The notes under the pieces were generated by a model. The model was not told the DNA's origin. It saw only the letters and a list, made by a program, of their open reading frames with translations, and made no database searches. Position numbers and translations under genes: made by a program. Source: Cinnamomum chago (Eukaryota; Streptophyta; Magnoliopsida; Laurales; Lauraceae). From it: 64,000 nucleotides of DNA. The stretch is from contig CP142452.1 of assembly GCA_038049695.1 (NCBI GenBank), positions 73,661,501-73,725,500 on the forward strand. Direction: 5' to 3'. Shown piece after piece: positions 1-64,000 of this stretch (position 1 is its first letter; every line of letters begins with the position of its first letter).

Positions 1-2376
1 CAAAAGCGAGGGTGGACGTTGATCTCAACAAAAACGATTCACAAGCACCAACATGCCTGATTTTTCGGTATTTGCTTATCCATCATCAACAATAGATTCA
101 CAACTATCTAGAGATCATTGTTATCATATATAGTAATGTTGTATAAACAAAAAAAAGTATCATGCTCAGGAATTTTATGGCCATTTGTTTTCTCTTCTCT
201 ACTGCATTGCTATGGTCTCTGTCATATTTATTATGATCAAGTGGATATCATAAACGTAGCCGTAGAGAATGGAGGGCATTTAGATCTCCATGCATTGTTA
301 TGTCCCCTGTTGTGGTGAATCCATTCCCTCACTAGACTGCTTGCATTGTACCATTTCTCTTTATTAATTTATAATTTCCAGTTTGTTGCTTCTGATCTAA
401 ATTAAATAAATGTATTCCTCCTCTGCTTTGCGACAAATTGGACTAGTCATTTATAATTTTATATACTAGCGAAAACTCCCGTGTGCTAAGCACAGGCAGC
501 GTAATTCATAATATTTAATATTAAAAACGTATATTATAAAATTTAAACTATACGGTGGTGTAATAAACTGATTCTTTAAACATATATTGTCAATATTAAA
601 TATATGATGAATTCTAAAGGACTACCATAACAGCCTATATATAACACAAAACTCTAGACTATCCACTTTCAGCAAGAAATTAATTTCGCAAGAGTAACAC
701 AACTGATGAAGATACATGCGCAGGTAGGTAAATCCTCTCTATCATGTAAAATTACTTAATAAAACAACTAAGTTCAATCAATGAAAGATATATAATATTT
801 TTTAAAACCTTGAAAGTAACATTACCTCTTTGACCACCATGTACAAAAATAAACTAATAAGGCCATTTGTTCAAATTCATCACAAATTACGATAAATCAT
901 CAGGGAAGTAAAGCTCAATATGTAATTGAAAGAAAAAAGAAAGAAAAAACAACATGTTTCCAACATCCATTACAAAAAATGATAACCAAGACAGCCATTA
1001 TCAACATGTTTCCAAAATTCATTCAGGATTTATATAATAAAAAGAAGACAAAAATAATATTTTCATAGGCAGGCAATAGGGAATAAGCAATATATACTTG
1101 TTTAATAGACAATAGCCAAATTGTAAGAAGCAATAGGTGTTCAGAAAAAGGGAAAAGATTCAAAGAAAATAAATAATATTTGTGAAAGAGCATGCATTTG
1201 TATACATTTAGAGCAAGAGGGAAAAAAATCTGAATTGGTCGTGGTGAGAGAGAGAGAGAGAATGATCTTGACCATGGCATAGAATCTGCACATGTACAAT
1301 ACAGAAGGAAAAAAATAAAATTATAAAATCAAGAGAACCCTCAAAAGAAAAACAATTGCACATACAACAAAAAAAAGAAAACACACTAAAATTATAAAAA
1401 CCAAGAGAATTTTCACAAAAAAAAATAAATTGACATATCCATGGGCCATGGGCTATCACAAATGATTTTGGTTGTGGCAAAGACAAAATAGTAGAGAGTT
1501 GCCATCACAAGTGCATAAAGATTAGAGCGGTCGATTGCCATTATAAATGTAAGCAGTTTACAATTTATTCAAGGTGTTCATATCATGTTAGATCATTCAG
1601 GCAAGGCCTTTGGCACCCTACTCTGACCAAATGATGTTTTTTTGAAGAAAAAACAATTGCATTTTATTTTATCACATTTGTACCAGAATTGTACACTGCA
1701 GCAATTTTGTCAAACACTCTTTGCACATAGAACCAATAAACAAAACCAAAATATAACTGAGCAGAAAAACACAGGAAGAATCATTAAAAGAAATGTGGTA
1801 AATAGCAAAAGGGATGCAATACCTTTGCTTAGGTCCGGTGAAGCTTGGAAAATGCCCGCTATAACGACCCAACCCATGCCCGGTGCAATATTGTCCTCTT
1901 TAGCTCATGGGCTACTCGACCAGAGGATCTAACCCAAGCACATCCAATCTTGCCTTAAGGCTTTAAAACGTGTCACACCAAATTAGAAAGGTATCGCACA
2001 TTTAGTCTTCACTTTGGACAGTCACATGAGCGATGTGGGATGTAACAATAAAAGTGATTGAGGAAGCATTGCAGCAGAGCCAACGATGGGGCAGTGGCCT
2101 TTGGAAATGACGATGAATGAGCCAATGAGGATATTAGAGTCCGGTCACAAATCGATGGAGATAGTTGATAAGAGAGCTATGTATAGAAATGGCTGAGGCA
2201 CTATATAATACTCTACAAGATCATGTTAAACCATGTGCATACACACTGCCACGCCACTAATCTTTGTAATCCTTTTAATTCTAGCCTTCAATCATCCAAT
2301 CCATTACAACTATTACACCGTTCAAAAAAAAGGAAAAATGAAGAAAGAACGAAAGAAAGAAGAATAGAACTATTAC
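1..2376. other. Non-coding DNA: putative ACL5-like intron or 3' flank, with repeats
   Basis: No conserved coding segment was found here on either strand. If the exon at 2377-2510 is functional, this stretch is the start of its first intron, because the later spermidine/spermine-synthase exons are not visible. It holds a Helitron-like terminus at 466, a GA microsatellite near 1247-1260, and at about 1845-2050 a moderately GC-rich block containing 'cggtgcaatattgtcc' and 'gatgtgggatgtaaca'. That block resembles the ends of short plant LTR elements of the TRIM kind. The TRIM reading is from memory of such motifs and is weak. Confidence 0.5.
466..505 (-). mobile_element. Helitron-like 3' terminus (minus strand)
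   Basis: CTAG at 466-469 is followed on the plus strand by a GTGCTAAGCAC hairpin core at about 484-496. Read on the minus strand this is hairpin, about a dozen bases, then CTAG followed by T, the layout of a plant Helitron 3' end. The motif is closely related to the well-supported Helitron end at 46651. The 5' end of the element was not located, so only the terminus is called. Confidence 0.4.
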
Positions 2377-2510
2377 CCATTCAAAGCAAAAGACCATTTA
2401 AGATCATTGTCAATTTCCTCTTCATACCAATGGCATTTGCTATGATAGTCTTCGCGGAGACCGCTATCAACAACCCCATTGGAATGGATCATCTCAATAG
2501 CTTCTCCCAT
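2377..2510 (-). CDS. ACL5: Thermospermine synthase (ACAULIS5-like), first coding exon only
   Basis: The ATG at 2510 opens a 44-codon exon that begins MGEAIEMIHSNG and contains CHWYEEEIDNDLKWSFALN. ACL5-type aminopropyltransferases begin MGEA and carry CHWYEE-(x)IDxDLKWSFALNS just ahead of the spermidine-synthase fold. ACL5 makes thermospermine from spermidine and decarboxylated S-adenosylmethionine and restrains xylem differentiation. The exon ends at a plausible GTAATA donor (2376-2371). The residue after ALN would be encoded by GG plus the next exon, where the family usually has Ser. The downstream exons carrying the substrate-binding GGGEG motif are absent from 1-2376. Either the first intron exceeds 2.3 kb and the gene continues off the window, or this is an orphan exon. 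A 5' leader rich in pyrimidines precedes it. Assignment is from remembered family sequence. Confidence 0.7.
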
Positions 2511-2960
2511 GTCTATAAGAAAGATACAACTACACAGAAAGAAGAGAACAAGAGAAAATAAGAAGAAGAAGATGGTAAAAGGAGTAAGTGAGTGAGGTTT
2601 TTGGGTTACTCACAAGTAAATGGTTTTATAGCAATTTTGGGAGAGAGAAAAGTATAGAAAATGGGTCGTTTGCTGGTAGCTTCCTCAGTTTCAAAAGAGA
2701 GCTCTCCACACATGGGGACGAAACGCTTCCTATTAATGGAGACATTAGTTAGGCTGATATTGGTAGGAGGTGGGGGGGAAGAAGAGAGAAGGAAAGAGAG
2801 GAAATTAAGAGAGAGGCTATAGAAAATTGAAAAGGTTTGAAGAGTTAATGTTTTTGGAAAGGTAGAGAGACTCAAAAAATCATGAACTGTTACAAAGGGG
2901 AAGGGCGATGGACGATTCAATCATCAGTGAAATGGGGAAGAGAGTCAAGATAAATTAGTT
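2511..2960 (-). promoter_or_regulatory. Putative 5' leader and promoter of the ACL5-like gene
   Basis: Read on the minus strand, the 450 bases before the ATG at 2510 are strongly pyrimidine-rich (long CT runs at about 2640-2700 and 2760-2860), as is common in plant 5' leaders. The stretch is open over about 100 codons at 2606-2920, but its composition (Ser, Leu, Phe, Pro runs) is what a CT-rich leader gives by chance. No TATA box could be placed with confidence. Confidence 0.35.
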
Positions 2961-3032
2961 GGTCAAAATCAAATTGAAATTGATCCCTGATTTCTCAATT
3001 GAACACTTTTCGCTTCATATATAATATAATAA

Positions 3033-3175
3033 CAAAAAGTCTACTTGGACAAACTTTTTGGCCAGAATTTTGGCCAACCCATATGGTTTCCATTGAATAT
3101 CATAGTGATATTCAATGGAAACCATATGGGTTGGCCAAAATTCTGGCCAAAAAGTTTGTCCAAGTAGCATTACTC
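3033..3175. mobile_element. Perfect foldback MITE, probably Mutator-like
   Basis: Bases 3041-3102 and 3106-3167 are exact reverse complements: two 62-base arms around a 3-base loop (TAG). Just outside, CAAAAAGT on the left and CATTACTC on the right continue a weak terminal similarity. The 9-mer ATATAATAA lies at both 3024-3032 and 3176-3184. A 9-bp target duplication suits Mutator-like MITEs, though the flank is AT-rich and a chance match is possible. The perfect arms imply recent insertion or maintenance. It sits about 530-660 bp upstream of the ACL5-like start codon. Confidence 0.7.
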
Positions 3176-3184
3176 ATATAATAA

Positions 3185-5095
3185 TTGTTGATCAATTGTT
3201 TTCATCACTTTGATGGTCCAGTCCTAACCCCCGGCAGAACAGTCTTTTGATCATCACATTATAGTCATTCTTTCTCTTTAAAGTTGAATGTTGGTTGAAA
3301 AAAAAATAACCTCAATTCTGGCCTTAGGAGAAGCCACATCAGCTTATTAGGGCTCATTTGTGGATGTGTCCTTTCAAAAATACATAATATGTGCCTTTTC
3401 AATAAAAGGTGTCTCTTGAGCTAAATATGTGCCTTTTCAATAAAATGTCTCTTGAGCCCATTTGTGTGGATGTAGCCTAATTCAAATGGATGCCTTCCAA
3501 CTTTATTAAGGTTATTTTAAAAGTTTTTATTTAGTATTCAAAATGAGCATAAATGCATACGAATCCTTTGTTTTTAAGATAAAACGTATATGTTGACGTG
3601 GATTAAGCGAAGAAAGGTTTGGTTTTCATAATTTTTTGGTTGATTTAAATTTTTTAATTAGATTGTTATACATAGATTTATATTGAAGGGAGATTAATCT
3701 TAATATATTATTGAGGACTTAACAAGTGCGATGCACAGGGGCTTCACGCTAGTATAGTTGATAACTATACACATCTCCCTACCTTGCAAAAATGATCCAC
3801 CCTAATCCAGGATGCCCTGTTCAGATCCTGCCCACAACTATGTATTGGCAGTTTGACAGTCATCTAGATAGGCACCACAAAAGAAGCCTTCATCAAATTT
3901 GAAATTTTAGACCAGCTTTCCATTGAAAATTTGGGCTGTCCTCTTCTCTCTTTGCTTTCTGCATTTGTTTACTATGACTTCCATCATGAAAGATTCCCAA
4001 AATGCTGCCATCCATTCAAAATCTATACATTGGAAGAAACTAGCCATCAGTTTTTAATAAAGTTCTAGAAGATTTGAACATCATATCTGACACCAAATTT
4101 CAATCTTATATGTGTATTTAATTTCCTCCATCTGTTTTCTCTCTTTTAGATGATTGTTATCCCTTTTAATGCAAAATTTTCATTGTCAATGATGTCTTTG
4201 TCCCTCCAATTCTCAATCACCCACCCTGAATTTTCAACAACATTTTCTCTTTGAAAATGACTTGATTTAAATGTGGTTGACTATAAATCGGTTTCTTTGG
4301 TAGACAATTCAGGTTAGTTGGAGGGATACTGTGGCAACAATTAAAGCCCTGTAGCATATGCATGGTGGGACCCTCCAGACCGTTGACCGTGCGGGTATAT
4401 CTTTGTCTGATAGCGTTCTCTTTCTCATTATCCTTATAATTTCTAGATAGAAACTTATGGTACTAGTCTCAATTCATAAGACTTTGTACACTTCTTGCAG
4501 CTGCGGTCAAAATGGTTTGTTGCAGGTGCCAGTGTCTTGGGACTCTCTGGCCCTCCCTCCCTCTCTATGTCAGAGCTGTCCGTCGAATTCATGGGAACAA
4601 ATAAGCTCATTAGAATTAAAAGTGCCCATTGCAAAGTATGATCCTAAAACTTGGTAAAAATCAAGTTAAAATTGTGTAAAATGTTCGGTTACATTTACCA
4701 TTTTTTATGGATAAAGTCCAAAATGATAAATGTTTTGTAACTCAATTGATACAATTTTTGTACTCTCTATACTCTATTTTGGCTTTTTTTTTTCATACCT
4801 GAAACATTCTAAGTGACTACTTATTTGCATAGAATTAAATTTCTAGGAATTATAAAAATATTTCACAGAAATAAGGATTAAAAAAGGGAATTCTAAGAAC
4901 AATATTCCTAAATGACTAAAATTGAAGAAACAAAAATGAAGATCCATAAATAGTCATTAGTCTTCTCCTAAATGAAGAGGAAAGTGAATTAAAGGTATCA
5001 TCATAGTAAATCAAATTCTAGAAAGTTAGGTCTAGTTGATATCATAAAAAGGTGATCAATTTTTTTCTCTCCTCCATTCTTTGGGTATCATTGTT
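3185..5095. other. Intergenic DNA between the ACL5-like exon and LecRK1
   Basis: No gene is recognisable. There is a short local duplication at about 3383-3450 (the phrase 'tatgtgccttttcaataaaa' occurs twice) and a Helitron-like terminus at about 3722-3752. Weak open frames, for example 4457-4657, show no family signature. Confidence 0.5.
3722..3752 (+). mobile_element. Helitron-like 3' terminus (plus strand)
   Basis: A short hairpin (GTGCGATGCAC core) is followed by about 14 bases and CTAG at 3749-3752, with T next. This mirrors the terminus at 466: both read CTAGCG inward from the outer edge. Either two separate Helitrons face away from each other or only the 3' ends survive. No 5' TC end was identified. 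Confidence 0.35.
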
Positions 5096-5255
5096 GATTC
5101 TAATATAGCATGATTGTTCCTTCGTTTTTTCTTTTTTCTTCCTCACTTGTAATCTGTCTTCTTTGGTCCTCTGTATCCCTTTTTGGGGGGGCTCTTTGAG
5201 CTCTTTTCCCCTTTTTTCTTTTAATACAACTGCTCTTAAAACAAAAAACAAAAAG
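5096..5255 (+). mobile_element. Possible 5'-truncated LINE tail, first copy
   Basis: The stretch runs through CT-rich text ending 'cttttaatacaactgctct' and then an A-rich run. This layout resembles the 3' end of the L1-type LINE at 57.2 kb. Closely similar copies lie at 29250-29370 and 50280-50400, each on the 3' side of a LecRK copy, so it predates the LecRK duplication. It could instead be an old host 3' untranslated region; the LINE reading is tentative. Confidence 0.3.
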
Positions 5256-5665
5256 CAAAAAAAAAAAAATCCAAAGTCCCAAACTCTATAATTAGGAGAG
5301 TATCCAAGACTGTCTGAAATCATGACTTAGAACCCATGCGTCTACTAAATTATAACAACTATCTACTAATGTTAATTTCATTTAATATGAATAATACTGA
5401 AAAGACCAACAGCGGTTACAATCTACAGCTCAATATCTACCTATGTAACAATTTACAATCTACAGCTCATCTACCTATGTTACAATGCTAATTATCTTCC
5501 TCAGATTTCATTGTCACTATGAGAAAATTATCTTGCAAGGTGATGTGGTGGCTGATAAAGACCAATAAATTCACAAATAAAACTCTTGTTTTGTCTCAAA
5601 TGTCAGCAGTTGGATTTATTTTTAAAGAATCTTGATCTTTAGCAATGGTGCAGTGAAATATGGCA

Positions 5666-7693
5666 TCAACGGCCTCCAGATAGGTTTGATTCAGCGCAAG
5701 ACGATGAGGACTCAAAAAATGACTTCTCCATAGTGATACTAAAAGGATACAGAGGCCCCATCTCTTTCAACATTTCTGCTTCCGCTGCTGATACAATATT
5801 ATTCCACTCGCTCGATGAAAATTCTGGCATTGGACAATCCCCATCAAGAAACTGCATCACCTGCCTCATGCTAGGCCGACCTGCAGCCATGGGGTGCGAG
5901 CACAGAAGACCAAGCTTCAACACCAACTCCATCTCTTCTTTCACATACTCATTCCCCAATCTCACATCCCTTGCCTCCAGGATTTCACCCCTCTTCCAAC
6001 ACTCCAACACCCAATCCACCAATATCATCTCCTCCAGTGACTCTCTCCATCCTATTGGTCTCTTCCCACAAGCTACTTCAAGCATAAATGCCCCGAAGGC
6101 AAACACGTCCGTGCTCGTCGTCGCCTTCCCTGTTCGAGTCAGCTCTGGTGCAATGTAACCAAGAGTACCCACAACGTGGGTGGTGTGAGGATTAGTGCCA
6201 TGATCATATAATCGTGCCAGACCGAAATCGCCTAGCCTTCCGTTAAATTCACCATCTAGGATGACATTGCTAGCTTTGATGTCTCTATGGAGGACTACCT
6301 GCTCCCATCCCTCATGCAGATAGAGAATCCCAGAAGCCACTCCTTTGATAATTCGGAATCTTTGGTGCCAGTTGAGGAATCTCTTGGGCTGATCGAAGAG
6401 GCACTTGTCAAGACTTCCATTGGGCATGAAGTCATAGACAAGAAGTAGCTCCCCCTTGCGACGGCAGTAGCCAAGGAGCTGAACCAAGTTCCTGTGCCTT
6501 AGGCGGCCGAGGCTCACAATTTCAGCTATGAACTCTTTCATCCCCTGTTTCGATTTATGAGAGACTCTTTTCACTGCTACTTGAATCTTTGAAGAGGGCA
6601 ACACCCCTTTATACACCATACCAAAACCCCCAGTTCCTAAGAGCTCTCTGTCTCTAAAGCCCTTGGTTGCTTTAAAGAGGTCCTTATAAGAAAACCTATG
6701 AGGCCCATATTCACGCTCCCAATCCTCAAGCACTTCAGCATATTTAATCTTCCTCCTCACTATAAAACCCACAGTAAAGAGAGTTAGAAGAAAGAAAAAC
6801 ACAGCAATTGAGGGTACCCCAATTGTTAAAACCTTGGATTTCTTCTTGGGTCCGACCCTAGGAAGCTTGGGAAGGCGAGAGAGATCAAGCTCTTGAGCTG
6901 GACCGTTCATTTTAAAGCTCCATCCAAGAATGTAATGGGATGATGTTACAACCGTGCCCGTTGCTGCAGAGAAACCCACATACATGGAGTCCTCGATGAT
7001 GGGGGAGAGATCCATGGCTAATGACAACAGAGGAATATTGGGCCTGGCTACATTTGTAGGCGACAATGTTACATTGATCTGCTTCTCTAAATTGCTATAT
7101 TCTATCCATACCTGGATTGGGCTTCCACTTCCAAGGCTAAAGTTTCTGAACCCACCATTTCCATTGGTAAAATACGCCGCAGAAGCAGATTTAACAGAGG
7201 TTAGACTGTTAACATCGACTCCTACATGGTTGTCGTCTATGTCTTGAAATTCAAGGGTCTTCATCGTGTCGAACTCGATGGCAACGACATGATTAGATGA
7301 ATTCCCATCGTTTGAGGAGTTGAAGAGACCGAGATATTGGCTGGGTAAAGCTGCAGTGAGATCTTTGGAAGCAGAGACGACGAAGGCCAGCCCATGCCCA
7401 TTCAAAATGGGATATTCGGGAACAATGGCCATGACAAAGCTAGTAGAGAAAGAGAAGGCGTTACCAGATGAAGAGTTCTTGAAGGGGATGGGAAGGGAGT
7501 AGAAGGCATGTCCATTCTCTTGCCTTGAAGTGTTGGTTAGCCTCAAGAGACCATTTGGTGTGATCTGTGCTAACCCGTCCAGGCTCATGTTCTTCTCAGC
7601 AGTTGGAAATCCACTGTATTTGAAATCAACGACGTCTGATTGAGAAGCTGCAAAATTCATGAAGAGAAACAGAACAATGACCTTAGATAGCAT
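5666..7693 (-). CDS. L-type lectin-domain receptor kinase (LecRK1), intact copy
   Basis: A single open exon encodes 675 aa, the usual length for the family, which is often intronless. Residues 1-17 form a signal peptide. Residues about 20-262 are a legume-lectin domain with the metal-site stretches AIEFDT (138-143) and DDNHVGVDVNS (153-163). A membrane segment spans about 288-312. The kinase spans about 348-620: Gly loop GTGGFG (353-358), VAVK with K375, HRDIKASN (469-476), DFG (489-491), APE (515-517). All key catalytic residues are present. The juxtamembrane EVLEDWEREYGPHRFSYKDL and the kinase resemble Arabidopsis LecRK clade IV. Such kinases sit in the plasma membrane and sense extracellular cues, often in defence; the ligand cannot be inferred. 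Two further copies in the window are frame-broken, so this is the only plausible functional member here. Confidence 0.93.
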   Translation of the reverse strand: MLSKVIVLFLFMNFAASQSDVVDFKYSGFPTAEKNMSLDGLAQITPNGLLRLTNTSRQENGHAFYSLPIPFKNSSSGNAFSFSTSFVMAIVPEYPILNGHGLAFVVSASKDLTAALPSQYLGLFNSSNDGNSSNHVVAIEFDTMKTLEFQDIDDNHVGVDVNSLTSVKSASAAYFTNGNGGFRNFSLGSGSPIQVWIEYSNLEKQINVTLSPTNVARPNIPLLSLAMDLSPIIEDSMYVGFSAATGTVVTSSHYILGWSFKMNGPAQELDLSRLPKLPRVGPKKKSKVLTIGVPSIAVFFFLLTLFTVGFIVRRKIKYAEVLEDWEREYGPHRFSYKDLFKATKGFRDRELLGTGGFGMVYKGVLPSSKIQVAVKRVSHKSKQGMKEFIAEIVSLGRLRHRNLVQLLGYCRRKGELLLVYDFMPNGSLDKCLFDQPKRFLNWHQRFRIIKGVASGILYLHEGWEQVVLHRDIKASNVILDGEFNGRLGDFGLARLYDHGTNPHTTHVVGTLGYIAPELTRTGKATTSTDVFAFGAFMLEVACGKRPIGWRESLEEMILVDWVLECWKRGEILEARDVRLGNEYVKEEMELVLKLGLLCSHPMAAGRPSMRQVMQFLDGDCPMPEFSSSEWNNIVSAAEAEMLKEMGPLYPFSITMEKSFFESSSSCAESNLSGGR

Positions 7694-7930
7694 TTTTCTC
7701 GCAGGCTTCTTTGCATCTGGTGCAGACTGCAGAGAAGAAATGGAAGAAATGTGTTGCTATACAAAAGAGAATAAGAATACACAAGAGTCCACCATTCCAC
7801 GGAGTCCGGATGCTGACTTCGCCCTCTCCTTTCCCACTATAACATGAGCAGGAGATTAATGAGTCCGGATCCTCAGTCGCAATTCGCAGTCATGATACAC
7901 GCACCGCGAGTGGGGCAATCATGTGACGCG
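7694..7930. other. LecRK1 upstream region, ending at the CACTA insertion
   Basis: The first ~165 bases match the upstream DNA of LecRK2 and LecRK3 as far as 'gagcaggagattaat' (7840-7858). After that the sequence switches to DNA ('gagtccggatcc') that in the other units lies on the 3' side of a LecRK copy. The segment to 7930 and its continuation at 16010 are homologous to about 29031-29215 and 50067-50240. Confidence 0.6.
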
Positions 7931-7949
7931 CACTACAAGAAAATTGACA

Positions 7950-8345
7950 ATTAGCGGCGGTTTATTTGTCTGTCACTACATCTAACTATTATGTTAAGTA
8001 CAGCGGCATAAAATGTATTTTGCTGCTAATAAGTTGATTTTAATATATATAGTGGCAGAAATTGTATTGTACTGCTATTAAGTATGTATTTTTTAAATAC
8101 ATATAGCGATGGAAATTATATTTTGCTGTTATTAAGTGTAGTGAAGGAAAGTTTTTAAATACATACAGTGGCAGAAATGGTATTTTACTGTTATTAAGTG
8201 TAGTTATATATACAGCGGTAGATATGATATTTTGCTGCTATTAAGTAATACATAATGATATTTTACTGTATAGCAGCAGAATACCAGTTCTGCCGCTATT
8301 AATACGTCAACGAAGTATAGCAGCATAATACCATTTATGCTGCTT
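7950..8345. repeat. CACTA left subterminal repeat array
   Basis: About eight units of 35-65 bases repeat the pattern AGYGGCAGAAAT...TATTTTGCTGCTATTAAGT. Each unit is roughly self-complementary (GCGGC near its start, GCTGC near its end), so the array is a chain of small hairpins. Subterminal arrays in En/Spm are where the TNPA-type protein binds; that role here is inferred from family knowledge. Confidence 0.75.
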
Positions 8346-8399
8346 TAAACATTATATATACACATTTTCATTTTCCCTACAACGAGTTCCTGCTTTCCC

Positions 8400-9515
8400 G
8401 TGGTAAAGAAGGAAAAGCTCCCTCTGCACTTTCATCCCCAAAACTGAGATCTCTCTCTCTGCCCAAAACCCTAATTTAATCATCGAGAACCAGCATTTTC
8501 ATCCCCAAAACTGAGATCTCTCTCTTCCCAAAACCCTAATCTTTGAGACCTCTCTCTTCCCCAAAACCATAATCTCTGAGAACTCTCTTCCCCAAAACCC
8601 TAATATTTGTTTGGAGCTTCCAGCAGCTGAGAAGAAGAAGGTAAGACCTACTTCCCTGGATATTTTCCGATCTTCGACGATCTGCTTACGTTAGGGTTTT
8701 GGTCTGTGCTTTAATTTGTTGATTTCTCCTTCGTCAGATCTTGCTACGGTATCTCGTTGTTGGGCTGGAAGCTAGGGTTTTGTCGAAGAGCAGAAGAAAT
8801 GAGACTTTTTTTTGAGTTGTTGTGCTATTTCTGGTCGGATCTTAGGGTTTTTTTGGGTGAAGCTAGAATGGAAACTAGGTTTTTTTGGAGAGAAGAACTA
8901 AGGAAAAAGGTCGTTTGTGCTGATTTTGTTGAACGTGAAGGTTTTCTCTGTATTTGTCACAGATCTTGAGCCGATTTATTAGTTCTCAGTTTGATCAAGG
9001 GTTTTAGAGATGGAGATTGAGTTTGATTGGAAGTTAGAATCGTAATGCAGACTTTGATCCTTCTGAAAAAGTAAGATCAAAGGTCAATTTTACATAATCG
9101 AGTCTGGGGTTGTTTGGGTTTTGTTCAGTTGTTCTTATTTTACTGATTGGAGTTGTATTGAGGTGAATATCAATTTTATCTTAAGTTGAAATTCTTGTAG
9201 TTCGAGTTGTTTGCAATTTTTACTTGCTGATTGGGGTGAAGTATGGCGCAGAGTAATTGGGAAGCAGATAAAATGTACGTTCTGTGGTAAAAAAAGAGTT
9301 CTTTTTGTTCTTCTTCTTACTTTTCATGTGGCTGTTGAGTGGAGGGACTGCTGTGTTATTTTATTTTATTTTTATTTTGTTGAAGTTATGGTTTTGATGA
9401 ATTTGATTTTTTTTTAGGCTTGATGTCTATATCTATGATTACTTGTTGAAGAGGAATTTGCATGATTCTGCGAAAGCATTTATGGCTGAAGGGAAGGTAT
9501 CTGGAGATCCAGTAG
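8400..9515 (+). pseudogene. Captured LEUNIG_HOMOLOG-like fragment: 5' leader and first two coding exons (LisH)
   Basis: ATG at 9243 starts exon 9243-9274 (MAQSNWEADK). A GT donor at 9275 and AG acceptor at 9416-9417 join it in phase to exon 9418-9515 ([15 protein letters not shown], then [15 protein letters not shown]). Together they give 43 codons of the LisH/LUFS start of LEUNIG-type co-repressors; MAQSNWEADK is the LEUNIG_HOMOLOG form. A GTAAG donor follows at 9516, but the next exon (the family's DAPGGFLFEWW stretch) is missing. Upstream, a CT-rich leader with a GTAAGA donor at 8641 looks like the gene's 5' untranslated exon, so its promoter may have come along. The WD40 repeats are absent. 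The full protein is a nuclear co-repressor that oligomerises through LisH. Lies inside the CACTA element. Confidence 0.82.
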
Positions 9516-10189
9516 GTAAGACCATGAAGCAATATGTTTTTTCATTCTTTTGATTTTTTTTTCTTTTGCCTTTGAGGGGAATGCATCTTGTATTGTTCTT
9601 TTTGTGTTGGTACTTTGTTTAGTTCTATTGGGTTTGATATTGGAATCTGTTTCCTCATCAAAGTTTGAATAGTGTAATTGGTTATGAAATTATGGAGATG
9701 CAATATTGTGGTTTCTGATCTTGCTTAGCTTTTTTCTTTTTTGAAAGATATCAGGACTTGATTTTTGTCTTCTCTTAGAAAAGGCACTAGGGTGTAATGA
9801 GATGAATGGATTATTGTGGGCTTGGAAGGTCCAATACTTGGGTCTTTCTCAGGAATCATTGTTTCATAGGCTGTAAAATCTTAACCCATGCTGGATTTAT
9901 AAATGCAGAGAGATCCTCTATCTGTGGCCAACTTTGTCAGTTTACTTTGCCGTGGTAACGCAAGTACTTGCACACCCGCGACATACAAAGTCTCTTATCA
10001 TCAGCATTACATGCTGAATTGGTCCCTTGTTGTTTCTGGGGAAGGGGGTGCCTCACCAAGTTTCTAATGGATTGGCTGCGTTCATGAATGATTATGGACA
10101 GTGTACGCGCATCCACGTGTGTTAGATGTGATATGAACCATTCATCTATTCATTTGTCTGATTTGTGAGCACAATTGGATTCGCCATGT

Positions 10190-10460
10190 TTGGAAAATCT
10201 GCTTCCATTGGACGATACTGGTTACTACTCTCTTGCTGATTCATTCGCCATGTTTGGAGAATCATTCGAAGAAAAGAATGTGAACAAGTTGGCTCTGTAT
10301 GCAATGTCAGGACATGAGTCTTGCACCATAAGTTTCATATGAAAGTGACCATTCAATTAATTGAATAAATGAATAAATGAATAAAATCATTTGAAGAAAA
10401 GAATGTCAACAAGTTGACTCTGTATGCAATGTCAGGATTTGAGGGACCTGCAATTTGTAT
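10190..10460 (+). pseudogene. Unidentified coding-like fragment with an internal repeat
   Basis: About 10193-10318 reads open as ...LPLDDTGYYSLADSFAMFGE followed by SFEEKNVNKLALYAMSGHE. A second copy of the last part, SFEEKNVNKLTLYAMSGFEG, lies at about 10387-10446. The two copies differ by a few bases, and the amino-acid sense is largely kept. I do not recognise the family. It is probably another captured exon, partly duplicated, between the LisH and deacetylase fragments of the CACTA element. Confidence 0.35.
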
Positions 10461-11390
10461 GCTCTTATTTTCTGAGTTTTTTTTTTAATTGTATTGATGG
10501 TTTGATTCATGAGTTTGGCTTTTGCAATGGTTTTCTTTTATATTTTGTTTGTTTGTATACTGTATGCTGATTGCTGCCAGCTAAACCAGCATTATTTTTT
10601 GGAATACCAAGTGAAACTGGGGGAGAGAATCATGGAGTTCCAGCAGTAGTATAATAGAGGTCACATTGAGTAGTTGAGAGAGGTTTTTGTCTTCTACAAA
10701 TTTAAGCACATTCCAAGATTGAAGTTTGAGATATTGAATCTTTTAAAAAACCATATTCATGTGAAATTCATATTGTTGTATATCTATTTCAACACATTCG
10801 TGTTGTTTTAAATTAAGAACACTTTCGAAGTTTGAAGTTTGAGATATTGATTGTTTTTCATGTTCATGTAAGGTTCATAGTGGTGTCTATATATTAAAAA
10901 GCACATTCCATACTTTACATGTGATCTATTCAAATGGGAGGATTCTTTGTATTCAGCAATTTCATTTCTATATTATTATTATTACTATTATGAGAATATG
11001 AGAACGAACATTGGACGTATCTATATGCAAAGAGAAAGGGTAAAGGGGTGGGGTAAGAAAGGAACTTGAAGCTTTTGAATTTTTTTTTTTTTTTTTACTG
11101 TCTGCAGTAGGCAGAAGTCTATCATGGAAAATCTATTATTTTTTCCTTGTTATACATAGAAAGTTATAACACCTAATGATAGCATCAGGTTTTTGTTCAT
11201 TATAAACTGGGATTGGGTTGTTTGATGTTTAAATGCTGATATTTTACCTAATTCTTCTATAAAGTTGTAATCCTCAAATCTGTTCTTCTTGGTTAGCTCA
11301 TAACATGTTAATTACTGATGTAGGGCCTCCTTTTCATCTTGAGTTTTGAGTTCAAGATCTGGAGTTTATTTTATGTGCTAATCAAAACAG

Positions 11391-11590
11391 GGTGATGATA
11401 ATAGATCTTGATGCTCATCAAGGGAATGGCCATGAAATGAACTTTGCCCCTGATTGTAGTATCCTTGACCTCTGAGTATGTTGGCAACTTGGCATGATTT
11501 GACCTCTATGAATTTCACTAACCACTTTAGTGCTTACAGGAAGAGTCTATAGTCTGGATATGTTCAATTTTGAAATCTATCCTTTTGTAA
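11391..11590 (+). pseudogene. Captured class IV histone deacetylase fragment (HDA2-like), two exons
   Basis: Exon about 11391-11455, after an AACAG acceptor, reads VMIIDLDAHQGNGHE. This is the metal-binding and active-site strand of class IV (HDAC11-like) deacetylases, called HDA2 in Arabidopsis. After an intron ending TGCTTACAG, about 11540-11590 reads RVYSLDMFNFEIYPF, matching the family's RVYILDMYNPGIYP. As it stands the first exon's last base would join to give a stop (T plus GA), so it is decayed. All other deacetylase exons are missing, so it cannot encode an enzyme. It lies inside the CACTA element in the same orientation as its neighbours. Confidence 0.78.
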
Positions 11591-12861
11591 GATTCTCTAC
11601 TCCAGATAAGAGTTGTAGGAGGTTTTTATTAATTTATTTATTTATGGTATGGCCTGTGCTTGTGCTTTTAATGTTTGAAACTACTAATAACTATGAATGT
11701 AGAAAAGATGAGTTGTTTCAGTATACACTACTAATAACTATGAATGTAGCCAGTAGATACTAATACCTATGATGGTAGCCAGTAGATACCATGACACTGA
11801 GAATGCCAGGGGCTCTACTAGAATTTATTTTTGGCGTATTAGTCCTAGGAGGTTCAATGTGTAGACAAGTCATCCAAGTCATAGGATAAGAATTGAGGCC
11901 GTTCTGTGATGGTTTTGTGTTTTGTTTGTCATCTAAAAGGTAGTTACTTTAAAGATCCCTTTTGAGCTTAAGGTTTGGGCGATAGAGATAACCTAGATAG
12001 AGAGTCATCCATATGATCCCTCTTGAGCATCTCTTCAGCATTTTGGTGTCCTATAGGCAGTTAATTCCCTCACAGTCTAGTTCAAAACTTGAAATCATCT
12101 GGGAAACAAGATCACATAAAAATAGGCCCAATATAGCTTATAACAAAATGGCTCCCAACAGGCTAAAGAAATTCTGTACAACAGGTCCTAAGCGCGCAAA
12201 AGAATGGATCGAGAGGGAGGCATCGAATGCCACACACGTGGAAGACTGGGAGGCAATTACCAAAATAACAAACCTTATGCAGACAACATCAATGCAAAAG
12301 TCTAACTAGTCATCTTTCCAGATGAATCAAACAATAGTGAAAGGGAGAAGCCCCCAAAGGATCAAACCACACCTGATAAAGGGGCACACTAACCAATAAT
12401 TGGGAACCTCGCCAAGGGTACTTGGAGGACATGAGAAATCACTAATCATTCCAAGGGAACTTGAACTTTCCAACTGGCAGCTTCCCTTTGAAACATTAGC
12501 GTCCTGATATTATATCACAGAGAACATATTGAACCAAAGCATGGTCCAACAAATTGTATCTTTTGTTTCTCCTCTTGGAATCATGTTTTATTATGTGTTC
12601 TTTTCATTTATCTCTCTCATTTTATTGAATGTTTTCCATTAAAAAAAAAAACAAAACCAAAAACAAAAAAATGGATTAAGCTCCCGGTACACACACATAC
12701 TTTCTTGTCACCTGGTACACACACATACTTTCTTGTCGTTGTTTGATTGCCAGTAGCTCAACACTTCACTTACATGATTTATAGTGCTTATTGAATGTGT
12801 TTGAGATGCTACCATTATAAATGATGATCTGAGGATCCTCACATCTTATTTATTTGGACAG

Positions 12862-14818
12862 GTTTTTGCTGTGAAAAGTGTTCTTCAAAAGCCAATTAGT
12901 TTAATACAGGGACCCCTTGGCACAGGGAAGACTGTCACTTCTGCTGCTATTGTATATCACATGGCAAAACAGGGTCCAGGAAAGGTAAATGAATGTGCTC
13001 ATATCTTTTTTTTTTTATGAATGCCGATTCACTATTTTTATATACTCTGTTTTCATCGATGTGCTTATCCTGTTCAGGTTCTGGTTTGTGCTCCAAGTAA
13101 TGTGGCAGTCAACCAACTTGCTGAGAAGATAAGTGCAACTAGGTTAAAGGTAATAAAATTCAAACTGTGATATCTTTTCCTCATTCTTTTTGAAGCTGTG
13201 AACATGATGAAGTTATTGTCACTCAGAAAAGAAAAGAAGCCAACTTTAAATGACTCATCACTTGTAATGTTGGCTGCAATTTTCTTAAAATCTTCACATG
13301 TAAAACTATAGCTTTTGAGTAGTTTTTTGTTTTTTTTGCTTTTCAGTATGTCTCTTATGCTACTTACCTTTAATAAAAATTCGTTACCATTGAAGAAAAA
13401 ACTATAGCATTTTTGAAATAGGAAAACTTCATTGGTACAAACATGAATTCTTTCCTTTCAGTTGCATTTTAACTTTTTATTTTATTTTATGTATTATTAT
13501 TATTATTATTTTTGAATGGTGACTTCTTAGATTATGATGTTTGCCGTATTGCCCAATTGTGTTTGCTAGCTTTATGTACCAATGTGTATGTGAATTCTTT
13601 TGGTTTTTAGGTCGTCAGGCTCTGTGCCAAATCAAGAGAAGCTGTAAGCTCTCCTGTTGAGCATTTAACGCTGCACTATCAGTTGCGTTGATTGACTTGA
13701 ACTTCTGGCTTGATATGATATTTTATAAGCTACGGGGCCATCCAGGCACTTCTGCTACTGATGTTATCCTTTTCATTTGTTTGTCATAGGTACGACATCT
13801 TGATACATATGAGAAGAGCGAACTACATAAACTTCAACAGCTTAAAGATGAACAAGGTGAGGTTTAGCTCCTTGGTACTCTTGATTTATAGTATATACTG
13901 TACCCAATCTTATACCAAGTTCTCTCACCATTTGCAAACTATATTTTAAATCATTAATTATTGCATTGATGTTCTTGCTGATAAGTGCTCTTAGAGCTGC
14001 CTTGAAGGTTGACTATCTTTGTAGTTATCACTTGTGAGTAAACTTGTTACTACCGTGCTATTGTCGAGCCTCATTTTTTTTTTTTAACATAATGATGTTG
14101 ATTCAATTTGATGCCATTATATCAAGTGCTGCATTTTTTTCTGAGTGTTATCTGTTTATTTGTACTTGTTAAATTATTGCATAAGAATATAAGATACTTG
14201 GACACTCAATTGCATGTTTCTCACATTACCTGCAGAGTTGATACTTATACCATTTCGCCGAATGCCTTATAACTGTTTCATTCGAAGCTTTACTGGATGC
14301 TATTGATAGCCTTGCCTCATGTACTGCCTGCTTTTTTCTTTAATGAAAGTAGCCATTAAAAAAAAAAGAAAAAGAAAAAAGAAGAAGATAACCTTGCCTC
14401 TAAATATTCAATGATCTCGTGTTTCGACATTTTTGAGAAGCGGTGTCATTCCCAGCCAGGTATCCTTTTATCTTACGGTGTGCCATGACACTTTTCATCA
14501 TTAATTCATTTACTGTATTTTTATTAGCCCATGTAAAACCCATCTTCATTTTGAAACTTCACAGATTGGAGTGATAACCCCATATGAAGGCCAGAAGCTT
14601 ATATTGTAAATTATATGTCAAGAAATGGTGCTCTTAGACAGCAACTTTATAAGGAAATAGAGGTACCTTCAGCACCTGACAAATCGATGTCTGCCATTTG
14701 TATTTATTTGCTACAGTGTCATGGTTGTATTTTATTGTAGGTCGCGAGTGTTGATTCCTTCCAGGGGAGAGAGAAAGATTACATTATCTTGTCTTGTGTA
14801 AGAAGCAATGAATATCAG
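12862..14818 (+). pseudogene. Captured UPF1 RNA-helicase fragment, six exons
   Basis: Six spliceable blocks match UPF1, the ATP-dependent helicase of nonsense-mediated decay. 12862-12984 carries the Walker A region, GPLGTGKT where UPF1 has GPPGTGKT. 13078-13149 reads VLVCAPSNVAVNQLAEKISA. 13611-13682 reads VVRLCAKSREAVSSPVEHL. 13790-13856 reads VRHLDTYEKSELHKLQQL. 14565-14662 reads IGVITPYEGQ. 14741-14818 reads [20 protein letters not shown]. The first two blocks have intact GT/AG borders. The central exons with the DEAD-like Walker B and motif III region are gone between 13857 and 14564. The block at 14565 carries a frameshift and premature TAA, and the donor after 13682 is no longer GT. It is therefore a non-functional helicase relic. 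Its retained introns argue for DNA-level capture by the surrounding CACTA element. Confidence 0.9.
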
Positions 14819-15689
14819 GTAATGACACCACTTCTCTAGTAATTTAGGTAATACTACCATGGCTGTCTGCAGTGGTAGTCTATCTATGCCAAGCTGTGCA
14901 TTTTTTGGGCTATAGGCCATCCACGGTGGATCCCAGCAGCTGAAATATTATAATCGCCATAACAATTGAGAATCCTTTGCCCTTATTTTCACAGCACAAT
15001 GAATATAAATCTTTTCACTGAGCAATGGTCATATCCCAATTTTCTATATGTTAAATAAGATGTTGGTATTGTCCTTATATGGTTATCTTGTATTTATTTG
15101 TTTTGACAAGGCAAATGATTTTTGTTCGAAAATGTGTTAACCAGAACAACCAAAGGTGAAGCAGACACCAGAAAAACATGGAGCACAAAACAGTAGATGA
15201 AGCACAAGCAGTAGCTGGCAGTGCACAAGCTTGAGTCAGAGAACACCTGCTCGGGAAAAGATCAAAGGATAGCAAAACACTGCACCATCATTGCAGTGTT
15301 GGTTTGGATCATATGGATGGGCCTTGGTTTGTTGATTTGAACCACTGATTAGATGGGCACATCAAGGTAATGAGATGGCCAAATGCAGATCTTGAAATTA
15401 GACATTTGAGCTGAATTTTGTGTTGGTGGAACCATGGTTATTGTGAAGTAGCCATTGTATTTTTTTTATAGCAACTGTGGAGATCATTTCACATTGAGTT
15501 CCTATGTAACAAATTAGCACAGTAGTGTCTAGATCCCATATTCTTCTTTTTGTGTTGCAAATATTGGGCAGGGCCAACTTTTTTAAAATCACAAGTGCCT
15601 TTTCTTACTCTCCTGCTCATTTAAGACCTATAATAAAACCTATAATAAAGACACCCAATGAATAAGTACTAAACTGACTTGAGGAAGTT

Positions 15690-15995
15690 GTATGGGTTTT
15701 CAGCAGCAGTTTGTGATGTTTGCTGCTACAAGTTGCATGGGGTTTCAGCAGCAGTTTGTAATATCTGTTGCTACAAGTTGTATGAGTTTTCAGCAGCAGT
15801 TTGTGAATAATTAGTGGTGGTTTAGATCCGCCGCTATTGATAATTTTTTAACAGCAATTTCGTATTCCGCTACAAATACAATCAGCGATGGGATTTTCTA
15901 CGATAAAAGTGGCAGGGGATATTTTTCTACCGCAAAAGGTATTAGCGGCGGCTTTCATACATATAGCGGCGGTTTTTATCCGCCGCTAAATGTAA
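15690..15995. repeat. CACTA right subterminal repeat array
   Basis: 'TTTCAGCAGCAGTTTGT' occurs three times (about 15698, 15746 and 15788), spaced 40-50 bases and alternating with GCTGCTACAAGTT. It is followed by AGCGGCGG/CCGCCGCT motifs up to the terminus. The motifs match those at the left end in inverted sense. Confidence 0.7.
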
Positions 15996-16009
15996 TTTTT
16001 CTTGTAGTG

Positions 16010-16190
16010 GCGACATCTCAAGTTTTTCCACGCCAGCAGCCGGCAACGTGATTCTTAAATTGGAATTCTAATATAATAAGCAAATGGTATAGGTGGCTTG
16101 TCATAAATATTAAAAAGTGAAACCCCAAAACCAAATCCCGCCCTAGAAATTAAACTCCCGGTGAAAAAAAAAAAAAAAAAGCCTCCTGAG
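16010..16190. other. CACTA right flank and breakpoint
   Basis: 16010-16115 matches 29090-29215 and 50130-50240 (text such as 'aataagcaaatggtatag'), the DNA on the 3' side of the other LecRK copies. At about 16115-16120 the similarity stops. A short unique stretch with a run of A's then leads to the hAT end at 16191, so this marks a rearrangement breakpoint. Confidence 0.55.
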
Positions 16191-17283
16191 TAGGGATGGC
16201 AACGGGGCGGGGCAGGGGTGGAATTGGGTTGCCCCGTCCCCGCCCCGTACCTCATAGGATACGTCCCTGCCTCGCCTCGCAATTCGGGGTATGTTTAAAA
16301 CCCCATCCCCGCCTCGATGTGGTGCAACCACAAACATAGTGTAACATTCAAATCGCATATTAATCAAGCTTGAAAATTAGTCCCACCATATCTCAGGTTT
16401 GAAATCTTAAATCTAAAACTAACCTAACTTGAAAATTAGAAAATAATTGTTCTATTCATTTGCAAGATCCAGAAACATGAATGTCCCATCCAACCCTTCA
16501 TGAACCAGGATCATTGCCATAGAGCAAACTGCAACGCACAACCTGCTCAGAACTTTGATAGCATTCACCTGCACACTTCAATGATTCACAATCTACACTA
16601 GCCATTGGACCTGTCAAAGTTCTTCATAAAAATAAAATAAAATAAAATAAAAACTGAAGAAGAAGAAGAGGAAAAGCCACCTTGTAACATAAATTTTCTG
16701 ATTTCCAAGGTCATCATCAAGTTTGGAGAATTTTTAGTCAACCACAAACAGAGTTCAAATATAGTACAATCATATCATCAAGTTTGGAGAATTTTTAAGC
16801 AACCACAAACAGAGTTCAAATAGAGTACATGATAGTTTAAATAACAGAACCCTACAACACCACAAACAGAGTTCAAGTTGCACTAGCAAAATAGGATTAA
16901 AAAAAAAAAAAAAGAACCCTGCAACGCCTTAGAAGCAACAAATGCACCAACTAGTTGTCCTCTGTCAGCCTCACTGCATGCAAAATGAAAATCTAATGAA
17001 TCCAATAATTAAGATATAAACTCCCAAGCAGCTACATAAGTAAAAGTGAAAAAAAAAATTTACATTAGAAGATATCATCCAAGCACAGTTTGATCACTTT
17101 CCTTTCCTTCATCATCATCAATGTCATCGAAAATGTTTTGAAACGTGATGGAATCCTTTGAACTTATTTTTAACGAAGGACCTAATAACACCAAAAACAT
17201 ATTAAAAATAAGAGAAATTCAATCAAATAACATGTAACTAATTTAAATATTAATTTTTAATATCTCCATCTCTATGTGAAATC

Positions 17284-19397
17284 TCATTGTTTATTCTGAG
17301 CACACATTAACACCTCAACCGTATTTGAATGAAGTTTACTACAGTGTGGACTCAACAATCGACCACTAGTGCTGAAGGCCGACTCTGAAGCAACCGTTGA
17401 CACCGGAATGGCTAGAATATCCCTTGCCATACGTTGCAAATTGGGATACTTTGGTCCATTAGTTTTCCATCAAGCAAGGATGTCAAAATTAGAAGACCGA
17501 GGCAATACATCATCCTCAAGATAGTGGTCCAACTCTAACTTCATATTTCCAATTGAACCCTTCTTTCCACTACTAACAAACTGATCAAAACTTGCAAGAC
17601 TGTCTTTATTTACCACATTTGGATTTGATGTAAAGGAGTCATGGCTATTTGTGTCCATATTTTGGGAACTATATTCATGCATCAAATCCTCACAAATTCC
17701 CTTAATCTTCCTAATCTCATCATCTGCCCTGTCACCATAAATTGTATGAAAGTAGAACTCCAACAACATCATCTTATACCTTGGATCTAGGACAGTTGCT
17801 ACACCCATGATACCACTAATCCAATAACTATTAAATTTCTCAAACATATGAAATGCCATTTTCTTAATCACAACATTAGAATCCACCACTCCGCCAATGA
17901 TATTTTAATCTCACAAACTTTTGGAAAATAAATATTAGCGGTAGGATATGTGGTATCCGAGAACAACTTAGTCACATTGAAGAATAACTCTAGTTTCTTG
18001 CAAATATTTATTGCAACCTCCCATTCTTCATCACTTGGCATGCAATTATAGGATGAGTCACGTTGTTTTAAGCGAAAGAAAACATCCTTGTACATGACAG
18101 TAGTAGACAACATAAGATATGTGGAGTTCCAACGAGTCTTACAGTCTAGAACCAATTCTTTAGCTCTTTCCATATGCAATAGTTGCGCTGTCTCTCCAAA
18201 TTTGTGTCTTCTCTTTGTTGATGCTGTCCTAAATACCACACTATCCCGAATTTTTTCAACTGCTACCTTAATTAAACCCAACCCATGAACAATAACAAGG
18301 ACCCATGCAACATAAGCGAACTTTTTTTAAGCCTCTCATAAAGAATTTTAACCATGACATCATTTGTACTACAATTATCCACGGTCATTATAGACAACTT
18401 CCGGTCAATATTCCATTCCAACAAGCAATCCAAAAGTGAATCCGCAAGAACCTCCTTTGTATGTGGAGAAGGAACATAAATAAACCTGACACATAAGTAA
18501 TTATTGAGTTTGATTAGTTAAAAAAATCTACTTGTTCAATAATTAAGTTCAAACAATCTAAAATAGTATATATAAAAAAAAGAAGTATATACCTCATAAC
18601 TCGACTATGTAAATTCCACGAGTCATCGATAAAGTGTGCCGTTACAACCATAAACCCCCTCTTTTTGTTACTTGATGCACATATCAGTTGTAATGGCAAC
18701 TCTACCTCGATTCTTATCTAACTTTTTCATCACATTCTCTTTCTCATAATTGTAGATTTTAAAGATTTCGCTCTTTATTGTATTTCTGGAAACCATTTTA
18801 AACAAAGGTTGCAATGAAGCTACAAATCTTCTAAACCCAAAATGCTCCACTATAGAAAGAGGATACTCATGCAAAATAATCATAATTGCGAGTTCCCTCT
18901 TTGATACTTCTTGATCAAAGTGATGGGCTGTCAAACTCATTCTTTCATTAGCCTTATTTTGTTGATTCACCAAAACTTGTTGTCTCATATCCACAATATC
19001 TTTATACTTTCTCTTTGGACATCTCCTAAAATGGTCATGTAGATGCTTGGTCCCATTTTTAGTTTCCCCACCAAAGGATTTGGAAAAATAATGGCACATT
19101 GCCCTATAAACCCCATCAACTATTTTTCTATCATAATGATTCCACATAGCTGACTTCAATCTTGACTTTCCACCATCATTAGCTTCAACTTGTTCAGAAT
19201 TGATAGGACTTGAAGAAGCATTGGATTGATTCTCTTCAGAAGGGATCGTAGGTGATTGCGGACTTTCGGAAATTGGTGAAGAAGTTTGAGATCCACTAAC
19301 CATATCACCATTTCCAGGTGAAGATGATGAAGACATTTTCAAAAAATCTTCAATAATTCTTTTAGTATTTGCTTTCAATGTGTCAACTAGAAAATCC
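17284..19397 (-). pseudogene. hAT transposase, BED zinc finger type (copy 1)
   Basis: The exon running 19397 to about 18594 (ATG at 19378) encodes a Ser-rich start and a BED-like finger (SAMWNHYDRK at about residue 78, then KHLHDHFRRC at about 115). After a GT/AG intron of about 107 bases, the second exon (about 18486-17284) carries the hAT core: DNCSTND, KTRWNSTY (an RNase H-fold region landmark) and VLDPRYKM. The C-terminal dimerisation motif ends TVASESAFSTSGR, just before a TGA at 17284-17286. Breaks include a 1-base loss near 18680, a deletion near 18290 and an in-frame TGA near 17470. A CT-rich stretch at about 20296-20650 with a GTACAC donor could be its 5' untranslated exon. Confidence 0.85.
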
Positions 19398-22015
19398 TGT
19401 GAATTAAATTAGATATACAGCTGGCAATAAAACCACCAAGATGAACAACCAAAGAACATAAAACAAGCACCATACCCAGCAAGTTGGCAGTGCAATCACT
19501 GGTAATCTAGTGAAGCCCAGTTTCTTTGGTTTTAGGAACTAATGTTACAGTCCAAAATGTGGGAGTAGAATGCACATATAATGAAAAGCTTTTCAGTAGC
19601 AACTACCAACCAATCAACTTTTGGGAGTTGGGAATTGATAGAAAATTCACCTAAAAACATAAACCCATTTCAATATAGACATTGGTAGAAAATTCAGCAA
19701 TGACGAGAAGGCTCATCTAAGAGAGAAAATTCAGCCCCAGCCATACATAAAGCTAAATTCTGTTCTACAATACATTGTACTAATAAGGGAAAAAAGCAAA
19801 GAGAAACATGATCTATCATTCGAATGTCATTCTATATAAATTACAAGCGAAGAGAAGAAACTCGGCTGCACAAGTGAGAGAAACAAGTAAGAGCATTCTA
19901 TATAAATTACAAGCAAAGAGAAGAAACCCCGTCAAGAAACCCATTAGAATCCCACACATTAGCAGCACCACTCAACAAACAAATGACAGCCAAAAGACAA
20001 CCAAACTGAAGGAATAGGAGAGGCCCAGAGAAGAAACCAAAACAGGGCAGCGAGACCAAACCAAGCAGCAAGAAAGAACACATCAAAGCAGCTCATGGCT
20101 ACAAAACAAAAGCTCACCAAAGCCACACAGCCAAACACCACCCAGCTCGGCCAACAAAGGGGAACCAAGAAACGGAAACTAACCCCAAAGCCCCATTAAA
20201 ACCCATCAAAACCCTAATTAAAATCCCATCTTTTTATTTGACCTCAGTGTATGATGGAAAAGGGCCAAGATGAAAAAAAGACAGGGGAGTGTACCTGCTA
20301 CAGGGGAGGCGTCGCGTGAGGCGGTGGAGGAAGGTGGAGGCGCTGTGGTGTCCGGGGGCTGCTCCGTGCGTGCGTCCGGCGGAGGAAGATGAAGATGGTA
20401 GTGCGTGAGATGGGTTGCAAGGAGAGGCGAGATGGGTTGCGTAGGATGAAGAGTGTCGTCGTCGCGCAATGGAGGAGGGGAGAATGGAGATGGAGATGGA
20501 GGCGAACGGAGCAGGAGATGGAGAGGGTGGTGGGCGATGGAGAGGCTGGAAGGGAGAGATGGGAGATGATGGAGGCTGGCTGGATTTGATCAGTTGAGAG
20601 ACTGAATGGGCTAGGGTTTCAATTTGCTTCTTATGAATAAGGTAAAAATATTTCATTCAACCTCTTTTTTTTCTTTTTTTTAAAATAGTACGGTTAACCG
20701 CATACGGTTAAGTATTTTATATACAGTTAAGTATATAAAATTCTTGAAATGTAGAAAAAATTCAAAAAACATATACTAGTAATTTTTAAAAAAAATAGAA
20801 TTTATATATGAACTTCAAGTATGTCATATGAATATTAAATCATTATTTATTGTATAGCTCTCAATTCATGAGCCTCCTATAGCAGGCCAGGCTATATTCA
20901 AAGTACATACTATATTGAAATCCTCATCATCAAAGCCTTGTCTCAGGCTCCCAGCTGTGACAGTGTCTGCTACATGTATTCTTTTTCTCCATTCTAAATC
21001 AAGACCCAAATAAGAAAATTTTGGTTAGCTTCAGAATTTTTCTTTCAAGGAAAAATAAATTAAATTTTGGATTGACTACAAAGAAAAAGGTAAATTCATT
21101 TATTTTACATGGTAAAAAGCATATGAATGATTCATCTATGTTGTCTCCATGCCTTTAATAATATTAAAACAAAATCTCAACCATGCTGACTTATTTGCCC
21201 GAAACTCAGGCGCCTCTCAAAACATTAGTCTTCCTAGGGACCATGACCTTTTTCCCAAAATAGAATAAAAAGATCTCCCCGCATAAATATTTTATAAGTG
21301 TGGGGCACTGTTAGATTGTTTAAATTTTTTAAAATTATCTAATATTAATATTATAAATTTTCCTTTTCCTGAAATTTTACCTATTTAAAGTGAGATTTAT
21401 TGTTATAAGATTTTCTTTAAGCCCTTGAAGGCCACTAACATACATTTGAAAATATTATATATATGCTTTGAGACATTCTTTATAAAAAAAAGATAATATC
21501 TCTCTAAAATATCATGAACTCCATCAATACATGGTTTTACTCCATTTCTGGTATTTAACTCCACTCACTAATAAAGAGGTTGATTACATATAATTAAAAT
21601 AAGTATAACTTAAAGTGTTGTTAGTATGATTAGAATCATATTAAGTTACAAACTATAATTTACCTTGCTATTTCTAATCATATAAGTTATTATAAGCGTA
21701 TAGCATGATATATCTTGTAATGTTATATCAAATTAGTATAATTTATATTGTTATTAGTATGATTAGAATCATACCAATTATAATTTACCTTGCTATCTCT
21801 AATCAAATATGTTATTATAAGCTTAAAGCATGATCTATCAATCTATTATATATTTATATTCATTTTATTTAATATGATTTATTATGTCGCAATTTAACAT
21901 TATATATGATTAAAGTAAAATAAGCTTAGATAGATTTTTAAACAACTTTAATTTCATTAAATTTGAATTAGAGAGAATGGGATCATATTATATGCTTTTA
22001 TAATGTCTAGGGTTC
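19398..22015. other. hAT-internal non-coding DNA upstream of the transposase
   Basis: Contains a short direct repeat ('tctatataaattacaagc' at about 19831 and 19897), a GC-rich block at 20280-20590 that looks like a leader or promoter, the palindrome-like 'acggttaaccgcatacggttaa' area near 20689, and AT-rich DNA from 20700 to 22000. The open frames in the GC-rich block (Pro/Ser/His runs) show no domain. The same stretch recurs at 34112-36725. Confidence 0.5.
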
Positions 22016-22872
22016 ATTCAATTACATGTTTAACTTTAAAAAAAGTCTTCAATCAATCTACTTGACCCTTAATAACAACATAAAATCAATATATACATTT
22101 ACATATAAATATGTTTATTTATTATAAAAGAAATCTAAAATATATATATTTTAGAGGATTATTAATTTCAGGGCGGGTTACGGGGCGGTATTTCGGGGGG
22201 GGGCGGCATGGGGCGGTATTTCGGGGCGGGGCGGGGCAAGAAACATACCCATCCCTGCCCCGCCCCGAATTCGGAGTATATTTTTTTGCCCCATCCCTGC
22301 CCCGTTTAAGAGTCAGGGCGGGGCAGGCACTCCGCGTTGGGGCGGGGCGGGTTAAAAATGCCATCTCGTCCTCCTTTCATCTCATCTAATGAACCAACGG
22401 AGGGAGGAAGAAGGAGAAGGAGGAGGACATGATTCAATTACATGTTTAACTTTAAAAAATTTCTTCAATCAATCTACTTAACCCTTAATAACAACATAAA
22501 ATCAATATATACATTTACATATAAATGTGTTTATTTATTATAAAAGAAATCTAATATATATATATTTTAAAAGATTATTAATTTCGGGACGGGTTACGGG
22601 GCAGGGCATGGGGCGGTATTTCGGGGCGGGTTACGGGGCGGGGCGGGGTGGGGCAAGAAACATACCCATCCCCGCCCCGCCCTAGATTCGAGGTATATCT
22701 TTTTGCCCCCGTCCCCGCCCCATCTAAGAGTCGAGGTGGGGAAAACCCATACGAGGCGGGGGCAGGCACTCCGGGTTGGGGCGGGGCGAGTTAAAAATGT
22801 CATCCCGTCCTCCTCTCCCATCTCATCTAAGCAACCAACGGAGGGAGGAAGAAGGAGAAGGAGGAGGATATG
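22016..22872 (+). repeat. Local tandem duplication of the hAT right end
   Basis: 22016-22431 and 22432-22872 are two head-to-tail copies of the same ~420-440 bases, from 'attcaattacatgtttaac' to 'gaggaggacatg/gatatg'. Each includes the GC-rich hAT terminus. The paralogous segment at about 36726-37154 has only one copy, so the extra copy arose after the larger duplication or was lost in the other unit. Confidence 0.85.
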
Positions 22873-24018
22873 ATCTCCATCTATCTCTCATCACGGTCTC
22901 TCCTCTTCGTGTGAGAAAATCTCGTCAGAACACCCTGCTAAGGCAAAGATCCAGAGATTCCAGGTATCCTTCTCTCCCTCTATTCTCCAATCATGTCTTG
23001 ATTTCAATCCAAATCAGCACTGGCCTAGGTAAGCCATGCCTAGCATCGGGTAGTGTCGGGCCAAGCGACAGGCCACGGCTCCCTGGCCCAGCACAGACCA
23101 TGCCCGGCACGGCTGGAACGGTCAATGGGATGCTGGGCCTCTGTGGCCCAGCCCAATTTCATCACTAGGGTTAAATGAAGGAATGCTTAAGTTTTTCTCA
23201 ATTTTTAAAAAAGGACATAAGAAACTAAGTTTTCAGTAGATGGCTTAAATTTTCCATTCATCTTTTAATCAAGGACATCTAACCAAACCACGGCAACTTT
23301 TCTCCCATTTTCTTTCTAGCATCAACTTGATTTAGCCAGATGTCTTTGATTGAAAGAGGAATGGAAAACTAAAATCCTCAATTGAGAACTTCAGTTTTTT
23401 TTTTATTTTTTTTTGGTGTCCTTTGTATAAAACTGAGAAGAACTTAGGCCCTTTTCTGAAGTTTTCCCTTAAATGAATGACCCCTCTTACTAGGGTGGTG
23501 TAGCGGTTTTGGTGGGTTAATGACACTTTTGGAATTTTAGGACTAGAGTCTGAATCCCCTGTTTTGTTTCATCCAATCAAAGTTAGGCAATTGTGTAAAA
23601 CCTGATCTTCTTTGATTTTTCATTCCTTAAAAGCAATTGAGAGAGTGCATTAGCTGGCATGAGGTTTTACACAGTTGACTAATCTTGAATGGACGAAATA
23701 GTATCTTCCTGTTTCTACAAAACAGGTGGAATCTGGATCCCATGTTTCTACGGATCAAGACTCTTAGAAGCATCGAGTTAAGCTTTGAGTGAGTTTTGAA
23801 TCTAGCTGTCCAAATCACTGCGTCCAATTGATAACTTATTTATATATTTATTAAAAAAATCACATATTTTTATATTAAAAATGAATATTTTAAGGTTTTT
23901 TTCAAGTTAAAATGAATTATTGAATAAATAATTTCAAAACCTGACCTAATTCGTACTTGTCTTAAAGAAGGTATCACCACTCTTAAACCCAAGATAAGTA
24001 GAACATGGAGCAAGATGA
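22873..24018. other. Non-coding unit DNA with a GC-rich inverted-repeat block
   Basis: At about 23020-23165 a GC-rich block (GGCCACGGCTCCCTGGCCC, ATGCCCGGCACGG) ends CCCAATTTCATCAC. The same block occurs at about 37302-37445, in reverse at about 60880-61010, and in a more divergent form near 61690-61830. This looks like the terminus of a small hAT-like element, but its other end was not found. A tRNA-like string (GGTGTAGCGG ... GAGTCTGAATCCC) lies at about 23493-23560. Confidence 0.4.
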
Positions 24019-24026
24019 GTGTGATT

Positions 24027-25294
24027 CATGGTTGAGAAAAATCGGCCGATACCGTTTCATATCGGACGATATGAACCGCTATCGGCCCATACCGAACCGA
24101 TATGGCCCCGAGATATCGGTGTCAATATCTCTAGGCCAAATATCCCCAATATCTAGGCCCATATCGGCTGAGATTTTGTCCATCTCGGCTTTTCCTCAAA
24201 ATATCGGCTGAGATCATATAAAAAGTTTCAAAACCCTATTTTTTCTAACTTTTTCCTCCCATCTTCATCTTCTTCTCCTCTCATCTCATCTCCTTACTCC
24301 TTAGAGCATCAACCATACTCATGGTCATCATGGGGGTTATGTTGGCCAACAAGTTGTCATGTATGGACAACATGGGGTTTATGTTGGCCAACAAGGTTCC
24401 ATGTATGGACAGCATGGGGGTTATTCATATGAACCTAATTGGGTACCCCCTTCATGAACACCAATACTTTTTATCGAACAGATATTAATTAAGCAAGGGA
24501 GGCTTCACCCCCCACCACTTACCCAATGACCTTCGCTTCATGTCATTTGAGTACAATGAGCCATCTTAATCTATAGGGGTTCAAGATAGGTCATCATCTT
24601 ATTAAGAACAATCTGCATATGGTCATGGGTATGGTAGTGCTGTGCAACAGTACGAAGCATATCTTTTTAACCAATACTGAAGAAATGATGATGATGATAT
24701 CAAGACTAGGCGATGCTCCACTTGGAATTAGGCTGTCAATCTGTCATACACTCATACTCATCAATCTCTTTTTAGTCTCTACTCTCCAGTCCCCTCTAAT
24801 TTCAGATAAACCATAAACCTTTTAATGCTCAAGTGCTTTATGCCTTTATGATTTTTCTATCTCACTATCATGTTTCATATTTTAATATGTTATCTTCATG
24901 GTCTTGAATTTCACAACTTATTTGATGATTGAGTTAGTATTAAATGATAATTGATATGTTATCTTTATTTTCTTATATTTTACACTAATAAATTGATCAT
25001 GAGCATCAATAATGGTTGCATTATATGAAATGCTTGAAAAGACAGCGAACTGCAACACATACATGACTCATAACTTGAGGTGACCGAGATTTTGATTTAT
25101 TGTTGTTACTAATAGAAAAAAAATATTGCTTTCCAACATTTTCTAATATTCTAGATTTTTTGGATATTTGTGCGAATCTTTTTGGATTAAAAAACATTCA
25201 CACCGCTACGGACCGATAACCGTGACCGATACTGATATAATATCGGTTTTTCGGCCGGGCCAATACCGCGCCCGAGATCGAGATTTAAACCATG
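24027..25294. mobile_element. 1.27-kb non-autonomous hAT-like element with 8-bp target duplication
   Basis: The element begins CATGGTTGAGAAAAATCGGC and ends GATTTAAACCATG, so the extreme ends are inverted (CATGGTT/AACCATG). It is flanked by GTGTGATT (24019-24026) and GTGTGAAT (25295-25302), an 8-bp duplication with one difference, as in hAT elements. The inverted copy near 60 kb shows the site without it: ATTCACAC at 60037-60044 is a single copy between the same flanks. Both ends are rich in ATCGGCCGAT-type motifs. A second copy spans 38306-48592 and is split by retroelements. No transposase domain was recognised. Confidence 0.82.
24329..24430 (+). repeat. 42-bp repeat with an open frame inside the hAT-like element
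   Basis: 24329-24370 and 24371-24412 are near-identical 42-base units followed by a partial third. In one frame they read HGGYVGQQVVMYGQ, HGVYVGQQGSMYGQ, HGGYSYEP: a 14-residue Gly/Tyr/Gln repeat ending in a stop soon after. The frame is preserved across the units, suggesting a remnant of the C-terminal coding sequence of the parent element. Confidence 0.6.
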
Positions 25295-26617
25295 GTGTGA
25301 ATACAGATAGGTTAGTTTAGGTTGACCTAGAAAATTTTACTAATATATAATTGCTTGTTTGCGAGGAGTTGAGTAGAATAATGTAAACTATCAAATAAGA
25401 TAAAGTTGGGAAAAAGTTGAAATTTTGACTTCTCCCAATATGTGTTTTTTTTTAAAGGTGGAGTAGAGTTCGATTAAAACTTTGACATTTTCCAATTAAC
25501 TTCCAAAAACCCCCACCAAAAAAAAAAAAAAAAAAAACCTTCCAAAAACACTTACGGCATCATTCCAGTAGTTGATCCAGCTTTTGTAATGGGATGGTTC
25601 TCTTATTTAGTACCTCATGCCAAGCAAAAACTAAGAAGAAAAAAAAGAAATATCATGTCCTATCAATTGGAGTAATAGTAAATGAAAAAGGAAATGCTTT
25701 GGAGTGATTCCGAGATCTCTGCTGCTCATGTCCTATGGATTAGGAGTGGATCCTCCGTTTCTTTAAAAACAGGGAGATATGGTTTCATCCTCAATGGATT
25801 CCAATGAAATAGTATCTTCCTCTTTCTATGAAGTAGAGGATTTGGACTCATGGACCAGAGGTATGTGGTAAAGAAATTTAATGTTCGTTTGGATTTAATT
25901 TCCATTCTACCATTTCTCTCCAAACAAGTTGAAAAAAAAATATAAATGTTGGTTAAAACTTCTCTCCCACCTCTACTTTATGCATCTAAAGAAACAAACA
26001 GGCCCAATAGAAAGGAACTGAACCCCCAAACAGAGGAACGTTGTTTAGACGAATCAGGGGGTGACGCATGAGGGGGCTGAGGAATCAGAAAAAGACTATC
26101 TCTCCTCCGCCCCCTGCGTGTTGTCTCCTGATTCGTCCACACATGGGAACTTTCTTCATCTAAACTCAGGAGCCGAAGAAAGAGAAAAAAACTCTCTCCT
26201 CCGTCCCTGCATGTCGTCCCCTGATTCGTCCAAACAGGGGAACCTTTTCCGTCTAAACTCAGGAGCTGAGGAAAGAGAAAAAGACTCTCTTTCCTTCGCC
26301 CCCCTTTGTGTCGTCCCCCTGATTCTTCCAAATTGGGGAACCATCTCTGTCTGAACTCAGGAAATCCACAACCAAATGCAAGTTGGTAAGTCTACCCTGG
26401 TGTCACCTTTGTGCAGGACTTGTCAAGGAGAATCGCTATCAGGGGTCCTAATTTTGGTCTTCGTACCACTAGCAGTGTTCTCCCCTTTCAATGCCTTTTT
26501 CTCTAGAAAAGCCTTTACACAAACATCCCCAGGGAAATCGGCAAATACCCCGCTTTGTGAGAATCATTAACAAGAATATCTTCCTATTTGTATGACATTT
26601 CAAAACAATTTTCCTTC
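25295..26617. other. Non-coding unit DNA with a minisatellite
   Basis: The DNA is AT-rich to about 25980. The minisatellite at 26048-26360 follows, then unremarkable sequence up to the solo LTR. It is homologous to 48593-49904. No gene was found. Confidence 0.55.
26048..26360 (+). repeat. Minisatellite of about 95-bp units (X1 copy)
   Basis: Roughly three and a half imperfect units repeat 'cctgattcgtccaaacaggg', 'gaac', 'aaactcaggagc', 'gaggaaagagaaaaagact', 'ctctcctccg'. Unit starts lie near 26128, 26220 and 26319. The left edge contains the inverted phrase 'gacgaatcaggggg' (about 26050), giving local dyad symmetry. The second copy is at about 49330-49662. Confidence 0.75.
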
Positions 26618-28867
26618 TGTCACGACCCGGACCCGAGATCAGAGTCATTAGGGTTAACCCCCGGGTCGCGATGTAATCATACTTACTCCCGTAAACCCCG
26701 AATTAACTGAAGTTAATCGAAGTCTACAAGGGATCTTGCATATGTACCCGTCAATGTACAGTGCGGAATATACAATAATATACATTGACAACCTTTTAAC
26801 AAAACGAATCATATACTTTACTTTGAATCGTAAAGTTCACTATACATCGTTTCAGTTTCCTACTATCAACCACTGCATATTTAAAATACAATGCAGGGGA
26901 TATCATTTCTAATACTTACAATACCAAAATGAATATACAATTAATTCCTAAAAAGTTTTCCCAAAATATTCCATGTTATTCGCTCTCCAATCATGTCCAT
27001 TTGGTTAGACCTCCTGGGGTATCGAATGGGCCTCCTCCGCTGGCGGGACGGTCTCAGAGGGACCGGCACGTGCAACTGAGCCTGTAATATCATTAGTAAT
27101 ACCATGAACACGACGGTTCAACAAGATATACATATATCTATGGCATGTTTGACAATTCCTAATAATTCATTGATTTCCAGTTCTAGATAATCAATGGTAA
27201 ATAAAAATAACAATAACAACAATATTGGCAACTACATTCATATTGGTTTCAACTCCATTCAGTTCTTCCAAACGGAAGCATTGCATATTCCTTTCAGTTC
27301 TTCCAAACGGAAGCATTGCATATTCCTTTCAGTTCTTCCAAACGGAAGGATTTCATATTCATTTCAGTTACATTCAGCATTTATTAGGACTCGTCAGTCC
27401 TTTGACCTTTCGATCCAATGCGGTGAGATCTCCTAGTGTCTTGATCAGAGATCACTGGTGTCCCACGGAGCTCTGGACGCTCCCCATCTCATCTACTGCA
27501 GTAGGAATAGTCATTTCATTGTTACGTTTTGTAACTGTTCATTTATCAATTCATTCCATTCAGTTCAATAATGAGTTCGGAAACCACTAGGTAGTGCCAG
27601 ACCCGTTAATAATTCATATTAATCTCAGTCTAATTCTAACTCAATTCTCTAACCAACCACTAAGTGTAACGGTGGTTATTAATGCATGTATTACTGTGGA
27701 TGACATTACTTTTAGTGAAATTTATGCATTACAATAACCCTCGTAGCACTTAGGAAGGTTTAAACATAATTAACCTTAATCTATATGTTTAGACTTTGAA
27801 TTCTGGAAATTCGGAATTAATCGGAAATTTCCCAACATTTCGTAGTGGGCCTTGCCAGGTCGACCTGCATTAATATGCATAAAAGGTGAACAGTAAGTTG
27901 GTCAAGCCCTTGTGAGCCTGACCCAGTGTGGCCGGTCGACCGGCCAGCAGAAACAGAACCGAAGTTCTGTGACTGCAGTGCAGTGAAGGCTTTCAGCCTT
28001 TTTCTCTCTCTTTGTGCCTGATGAACCTGATTGACATATAATTTGAACTTAACAAAAATAATCCAAAAATTATAATCTAACTAATCTTAATCTATTACAT
28101 CAAGTGCATAACCTAATCAAGGGTTTCAAAATCCATAAATCACCCTAATAGCTGATTCACCATTTCTTTCCATTAAAATCAATGAAAACACCTTAACAAG
28201 CATAACCATATGGATATTCTTGCCTTAGATGAAGCTTAGTCTTTGTTTGGCTTGGCTTGAGAGGAAATTCCTTCCTTTGAAGCTTTCAATTTCAAGAAAA
28301 CTCTAAGCAATATTTGATGAGGAGGATGAAGTGGATTGATGCTCCTTCACTTAAGTCACCTCACACACACACTTGATGAAGAAACGGAGGAAGAAAGAAG
28401 AAGAAAAATGGTGAAACGGCTGTTGCCTAGGGTTTCATTCAAGATGAATCCATTCATTTGCTTATATAAGCTTCCAATTGCATTAAGCCCCCTCTAATCT
28501 CTTTCATTTACAATTCGAGTCAATTCAAGGTCCACTTGATCCAATATTCATCAAATCAATTCAAGTCTTATGCGTAAGTTATCGTACTCGTCGAGATACA
28601 CATGCTAGTATCAAGAGTTTCCGAATTCGACAAAATACGTACAAATCCGTATTTATACAAAAGTCATTGGTTTGTTCATTTAAACTTCATTCTCCATTCA
28701 ATTCCTTTCCTAATCATAGTTACTATTTCATTAAGCCTAAGTTCCTCACTTTAGGCTAATTCCATTCGATTTGGATAAATCACCATTAGTTCACTTAAAC
28801 CGGCTTAATTAGTCTTAAGCTCAATTAATTAGAGTTAATCGTAATTAACTCGGGACGGAGCCTAACA
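26618..28867 (+). mobile_element. Solo LTR, probably Ty3/gypsy-type
   Basis: This 2,250-base fossil begins TGTCACGACC and ends CCTAACA. It is flanked by the perfect 5-bp duplication CCTTC (26613-26617 and 28868-28872). The duplicated segment at 49900-49904 has a single CCTTC and no insertion, which proves the boundaries. There is no internal region, so it formed by recombination between the two LTRs of a former element. The ends are of the TGTCACGACCC style common in plant Ty3/gypsy LTRs; the lineage is inferred. It inserted after the X1/X2 duplication. Confidence 0.88.
27256..27370 (+). repeat. Three ~38-bp tandem units within the solo LTR
   Basis: The phrase TTCAGTTCTTCCAAACGGAA recurs three times at 38-base intervals with near identity, followed by CATTGCATATTCC in two units and a variant in the third. 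It is an LTR-internal minisatellite, possibly an enhancer-like array. Confidence 0.75.
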
Positions 28868-29844
28868 CCTTCACCGTCGATCAAAACACATTCATTGAAT
28901 TTCTCAGGAAAAACTAGTAGTTTCCCACCTACTTTTCCAGTACTATTAAAAAAACCAAAATGCGGTAGACCGAGTGTTGAGTCAGACTACAATTTGTGTA
29001 GAAGATCTTGGTTTTCACCATATTAATCTCGAATCCGTATCCACTGTTGCAGGCATGATATGCTCACCGTGAGTGGGGGCAATCACGTCTCAAATTTTTC
29101 CACGCCAGCAGCCACTAATCCTACGGCAACGTGATTCTTGAAATGAAGTTCTAATATAATAAGCAAATGGTATAGGGGGCCTATCATAAATATTGAAAAC
29201 TGAAATTGTGTCTGAAATCGTGATTTAGAACCCAGGCGTAGTGCTCTGTCTTCACTTGTAATCTGTCTTCTTTGGTCCTCTGTATCCTTCTTTCGGGGGC
29301 TCTTTGAGCTCTTTTCCCCCTTTTTTTCTTTTAATACAATTGCTCTAAAAGCACAAAAAAAAAAAAGGAAAAAAAAAATTCCATGCAAACGAAGGGCCCA
29401 AAGAAAAGTAAAACTGAAGATATAGAAAGAAAAAAAAATTCTTCTAAAAGAAAGATGCTGACAAAAATCCAAAGTCCCAAACTCTATAATGAGAAGAGTA
29501 TCCAAGACTCTGTCTCAAATCATGATTTAGAACCCATGCGTCTACTAAATGATAACAACTATCAACTAATGTGAATAATGCTAATTAACAACTCATCTAC
29601 TATGTTACAATCAACAGCTCATCTACCTATGTTACAATCAACAGCTCATCTACCAATGTAACAATGCTAATTATCTTCCTCAGATTTCATTGTCACTATG
29701 AGAGAATTATCTTGCATGGTGATGTGGTGGCTGATAAAGACCAATAAATTCACAAATAAAACTCTTGTTTTGTTTCAAATGTCAGCAGTTGGATTTATTT
29801 TCGAAGAATCTTGATCTTTAGCAATGGTGCAGTGAAATATGGCA
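28868..29844. other. 3' flank of LecRK2: inverted-repeat arm and possible LINE tail
   Basis: 28911-29030 is an arm of the inverted repeat around LecRK2. About 29083-29095 is the site equivalent to the CACTA insertion, uninterrupted here. 29250-29370 holds the CT-rich, A-ended stretch likened to a truncated LINE tail. About 29586-29665 has three copies of 'acagctcatctacctatgttacaatc', the uninterrupted equivalent of the LINE insertion site in X2. Confidence 0.6.
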
Positions 29845-32122
29845 TCAACGGCCTCCAGATAGGATTGATTCAGCGCAAGACGATGAGGAACCAAAAAATG
29901 ACTTCTCCATAGTGGTACTAAAAGGATACAGAGGCCCCATCTCTTTCAACATTTCTGCTTCCGCTGCTGACACAATATTATTCCACTCGCTCGATGAAAA
30001 TTCTGGCATTGGACAATCCCCATCAAGAAACTGCATCACCTGCCTCATGCTAGGCCGACCTGCAGCTATAGGGTGCGAGCACAGAAGACCAAGCTTCAAC
30101 ACCAACTCCATCTCTTCTTTCACATACTCATTCCACAATCTCACACCCCTGCCTCCAGTATTTCACCCCTCTTCCAACACTCCAACACCCAATCCACCAA
30201 TATCATCTCCTCCTGTGATCCTATTGGTCTCTTCCCACAAGCTACTTCAACCATAAATGCCCCGAAGGCAAACACGTCCGTGCTCGTCGTCGCCTTCCCT
30301 GTTCGAGTCAGCTCTGGTGCAATGTAACCAAGAGTACCCACAACGTGGGTGGTGTGAGGATTAGTGCCATGATCATACAATCGTGCCAGACCGAAATCGC
30401 CTAGCCTTCCTTTAAATTCACCATCTAGGATGACATTGCTAGCTTTGATGTCTCTATGGAGGACTACCTGCTCCCATCCCTCATGCAGATAGAGAATCCC
30501 AGATGCCACTCCTTTGATAATTCGGAATCTTTGGTGCCAGTTGAGGATTCTCTTGGGCTGATCGAAGAGGCACTTGTCAAGACTTCCATTGGGCATGAAG
30601 TCATAGACAAGAAGTAGCTCCCCCTTGCGACGGCAGTAGCCAAGGAGCTGAACCAAGTTCCTGTGCCTTAGGCGGCCGAGGCTCACAATTTCAGCTATGA
30701 ACTCTTTCATCCCCTGTTTCGATTTATGAGAGACTCTTTTCACTGCTACTTGAATCTTTGAAGAGGGCAACACCCCTTTATACACCATACCAAAACCCCC
30801 AGTTCCTAAGAGCTCTCTGTCTCTAAAGCCCTTGGTTGCTTTAAAGAGGTCCTTATAAGAAAACCTATGAGGCCCATATTCACGCTCCCAATCCTCAAGC
30901 ACTTCAGCATATTTAATCTTCCTCCTCACTATAAAACCCACAGTAAAGAGAGTTAGAAGAAAGAAAAACACAGCAATTGAGGGTACCCCAATTGTTAAAA
31001 CCTTGGATTTCTTCTTGGGTCCGACCCTAGGAAGCTTGGGAAGGCGAGAGAGATCAAGCTCTTGAGCTGGACCGTTCATTTTAAAGCTCCATCCAAGAAT
31101 GTAATGGGATGATGTTACAAGCGTGCCCGTTGCTGCAGAGAAACCCACATACATGGAGTCCTCGATGATGGGGGAGAGATCCATGGCTAATGACAACAGA
31201 GGAATATTGGGCCGGGCTACATTTGTAGGCGACAATGTTACATTAATCTGCTTCTCTAAATTGCTATATTCTATCCATACCTGGATTGGGCTTCCACTTC
31301 CAAGGCTAAAGTTTCTGAACCCACCATTTCCATTGGTAAAATATGCCGCGGAAGCAGATTTAACAGAGGTTAAACTGTTAACATCGACTCCAACATGGTT
31401 GTCGTCTATATCTTGAAATTGAAGGGACTTCGTCGTGTCGAACTCGATGGCAACGACATGATTGGATGAATTCCCATTGTTGGAGGAGTTGAAGAGACCG
31501 AGAAATTGGCTGGGTAAAGATGCAGTGAGATCTTTGGAAGCAGAGACGACGAAGGCCATCCCATGCCCCTTCAAAATGGGATATTCGGGAACAATGGCCA
31601 TGACAAAGCTAGTAGAGAAAGAGAAGGCGCTACCAGATGAAGAGTTCTTGAAGGGGATGGGAAGGGAGTAGAAGGCATGTCCATTCTCTTGCCTTGAAGT
31701 GCTGGTTAGCCTCAAGAGACCATTTGGTGTGATCTGTGCTAACCCGTCCAGGCTCATGTTCTTCTCAGCAGTTGGAAATCCATTGTATTTGAAATCAACG
31801 ACGTCTGATTGAGAAGCTGCAAAATTCATGAAGAGAAAAAGAACTATGACCTTAGATAGCATTTTTCTTGCAGGCTCCTTTGCATCTGGTGCAGAGAAGA
31901 AATGGAAGAAATGTGTCTTTATAAAATAGAATACAAAGACACAGTCCACCAGGTCACGGAGTCCGGATGCTGACTGTGCTCTCTAGGTTCCCACTATAAC
32001 TTGAGCAGGAGATTAATATGGTGATAACCAATATTTTATACACAGATTGTAGTCTTACTCGGTCTACCACATTCTGCTTTTTTTTAGTTGTACTGGAAAA
32101 GTTGGTGGGAAACTACGGTTCC
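28911..32122. repeat. Inverted repeat of ~115 bp around LecRK2
   Basis: 28911-29030 and 32009-32122 are imperfect inverted copies, sharing GTTTCCCACC, ACTTTTCCAGTAC, GGTAGACCGAGT and CACCATATTAATCTC. The same pair surrounds LecRK3 (49940-50066 and 59667-59780). LecRK1 lacks it: its upstream DNA passes from GAGATTAAT directly to the sequence that follows the left arm elsewhere. Confidence 0.75.
29845..31862 (-). pseudogene. L-type lectin receptor kinase pseudogene (LecRK2)
   Basis: This is a full-length paralogue of LecRK1. ATG at 31862 starts MLSKVIVLFLFMNFAASQ, and the signal peptide, lectin domain, membrane segment and kinase with GTGGFG, HRDIKASN, DFG and APE are all present. Two lesions lie in the kinase C-lobe. 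A 9-base in-frame deletion removes residues of GWRESLEE, leaving GSQEE (about 30215). A 1-base deletion near 30145 shifts the frame after LEAG, so the last ~100 residues are out of frame. An upstream in-frame ATG at 31949 exists, but homology to LecRK1 supports 31862. Amino-acid changes shared with LecRK3 (HGMAFVV, LTASLPSQF, KRILNWH) show these two are closest. A protein lacking the end of the kinase could still be made, but a working kinase is unlikely. Confidence 0.9.
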
Positions 32123-32249
32123 TCTTTACTTATATATCTATTTCTATACCATATTATAGAAGCAGCAGTTTAGTTTAGGATTTTTTGGTCGACTCTTCGT
32201 TTTGTCCTTTTCCTGCTTTCCTGTAGCTCTCCACCTGCTTGCTTCGCTT

Positions 32250-32270
32250 ATCTATCCTGAAGATAGTGGT
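32250..32270. other. Tandem-duplication junction X1/X2
   Basis: LecRK2 upstream DNA (ending 'gcttatctatcc', as at 59945-59957 beside LecRK3) joins a point inside the hAT transposase ('gaagatagtggtcc', as at 17514). A few bases around 'atcct' are shared by both parents, fitting end-joining or microhomology. From here to about 59.96 kb the order repeats that of 17.5-32.26 kb. Confidence 0.75.
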
Positions 32271-34111
32271 CCAACTTGGATTTTATTTAAAGGAGTCATG
32301 GCTATCTGTGTCCATATTTTGGAAACTATATTTCATGCATCAAATTCTCACAAATTCCCTTAATCTTCTTAATCTCGTCATCTGCCCCGTCACCATAAAT
32401 GGTAGGAAAGTAGAACTCCAACAACATCATCTTATACCTTGGATCTAGGACAGTTGCTACACCCATGATACCACTAATCCAATAAGTATTAAACTTCTCA
32501 AACATATGAAATGTCATATTCTTAATCACAACATTAGAATCCAAACACCACTCCGCCAATGATATTTTAATTTCACAAACTTTTGGAAAATAAATATTAG
32601 CAGTAGGATATGTGGTATCTGAGAAAAACTTAGTCACATTGAAAAATAACTCTGGTTTCTTACAAATATTTATTGCAACCTCCCATTCTTCATCACTTGG
32701 CATGCAATCATAGGATGAGTCACGTTGTTTTAAGCGAAAGAAAACATCCTTGCACATCACAGTAGTAGACAACATAAGATATGTGGAGTTCCAACGAGTC
32801 TTACAGTTTAGAACCAATTTTTTAGCTCTTTCCATATGCAACCGTTGCGCTGTCTCTCCAAATTTTTGTCTTCCCTTTGTTGATGTTATCCAAAATACCA
32901 CGCTATCCCGAAGTTTTTCAACTGCTACCTTAATTACACCCAACCCATCTTGAACAATCAAATTAAGAATATACGCGGCACACTGCATATGCAACAAGGA
33001 CCCGTGCAACAAAAGTGAACTTTTTTTAAGCCTCTCTGAAAGAATTTTAACCATGGCATCATTTGTACTACAATTATCCACGGTCATTATAGACAACTTC
33101 CGGTCAATATTCCATTCCAACAAGCAATCCAAAAGTGAATCCGCAAGAACCTCCTTTGTATGTGGAGAAGGAACATAAATAAACCTGAAACATAAGTAAT
33201 TATTGAGTTTGATTAGTTAAAAAAATATACTTGCTCAATAATTAAGTTCAAACAATCTAAAATAGTATATAAAAAAAAGGAAGTATATACCTCATAACTC
33301 GACTATGTAAATTCCATGAGTAATCAATAAAGTGTGCCGTTACAACCATAAACCCCATCTTTTTGTTACTTGATGTCCACATATCAGTTGTAATGGCAAC
33401 TCTACCTCGATTCTTATCTAACTTTTTCATCACATTCTCTTTCGTACTCTCATAATTGTAGATTTTGAAGATTTATTTCGCTCGATCTTTATTGTATTTC
33501 TGGAAACCATTTTAAACAAAGGTTGCAATGAAGCTACAAATCTTCTAAACCCAAAATGCTCCACTATAGAAAGAGGATACTCATGCAAAATAATCATAAT
33601 TGCGAGTTCCCTCTTTGATGCTTCTTGATCAAAGTGATGGGCAGTCAAACTCATTCTTTCATCAACCTTATTTTGTTGATTCACCAAAACTTGTTGTCTC
33701 ATATCCACAATATCTTTATACTTTCTCTTTGGACATCTCCTAAAATGGTCATGTAGATGCTTGGTCCCATTTTTAGTTTCCCCACCAAAGGATTTGGAAA
33801 AATAATGGCACATTGCCCTATAAACCCCATCAACTGTTTTTCTATCATAATGATTCCACATAGCTGACTTCAATCTTGACTTTCCACCATCATTAGCTTC
33901 AACTTGTTCAGAATTGATAGGACTTGAAGAAGCATTGGATTGATTCTCTTCAGAAGGGATCGTAGGTGATTGCGGACTTTCGGAAATTGGTGAAGAAGTT
34001 TGAGATCCACTAACCATATCACCATTTCCAGGTGAAGATGATGAAGACATTTTAACAAAATCTGCAATAATTCTTTTAGTATTTGCTTGCAATGTGTCAA
34101 CTAGAAAATCC
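32262..34111 (-). pseudogene. hAT transposase, BED zinc finger type (copy 2), truncated
   Basis: ATG at 34092. The first exon keeps the BED-like finger. The second exon (about 33190-32326) is open for some 268 codons and better preserved than copy 1 in the middle: it keeps the stretch HGSLLHMQCAAYILNLIVQDG that copy 1 has lost, plus KTRWNSTY and VLDPRYKM. The C-terminal hAT dimerisation region is missing because of the duplication breakpoint. A small change near 33445-33480 disrupts the end of the first exon. It is non-functional as a transposase. Confidence 0.85.
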
Positions 34112-37090
34112 TGTGAATTAAATTAGATATACAGCTAGCAATAAAAACACCAAGATGAACAACCAAAGAACATAAAACAAGCACCATACCCAACAAGTTG
34201 GCAGTGCAATCACTGGTAATCTAGTGAAGCCCAGTTTCTTTGGTTTTAGGAACTAATGTTACAGTCCAAAATGTGGGAGTAGAATGCACATATAATGAAA
34301 AGCTTTTCAGTAGCAACTACCAACCAATCAACTTTTGGGAGTTGGGAATTGATAGAAAATTCACCTAAAAACATAAACCCATTTCAATATAGACATTGGT
34401 AGAAAATTCAGCAATGACGAGAAGGCTCATCTAAGAGAGAAAATTCAGCCCCAGCCATACATAAAGCTAAATTCTGTTCTACAATACATTGTACTAATAA
34501 GGGAAAAAAGTAAAGAGAAACATGATCTATCATTCGAATGTCATTCTATATAAATTACAAGCGAAGAGAAGAAACTCGGCTGCACAAGTGAGAGAAACAA
34601 GTAAGAGCATTCTATATAAATTACAAGCAAAGAGAAGAAACCCCGTCAAGAAACCCATTAGAATCCCACACATTAGCAGCACCACTCAACAAACAAATGA
34701 CAGCTAAAAGACAACCAAACTGAAGGAATAGGAGAGGCCCAGAGAAGAAACCAAAACAGGGCAGCGAGACCAAACCAAGCAGCAAGAAAGAACACATCAA
34801 AGCAGCTCATGGCTACAAAACAAAAGCTCACCAAAGCCACACAACCAAACACCACCCAGCTCGGCCAACAAAGGGGAACCAAGAAACGAAAACTAACCCC
34901 AAAGCCCCATTGAAACCCATCAAAACCCCAATCAAAATCCCATCTTTTTATTCGACCTTAGTGTGTGATGGAAAAGGGCCAAGATGAAAAGAAGACATGG
35001 GGAGTGTACCTGCTACAGGGGAGGCGTCGCGTGAGGCGGACGAGGAAAGTGAAGGCGTTGTGGTGTCCGGGGGCTGCTGCGTGCATGTGCCCGGCGGAGG
35101 AAGATGATGGTAGGGCGTGAGATGGGTTGCAGGGAGAGGCGAGATGGGTTGCGTAGGATGAAGAGCATCGCCGTCGCGCGATGGAGGAGGACAGATGGAG
35201 ATGGAGGCAAACGGAGTAGGAGATGGAGAGGGTGGTGGGCGATGGAGAGGCTGGAAGGAAGAGATGGGAGATGATGGAGGCCGGCTGGAGTTGATCAGTT
35301 GAGAGACTGAATGGGCTAGGGTTTCGATTTGCTTCTTATGAATAAGGTAAAAATATTTCATTCAGCCCTTTTTTTTTTCTTTGTTTCTAAACGGTACGGT
35401 TAACCGCATACGGTTAAGTATTTTGTATACAGTTAAGTATATAAAATTCTTGAAATGTAGAAAAAATTCTAAAAACATATACTAGTAATTTAAAAAAAAA
35501 AAATAGAATTTATATATGAACTTCAAGTATGTCATATGAATATTAAATCATTATTTATTGTATAGCGCTCTCAATTCATGAGCCTCCTATAGCAAGCCAG
35601 GCTATATTGAAAGTACATACTACATTGAAACCCTCATCATCAAAGCCTTGTCTCAGGCTCCCGGCTGTGACAGTGTCTGCTACATGTATTCTTTTTCTCC
35701 ATTCTAAATCAAGACCCAAATATCAAAATTTTGGTTAGCTTCAGAATTTTTCTTTCAAGGAAAAATAAATTAAATTTTGGATTGACTACAAAGAAAAAGG
35801 TAAATTCATTTTATTTTACATGGTAAAAAGCACATGAATGATTCATCTATGTTGTCTCCATGCCTTTAATAATATTAAAAAAAAAACCTCAACCATGTTG
35901 ACTTATTTGCCTGAAACTCAGGCCCCTTTCAAAACATTAGTCTTCCTAGGGACCATGACCTTTTTCCCAAAATAGAATAAAAAGATCTCCCCGCATAAAT
36001 ATTTTATAAGTGTGGGGCACTGTTAGATTGTTTAATTTTTTTTTAAATTATCTAATATTAATATTATAAATTTTCCTTTTCCTGAAATTTTACTTATTTA
36101 AAGTGAGATTTATTCTTATAAGATTTTCTCTAAGCCCTTGAAGGCCACTAACATACACTTGAAAATATTATATATGCTTTGAGACATTCTTTATAAAAAA
36201 AGACAATATCTTTCTAAAATATCATGAACTCCATCAATACATGGTTTTACTCCATTTCTGGTATTGAACTCCACTCACTAATAAAGAGGTTGATTACATA
36301 TAATTAACATTAGTATAATTTATAGTGTTCTTAGTATGATTAGAATCATATTAAGTTACTAACTATAATTTACCTTGCTATTTCTAATTATATAAGTTAT
36401 TATAAGCGTATAGCATGATGTATCTTGTAATGTTATATCAAATTAGTATAATTTATATTATTATTAGTATGATTAAAATCATACCAATTATAATTTACCT
36501 TGCTATCTCTAATCATATATGTTATTATAAGCTTAAAGCATGATCTATCATTCTATTATATATTTATATCCGTTTTATTTAATATGATTTATCATGTCGC
36601 AATTTAATATTATATATGATTAAAGTAAAATAAGCTTAGATAGATTTTTAAACAACTTTAATTTCATTAAATTTGAATTAGAGGGAATGGGATCATATTA
36701 TATGCTTTTATAATGTCTAGGGTTCATTCAATTACATGTTTAACTTTAAAAAAAGTCTTCAATCAATCTACTTAACTCTTAATAACAACATAAAATCAAT
36801 ATATGCATTTACATATAAATGTGTTTATTTATTATAAAATAAATCTAATATATATATATTTTAGAAGATTATTAATTTCGGGACGGGTTACGGGGTAGGG
36901 CATGGGGCGGTATTCGGGGCGGGGCGGGGTGGGGCAAGAAACATACCCATCCCCGCCCCGCCCTAGATTCGAGGTATATTTTTTTGCCCCCGTCCCCGCC
37001 CCATCTAAGAGTCGAGGTGGGGAAAAGCCGTACGAGGCGGGGGGGCAGGCACTCCGGGTTGGGGCGGGGCGAGCTAAAAATGTCATCCCG
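32262..37090 (-). mobile_element. hAT transposon, second copy, left-truncated
   Basis: Collinear with 17514-22808 but missing the left terminus and the end of the transposase gene, which were cut off by the duplication junction. Near 32276 a further piece is missing relative to copy 1. The right end (GC-rich motifs, ATGTCATCCCGT at about 37079-37090) is present once only. It cannot be mobile without its left end. Confidence 0.8.
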
Positions 37091-38305
37091 TCCTCCTCTC
37101 CCATCTCATCTAAGCAACCAACGGAGGGAGGAAGAAGGAGAAGGAGGAGGACATGATCTCTATCTATATCTCATCACGGTCTCTCCTCTTCGTGTGAGAA
37201 AATCTCGTCAGAACACCCTGCTAAGGCAAAGATCCAGAGATTCCAGGTATCCTTCTCTCCTATTCTCCAATCATGTCTTGATTTCAATCCAAATCAGCAC
37301 TGGCCTAGGTAAGCCATGCCTAGCATCGGGTAGTGTCGGGCCAAGCGACAGGCCACGGCTCCCTGGCCCAGCACAGACCATGCCCGGCACAGCTGGAACG
37401 GTCAATGGGATGCTGGGCCTCTGTGGCCCAGCCCAATTTCATCACTAGGGTTAAATGAAGAAATGCTTAAGTTTTTCTCAGTTTTTAAAAAAGGACATAA
37501 GAAACTAAGTTTTCAGTAGATGGCTTAAATTTTCCATTCATCTTTTAATCAAGGACATCTAACCAAACCACGACAACTTTTCTCCCATTTTCTTTCTAGC
37601 ATCAACTTGATTTAGCCAGATGTCTTTAATTTAAAGAGGAATGGAAAACTAAAATCCTCAATTGAGAACTTAAGGGTTTTTATTTTTTATTTTTTGTGTC
37701 CTTTGTATAAAACTTAGAAGAACTTAAGCCCTTTTCTGAAGTTTTCCCTTAAATGAACGACCCCTCATACTAGGGTGGTGCAGCGGTTTTGGTGGGTTAA
37801 TGACACTTTTGGAATTTTAGGATTGGAGTTTGAATCCCCTGTTTTGTTTCATCCAATCAAAGTTAGGCAATTATGTAAAACCTCTTCTTTGATTGTTTTC
37901 ATTCCTTAAAAGCAATTGAGAGAGTGCATTAGCTGGCATGAGATTTTACACAGTTGACTAATTTTGAACGGACGAAATAGTATCTTCTTGTTTCTACGAA
38001 ACAGGTGGAATCCGGATCCCCTGTTTCTACGGATCAAGACTCTTAGAAGCACCGAGTTAAGCTTTGAGTGAGTTCTGGATATGGCTGTCCAAATCACTGC
38101 GTCCAATTGATAACTTATTTATATATTTAATAATAAAAATCACATATTAAATATTAAAAATGCATATTTTAAGTTTTTTTTCAAGTTAAAATGGATTATT
38201 GAATAAATTATTTCAAAACCTGACCTAATTCATACTTGTCTTGAAGAAGGTATCACCACTCTTAAACCCAAGATAAGTCAAACATGGAGCAAGATGAGTG
38301 TGATT
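34112..38305. other. Non-coding unit DNA (X2), parallel to 19398-24026
   Basis: Collinear with X1 at roughly 97-99% identity by eye where compared. Contains the leader-like GC-rich block (about 34980-35300), AT-rich DNA, one copy of the hAT right end (36726-37154), the GC-rich block at 37302-37445 and ordinary sequence to 38297. No gene was recognised. Confidence 0.55.
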
Positions 38306-39780
38306 TAAGGTTGAAAAAAATCGGCCGATACCGATTAGCGGAGTGCTTGTCAGAGTGATCGAGCAGATTGACCAGAGGCTAGAGTTCAGGTTGATTGGCA
38401 GAGTGCTCTACTATTAGGACCGATTGTGTGTGCCGGATATTCAGGAGCTGAAGGACGAGATCCTCGTAGATGCACACCATAGCAGATACTCGATTCACCC
38501 CGGCAGCACCAAGATGTACCAGAACCTGAGGAGCTATTATTGGTGGAACAACATGAAGAAGGAGATAGCGCACTATGTCTCCAGGTGCTTGACGTGTCAG
38601 CAGATCAAGGTCGAACACCAGAAGCCGCCAGGACTACTTCACCAGCTCGACATACCTAAGTGGAAGTGGGAGCATATCACCATAGACTTCATCGCAGGAC
38701 TCCCAGCCACCAGGAGACGCCACGACGACATTTGGGTGATTGTGGATCGACTGACTAAGTCAGCTCACTTCTTGACAGTTTCGATGAAGGCAGGACTCGA
38801 CGTCCTTGCTAAGTTGTACGTGGATAGGATTGTCTCGTTGCACGGAGTTCCAGCTTCGATTGTTTCGGACAGAGACCCGCGTTTCACTTCTCATTTCTAA
38901 GAGAGTCTACAGCAGGCCTTGGGCACCAAGTTGAGTTTCAGCACAGCTTATCATCCTCAGACAGACGGACAGACAGAGCGCACCAACCAAACACTTGAAG
39001 ACATGTTGAGAGCCTGTGTCTTGGACTTCAAGGAGAATTGGGAGGATTCCTTGCCGTTGTGCGAGTTTGCCTACAACAACAGCTACCATTCGAGCATCAA
39101 GATGGCACCGTTCGAGGCTCTGTACGGGAGGAGATGTAAGACCCCAATATGTTGGGAAGAAGTTGGTGTCAGGAGTTCCCATGGTCCATCCATAGTCAGC
39201 GACACCAACGAGAAGGTTCGGCAGATAGTCGAGAACCTGAAGGTCAGCCGCAGCCGACAAAAGAGCTATGCAGACAACCGGCGCAGACCTCTCGAGTTTC
39301 AGAAAGGAGACAGAGTTTTCCTGAAGGTTTCTCCGGCCAGAGGTACCCTTAGGTTTGGCGAGAAGGGTAAGCTAGCGCGGAGATACGTCGGACCGTTCGA
39401 GATCAGGTCGAGAGTTGGAGACGTTGCTTACAAGCTTCAGCTACCCCCAGAGCTATCAGGAGTGCACGATGTGTTCCACATCTCTATGCTGAAGAAGTAC
39501 GTAGAGGACCCTACACACATTCTTCATCATCAGCCACTCAACATCCAGCCAGACGCTTCGTACGTCGCCAGGCCAGTTGCGATCATCGACACCAAGGAGC
39601 AGGTGCTCCGGACCCGAACCATTCATTGGGTGAAGGTTCAGTGGGAGCATCACACTCCGGAAGAGGCTACATGGGAGCTACGCGACCAAGTGGAGAAGGA
39701 CTACCCACATCTTCTACCTCAGGTATGTTCTGATCTTGTATTTACATTTGGGGACCAAATGTTTTAAAAGGAGGGAATGA

Positions 39781-42700
39781 TGTGAGGCCCCACCCTTTGT
39801 GGGCCCTCTAATTTATATTTTAAATGCTAATTAATACTAATTATTATTAATTATTGCTAATTATGCTAATTAGGTGTTAATCAGGGTAATTAGATAGATT
39901 TTCCCTAAGTTGTAGTTAGACTAGCTTAGTTGAGTTAGCAATTTGGTTAGTAGGGTGTTTTGGGTAATTCTAGGGTTTATTAGTGCAGGGAGGCCCTTAC
40001 TAGGGTTTTTAGTAAACTATAAGAGGCTTATTGCAAAAGGCATCTTCTAGAACTTTCTACCTAAAGACCCTAATGCCCCTAGCCCTAACCCTAATCCTAT
40101 GCAACCCCAAAGGTTATTCCTGTCATTAGCCACCCCCAAAAATCTATAAATTAGCACAAATCCCAAGGCAAATCCTACTACTATTCCTCCCCCATTTTCT
40201 CTCTTCTTCCTCTCTCATTTCCTTTCCTAAGCTACTATTATGCTGGAGGATTTTTCCTAGGAGCTACAACCACTTCATCTTCTCCATTTAGCTTGGGATT
40301 TCTCTATTTCTCTATTTCTCTATCTTTCTCTACAACCTTCTACTCAATCAAAGGCAAGTGCATATTATACTCTTAACTTAGGTTTATATTCTGTGCATTT
40401 GATTCATTTGATTTCTAGTTCTGTTATTTTCAATATGTTAGAACTACCATGGAGCTTAGTCTTGATTGGATGGTTGGACATTGATGGATGGGGGTTTCAC
40501 CCTCATTTGGAAGATCAATGGGCCAAAATGATGTTGATTAATGGGCATTGGAGTGATTCTATGTTTTGTGATGATTTGGTGAAGTTTGGGAAGGATTGGA
40601 AGTGGTTTGGAGGAAAAACGAGCAAAAATGGAAAAGTCCCTGAAACTGTGTTTTTCCCAGTTTTCGTGCATCAGGTCGAACTGGGTGTCCACCTGCAGTG
40701 TACCCGGTCGACCGGCCTGTAGGGCCCGGTCGACCGGGAACACTAGAAATTGGAAAAACAGGGCTCCCAGTTAAATTATGCAAGCACTGACTTTTCAGTG
40801 TACCCAGTCGACCAGGCCCTGCAGGCCGGTCGACCGGGAACACTGCATTCTGAGAAACTTAGCTCCCAGTTGGAGATGCTCTGCAGACTTTTTTCCAATG
40901 TTCTAGACACTGTATTTTGGGAAAAACTGGCCCTCAGTTAATTTTTCCAGCAGAGATTCATTTCAGTTAGCCAGGTCGACCTAGCCCTGCCCAGGTCGAC
41001 CCGGTATACACTGTTTTGCAGGAATTGACTAAAAGTTGGTTTTTCACTTGAAATTCAGACACTTTATGTTCAGGTCGACCTAGTACCTAGGATTTTGCAG
41101 TAGAAAATGTTTAAAGCTGGGACATCAATCTTTCTAGGGTTTTTGGTGTATGCGGTCAATCACCCAGGCCAGGAGGTTGACCGGACACGCTGGGAATCCT
41201 TAGAAACGAAATAAGTCTTCCAGGAGGCCTAACCTAGATTTTCCAGTGCACTCGGTTGATCCACCAGGCCAGGAGGTCAACCGAGCACACTACACATCAG
41301 GTCCACCTGGGGGACAACCCCAAGTGTGCCAGGTCGACCCAGCCCGTGCCAGGTCGACCCAGCACACTGGGAAACCCTGATTTTCCAGTTTTCAACATTT
41401 AGGAGTTGTGATCAGTTGTGGGGCCCATTGACCATCCAAATGGACATTTATCAATGTATTAAGCCCGAGTCAACGGTGTCGCTCAACCTTGACTCGTGGG
41501 GACCACCGATTAGGGTTTTGGTCGTTTAATCTAAGATGATTTGACCCCTAAGAGTTGTCTATGATGCCCGTAACCTCATAAGCACCAAACACAGTATCAT
41601 ATGGCATCAGTGACTTCGTTTAGAGATCAAATTACCGGAGATGGACCTGAACCTGAACGTGGTCCATTACCTAGGATTGGACTGTTGTTATTCCCTGTTG
41701 ATTCCCTTATTGAAGTTCATACTTCACTTCTATTGTTTACTGTCACTCTTATATCCTTAGCATAGTTGTTAACTGTTAATTAAATATAAATGGAGGACCT
41801 GAACTAGGATATCTTAGAGGTGACCCGTTGATATGATTTGGAGAACACTGACCCGTGTTTATGGCTAGGCAGGCCCTTATTGGGCCTAAGTGTGGAGATG
41901 TGTACCTTTAGTTGGAAAAGGTAGTTATATTGGGCTTTTAAGTCATGATGGATTAGAATGAACTGTTTATCAGTAGTAAATGGATTTGATGCCTCGTTTG
42001 GACGGTTTTAGACCAAGCTATGTATTGATGGGCCTTGGTATGGATCCAACGAGTGAGCTTGGACTTGGAATATAATCCATAGACTGATTGTTGTATGAAC
42101 CTCTTAGAGACTTGGTTAGGACCTTGTTCACGCAAGGCAAAGCCTAGACAGACACAGACCTTTAGAGTTATTTTTGAGTCGGCATAGACATTCACTCGGT
42201 TGATTTAAGCTCAGCCTGTGGACTGATCATCCCCGGTAGGAGCTATTATAAGTGTTGAGGAGCTATCATGATGAGCTATGTTGTTAAGACGGATGGTGTG
42301 ATACCGTGTTCGGTCTTGAGTGATGAGTGTGATGAGATTGATGAGTGATTTGCGGGATTAGTAATTCCCAGCACTGGTGAGATTTCCCCGCCACAACCGT
42401 GTTCAGTATGGGAGGGTCGCGGCATAATATCCCGCGGTATTCCAGCTCGTGTGATTGTGTCATTTTGTAGTAGATTAGATGTTGTATATTTACTATGATT
42501 CCTTATGCTTATCTTGCTCAACTGCCTAGTTCTTTTACCTTGTTATTCTTTAATTTATATACCTGTCTCTATTCATTTGATATATATATATCCTGTGTTA
42601 TTAGTATACTGTGACTTGTCAGATCTTTTAGATTTGACCCATCTTTGGTGCTTAGGCCTTGACTCAGAGATCCCAGAGGATGCGCTAGCGTTAGTAGAGG

Positions 42701-43108
42701 CGCCTGTCATCGGAGACTACGGATGGGGCTCGGCCGACCCGGATGTCGAGCCGGAGGGCGGAGATGAGTTACCTGGGTTTTGAGGGCACTTACTTATTTT
42801 GGGTTCTGAGAGAATTTTGTAGGTGAGCCGGGTAGTCATGAAAAATGTATTAACTTTTGATTAACAACTGATACTTTTAACTAGACTGTAGTTCTGCTCA
42901 CACTTTACTTATATATTGATACCAAATGCTTCCGCTTTATTTATTATGCTTCCGCACATTTAACCATTGAGTTTATATTGGTCAAAAGTTTTAAATTGGA
43001 CCTCACTGCGGGCCTACGATCTTGGAAGTTCTCGGATTTTTCGGGAAGTAGCGCGCCAATTTCGAGTATTCGAACGACTTTATCGGTATCCAGAATTGGG
43101 GCGTTACA
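39781..43108 (+). repeat. 3' LTR of the gypsy element, 3.3 kb
   Basis: Starts TGTGAGGCCC directly after the purine-rich tract and ends at GGGGCGTTACA. It is unusually long and has a cluster of GGTCGACC-type palindromes at about 40700-41360. No gene was found in it. Confidence 0.8.
40700..41360. repeat. Cluster of GGTCGACC palindromes in the gypsy LTR
   Basis: About a dozen perfect or one-off copies of GGTCGACC, several extended to CCCGGTCGACCGGG, occur within 660 bases, often next to 'cactg' and 'ttttccag'. Clear sites lie near 40705, 40727, 40828, 40977, 41001, 41073, 41331 and 41349. Several are paired (GGTCGACCGGCC ... GGCCGGTCGACC), giving potential hairpins. Confidence 0.7.
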
Positions 43109-43111
43109 TGT

Positions 43112-44204
43112 TGTGTCCTTAACATGTTTTATGTTTTGAATTGATCTATTGTTTTGGATGCATCACCATTTGATTCAATCAAAGTAGTACTTTATTTGGT
43201 AAATCTATGTAGATCATGTTAATGAAAGAATCTTTGAAATCATATATATATGTAACATGATTCATATACTTGGTTGAATCTTTGGTTGTTGTTTTTCATC
43301 ATAAGAAAATCTCGTTCAAATATATCTTATGTTTTGGATTCAACATCTTTACAATTCATATGTAACTTTGTTTTAAAGTTTCACAACTTGCTTTGCTTTG
43401 ATAGGTATATCATTTTCAAGTTGTTTTTATAATTACATATGATTTGTCCCCTTATTTCAATCAAATCTATTTTTATGTTTTATGAGCTACATTGTTGATT
43501 TGATTGACATCCCTATGCATCACATGTTTTGTTCTTAGATTTTCACAACTTGTTTAGGATACAAATGTATATCTTGTACAAGTTATTTTTAACATGTGAC
43601 TTGCATTCTTTCCTCAATCATAAATGTTTTTATGAGCTAAAACTTTCAAAAGCCTTAGGCATACATTTATGAGCTTTCATTTTAAAAATGATTGAGGACA
43701 TCATACATACACATTGAGTATGATAGTGTGTGTGTATGAATTAGTTTTTCACTTCCATATCCGCCTAATTAAGAGGCATTGTAATGAGCTATAAATTGTA
43801 TCTCCATCAAGTGTATTATAGACACTAATTAGAGAGATAACCAACCTATGGTTGAAGAGTTTATTGCTTAGCCTAAGAAAAGCATAATGTAAAGGTTATT
43901 GCTTAGCCTTGAAAAGCATATTGTAAAGGTTATTGCTTAGCCTATTGAAAAGCTAGTGGAAATCCGGTGGGGTGTTGGATCACAAGCCGGTAGTGGATGT
44001 AGGCATTGAGGCCGAACCACTATAAATCCTTGTGTGATAGTGCTTGCTTTTGTGGTGATTGTTTTCATTAAGCTTCCGCATTTTGTTTGATAATCATCAC
44101 TTGTGACTAGTTGGTTTTAAAGAAGTTAAAATTGATTAAAATTGGTCATAATTGGAGCTCACCCTATTCAGCCCCCCTTTAGGGTTCGGATCCCCGGACT
44201 TTCA
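43112..44204 (+). mobile_element. Solo LTR, Ty1/copia-type
   Basis: This 1,093-base fossil begins TGTGTCC and ends GGACTTTCA, flanked by CATGT at 43107-43111 and 44205-44209. It inserted exactly at the downstream edge of the gypsy LTR: the CA of the left CATGT is the gypsy terminus. The end region ('gtggatgtaggcattgaggc', 'cgaaccactataaa', the CCCCCCTTTAGGG run) resembles plant Ty1/copia LTRs. A ~35-base unit ('ttattgcttagcct' plus 'aaaagcat') repeats three times at 43859-43955. No internal region remains. Confidence 0.8.
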
Positions 44205-46650
44205 CATGTCACTTGAAGAATCCTAACTACAGTAGAAGACTTCTCATAAGGCCCACTATTCAAACAGATGAAATGTCTCACATGGCAGGGTCCGCAGTGG
44301 TTGCAAATTTGAAATTATTAATGGATTATTCAAAGAGTATCATTCTGATTGGAACAAAAGAAAGAAGAGTTTGAATCATCCACATCTAATGTCTTTTCAA
44401 AAATGGAAGTTGTGCAGAGATAGAATCCATCGCAAATCAAATTTTAAAAGCTAATCCCGTTTTTCTCAGGACAACTCATCTTCAAATGGCCATAACTTTC
44501 AATCCGACTGTCGGATCGATGAAATTTACCTACCATTGGAAAGCCTATTCAGAGTAGATACTCGTGGAGCCCAAGAATGTGCAAATCAGAGCTATATTGA
44601 CAAAGTTCTGGGTCCAGAGATTTTCATATTCATTTTTAGACTGGATTGCAATTAAATCCACACCGTTGATAATCAATTGCTGCACATCCCTTGTGGGACC
44701 CCATTTGAAGATTAGCCAAGCCACCTAGAGGTTTCCAGAAGCATCCACCTCATTCAAATTCAAAAAGGATAAGAGATATACCTTATCAATGAAGATAAAT
44801 CAAATCTGCAAAGAAGGTGTCCAGATTCAATGTATCTATAAGATAACGGAAGAAATAAAAGGAACCAAAAGGTAGCATACGAGAGTAGCTCCCTCCCCTG
44901 GACGTCCATTATCATTCTCTCTCCTCTTTCTCTAATTAATAGAATTTAAGAGTTATTTTTGGGTATTCTGGAGCCCTGTTCTAGAAATTAGGATTTTTAG
45001 AAAAGAGATTTATGAGAGACCATTGTACAAGGAGATGCTATCAATGAAATTACTTATGGAGTTCTTTTCGATGGCTGGCTAGATTTCTGGATTGGCGCAC
45101 ACGGATGAAGCTAAGTAGATCTTTAATCTAATCTATGTGATTCTTCTATTACTTTCTTGTCTCTTTTAAATGTATGCTCTATTAGAATAATAGATCTGTC
45201 TTTATGCTTTGAGCAACCTCTATTTTGATTTCTAGTGAAAATAGTTTGATGATTTATACTTATTTTGATATATTATGCTTAGGACTGAAATCCTTTGAGA
45301 GTTTATGCTTAATTTGATGAGTCATGCTATGATTTTTCATTCTTTTATGAGGCGAAGGAGGTCTTGGGTTGTAACCTTATTCTTTATATTAAAAATTGAT
45401 TTTTGCGAAAGACAAATCCTCCGGATCCAAAACATTGATTTGTTTATGATCTGAGTTAATTTTTTTAGACAAATAGTAGAATAATTGCATGGATGGATTA
45501 ATTATCTTGCTTAGTGGATTCTGGATGCTCCGATCTGCTTTATATATTTGATTGGTTTGTGCTTCTGAATTTTTTTAGTTTTTTTTTCTTGGATCTCAAT
45601 TACTTATTAGTCTTTGATTAAAAAAATCAGATTTTAAATTTTAACTTAGTAGTGCTCCTTGTGGGATTCGACCTGTACTTGCCACTGTCTCAAAAGGACA
45701 GCTGTGCACTTGTAGTATTAAAAGATTGAATTTAATTCACATCAATTTGCATAAGGCTTGTATGTGGGGTCCACGTGGTGAATTCTTCAATTTTCTTCTT
45801 TTAAATCTTTAATTCAGCAATGCAGGGCCCAGGATAACTATGTGTGCTTGAAAGTGAGCTCCTTGACAGATGCCTGCAATTCTCATTTTCTGCACATTCT
45901 AATACTAAAGAGCCCATATTGAAGCGGGACCCATCCGGACAGAGTTCTACTTCAACTGGGACTCTTTGGAGAAAATTTGCAAAACAATCTAAGTTAATGC
46001 AGAAAATGTAAGAAAAGTATGAAAGTTCAGGTTCCTAGGTGAAAATGCATGAAATGATGAAGTTAGATGAAAAATGATGCAATTCACCCAATTAAATTTC
46101 TAATCCATCATAAAATAACGCGTAAATGTGCAAATTCATGAGCTCAACACAAATCAATAAAAGGAGGGGTCCACTCATCATTTCACTTGAAGAATCCTAA
46201 CTACAGTAGAAGACTTCTCATAGGGCTCACTATTCAAACAGATAAAATGTCTCACATGGCAGGGTCCGCAGTGGTTGCAAATTTGAAATTATTAATGGAT
46301 AATTCAAAGAGTATCATTCTGATTGGAACAAAAGAAAGAAGAGTTTGAATCATCCACTTCTAATGTCCTTTCAAAAATGGAAGTTGTGCAGAGATAGAAT
46401 CCATCGCAAATCAAAATTTAAAAGCTAATCCCGTTTTTCTCATGACAACTCATCTTCAAATGGCCATAACTTTCAATCCGACTGTCAGATCGATGAAATT
46501 TACCTACCGTTGGAAAGCCTATTCAGAGTAGATACTCGTGGAGCCCAAGAATGTGGAAATCAGAGCTATATTGATAAAGTTCTGGGTCCAGAGATTTTCA
46601 TATTCATTTTTAGATGAGATTGCAATTAAATCCACACTGTTGATAATCAA

Positions 46651-46920
46651 CTAGCACAATAACCCGTGCTAAGCACGGGCATGATGGGGAGGGTCTTCGC
46701 TCCATCTAACTACTTTTGAGACTTTTGTAATAAGTAATTACATGTTGGTATTGTGTGGTGTAGTGGTTAGGTTATCTATTTTAAAATGTAGAAGATTGAG
46801 AGTTCAAATTCCACCACCCATACCTTTTTAAGCTTTTTACCAAGGCTTCGTAAAAAAAGTCAAAATTGAAAAGAATTGGTCAAAATTGAATCCAAAACCC
46901 TCCGCTTTAATATATTATAA
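46651..46920 (-). mobile_element. 270-bp non-autonomous Helitron with exact empty site
   Basis: Absent from the sister LTR, where the site is the A/T junction between 44676 and 44677. On the minus strand it ends with the hairpin CCCGTGCTTAGCACGGG, 8 bases, then CTAG followed by T, and is preceded by A. Insertion between A and T without duplication, a 3' hairpin and CTAG are the Helitron signature. The 5' end reads TTATAATATATTAAAGCGG, slightly off the usual TC start. Inside, 46756-46812 is tRNA-like. Confidence 0.85.
46751..46826 (+). other. tRNA-like segment inside the Helitron
   Basis: TGGTGTAGTGGTTAG (46756-46770) matches a pol III A box and GAGAGTTCAAATTCC (about 46798-46812) a B box, at tRNA-like spacing, with complementary ends (GTGTGGTG/CACCACCCA). 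It does not fold cleanly to a full tRNA by eye and the anticodon arm is AU-rich, so a functional tRNA is unlikely. It is probably a tRNA-derived relic. Confidence 0.45.
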
Positions 46921-48592
46921 TTGCTGCACATCCATTGTGGGACCCCATTTGAAGATTAGCCAAGCCACCTAGAGGTTTCCAGAAGCATCCACCTCATTCA
47001 AATTAAAAAAGGATAAGAGATATACCTTATCAATGAAGATAAATCAAATCTGCAAAGAAGGTGTCCAGATTCAATGTATCTGTAAAATAACGGAAGAAAT
47101 AAAAGGAACCAAAAGGTAGCATACGAGAGTAGCTCCCTCCCCTGGACGTCCATTATCATTCTCTCTCCTCTTTCTCTAATTAATAGAATTTAGGAGTTAT
47201 TTTTGGGTATTCTGGAGCCCTGTTCTAGAAATTAGGATTTTTAGAAAAGAGATTTATGAGAGACCATTGTACAAGGAGATGCTATCAATGAAATTACTTA
47301 TGGAGTTCTTTTCGATGGCTAGCTAGATTTCTGGATTGGAGCACACAGATGAAGCTAAGTAGATCTTTAAGCTAATCTATGTGATTCTTCTATTACTTTC
47401 TTGTCTCTTTTAAATGTATGCTCTATTAGAATAATAGATCTGTCTTTATGCTTTAAGCAACCTCTATTTTGATTTTTAGTGAAAATAGTTTTATGATTTA
47501 TACTTATTTTGATAGATTATGCTTAGGGCTGAATCCTTTGATAGTTTATGCTTAATTTGATGAGTCATACTTATGATTTTTCATTCTTTTATGAGGCGAA
47601 GGAGGCTTGGGTTGTAACCATATTCTTTTTATTCAAAATTGATTTTTGCGAAAGACAAATCCTTCGGATCCAAAACATTGATTTGTTTATGATCTGAGTT
47701 AATTTTTTAGACAAATAGTAGAATAATTGCATGGATGGATTAATTATCTTGCTTAGTGGATTCTGGATGCTCTGATCTATTTTATATATTTGATTGGTTT
47801 GTGTTTCTGAATTTTTCTAATTTTTTTTCTTGGATCTCAATTACTTATTAATCTTTGATTAAAAAAATAAGATTTTAAATTTTAACTTAATAGATCTCCT
47901 TGTGGGATTCGACCTGTACTTGCCAATGTCTCAAAAGGACAGTTGTGCACTTGTAGTATTGAAAGATTGAATTTAAATTCACATCAATGATGATATCAAG
48001 ACTGGGCGATGCTCCACTTGAAATTAGGCTGTCAATCTGTCAAACACTCATACTCATCAATCTCTTTTTAGTCTCTACTCTCTAGTCCCCTCTAATTTCA
48101 GATAAACCATAAACCTTTTAATGCCCAAGTGCTTTATGCCTTTATGATTTTTCTTTCTCACTATCATGTTTCAAATTTTAATATGTTATCTTCATGGTCT
48201 TGAATTTCACAACTTACTTGATGATTGAGTTAGTATTAAATGATAATTGATATGTTATCTTTATTTTCTTATATTTTACACTAATAAATTGATCATGAGC
48301 ATCAATAATGGTTGTAGAAATACTTGAGAAGACAGCGAACTGCGACACAGACATGACTCATAACTTGAGGTGACTGAGATTTTGATTTATTGTTGTTACT
48401 AATAGAAAAAAATATTGTTTTTCAACATTTTCTAATATTCTAGATTTTTTGGATAGTTTTGTGAATCTTTTTGGATTAAAAAAATTGACACCACGACAAC
48501 CGCGACGGACCGATAATCGTGACCGATACTGATATCATATCGGTTTTTCAGCCCAGCCAATACCTCGTCCGAGATCGAAATTTAAAACCATG

Positions 48593-49904
48593 GTGTGAAT
48601 ACGGATAGGTTAGGTTTAGGTTGACCTAGAAATTTTTACTAATATATAATTGCTTGTTTGCGAGGAGTTGAGTAGAATAATGTAAACTATCAAATAAGAT
48701 AAAGTTGGGAAAAAGTTGAAATTTTCACTTCTCCCAATATGTGTTTTTTTTAAAGGTGGAGTAGAGTTCGATTAAAACTTTGACATTTTCCAATTAACTT
48801 CCAAAAAACCCCACCAAAAAAATAAAAAAACTTCCAAAAACACATACGGCATCATTGCAGTAGCTGATCCAGCTTTTGTAAGGGGATGGTTCTTTTATTT
48901 AGTACCTCATGCCAAGCAAAAAATCTAAAAAAAAAAAAAAAAAGAAATATCATGTCCCATCAATTGGAGTAATAGTAAATGAAAGAGGAAATGCTTTGGA
49001 GTGATTCCGAGATCTCTGCTGCTCATGTCCTATGGATTAGGAGTGGATCCTCCGTTTCTTTAAAAACAGGGAGATATGGTTTCATCCTTAATGGATTCCA
49101 ATGAAATAGTATCTTCCTCTTTCTATGAAGTAGAGGATTTGGACTCATGGACCAGAGGTATGTGGTAAAGAAATTTACTGTTCGTTTGGATTTAATTTCC
49201 ATTCTACCATTTCTCTCCAAACAAGTTGAAAAAAAATATAAATGTTGGTAAAAACTTCTCTCCTACCTCTACTTTATACATCTAAAGAAACAAACAGTCC
49301 CAATAGAAAGGAACTGGACCCCCAAACAGAGGAACCCTGTCTGGACAAATCAGGGGGTGACACATGAGGGGGCTGACGAAAGAGAAAAAGACTATCTCTC
49401 CTCCGCCCCCTGCATGTCGTCTCCTGATTCGTCCACACATGGGAACTTTCTTCTTCTAAACTCAGGAGCCGAGGAAAGAGAAAAAGACTCTCTCCTCCGT
49501 CCCTGCGTGTCATCCCCTGATTCGTCCAAACAGGGGAACCTTTTCCGTCTAAACTCAGGAGCTAAGGAAAAAGAAAAAGACTCTCTCTCCTCCGCCCCCT
49601 TTGTGTCGTCCCCCTGATTCTTCCAAATTGGGGAACCATCTCTGTCTGAACTCAGGAAACCCACAACCAAATGCAAGTTGGTAAGTACCCTGGTGTCACC
49701 TTTGTGCAGGACTTGTCAAGGTGAATCTTTATCAGGGGTCCTATTTTTGGTCTTCGTAGCAGTGTTCTCCCCTTTCAATGCCTTCTTCTCTAGAAAAGCC
49801 TTTACACAAACATCCCCAGGGAAATCGACAAATATCCCGCTTTGTGAGAATCATTAACAAGAATATCTTCCTATTTGTATGACATTTCAAAACAATTTTC
49901 CTTC
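48593..49904. other. Non-coding unit DNA with minisatellite (X2)
   Basis: Collinear with 25295-26617. The ~95-bp minisatellite recurs at about 49330-49662. The single CCTTC at 49900-49904 is the site that carries the solo LTR in X1. Confidence 0.6.
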
Positions 49905-50652
49905 ACCGTCGATCAAAACACATTCATTGAATTTCTCAGGAAAAACCAGTAGTTTCCCACCACCTACTTTTCCAGTACAATTAAAAAACCAGAATGCGGT
50001 AGACCGAGTGTTGAGTCAAAGACTACAATTTGTGTAGAAGATCTTGGTTTTAACCATATTAATCTCGAGTCCGTATCCACTGTCGCAGGCATGATATGCT
50101 CACTGTGAGTGGGGGAAATCACGTCGCAAAATTTTCCACGCCAGCAACCATTAATCCTACGGCAACGTGATTCTTGAAATGGAGTTCTAATATAATAAGC
50201 AAATGGTATAGGGGGCCTATCATAAATATTGAAAATTGAAACTGTGTCTGAAATCATGATTTAGAACCTAGGCGTTATCTGTCTTCACTTGTAATCTGTC
50301 TTCTTTGGTCCTCTGTATCCTTCTTTCGGGGGCTCTTTGAGCTCTTTTCCCCGTTTTTTTCTTTTAATACAATTGCTCTAAAAGCACAAAAAAAAAAAGG
50401 AAAAAAAAAATTCCATGCAAACGAAGGGCCCTAAGAAAAGTAAAAATGAAGATATAGAAAGAAAAAAAAATTCTTCTAAAAGAAAGATGCTGACAAAAAT
50501 CCAAAGTCCCAAACTCTATAATGAGAAGAGTATCCAAGACTCTGTCTGAAATCATGATTTAGAACCCATGCGTCTACTAAATGATAACAACTATCTACTA
50601 ATGTGAATAATGCTAATTAACAGCTCATCTACCTATGTTACAATCAACAGCT
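49905..50652. other. Flank of LecRK3: inverted-repeat arm, LINE-tail-like stretch, LINE target
   Basis: 49940-50066 is the left arm paired with 59667-59780. About 50280-50400 is the CT-rich, A-ended stretch. 50621-50652 (cagctcatctacctatgtta and onward) recurs immediately after the LINE at 57260. Confidence 0.6.
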
Positions 50653-50741
50653 ACTTGACCCATCCTAAACAAATGGAAAGAACGGAGAAGCAGCAGCCAA
50701 ACACCACAGACAACGGAGAAGCAGGGGATAGAGGAGGCTAG

Positions 50742-52943
50742 ACGACTGCTGGCAGTTCCAGGGGAAGGAAACGAGTTTCGGTCAAGTGGGAGGATTTGGT
50801 TTCCGTGTTTGTTAGTAATCTGCCAGAACTCATAGTGAGTGATCAACTGAGGCTTGCCTTCACTCCAGTGGGGAAGGTCTTCGATGCTTTCATCCCTGCC
50901 TCTAGTAGGAAGGGTAGAGGTTTTTGCTTTGGATTTGTGCGTTTTGGCAATTTGGAGACTGCTCTCAAAGCAGTTAAGATGATGAACGGGAGGAGTTTTG
51001 CTAGTAGGAGGTTGGAAGTTAATATTGCTAGATCTGGTTGGTCCCAGAGGGAAAGGAGGGATGGGGCTTGGAGGAAGGATAGGAAGAGAGTTACAGGTGC
51101 TTCTCTTAACTCAAATTTATTGCCTGTGCCAAAGGAGAAAAAGGTTTCGGTGGTCTTGAAGACTCCTAATGAAGACACAGTACAGCAGCATTTCAGCTTT
51201 CTGGATGTGGTGAAAGGGACTCACCTGCAAGGGGGAAAAACAATCGTTGTTCCCAAAGAGGTTGTCAACAATAACTCTGGGTGGTTGTCCAACTCTATGG
51301 TGGGTATAGTTCGTAGCGAAGGAGTTATTCCTTCCATCACTGGCATTTATGAGGAAGATGGTATCAAAGGGGTGAAGGTGGCTACTTTGGGTGGTAGGAG
51401 GGTGTTGGTATCCTTTCCAAATCTGGAGGAGTTTTCATTGTTGCTGGATGACCCAAAAGCCGCTTCAAATCAGGTGTTTGTCTCCTTGCAAAGGTGGATG
51501 CCAAAGCCTTCTACTTCTTTGAGGAAGGTTTGGTTGCAGTGTTTTGGAGTCCCTCTCCATGGATGGAGTGCAGAGGTGTTTGAGTCCATCGGAAGGAAAG
51601 TTGGGGATGTTGTGGAGGTTGCTCCAGAGACGTTGAATAAAGCTTCCTTGGAATTTGGTAGAATTTGTGTCCAAACAGATGATTTTTCCTTCATCTACAA
51701 GGAGATGGAAATCAAGATCTTTGATCTTTTGTTTAGGGTGGTTGCAAGGGAGGAGATGGTCTTTCAAGGGTGTTCCATTATGGATGGATTGGGACATTCC
51801 AAGGCATTTGAGATGGTGAAGACTAGGGTTCAGATACACACATCAGAGGAAAAGAGAAAACATGTGTTTGAGTCGGTAGACTCTACCTCGGATGTCGGCG
51901 CCGGCGAAGATGGTAAGCAGAAGGAGATCGGCATGCCGTCAATCGGTGAGGGCCATTGCAAATCAAATGACGTGGCATCAGCTGATAGGTGTCCATCTTC
52001 CCAAAGCACTCAATGCAATTGCAAGCTGGCCATGTCAGGTGGGCATGATAGAGGTGTGGATCACTTTTCAAAAAATTTCCTTTTTGATGAAACTATTCAA
52101 AGAGAGATGGGGGTCAAACACCATGCTTCACTCAGATGTGATATATAGGAAAGCTTGTTGTCAGAGGAGAGCTGCTCTGTGTTACCTGAGGGAAAAGAAG
52201 TTGGAGCTCCAAAGCCTCTAGTCATTAACACTTTGCTTGGAGCTGATGACAGGGATAGAGGTGCTGGAGCCCCATCATCCACATGTCAGCACTCAATCTC
52301 ATCCAATATAAAGTCCTCTAAGAAACTATCTAGAATAGAAAAAACTACTTTTACTGGGTCAGACTTGCTAGAGAGTGGGCCACAAGTTTTGGGTCAGATG
52401 GTTAAAAAGCCCACAGGTGGTGTTTCTTTAGAAGTAGCTCATGGCCCCATCTTAGACGATGAAATTGTGCTTGACTCTCAGGCTAGTGGGGTTCCCTCCT
52501 TTAAGCAGAGTTCTGATGGGTCTATCCCTTCAGGTATGGTTCTCAGGACTGTATGGCAAAAACATATTCGTTTTCTTCGGGCTTCAAGATCTAGGCGTGG
52601 GAGAAGGGGTATGAAGCAAATTCGGTCCACTTCACTCAGGGTAGAGGGGAATAAGGATGACTCTTCCCATGAGGCAAATGCACAAGGTTTTGCTCTTTTG
52701 GAGACTGGGGACAATGCTGTAAGCAAGAACAATGCCGGTAATACGACCAATCTAGCTAGGGAAGGTGGGCCAGTGGAGCATGCCTCAAGTTGTGAGATGG
52801 ATATTGTTGCTGCAGCTACGGAGGAAGCTTTTAAGACTCTTGAGTTAGGCAAAGGGCTAGGCATCTCTATAGAAGAAAATGAAGCAGAGATGCTGCAGCA
52901 GCTAATTGAGGTTGAGGTTGCTGAGATTGAGGGTAAGTTTTGA
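50742..52943 (+). pseudogene. LINE ORF1: RRM plus DUF4283-like protein
   Basis: The frame opens after a TAG at 50739-50741 and reads RKRVSVKWEDLVSVFVSNLP, so an RRM (RNP2 VFVSNLP, RNP1 RGFCFGFVRF) lies near the start. No ATG precedes the RRM, so the original start is lost or was further upstream. A DUF4283-like stretch follows (VWLQCFGVPLHGW, about 51530-51570). An in-frame TAG at 52146-52148 interrupts the frame, which then stays open in the same phase to 52943. Plant L1 ORF1 proteins bind the element's RNA. No CCHC knuckle was seen. Confidence 0.8.
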
Positions 52944-52989
52944 TATTTCTTGTTTACCCTTGTCCTTTTGAGGTGCTTTTATTATCATT

Positions 52990-55900
52990 ATGATTATTGT
53001 TTCTCTGAATGTAAGGGGGATTGGTAGTCCTGAGAAAAGGCTAGCTATTAGAAAGTTGATCAGGAAGCACAAAATTGATTGTTTACTTCTTCAGGAGACT
53101 AAAGTGTCATCTAATATTAACAATGTTATTCGGGAAATTTGGGGAAATCGAAGGTGTGATTGGAGTTGGGTCCCCTCCGCTGGGGTTTCAGGTGGGCTAA
53201 TCTCTATTTGGAATGAGGACGTGTTAGTGATGGAGGATGTCTTCTTAGCTGATAGGGTCTTGGCTGTCAAGGTTCGAGGAGTTAATGATGGGTTTGTTTG
53301 GGCTTTTGCCAATGTCTATGGGCCGAATGTGCAGTCTGAGCGAGGTGATTTTTTGGATTTTCTTTCTAATGTTAAATCTCAATGGCCTATTCCTTGGGTT
53401 TTTTGTGGAGATTTTAATATGGTCAGATTTCCTCATGAGAAGAAAGGGAGGAGCTTCATTTCTCGCTCGATGGAGTTATTTTCTAATTTCATTAGTGATA
53501 ATGAATTTATTGATCTTCCGCTCCAAGGGAGAAGGTATACATGGTCAAATCTTAGACATCAGGCGGCTATGAGTAGAATTGACAGGTTTTTATTGTCTAA
53601 GGAGTGGGATGACCATTTTCCTGGTACCATTCAGATAGCCCTTCCGCGAATAATCTCAGATCATTGTCCTATCAAATTGTGTTCTAACTCTGTTGATTGG
53701 GGGCCTAAACCTTTTTGTTTTGAGAATTGTTGGCTGGAGAACAAAGACTTCTTGGTTTTGGCTCGTTCATGGTGGAATCAAGTGGAAGTTACTGGCTACT
53801 CTGGTTATAAGTTATGTAGAAAGCTTCAAGTTCTTAAAGAGTGCATCATAAAGTGGAATAGAGATGTCTTTGGTAGGATTGATGAATCAAGAGAAACTTT
53901 TTCCAGACTGGTGGATGATATTGATAAAGAAGGGGAAAGCCGGGATTTGAGGCCAGAAGAGATCGAAGCTAGGCGTATTGCTACCAAAAGGATTTGGGAC
54001 TTAAATCGATGGGAGGAAATTTCTTGGAGGCAGAAATCAAGAGTGACTTGGCTTAAAGAGGGTGATAAAAATACTAGTTTCTTCCATCGTTTGGCTTCTA
54101 TGAGGAGCAGAGTAAATTTTTTGGGGCAGATAAGTCAAGGTAGTAGAGTCTTGGAGAGTCCTTCTAAAGTCAAGGAAGCGGTTGCTCATTTTTTTGAAAA
54201 TCTTTATAGTGGTGAGAATGTCGTGAGGCCTAAGCTAGATGGGGTTTCTTTTCCCTCAATTCCTCAAGATGTTCAAAGATGGTTGGAGAAGGAGTTTGAG
54301 GAGGAGGAAGTTGCTAGAGCCTTAGAAGAATGTGATGGGGATAAAGCTCCAGGTCCAGACGGGTTTAATTTTTCTTGCATAAAAGCAGGATGGGGGTACC
54401 TTAAAGAAGATTTCAGAGATATGCTTTCCGAGTTTCATAGGAGGGGGAGAATTAATAGAGAGATGAATGCAACCTTCTTAACCCTAATCCCTAAAGTGCC
54501 TAATCCTGTGGAACTACGTGATTACATACCTATTAGCCTTGTGGGGTGTACGTTGGTATAAATTGTTAGCTAAGATTTTGGCAAACCGTCTGAAGAATGT
54601 TATGCCTCTCATTATCAGTCCTTTCCAAGGGGCCTTTGTGGCGAAAAGACAGATTCTTGATGGCGTGTTAATTGCGAATGAGCTAATTGATTCAAGAAAA
54701 AGGTCTAAAGTTGAAGCGGTCATTTTAAAGATTGTTTTGGAGAATGCTTATGATCATGTTGAATGGAATTTTGTTGATTACATGCTTCTTAGATTTGGAT
54801 TTGGGGAAACTTGGCGACGATGGATGCATGAGTGTATTTCGACTACATCTTTTTCTGTGTTGGTCAATGGCTCCCCCTCGAAGTTGTTCAAAGGTTCCAG
54901 AGGCATCCGGCAAGGGGATCCCCTCTCCCCTTTTTTATTTACAATAGTGGTGGAGGCTCTAAGTTCACTTCTGGTGAAAGCTAGAGAGATAGGAGTGATA
55001 AGTGGGTTTGAGACTAGTAGAAATGGGGAGGTTATCACTCACTTGCAATTTGCAGATGATACGATTCTTTTCAGCTCCACTAAAATGGAGGAAATCAGGG
55101 CTCTTAAAAGAATTTTGCGGTGTTTTCAGCTGGTTTTAGGTTTGAAGGTTAATATTTCCAAAAGTCGATTGGTGGGAGTTGGGTGCTCTGAAGAAACCAC
55201 TCAGTCTTTGGCAGCCATGTTGCATTACAAATGGGGGAGACTACCCATGTTATACTTGGGCCTTCCGATAGGGGTGAAGTCAAGATCTAAGTCTTTGTGG
55301 GATCCAGTCATTCACAATTTTGAGAAGAAGTTGTCTTCTTGGAAGCGGCAATATTTATCTTTGGGCGGAAGGATCACTTTGATAAAAGCTTGCTTGTCAA
55401 ACATCCCGGTGTACTATATGTCACTTTTCAAGATGCCAAAGGCGGTGGTGGAAAGACTAGACCGTATTCGCAGGAACTTTCTTTGGGAGGGTAAGAGTAA
55501 TAAGAAAAATCTGCGTTTAATGAAGTGGAGTGAGGTGATTAAACCAAAGTCGTGTGGGGGTTTAGGCCTTAGTAATTTGGAGTATAAAAATGCGGCTTTA
55601 TTAGTGAAGTGGTGGTGGAGGTTTGGAGATGAGAGGGAGGCTCTTTGGAGGAAGGTTATTGTTGACAAGTATGGGGTGGACAATTCGGGGTGGTGGCCTA
55701 ATCCGGGTCATAGATCTCGCAGATCGAGTTTGTGGGGTGCAATTGCTTCAGTTGGGGATTCGTCTTCTGTAAGTGGGGAAGTGTTGTCCAAAGGGGTGGG
55801 TTTTGTGGTGGGGGATGGGAGGGCCATTAGGTTTTGGTTAGATGATTGGATTGGGGTGGGTCCCTTGTGTGAATTGTTTCCTAGGGTCTTTAGATTAGTG

Positions 55901-57129
55901 TCCAATAAGGAGTCTGTTGTCAGTGAGTGTTATGAGGTGAGGGATGGTTGTACTTTGTGGGATGTGAACTTTAGAAGAAGTCTTCGTTTCTCAGAGGATG
56001 TCCAGTATGAGGAGTTGTTAAGTCTTCTCTCTAACGTTTTTTTGTGCAGGGTTTCTAAGGATTTTAGGATTTGGAAGCCATCCATATCGGGAGAATTCTC
56101 CGTGAAAGCATTCTACTCGGCTTTGGAGGGGAACCATCTCCCTAGAGCTCCTTCTTCCCTTGTTTGGACGGGTTTGGTTCCTCCCCGAGTGGAGGCTTTT
56201 TGTTGGTTAGCAGTGGCAGCTAAGATCTCAACAGCAGATAACTTGAGGAGAAGAGGATTGACATCATCCACCATCAATGACACTTGTGTGATGTGTCATA
56301 AGGAGTTGGAGTCGGTGAACCATCTTCTTCTTCATTGTGAGTTTACATCCAACGTTTGGGGCCATTTTATTGGTAGGTGTGGTGTAGATTGGTGTTGTCC
56401 TGAGAAGATTGCTGATGCGGCAGAGTCTTGGTTGGGAGGTTGTTTTGTTGGTTGCGGTCGTATTCTTTGGAGGATAACTCCATTTGCTATTTTGTGGTCC
56501 ATTTGGAAGGAAAGAAATGATAGAATTTTTAGGAGTTCCTCTTCAACTTCTGCGGAGTTGATTTCTAAGATCACTTTAACGATTACGAAGTGGGCTTTGG
56601 GTAGAAAGGAATTCTCTAATTTTTCACTTCATGACATTCTTATAAATTGGGAATCATGTATGGGGTGTAGCCCAGTCAAAGTAAGAAAATCTATTCTTTG
56701 GTCTCCTCCTCCTATTGGTGTGTTTAAGTTCAATGTTGATGGGGCTGCAAGAGGGAAGCCTGGGCCAGCTGGTATTGGAGGGGTGCTTCGAAATTGCAAT
56801 GGGGACGTTTTATTTATGTTCTCCAAATATGTGGGGGTTTGTGATTCTAATGAAGCTGAGGTTTTAACTATTCTGGAATCTCTTCGGTGTTTTTCGAGGT
56901 ACTACTATGGCAATCTTACTGTGGAGAGTGATTCTTCTAATGCAGTGAGTTGGGTTTCAAACCGGAAGGCTTATGGAAGTTTCAGTTCCTCGTCAATGAA
57001 ATCCGTGTTTTATCCACCGCCATTAATGTTAGCTTTCAGCATAAGAGTAGGTCATCAAACATGATGGCGGACGCTTTAGCCAAGCAAGGTGTTGAGAGAG
57101 TTTCCCCTTGGGAGGGTTTTATTATGTAG
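52990..57129 (+). pseudogene. LINE ORF2: endonuclease, reverse transcriptase, RNase H
   Basis: ATG at 52990. The AP-type endonuclease has QETK (residues 35-38), GDFN (140-143) and SDH (223-225). The reverse transcriptase begins with DKAPGPDGF. A net +1 shift near 54552-54558 (consistent with four extra bases before YKLLAKILANRLK) moves the frame. The RT then continues with QGDPLSP and FADD (about 55049-55060), but motif A reads KIVLENAYD where KLDLEKAYD is usual: the catalytic Asp is Val at 54734-54736. A zinc-binding zf-RVT region (CVMCHKELESVNHLLLHCEF) follows. The RNase H has FNVDGAARG, NEAE and ESDSSNA. A second shift near 57000 puts the end, MADALAKQG, in another frame, with TAG at 57127-57129. 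It is inactive. Confidence 0.9.
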
Positions 57130-57490
57130 TTGTGGTGTTAGGGGGTACACTTCTCTTGTACCTCTGTTTTCTTTTCCCTTTTTCTTTTCTTCATGTACTC
57201 TTTATTTGTATTCTTTTCTCTTTTAATATAAGTTTCTGTTACCGATCAAAAAAAAAAAAACAGCTCATCTACCTATGTTACAATCAACAGCTCATCTACC
57301 AATGTTACAATGCTAATTATCTTCCTCAGATTTCATTGTCACTATGAGAGAATTATCTTGCATGGTGATGTGGTGGCTGATAAAGGCCAATAAATTCACA
57401 AATAAAACTCTTGTTTTGTTTCAAATGTCAGCAGTTGGATTTATTTTTGAAGAATCTTGATCTTTAGCAATGGTGCAGTGAAATATGGCA

Positions 57491-59519
57491 TCAACGGCCT
57501 CCAGATAGGATTGATTCAGCGCAAGACGATAAGGAACCAAAAAATGACTTCTCCATAGTGGTACTAAAAGGATACAGAGGCCCCATCTCTTTCAACATTT
57601 CTGCTTCCGCTGCTGATACAATATTATTCCACTTGCTCGATGAAAATTCTGGCATTGGACAATCCCCATCAAGAAACTGCATCACCTGCCTCATGCTAGG
57701 CCGACCTGTAGCTATAGGGTGCGAGCACAGAAGACCAAGCTTCAACACCAACTCCATCTCTTCTTTCACATACTCATTCCACAATCTCACATCCCCTGCC
57801 TCCAGTATTTCACCCCTCTTCCAACACTCCAACACCCAATCCACCAATATCATCTGCTCCAGTGACTCTCTCAATCCTATTGGTCTCTTCCCACAAGCTA
57901 CTTCAAGCATAAATGCCCCGAAGGCAAACACGTCCGTGCTCATCGTCGCCTTCCCTGTTCGAGTCAGCTCTGGTGCAATGTAACCAAGAGTACCCACAAC
58001 GTGGGTGGTGTGAGGATTAGTGCCATGATCATATAATCGTGCCAGACCGAAATCGCCTAGCCTTCCGTTAAATTCACCGTCTAGGATGACATTGCTAGCT
58101 TTGATGTCTCTATGGAGGACTACCTGCTCCCATCCCTCATGCAGATAGAGAATCCCAGATGCCACTCCTTTGATAATTCGGAATCTTTGGTGCCAGTTGA
58201 GGATTCTCTTGGGCTGATCGAAGAGGCACTTGTCAAGACTTCCATTGGGCATGAAGTCATAGACAAGAAGTAGCTCCCCCTTGCGACGGCAGTAGCCAAG
58301 GAGCTGAACCAAGTTCCTGTGCCTTAGGCGGCCGAGGCTCACAATTTCAGCTATGAACTCTTTCATCCCCTGTTTCGATTTATGAGAGACTCTTTTCACT
58401 GCTACTTGAATCTTTGAAGAGGGCAACACCCCTTTATACACCATACTAAAACCCCCTGTTCCTAAGAGCTCTGTGTCTCTAAAGCCCTTGGTTGCTTTAA
58501 AGAGGTCCTTATAAGAAAACCTATGAGGCCCATATTCACGCTCCCAATCCTCAAGCACTTCAGCATATTTAATCTTCCTCCTCACTATAAAACCCACAGT
58601 AAAGAGAGTTAGAAGAATGAAAAACACAGCAATTGAGGGTACCCCAATTGTTAAAACCTTGGATTTCTTCTTGGGTCCGACCCTAGGAAGCTTGGGAAGG
58701 CGAGAGAGATCAAGCTCTTGAGCTGGACCGTTCATCTTAAAGCTCCATCCAAGAATGTAATTGGATGATGTTACAAGCATGCCCGTTGCTGCAGAGAAAC
58801 CCACATACATGGAGTCCTCGATGATGGGGGGAGAGATCCATGGCTAATGACAACAGAGGAATATTGGGCCTGGCTACATTTGTAGGCGACAATGTTACAT
58901 TGATCTGCTTCTCTAAATTACTATATTCTATCCATACCTGGATTGGGCTTCCACTTCCAAGGCTAAAGTTTCTGAACCCACCATTTCCATTGGTAAAATA
59001 CGCCGCAGAAGCAGATTTAACAGAGGTTAAACTGTTAACATCGACTCGTACATGGTTGTCGTCTATGTCTTGAAATTCAAGGTTCTTCGTCGTGTCGAAC
59101 TCGATGGCAACGACATGATTGGATGAATTCCCATTGTTGGAGGAGTTGAAGAGACCGAGAAATTGGCTGGGTAAAGATGCAGTGAGATCTTTGGAAGCAG
59201 AGGCGACGAAGGCCATCCCATGCCCCTTCAAAATGGGATATTCGGGAACAATGGCCATGACAAAGCTAGTAGAGAAAGAGAAGGCGTTACCAGATGAAGA
59301 GTTCTTGAAGGGGATGGGAAGGGAGTAGAAGGCATGTCCATTCTCTTGCCTTGAAGTGTTGGTTAGCCTCAAGAGACCATTTGGTGTGATCTGTGCTAAC
59401 CCGTCCAGGCTCATGTTCTTCTCAGCAGTTGGAAATCCATTGTATTTGAAATCAACGACGTCTGATTGAGAAGCTGCAAAATTCATGAAGAGAAAAAGAA
59501 CTATGACCTTAGATAGCAT
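57491..59519 (-). pseudogene. L-type lectin receptor kinase pseudogene (LecRK3)
   Basis: ATG at 59519 (MLSKVIVLFLFMNF). Signal peptide, lectin domain, membrane segment and complete kinase can all be read, but a run of six G's at 58826-58831 replaces the five found in LecRK1 and LecRK2. That shifts the frame at the end of the lectin domain (LAMDLSP). Upstream the frame gives an isolated secreted lectin of about 250 residues with an altered tail. Downstream the membrane segment and kinase remain open in the second frame (57491-58810). The kinase Gly loop reads GTGGFSMVYKG, with Ser for the third Gly of the motif. Another change, HVRVDVNS for HVGVDVNS, falls in the lectin metal-binding loop. It is the closest relative of LecRK2. 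Confidence 0.9.
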
Positions 59520-59965
59520 TTTTCTTTCAGGCTCCTTTGCATCTGGTGCAGAGAAGAAATGGAAGAAATGTGTTTCTTTATAAAATAGAATACAAAGAAG
59601 AGTCCACCAGTTCACGGAGTCCGGATGCTGACTGTGCTCTCTAGTTTCCCACTATAACATGAGCAGGAGATTAATATGGTGATAACCAAGATCTTATACA
59701 CAAATTGTAGTCTTACTTGGTCTACCACATTCTGCTTTTTTTAGTTGCACTGGAAAAGTTGGTGGGAAACTAATGTTCCTCTTTACTTCTATATCTATAT
59801 CTATATTTATACCATATTATAAAAGCAGCAGTTAAAGACTTTTCTGTTGATATAGCATATTATAAAAGCAACAGTTTAAGACTTTTTCGTCGACTCTTCA
59901 TTTTGTCATTTTCCTGCTTTCCTGCACCTCTCCTCCTGCTTCGCTTATCCATCCAGATCGTTTTT
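59520..59965. other. LecRK3 upstream region with right inverted-repeat arm
   Basis: Matches the DNA upstream of LecRK2 up to 'gcttatccatcc' at about 59946-59957, the end of unit X2. The arm is 59667-59780. A local repeat of 'catattataaaagcarcagtt' occurs at about 59812 and 59857. Confidence 0.6.
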
Positions 59966-61030
59966 TTCTTTAATCGCAAACAAGCAATTATATATTAATT
60001 AAATTTTCTAGGTCAACCTAAACTTAACCCACCTGTATTCACACTTATCTTGGGTTTAAGAGTGGTGATACCTTCTTCAAGACAAGTACGAATTAAGTCA
60101 GGTTTTGAAATTATTTATTCAATAATTCATTTTAACTTCAAAAAAAATTAAAACATTCATTTTTAATATTTAATATGTGATTTTTATTAATAAATATTTA
60201 AATAAGTTATCAATTGGAAGCAGTGATTAGGACAGCCAAATCCAAAACTCACTCAAAGCTTAACTCGGTGCTCCTAAGAGTCCGGATCTGTAGAAACAGG
60301 GGATCCGGACTCCACCTGTTTCGTAGAAACAAGAAGATACTATTTCGTCCAATTAAAATTAGTCAATTGTGCAAAATCTCATATCTCAATAGCTTTTATA
60401 TATGGAATGAAAAAAAATCAAGAAAGGGGTTTTACACAATTGCCTAACTTTGTTTGGATGAAACAAAAGAGGGGATTCTGACACTCATCCTAAAATTCCA
60501 AAGGTGTCATTAACCCACCAAAACCGCTACACCACCCTAGTATGAAGTGTCGTTCATTTAAGGGAAAACTTTAGAAAATGGCTTAAGTTCTTCTCAGTTT
60601 TATGCAAAGGACACACCAAAAGAGAAAAAAAAAACCCCTTAAGTTCTCAATTGAGGATTTCAGTTTTCCATTCCTCTTTCAATCAAAGACATCTGGCTAA
60701 ATCAAGTTGATTCTAGAAGAAAATGGGAGAAGAGTTGCCCACGACAACTTGATTTGGCCAGATGTTCTTGATTAAAAGATGAATGGAAAATTTAAACCAT
60801 CTATTGAAAACTTAGTTTCTCATGTCCTCTTTTAAAAAATGAGATAAACTTAAGCATTTCTTCATTTAACCCTAGAGATGAAATTGGGCTGGGCCACGGA
60901 GGCCCAGCATCTCATTGACCGTTCCAGCCGTGCCGGGCATGGGCTGTGCTCGGCCAGGGAGCCGTGGCCCGTTGCACGCCCGACACTGCCCAGTGCCCGA
61001 TGCTACGCACAGCTCACCTAGGCCCAGGTT
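59966..61030 (-). repeat. Inverted copy of unit DNA lacking the hAT-like element
   Basis: Read on the minus strand this matches about 22990-24010 followed directly by 25295-25375: the GC-rich block (60880-61010), the tRNA-like string, 'cttaaacccaagataag', then 'tgtgaatac' and 'ggttgacctagaaaat'. The 1.27-kb hAT-like element is missing, with a single ATTCACAC at 60037-60044. It therefore represents the older arrangement, from a lineage split before that insertion. About 20 bases present beside the element in X1 are also absent here. Confidence 0.8.
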
Positions 61031-64000
61031 GGCTTTTTCTCTCTTAAGCAACGCATATGAGGGCGGGCTCAGGGCATATTGGAGATAAAAGTTGCTATAG
61101 CCCACCCATTCCTTCATCTCCCAGTCTAACACTATTATAGTCTACAGTGAAAAAAACAGAGTATTGTACTACCATCTGATACATCTTGATCTGACTGCTA
61201 TTGGGTATGTGAACCACCATCTTTGGTGGTGGTTGATCCATGAAGAGCTGCCAGTATTTAGGCCACACCCAATTCCAAATTGTTAAAACAATGAACCATC
61301 ACTTGGTCATTCTGTGGCCTATTGGACCATCAAAATGGGTAGCCCAACTTATGGCGTATGCGTCTCCAGACCCTTATATGGGCATTGGAATCATTCATCT
61401 GGTGGGCCGTGGGTGCCACCTTACTTGATGATCTATGGCCTTAAATTGCACGTACCTAAAGAATGCTAGCAATTCAAATATTAGCCTCCAAATGATCATC
61501 ATCTTCTACTGATGGAAATCCTACTATTGGCGCAGTTCATATGGCAATACATTGTTGCCTTTGCAAGTTCTCCCTTTTCATTCTACCCATTAATGGTCAT
61601 TGGTCAGTCCTTACTTCTTGCTAGTTAATAATTACACATAGAGATTGATCTATGGAACACATAAATTTACGGAAAAACCTGCTAAAAAAAGAGGAATGCC
61701 GGTGGGCCAACTTGATCGGGTTGTGCCTCAAGGCCAAGCTCAGCAGACCCCAGCCAACGGCGCCCGGCACTGCAAGGCCTGGCCTAGGCACAGCTGGGCC
61801 TGGTAAAAACCCGCCGGCATGGACAGTTTTCATCTCTAATTTAACCCTACTTCTAACAATAATTTCACTCCAAACAGAATCACACATACCTTAAAAAGTG
61901 AACTTGTCTAAAGCATAAATAAAAAAAAGTTTTAGAAAAAGAAAAATGGAATCAATTGATTTTTATACCTTAAGATTGTACTTGATGGACAAAAAAGGGA
62001 TTTTGACATATTAGTCATCCTTAAACTCATTTTCCAAATCTCATGACCGGAAATCAGTTAATGTCACTAAAGTTGCTTGACTTTGGTCAATTTTTTTTTT
62101 TTTTTAAAAACTCTTTTGCCCCAATTTCATGATATCATGGGAATATATAAGGAAGGTAAAAAAAAAAACTGATAAATCCAAAGCTGTATTTTGGTCTTCG
62201 ATTGCAAGAATACCCAGCCTATTATGCTTTTAGGCTTGTAGATGTTGCCCCAAGCTACTGGATAAATGCCTATTGATTTCCCCCATGAATTCCAGAGAAG
62301 TCTTCTTATAGTCTTGTGAATTTCTTATGTGGGCAGAAGATGGCAGTTGCACCGGTAGATGTGCAGGGAGAGAGGCACTGAGTTTATAAATTGAACTCTT
62401 CTTACATAGCTCATATAAAGTAAGGACCTACAAAGTCTATGATCACGAGACCCCACAAAGTTTATGATCACAAGACTACATGGGACCTCTTTCAACCCAT
62501 TCAAGCGTTACTCAGCACCTGACGGCAGATTTTATGGTGCACAGTTCTTTTTTTGAATAGTTCTCTTCTGTTACTTGTATTATATATATATAGGGCTATG
62601 CTCACACAAGCTGCAGCCCACCTTATTACAAGCTGGAGCATGTGAGGCCCAGGTGAGGCCCAAAGGGTGCTTATGAGGCTAGCAAAATTATAAAGTGTTC
62701 AGTGGAAAATTCTTGTGATTATTTGATCATGCGTGTTTACCCTAATTATTTTCAACACTAGCGAGTTCTTAATTTTAGTTGGTACAAGGGGTTGTTGCTT
62801 TGTTTCTCCCTACCTTCAATAGAGTGGTCTTCGACAAAGATTAACCATGCAGGCACTAAAAGCCTCCAGTAGAAGGAGGGAAAAAAAAAAAAAAACCACC
62901 CTTGGTAATTATCAGCTACACTTGTACGTAAAGGGGTAAAATTTACTAATTCATATTTAGAGTTCATATTGGGTTGAGTAAGATCATTATGAGCTTCACA
63001 GGCGAGTGCGCAATAGGGCCCACCTATAACGAGGATGTGAATGATGGAAAGAGTAATGCTTAAAAGGGGCACAAAATATCAAAACCAAAGGATGTAAGAT
63101 GGCTGAGATATGTGAGCCCTCAAATCAACAGCCAAAAAGAATTTAGAGTTAAATCCAATGGTCAACATTATTCAAATTGGTGTGAAATTGAGTTTGGTGA
63201 CAATTCATGATCAGGCAATTTTAAGTACAAAGGTGGGTGTCACAAATCAGGGTGGAGGGAAATGAGATTAAAGATTGTCTCATCGTCAACACAGTCATGG
63301 TTGAATAGTATTGACACCTTAATATCAAACAAATGCCTAGGCTGGGATCGATCCCTTGTCCAACTCGGCAAAAAAAAAAAAAAAAAATACAAAAAGTTGC
63401 TCCACGGGACTCTCACCCTTGTCTGTCACCTAAAATTCCAAGCTTAGAAGAAAACTTAAATCTCCCTTCACATTCAACAAGAAAAGACCAAAGAAAACAA
63501 CAGATGACTAACTAAAGATTTGATAGCTTTGATATTTTCATTCTTAAGCCATCTATGATATATAGGGTCATAGCGCTCACAATATGATCAGTTGCTTTAT
63601 CAATCTTTGAACTATATTGTCCCAATATAACATGTCAATAATTTATTGAAATAATTATAGTCTTCGAATATTTTCAATTTTGTGATTTTTTTTCTTCTTA
63701 GAACAGTAATTTGCAAATTTGGGATGTTCTATTTCTATTACATGCAGTACAGTTTCTGGAACTGATGGTCTCCATAAATTAAATGTTCCAAAGTCTTCCT
63801 TTGATCTTAAGTGGGTGGTTATGTGTTGGTATTATGTCACGAATGGCAGGTGCTAACTTCGTGGAGTTGTGGTGGAGACAATTACAAAAAAAAAAAAAAA
63901 AATTGTGGCTAGTAAAGGAGCTACTAATTAAGCCTTCAAATTCTTCATAGTGTGGTTGTGTAAATTGCAATGAAGAAGGTCTCACACAAAGTATGAAGAG
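61031..64000. other. Intergenic DNA, no gene recognised
   Basis: Several weak open frames are present, none with a family signature. 61690-61830 contains a GC-rich stretch (AACGGCGCCCGGCACTGC) related to the block at 23020-23165. There are homopolymer runs near 62085-62105, 62880-62895 and 63370-63387, and a TA run at about 62580-62591. Nothing else is supported. Confidence 0.5.

What the first reader, a model, noticed from the sequence alone, without database searches (positions are those of the whole stretch)
7931..16009. A CACTA transposon that has gathered pieces of three nuclear regulatory genes
Clean CACTA termini, a GCG target duplication and an uninterrupted comparison site at about 29080 define an 8.08-kb element. 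Inside, in one orientation, lie a LEUNIG_HOMOLOG-like LisH start, a class IV histone deacetylase fragment and six UPF1 exons, plus at least one unidentified coding-like piece. Gene capture by CACTA elements is known in plants. Three recognisable donors in a single element with co-oriented introns and splice sites is unusual, and it could produce a chimeric spliced transcript from the captured co-repressor promoter.
Basis: partly seen in the sequence, partly recalled or inferred. Interest (0 to 1): 0.8.

Follow-up and report, generated by a model that had tools for sequence, protein, structure and literature searches.

The report
Transposon patchwork of captured gene pieces
An 8-kb plant jumping gene carries broken pieces of several ordinary host genes, picked up in steps and shared with related jumping genes; this is a well-documented habit of such elements, here seen in unusual step-by-step detail, with no sign so far that the pieces make working proteins.

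Summary
Window 7931-16009 (W) is a complete non-autonomous CACTA element with a GCG duplication. It carries LUG/LUH, HDAC and UPF1 pieces in one orientation, with donors on C12, C2 and C6. A further 621-bp piece has one other genomic match.
W is a Pack-CACTA mosaic of two capture lineages. Lineage H (5' module-HDAC-UPF1-3' module) supplies both ends; lineage L (LUH-X1-X2) supplies an internal segment. W is the only one of 34 multi-module clusters with all modules. UPF1 pieces occur at 22 places outside the donor gene; the nine longest fit one capture followed by differing deletions.
UPF1 exons diverge like introns, and nonsynonymous:synonymous events are 43:13 against 2.95:1 neutral. W alone has a frameshift and a lost splice donor; its Walker-A change is shared with one other copy. 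LUH exon 2 joins neither the HDAC exon nor UPF1 exons A or B in frame. The leader is the transposon's, not LUH's promoter. Several donors in one CACTA element is published. Verdict: new member of a known kind.

The parts
7928..7930 (.). GCG target-site duplication, left (right copy 16010-16012)
7931..7960 (+). left terminal inverted repeat, CACTACAAGAAAA...
   Evidence: I1, 90% complementary to 15980-16009
7931..8967 (+). 5' module of the CACTA family: subterminal repeats, then leader without ATG in 8400-8640, putative splice donor AAG|GTAAGA at 8641
   Evidence: (D1, D2); also in the C4 and C6 sister elements (93% and 90%)
8966..9735 (+). LUG/LUH piece: end of a 5'UTR intron (putative acceptor, exon from 9201), ATG exon 9243-9274, LisH exon 9418-9515, start of next intron; donor C12:10979277, exon 3 at C12:10983449
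9736..9948 (+). module X1, unidentified; also at 11 other places where the match does not continue into LUH
9953..10969 (+). module X2, unidentified; about 570-595 bp that lie between X1 and X2 in the related copies read are missing here
10975..11182 (+). short piece with two other genomic matches (C12:34.6 Mb, C5:80.4 Mb)
11174..11374 (+). HDAC-gene piece a (taken as intronic); donor C2:94697024-94697226
11367..11682 (+). HDAC-gene piece b with catalytic-domain exon (IIDLDAHQGNGHE); donor C2:94699238-94699549
11683..12303 (+). 621-bp piece with a single other match, C2:17021663-17022285 (94%), probable further donor; seen in no other element
12304..14431 (+). UPF1 block 1, exons A-D with introns; Walker-A P to L (also in the C11:8.19 copy) and loss of the exon C splice donor (W only, of 11 copies covering it)
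14427..14901 (+). UPF1 block 2, exons J and K; one-base deletion in J (W only, of 9 copies covering it); 1551 bp of donor missing between blocks
14884..16009 (+). 3' module of the CACTA family with 45-bp subterminal repeats 15685-15819
   Evidence: (D4)
15980..16009 (-). right terminal inverted repeat
29049..29205 (+). diverged uninterrupted relative of the insertion site (second one at 50083-50242)

Best explanation
W is a non-autonomous Pack-CACTA element moved in trans by a CACTA transposase. SHOWN: its modules recur in two sets of loci. Lineage H holds pieces spanning about 2.8 kb or more of an HDAC gene and about 4.3 kb of UPF1 between family 5' and 3' modules. Lineage L holds about 1.07 kb of LUH next to module X1. 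W has the ends and HDAC-UPF1 core of H with a shortened LUH-X1-X2 segment of L between the 5' module and HDAC, plus a 621-bp piece seen in no other element. SHOWN: short shared sequence (1 to about 6 bp) at the joins read, differing internal deletions, and neutral decay of UPF1. INFERRED: the joins arose when breaks in or beside an element were repaired with slippage to other templates or by end joining with short matches, or when neighbouring same-family elements moved as one. INFERRED: transcription, if any, starts in the transposon leader, splices through a hybrid intron (8641 to 9200) into the LUH ATG exon, and gives non-coding or rapidly terminating RNA.
For: Termini and duplication. Sister elements with both ends at C4:83425797-83434819 and C6:65821590-65833403 share 5', HDAC, UPF1 and 3' modules and lack LUH. 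Donors on separate chromosomes, each with gene parts that W lacks: UPF1 Zn domain at C6:2923401-2924273, LUH exon 3 at C12:10983449, downstream class IV-like HDAC exons at C2:94711138-94713305. 34 multi-module clusters, 0 of mixed strand, only W with all modules. UPF1: 22 places outside the donor; over 2601 sites in 9 copies, 13 differences from the donor fixed, 28 shared, 136 single-copy. LUH: 8 of 8 L copies start at donor 1219-1230 and end at 2285. Neutrality: exons 91/5260 against non-exon 430/26809 over 14 copies; nonsynonymous:synonymous 43:13 against 2.95 neutral, p=0.88, 5 stops. No ORF of 220 aa or more in W.
Against: No RNA, small-RNA or mobilisation data. The helper is not identified: the one transposase-bearing element whose 5' end was read (C1:10807029) matches W only over the terminal 28 bp (82-86%), not in the subterminal repeats. 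Of the 22 UPF1 places only W and two sisters were read to both ends; some others (for instance C7:5.27 Mb, which holds the longest UPF1 stretch) could be ordinary duplications. The C2:63.60-63.61 Mb cluster also holds LUH-X2 and UPF1 about 9 kb apart and could be another joint or two neighbouring elements. LUH exons in W are intact with one synonymous change, so decay is shown for UPF1, not for LUH.
Confidence: 0.9

Rival explanations
1. W is a working or emerging chimeric gene: captured exons are spliced into a protein under selection.
For: Co-oriented pieces; splice sites of the LUH exons intact and a hybrid leader intron plausible. In wheat, 19 captured genes were reported expressed and under selection (PMC4290129 passages).
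Against: UPF1 exons evolve neutrally. Frameshift and lost splice donor private to W, and a Walker-A change shared with one copy. LUH exon 2 joins neither the HDAC exon nor UPF1 exons A or B in frame. LUH exons show no constraint among copies, with low power (4 of 130 variable positions against 28 of 655, p=0.64).
Confidence: 0.04
2. The capture elements act as small-RNA sources: dispersed UPF1 pieces (and HDAC, LUH pieces) feed siRNAs that down-tune the donors, or shield the element from silencing.
For: Many copies of donor exons at 96-98% identity; the camouflage/epigenetic-conflict idea is in print (PMC8978399 passages).
Against: No small-RNA data. Within the 34 clusters all pieces lie in one orientation, so no inverted repeat of donor exons was seen.
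Confidence: 0.12
3. The pieces were captured independently, one by one, directly by W.
For: The 621-bp piece was found in no other element.
Against: HDAC, UPF1, LUH, X1 and X2 pieces with matching boundaries occur at many other places.
Confidence: 0.02
4. Nested or neighbouring insertion: an L element inserted into or beside an H element and was trimmed, rather than template switching.
For: The one L element with a 5' end in hand carries nearly the same terminal 40 bp as W (L028), so same-family local insertion is possible; tandem-insertion capture is the published Pack-TYPE model (PMC8903248, PMC13317346 passages).
Against: No remnant L terminus is seen inside W (only two termini in the window at up to one mismatch).
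Confidence: 0.35

Closest known systems
Pack-CACTA / Pack-TYPE elements (Arabidopsis, rice, maize; PMC8903248 passages, PMC13317346 passages)
   Same: CACTA ends, 3-bp duplication, no transposase, coding DNA from several loci, same-family interaction proposed as the source of new cargo
   Different: Here single captures can be followed through several copies with distinct internal deletions, and two capture lineages are joined in one element; host is an unnamed plant
Tgm-Express1, soybean wp allele (PMC1947982 abstract and passages)
   Same: 5.7-kb CACTA element with exon and intron pieces of five host genes
   Different: Its chimeric transcripts were shown by RT-PCR and start at a host-gene promoter; W lies upstream of, not within, the nearest receptor-kinase ORF and has no expression data
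Wheat CACTA gene captures, chromosome 3B (PMC4290129 passages)
   Same: Gene pieces captured and multiplied; one gene repeated in two CACTA families, read by the authors as recent DNA exchange
   Different: There some captured genes were expressed and under purifying selection; UPF1 here is neutral
Tpn1 family, Ipomoea (recalled; PMC5105172 seen only in a search listing)
   Same: Non-autonomous CACTA elements reported to carry host gene segments (recalled)
   Different: Not compared here

Membership tests
CACTA (En/Spm) superfamily | Terminal inverted repeats beginning CACTA | tested here: met
CACTA (En/Spm) superfamily | 3-bp target-site duplication | tested here: met
   GCG in W, TCT and AAT in two sisters
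CACTA (En/Spm) superfamily | Subterminal short direct and inverted repeats | tested here: met
   D1, D2, D4, I2
Pack-CACTA / Pack-TYPE | No transposase gene | tested here: met
   no ORF of 220 aa or more in 7931-16009; no transposase among Pfam hits of the 10 peptides scanned; not every frame of W was scanned
Pack-CACTA / Pack-TYPE | Holds DNA of identifiable host genes present elsewhere in the genome | tested here: met
   donors on C12, C2 and C6
Pack-CACTA / Pack-TYPE | Moved in trans by an autonomous element with compatible ends | tested here: inconclusive
   Many Transposase_21 loci (150 scored of 1658 candidates); one lies between exact 13-bp termini at C1:10807029-10816564, but its 5' subterminal region does not match W
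Expressed chimeric capture (Tgm-Express1 type) | Chimeric spliced transcripts | not testable with these tools
   no RNA data held
Functional captured gene | Purifying selection on exons | tested here: not met
   UPF1; LUH exons: no significant constraint, low power; HDAC not tested

The most novel reading that the evidence does not exclude
The fusion placed the LUH start exon behind the transposon's own leader with an intact hybrid 5'UTR intron, so W could express a LisH-only micropeptide (43 residues, 55 if the next intron is retained) that competes with LUG/LUH dimerisation or partner binding. Meanwhile the amplified UPF1 pieces could feed small RNAs against the nonsense-mediated decay factor that would otherwise remove the element's own aberrant transcripts.
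Probability: 0.04. Interest if true: 0.75.

Novelty: new member of a known kind. Interest (0 to 1): 0.33.

Why it matters
It turns a suspected curiosity into a readable series. In one genome the same UPF1, HDAC and LUH pieces can be followed through several elements with different deletions and partners, so the order of capture, trimming and exchange can be read from sequence alone. That makes rival models of how Pack-CACTA elements gather genes testable. For annotation it warns that most of the 22 UPF1-like places outside the donor gene are probably transposon cargo, not genes.

Tried and rejected
Rejected: the LUH promoter as driver (the piece starts inside the gene's transcribed leader region as far as splice motifs tell; the leader of W is the family's 5' module). 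Rejected: independent capture of the LUH, HDAC and UPF1 pieces by W. Rejected: a coding chimera with UPF1. Weakened: 29080 as a clean empty site (10-bp difference at the junction).

Corrected on checking: I first took the Walker-A change for private to W (also in my note); one search shows that its base change is shared with the C11:8.19 copy. BLAST overlaps at the HDACa|HDACb join suggested 8 shared bases; read letter by letter only one is exact.

Led nowhere: Pfam on 7 peptides from the unidentified pieces, out of 72 ORFs of 30 aa or more there, gave nothing above a family cut-off. The candidate helper's 5' end matches W only over 28 bp. PDB search of the LisH peptide gave weak hits only: a kinesin light chain at 0.043, then SSBP-type LisH proteins at 0.15-0.74. 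No species name was established.

Limits of counts: genome searches score only the best candidates. One search was made from typed hit lists. Dropped were 11 of 45 rows (short or 78-93% identical 5'-module matches), 3 of 47 rows, 17 of 44 rows (two belong to the C3 UPF1 paralogue, 15 short and low-scoring), and shorter or overlapping rows. Clusters were joined within 12 kb and share ancestry, so they are not independent. Four of the 34 hold only the two HDAC pieces, one of these being the donor gene itself. One search used 14 of the 22 UPF1 copies (those with fetched sequence); its 'intron' class includes exons deleted in W. Pooled differences count sequences, not events; one search counts events. 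Per position, one search found more events in exons (56 of 513) than elsewhere (239 of 3647, p=0.0006), largely because more copies cover the exons; per covered base the rates are 10.6 and 8.9 per kb.
Full report
WHAT IS THERE. The window lies at C2:73661501-73725500 of a 1.06-Gb assembly of 14 contigs. Window 7931-16009 (called W) has 30-nt inverted ends, 90% complementary, starting CACTACAAGAAAA, flanked by GCG on both sides. The 13-base terminus occurs 2421 times in the genome (1190 forward, 1231 reverse), against 102 for the reversed control pattern, so the terminal family is large. W has subterminal repeats at both ends and no ORF of 220 aa or more.

INSERTION SITE. Joined flanks align to 29049-29205, and there is a second relative at 50083-50242, but the junction differs by 10 bp from a clean empty site. 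The five top scores among 261 control windows all come from windows starting at 49.9-50.1 kb, that is, from the second relative. These are diverged relatives, not an empty allele. The sister elements on C4 and C6 carry their own duplications TCT and AAT. The window holds an array of lectin-domain receptor kinase genes. W lies about 240 bp upstream of the start of the ORF at 5666-7693 (minus strand).

DONORS. UPF1: W matches C6:2917396-2919524 over 12304-14431 at 97.3%, and 14427-14901 matches the same gene further on at 97.3%, with 1551 bp of donor missing between. The UPF1 zinc-binding domain, absent from W, is found 4-5 kb upstream of that donor on the same strand. LUH: 8966-9735 matches C12:10979277-10980061 at 96.2%, and the next LUG/LUH exon lies at C12:10983449. 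HDAC: 11174-11374 and 11367-11682 match C2:94697024-94697226 and C2:94699238-94699549 at 93.6% and 95.0%. Class IV-like downstream exons lie at C2:94711138-94713305, 11.6 kb and more away. That these belong to one gene is inferred; a related locus at C4:21583249-21586268 holds both parts within about 3 kb. A further piece, 11683-12303, has a single other match, C2:17021663-17022285 at 94%. It is probably another captured piece.

TWO LINEAGES. Clustering the module hits gave 34 places with more than one module, none of mixed strand (four of them hold only the two HDAC pieces, one being the donor gene). Lineage H runs 5' module, HDAC, UPF1, 3' module. Partial stages exist, such as 5'-HDAC-3' without a UPF1 hit at C6:28733445-28739072. 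Lineage L runs LUH-X1-X2, and X1-X2 also occurs without LUH. W is the only cluster with all modules. Two H sisters were followed from end to end (C4:83425797-83434819 and C6:65821590-65833403). Both ends of W match them at 90-97%, and both lack LUH. One L element (L028) has a 5' end that differs from W's at one base in 40. W therefore looks like an H element that received a shortened segment of an L element. The C2:63.60-63.61 Mb cluster has LUH-X2 and UPF1 about 9 kb apart and was not resolved.

SINGLE CAPTURES, THEN TRIMMING. One search gave 23 places at 96-100% identity to the UPF1 block, one of them the donor gene, so 22 others including W; only W and the two sisters were read to both CACTA ends. 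In the 9 longest copies, over 2601 sites, 13 differences from the donor are shared by all copies, 28 by some, and 136 are found in one copy. This fits one capture followed by rapid spread. Copies have different internal deletions of the donor region: 3629-5180 in W; 3908-5044 in the C4 and C6 sisters and C8:47.2; 4334-5248 in three copies; 3765-4013 in two. All 8 L copies examined share LUH boundaries at donor 1219-1230 and 2285, while W starts at 1501. Joins read letter by letter: 5'|LUH shares 2 bp, LUH|X1 6 bp (all T), HDACa|HDACb 1 bp, UPF1a|b 5 bp; UPF1|3' shares about 5 bp if the 3' module starts where the match at C6:28.7 Mb does.

FUNCTION TESTS. In 14 UPF1 copies, exon positions differ from the donor at 91 of 5260 and other positions at 430 of 26809. 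Counted as events, 43 are nonsynonymous (5 of them stops) and 13 synonymous; a neutral ratio would be 2.95:1, p=0.88. W has a proline-to-leucine change in Walker A, loss of the exon C splice donor and a one-base deletion in exon J. The Walker-A base change is shared with the C11:8.19 copy (2 of 14 copies); the splice-donor loss is found in 1 of 11 and the deletion in 1 of 9 copies covering those sites, W in both cases. LUH exons in W are intact with one synonymous change; among copies 4 of 130 exon and 28 of 655 other positions vary, p=0.64, so there is no evidence of constraint but little power. HDAC exons were not tested. Joining LUH exon 2 to the HDAC exon or to UPF1 exons A or B breaks the frame.

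HOW IT MOST LIKELY WORKS. A trans-acting CACTA transposase moves the element. The likely helper was not found: the one transposase-bearing element whose 5' end was read differs in the subterminal region. Growth and exchange of cargo most likely come from repair at breaks in or near same-family elements, or from joint movement of neighbouring elements, the published Pack-TYPE model (PMC8903248 and PMC13317346, passages). If transcribed, the leader at 8400-8640 could splice over a hybrid intron (8641 to 9200) to the LUH start exon. This is inference from splice-site motifs.

COMPARISON. Tgm-Express1 carries five gene fragments that are spliced into chimeric transcripts (PMC1947982, abstract and passages). 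Maize Pack-TYPE elements often hold several loci, Pack-CACTA the most (PMC8903248 passages). Wheat CACTA families show captured genes in several copies and, in the authors' reading, exchange between families (PMC4290129 passages). A search for papers holding at least three of CACTA, LEUNIG, histone deacetylase and UPF1 gave 3 papers; by title none concerns this, and none was opened. W is therefore a new member of a known kind, with an unusually readable history.

Noticed in passing
window 5666-7693 (-), 30141-31949 (-), 57491-58810 (-): Lectin-domain (Lectin_legB) receptor kinase ORFs in repeated units; W sits about 240 bp upstream of the start codon of the first one, so it may affect that gene's promoter.
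   Followed up: partly
window 50796-57064 (+): LINE-type retroelement: RRM/DUF4283 ORF, endonuclease, reverse transcriptase and RNase H-like domains.
   Followed up: no
G000 C8:14868986-14871703 (-): A UPF1 piece lies within 3 kb of a LUG/LUH exon 3 at 87% identity to the typed query, possibly a separate capture of a different part of a LUG-type gene.
   Followed up: no
C4 sister element, C4:83431713-83432230 approximately: A palindromic insert with arms of about 80% identity sits inside the UPF1 piece of the C4 sister and has no counterpart in the C6 sister, probably a later MITE-like insertion.
   Followed up: no
G000 C1:10807029-10816564: Transposase_21 ORF (796 aa open frame) between exact CACTACAAGAAAA termini but with a 5' subterminal region unlike W: another subfamily with the same terminal 13 bases.
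   Followed up: partly
window 10975-11182: Short piece with only two other matches in the genome search (C12:34.6 Mb, C5:80.4 Mb), origin unknown.
   Followed up: no
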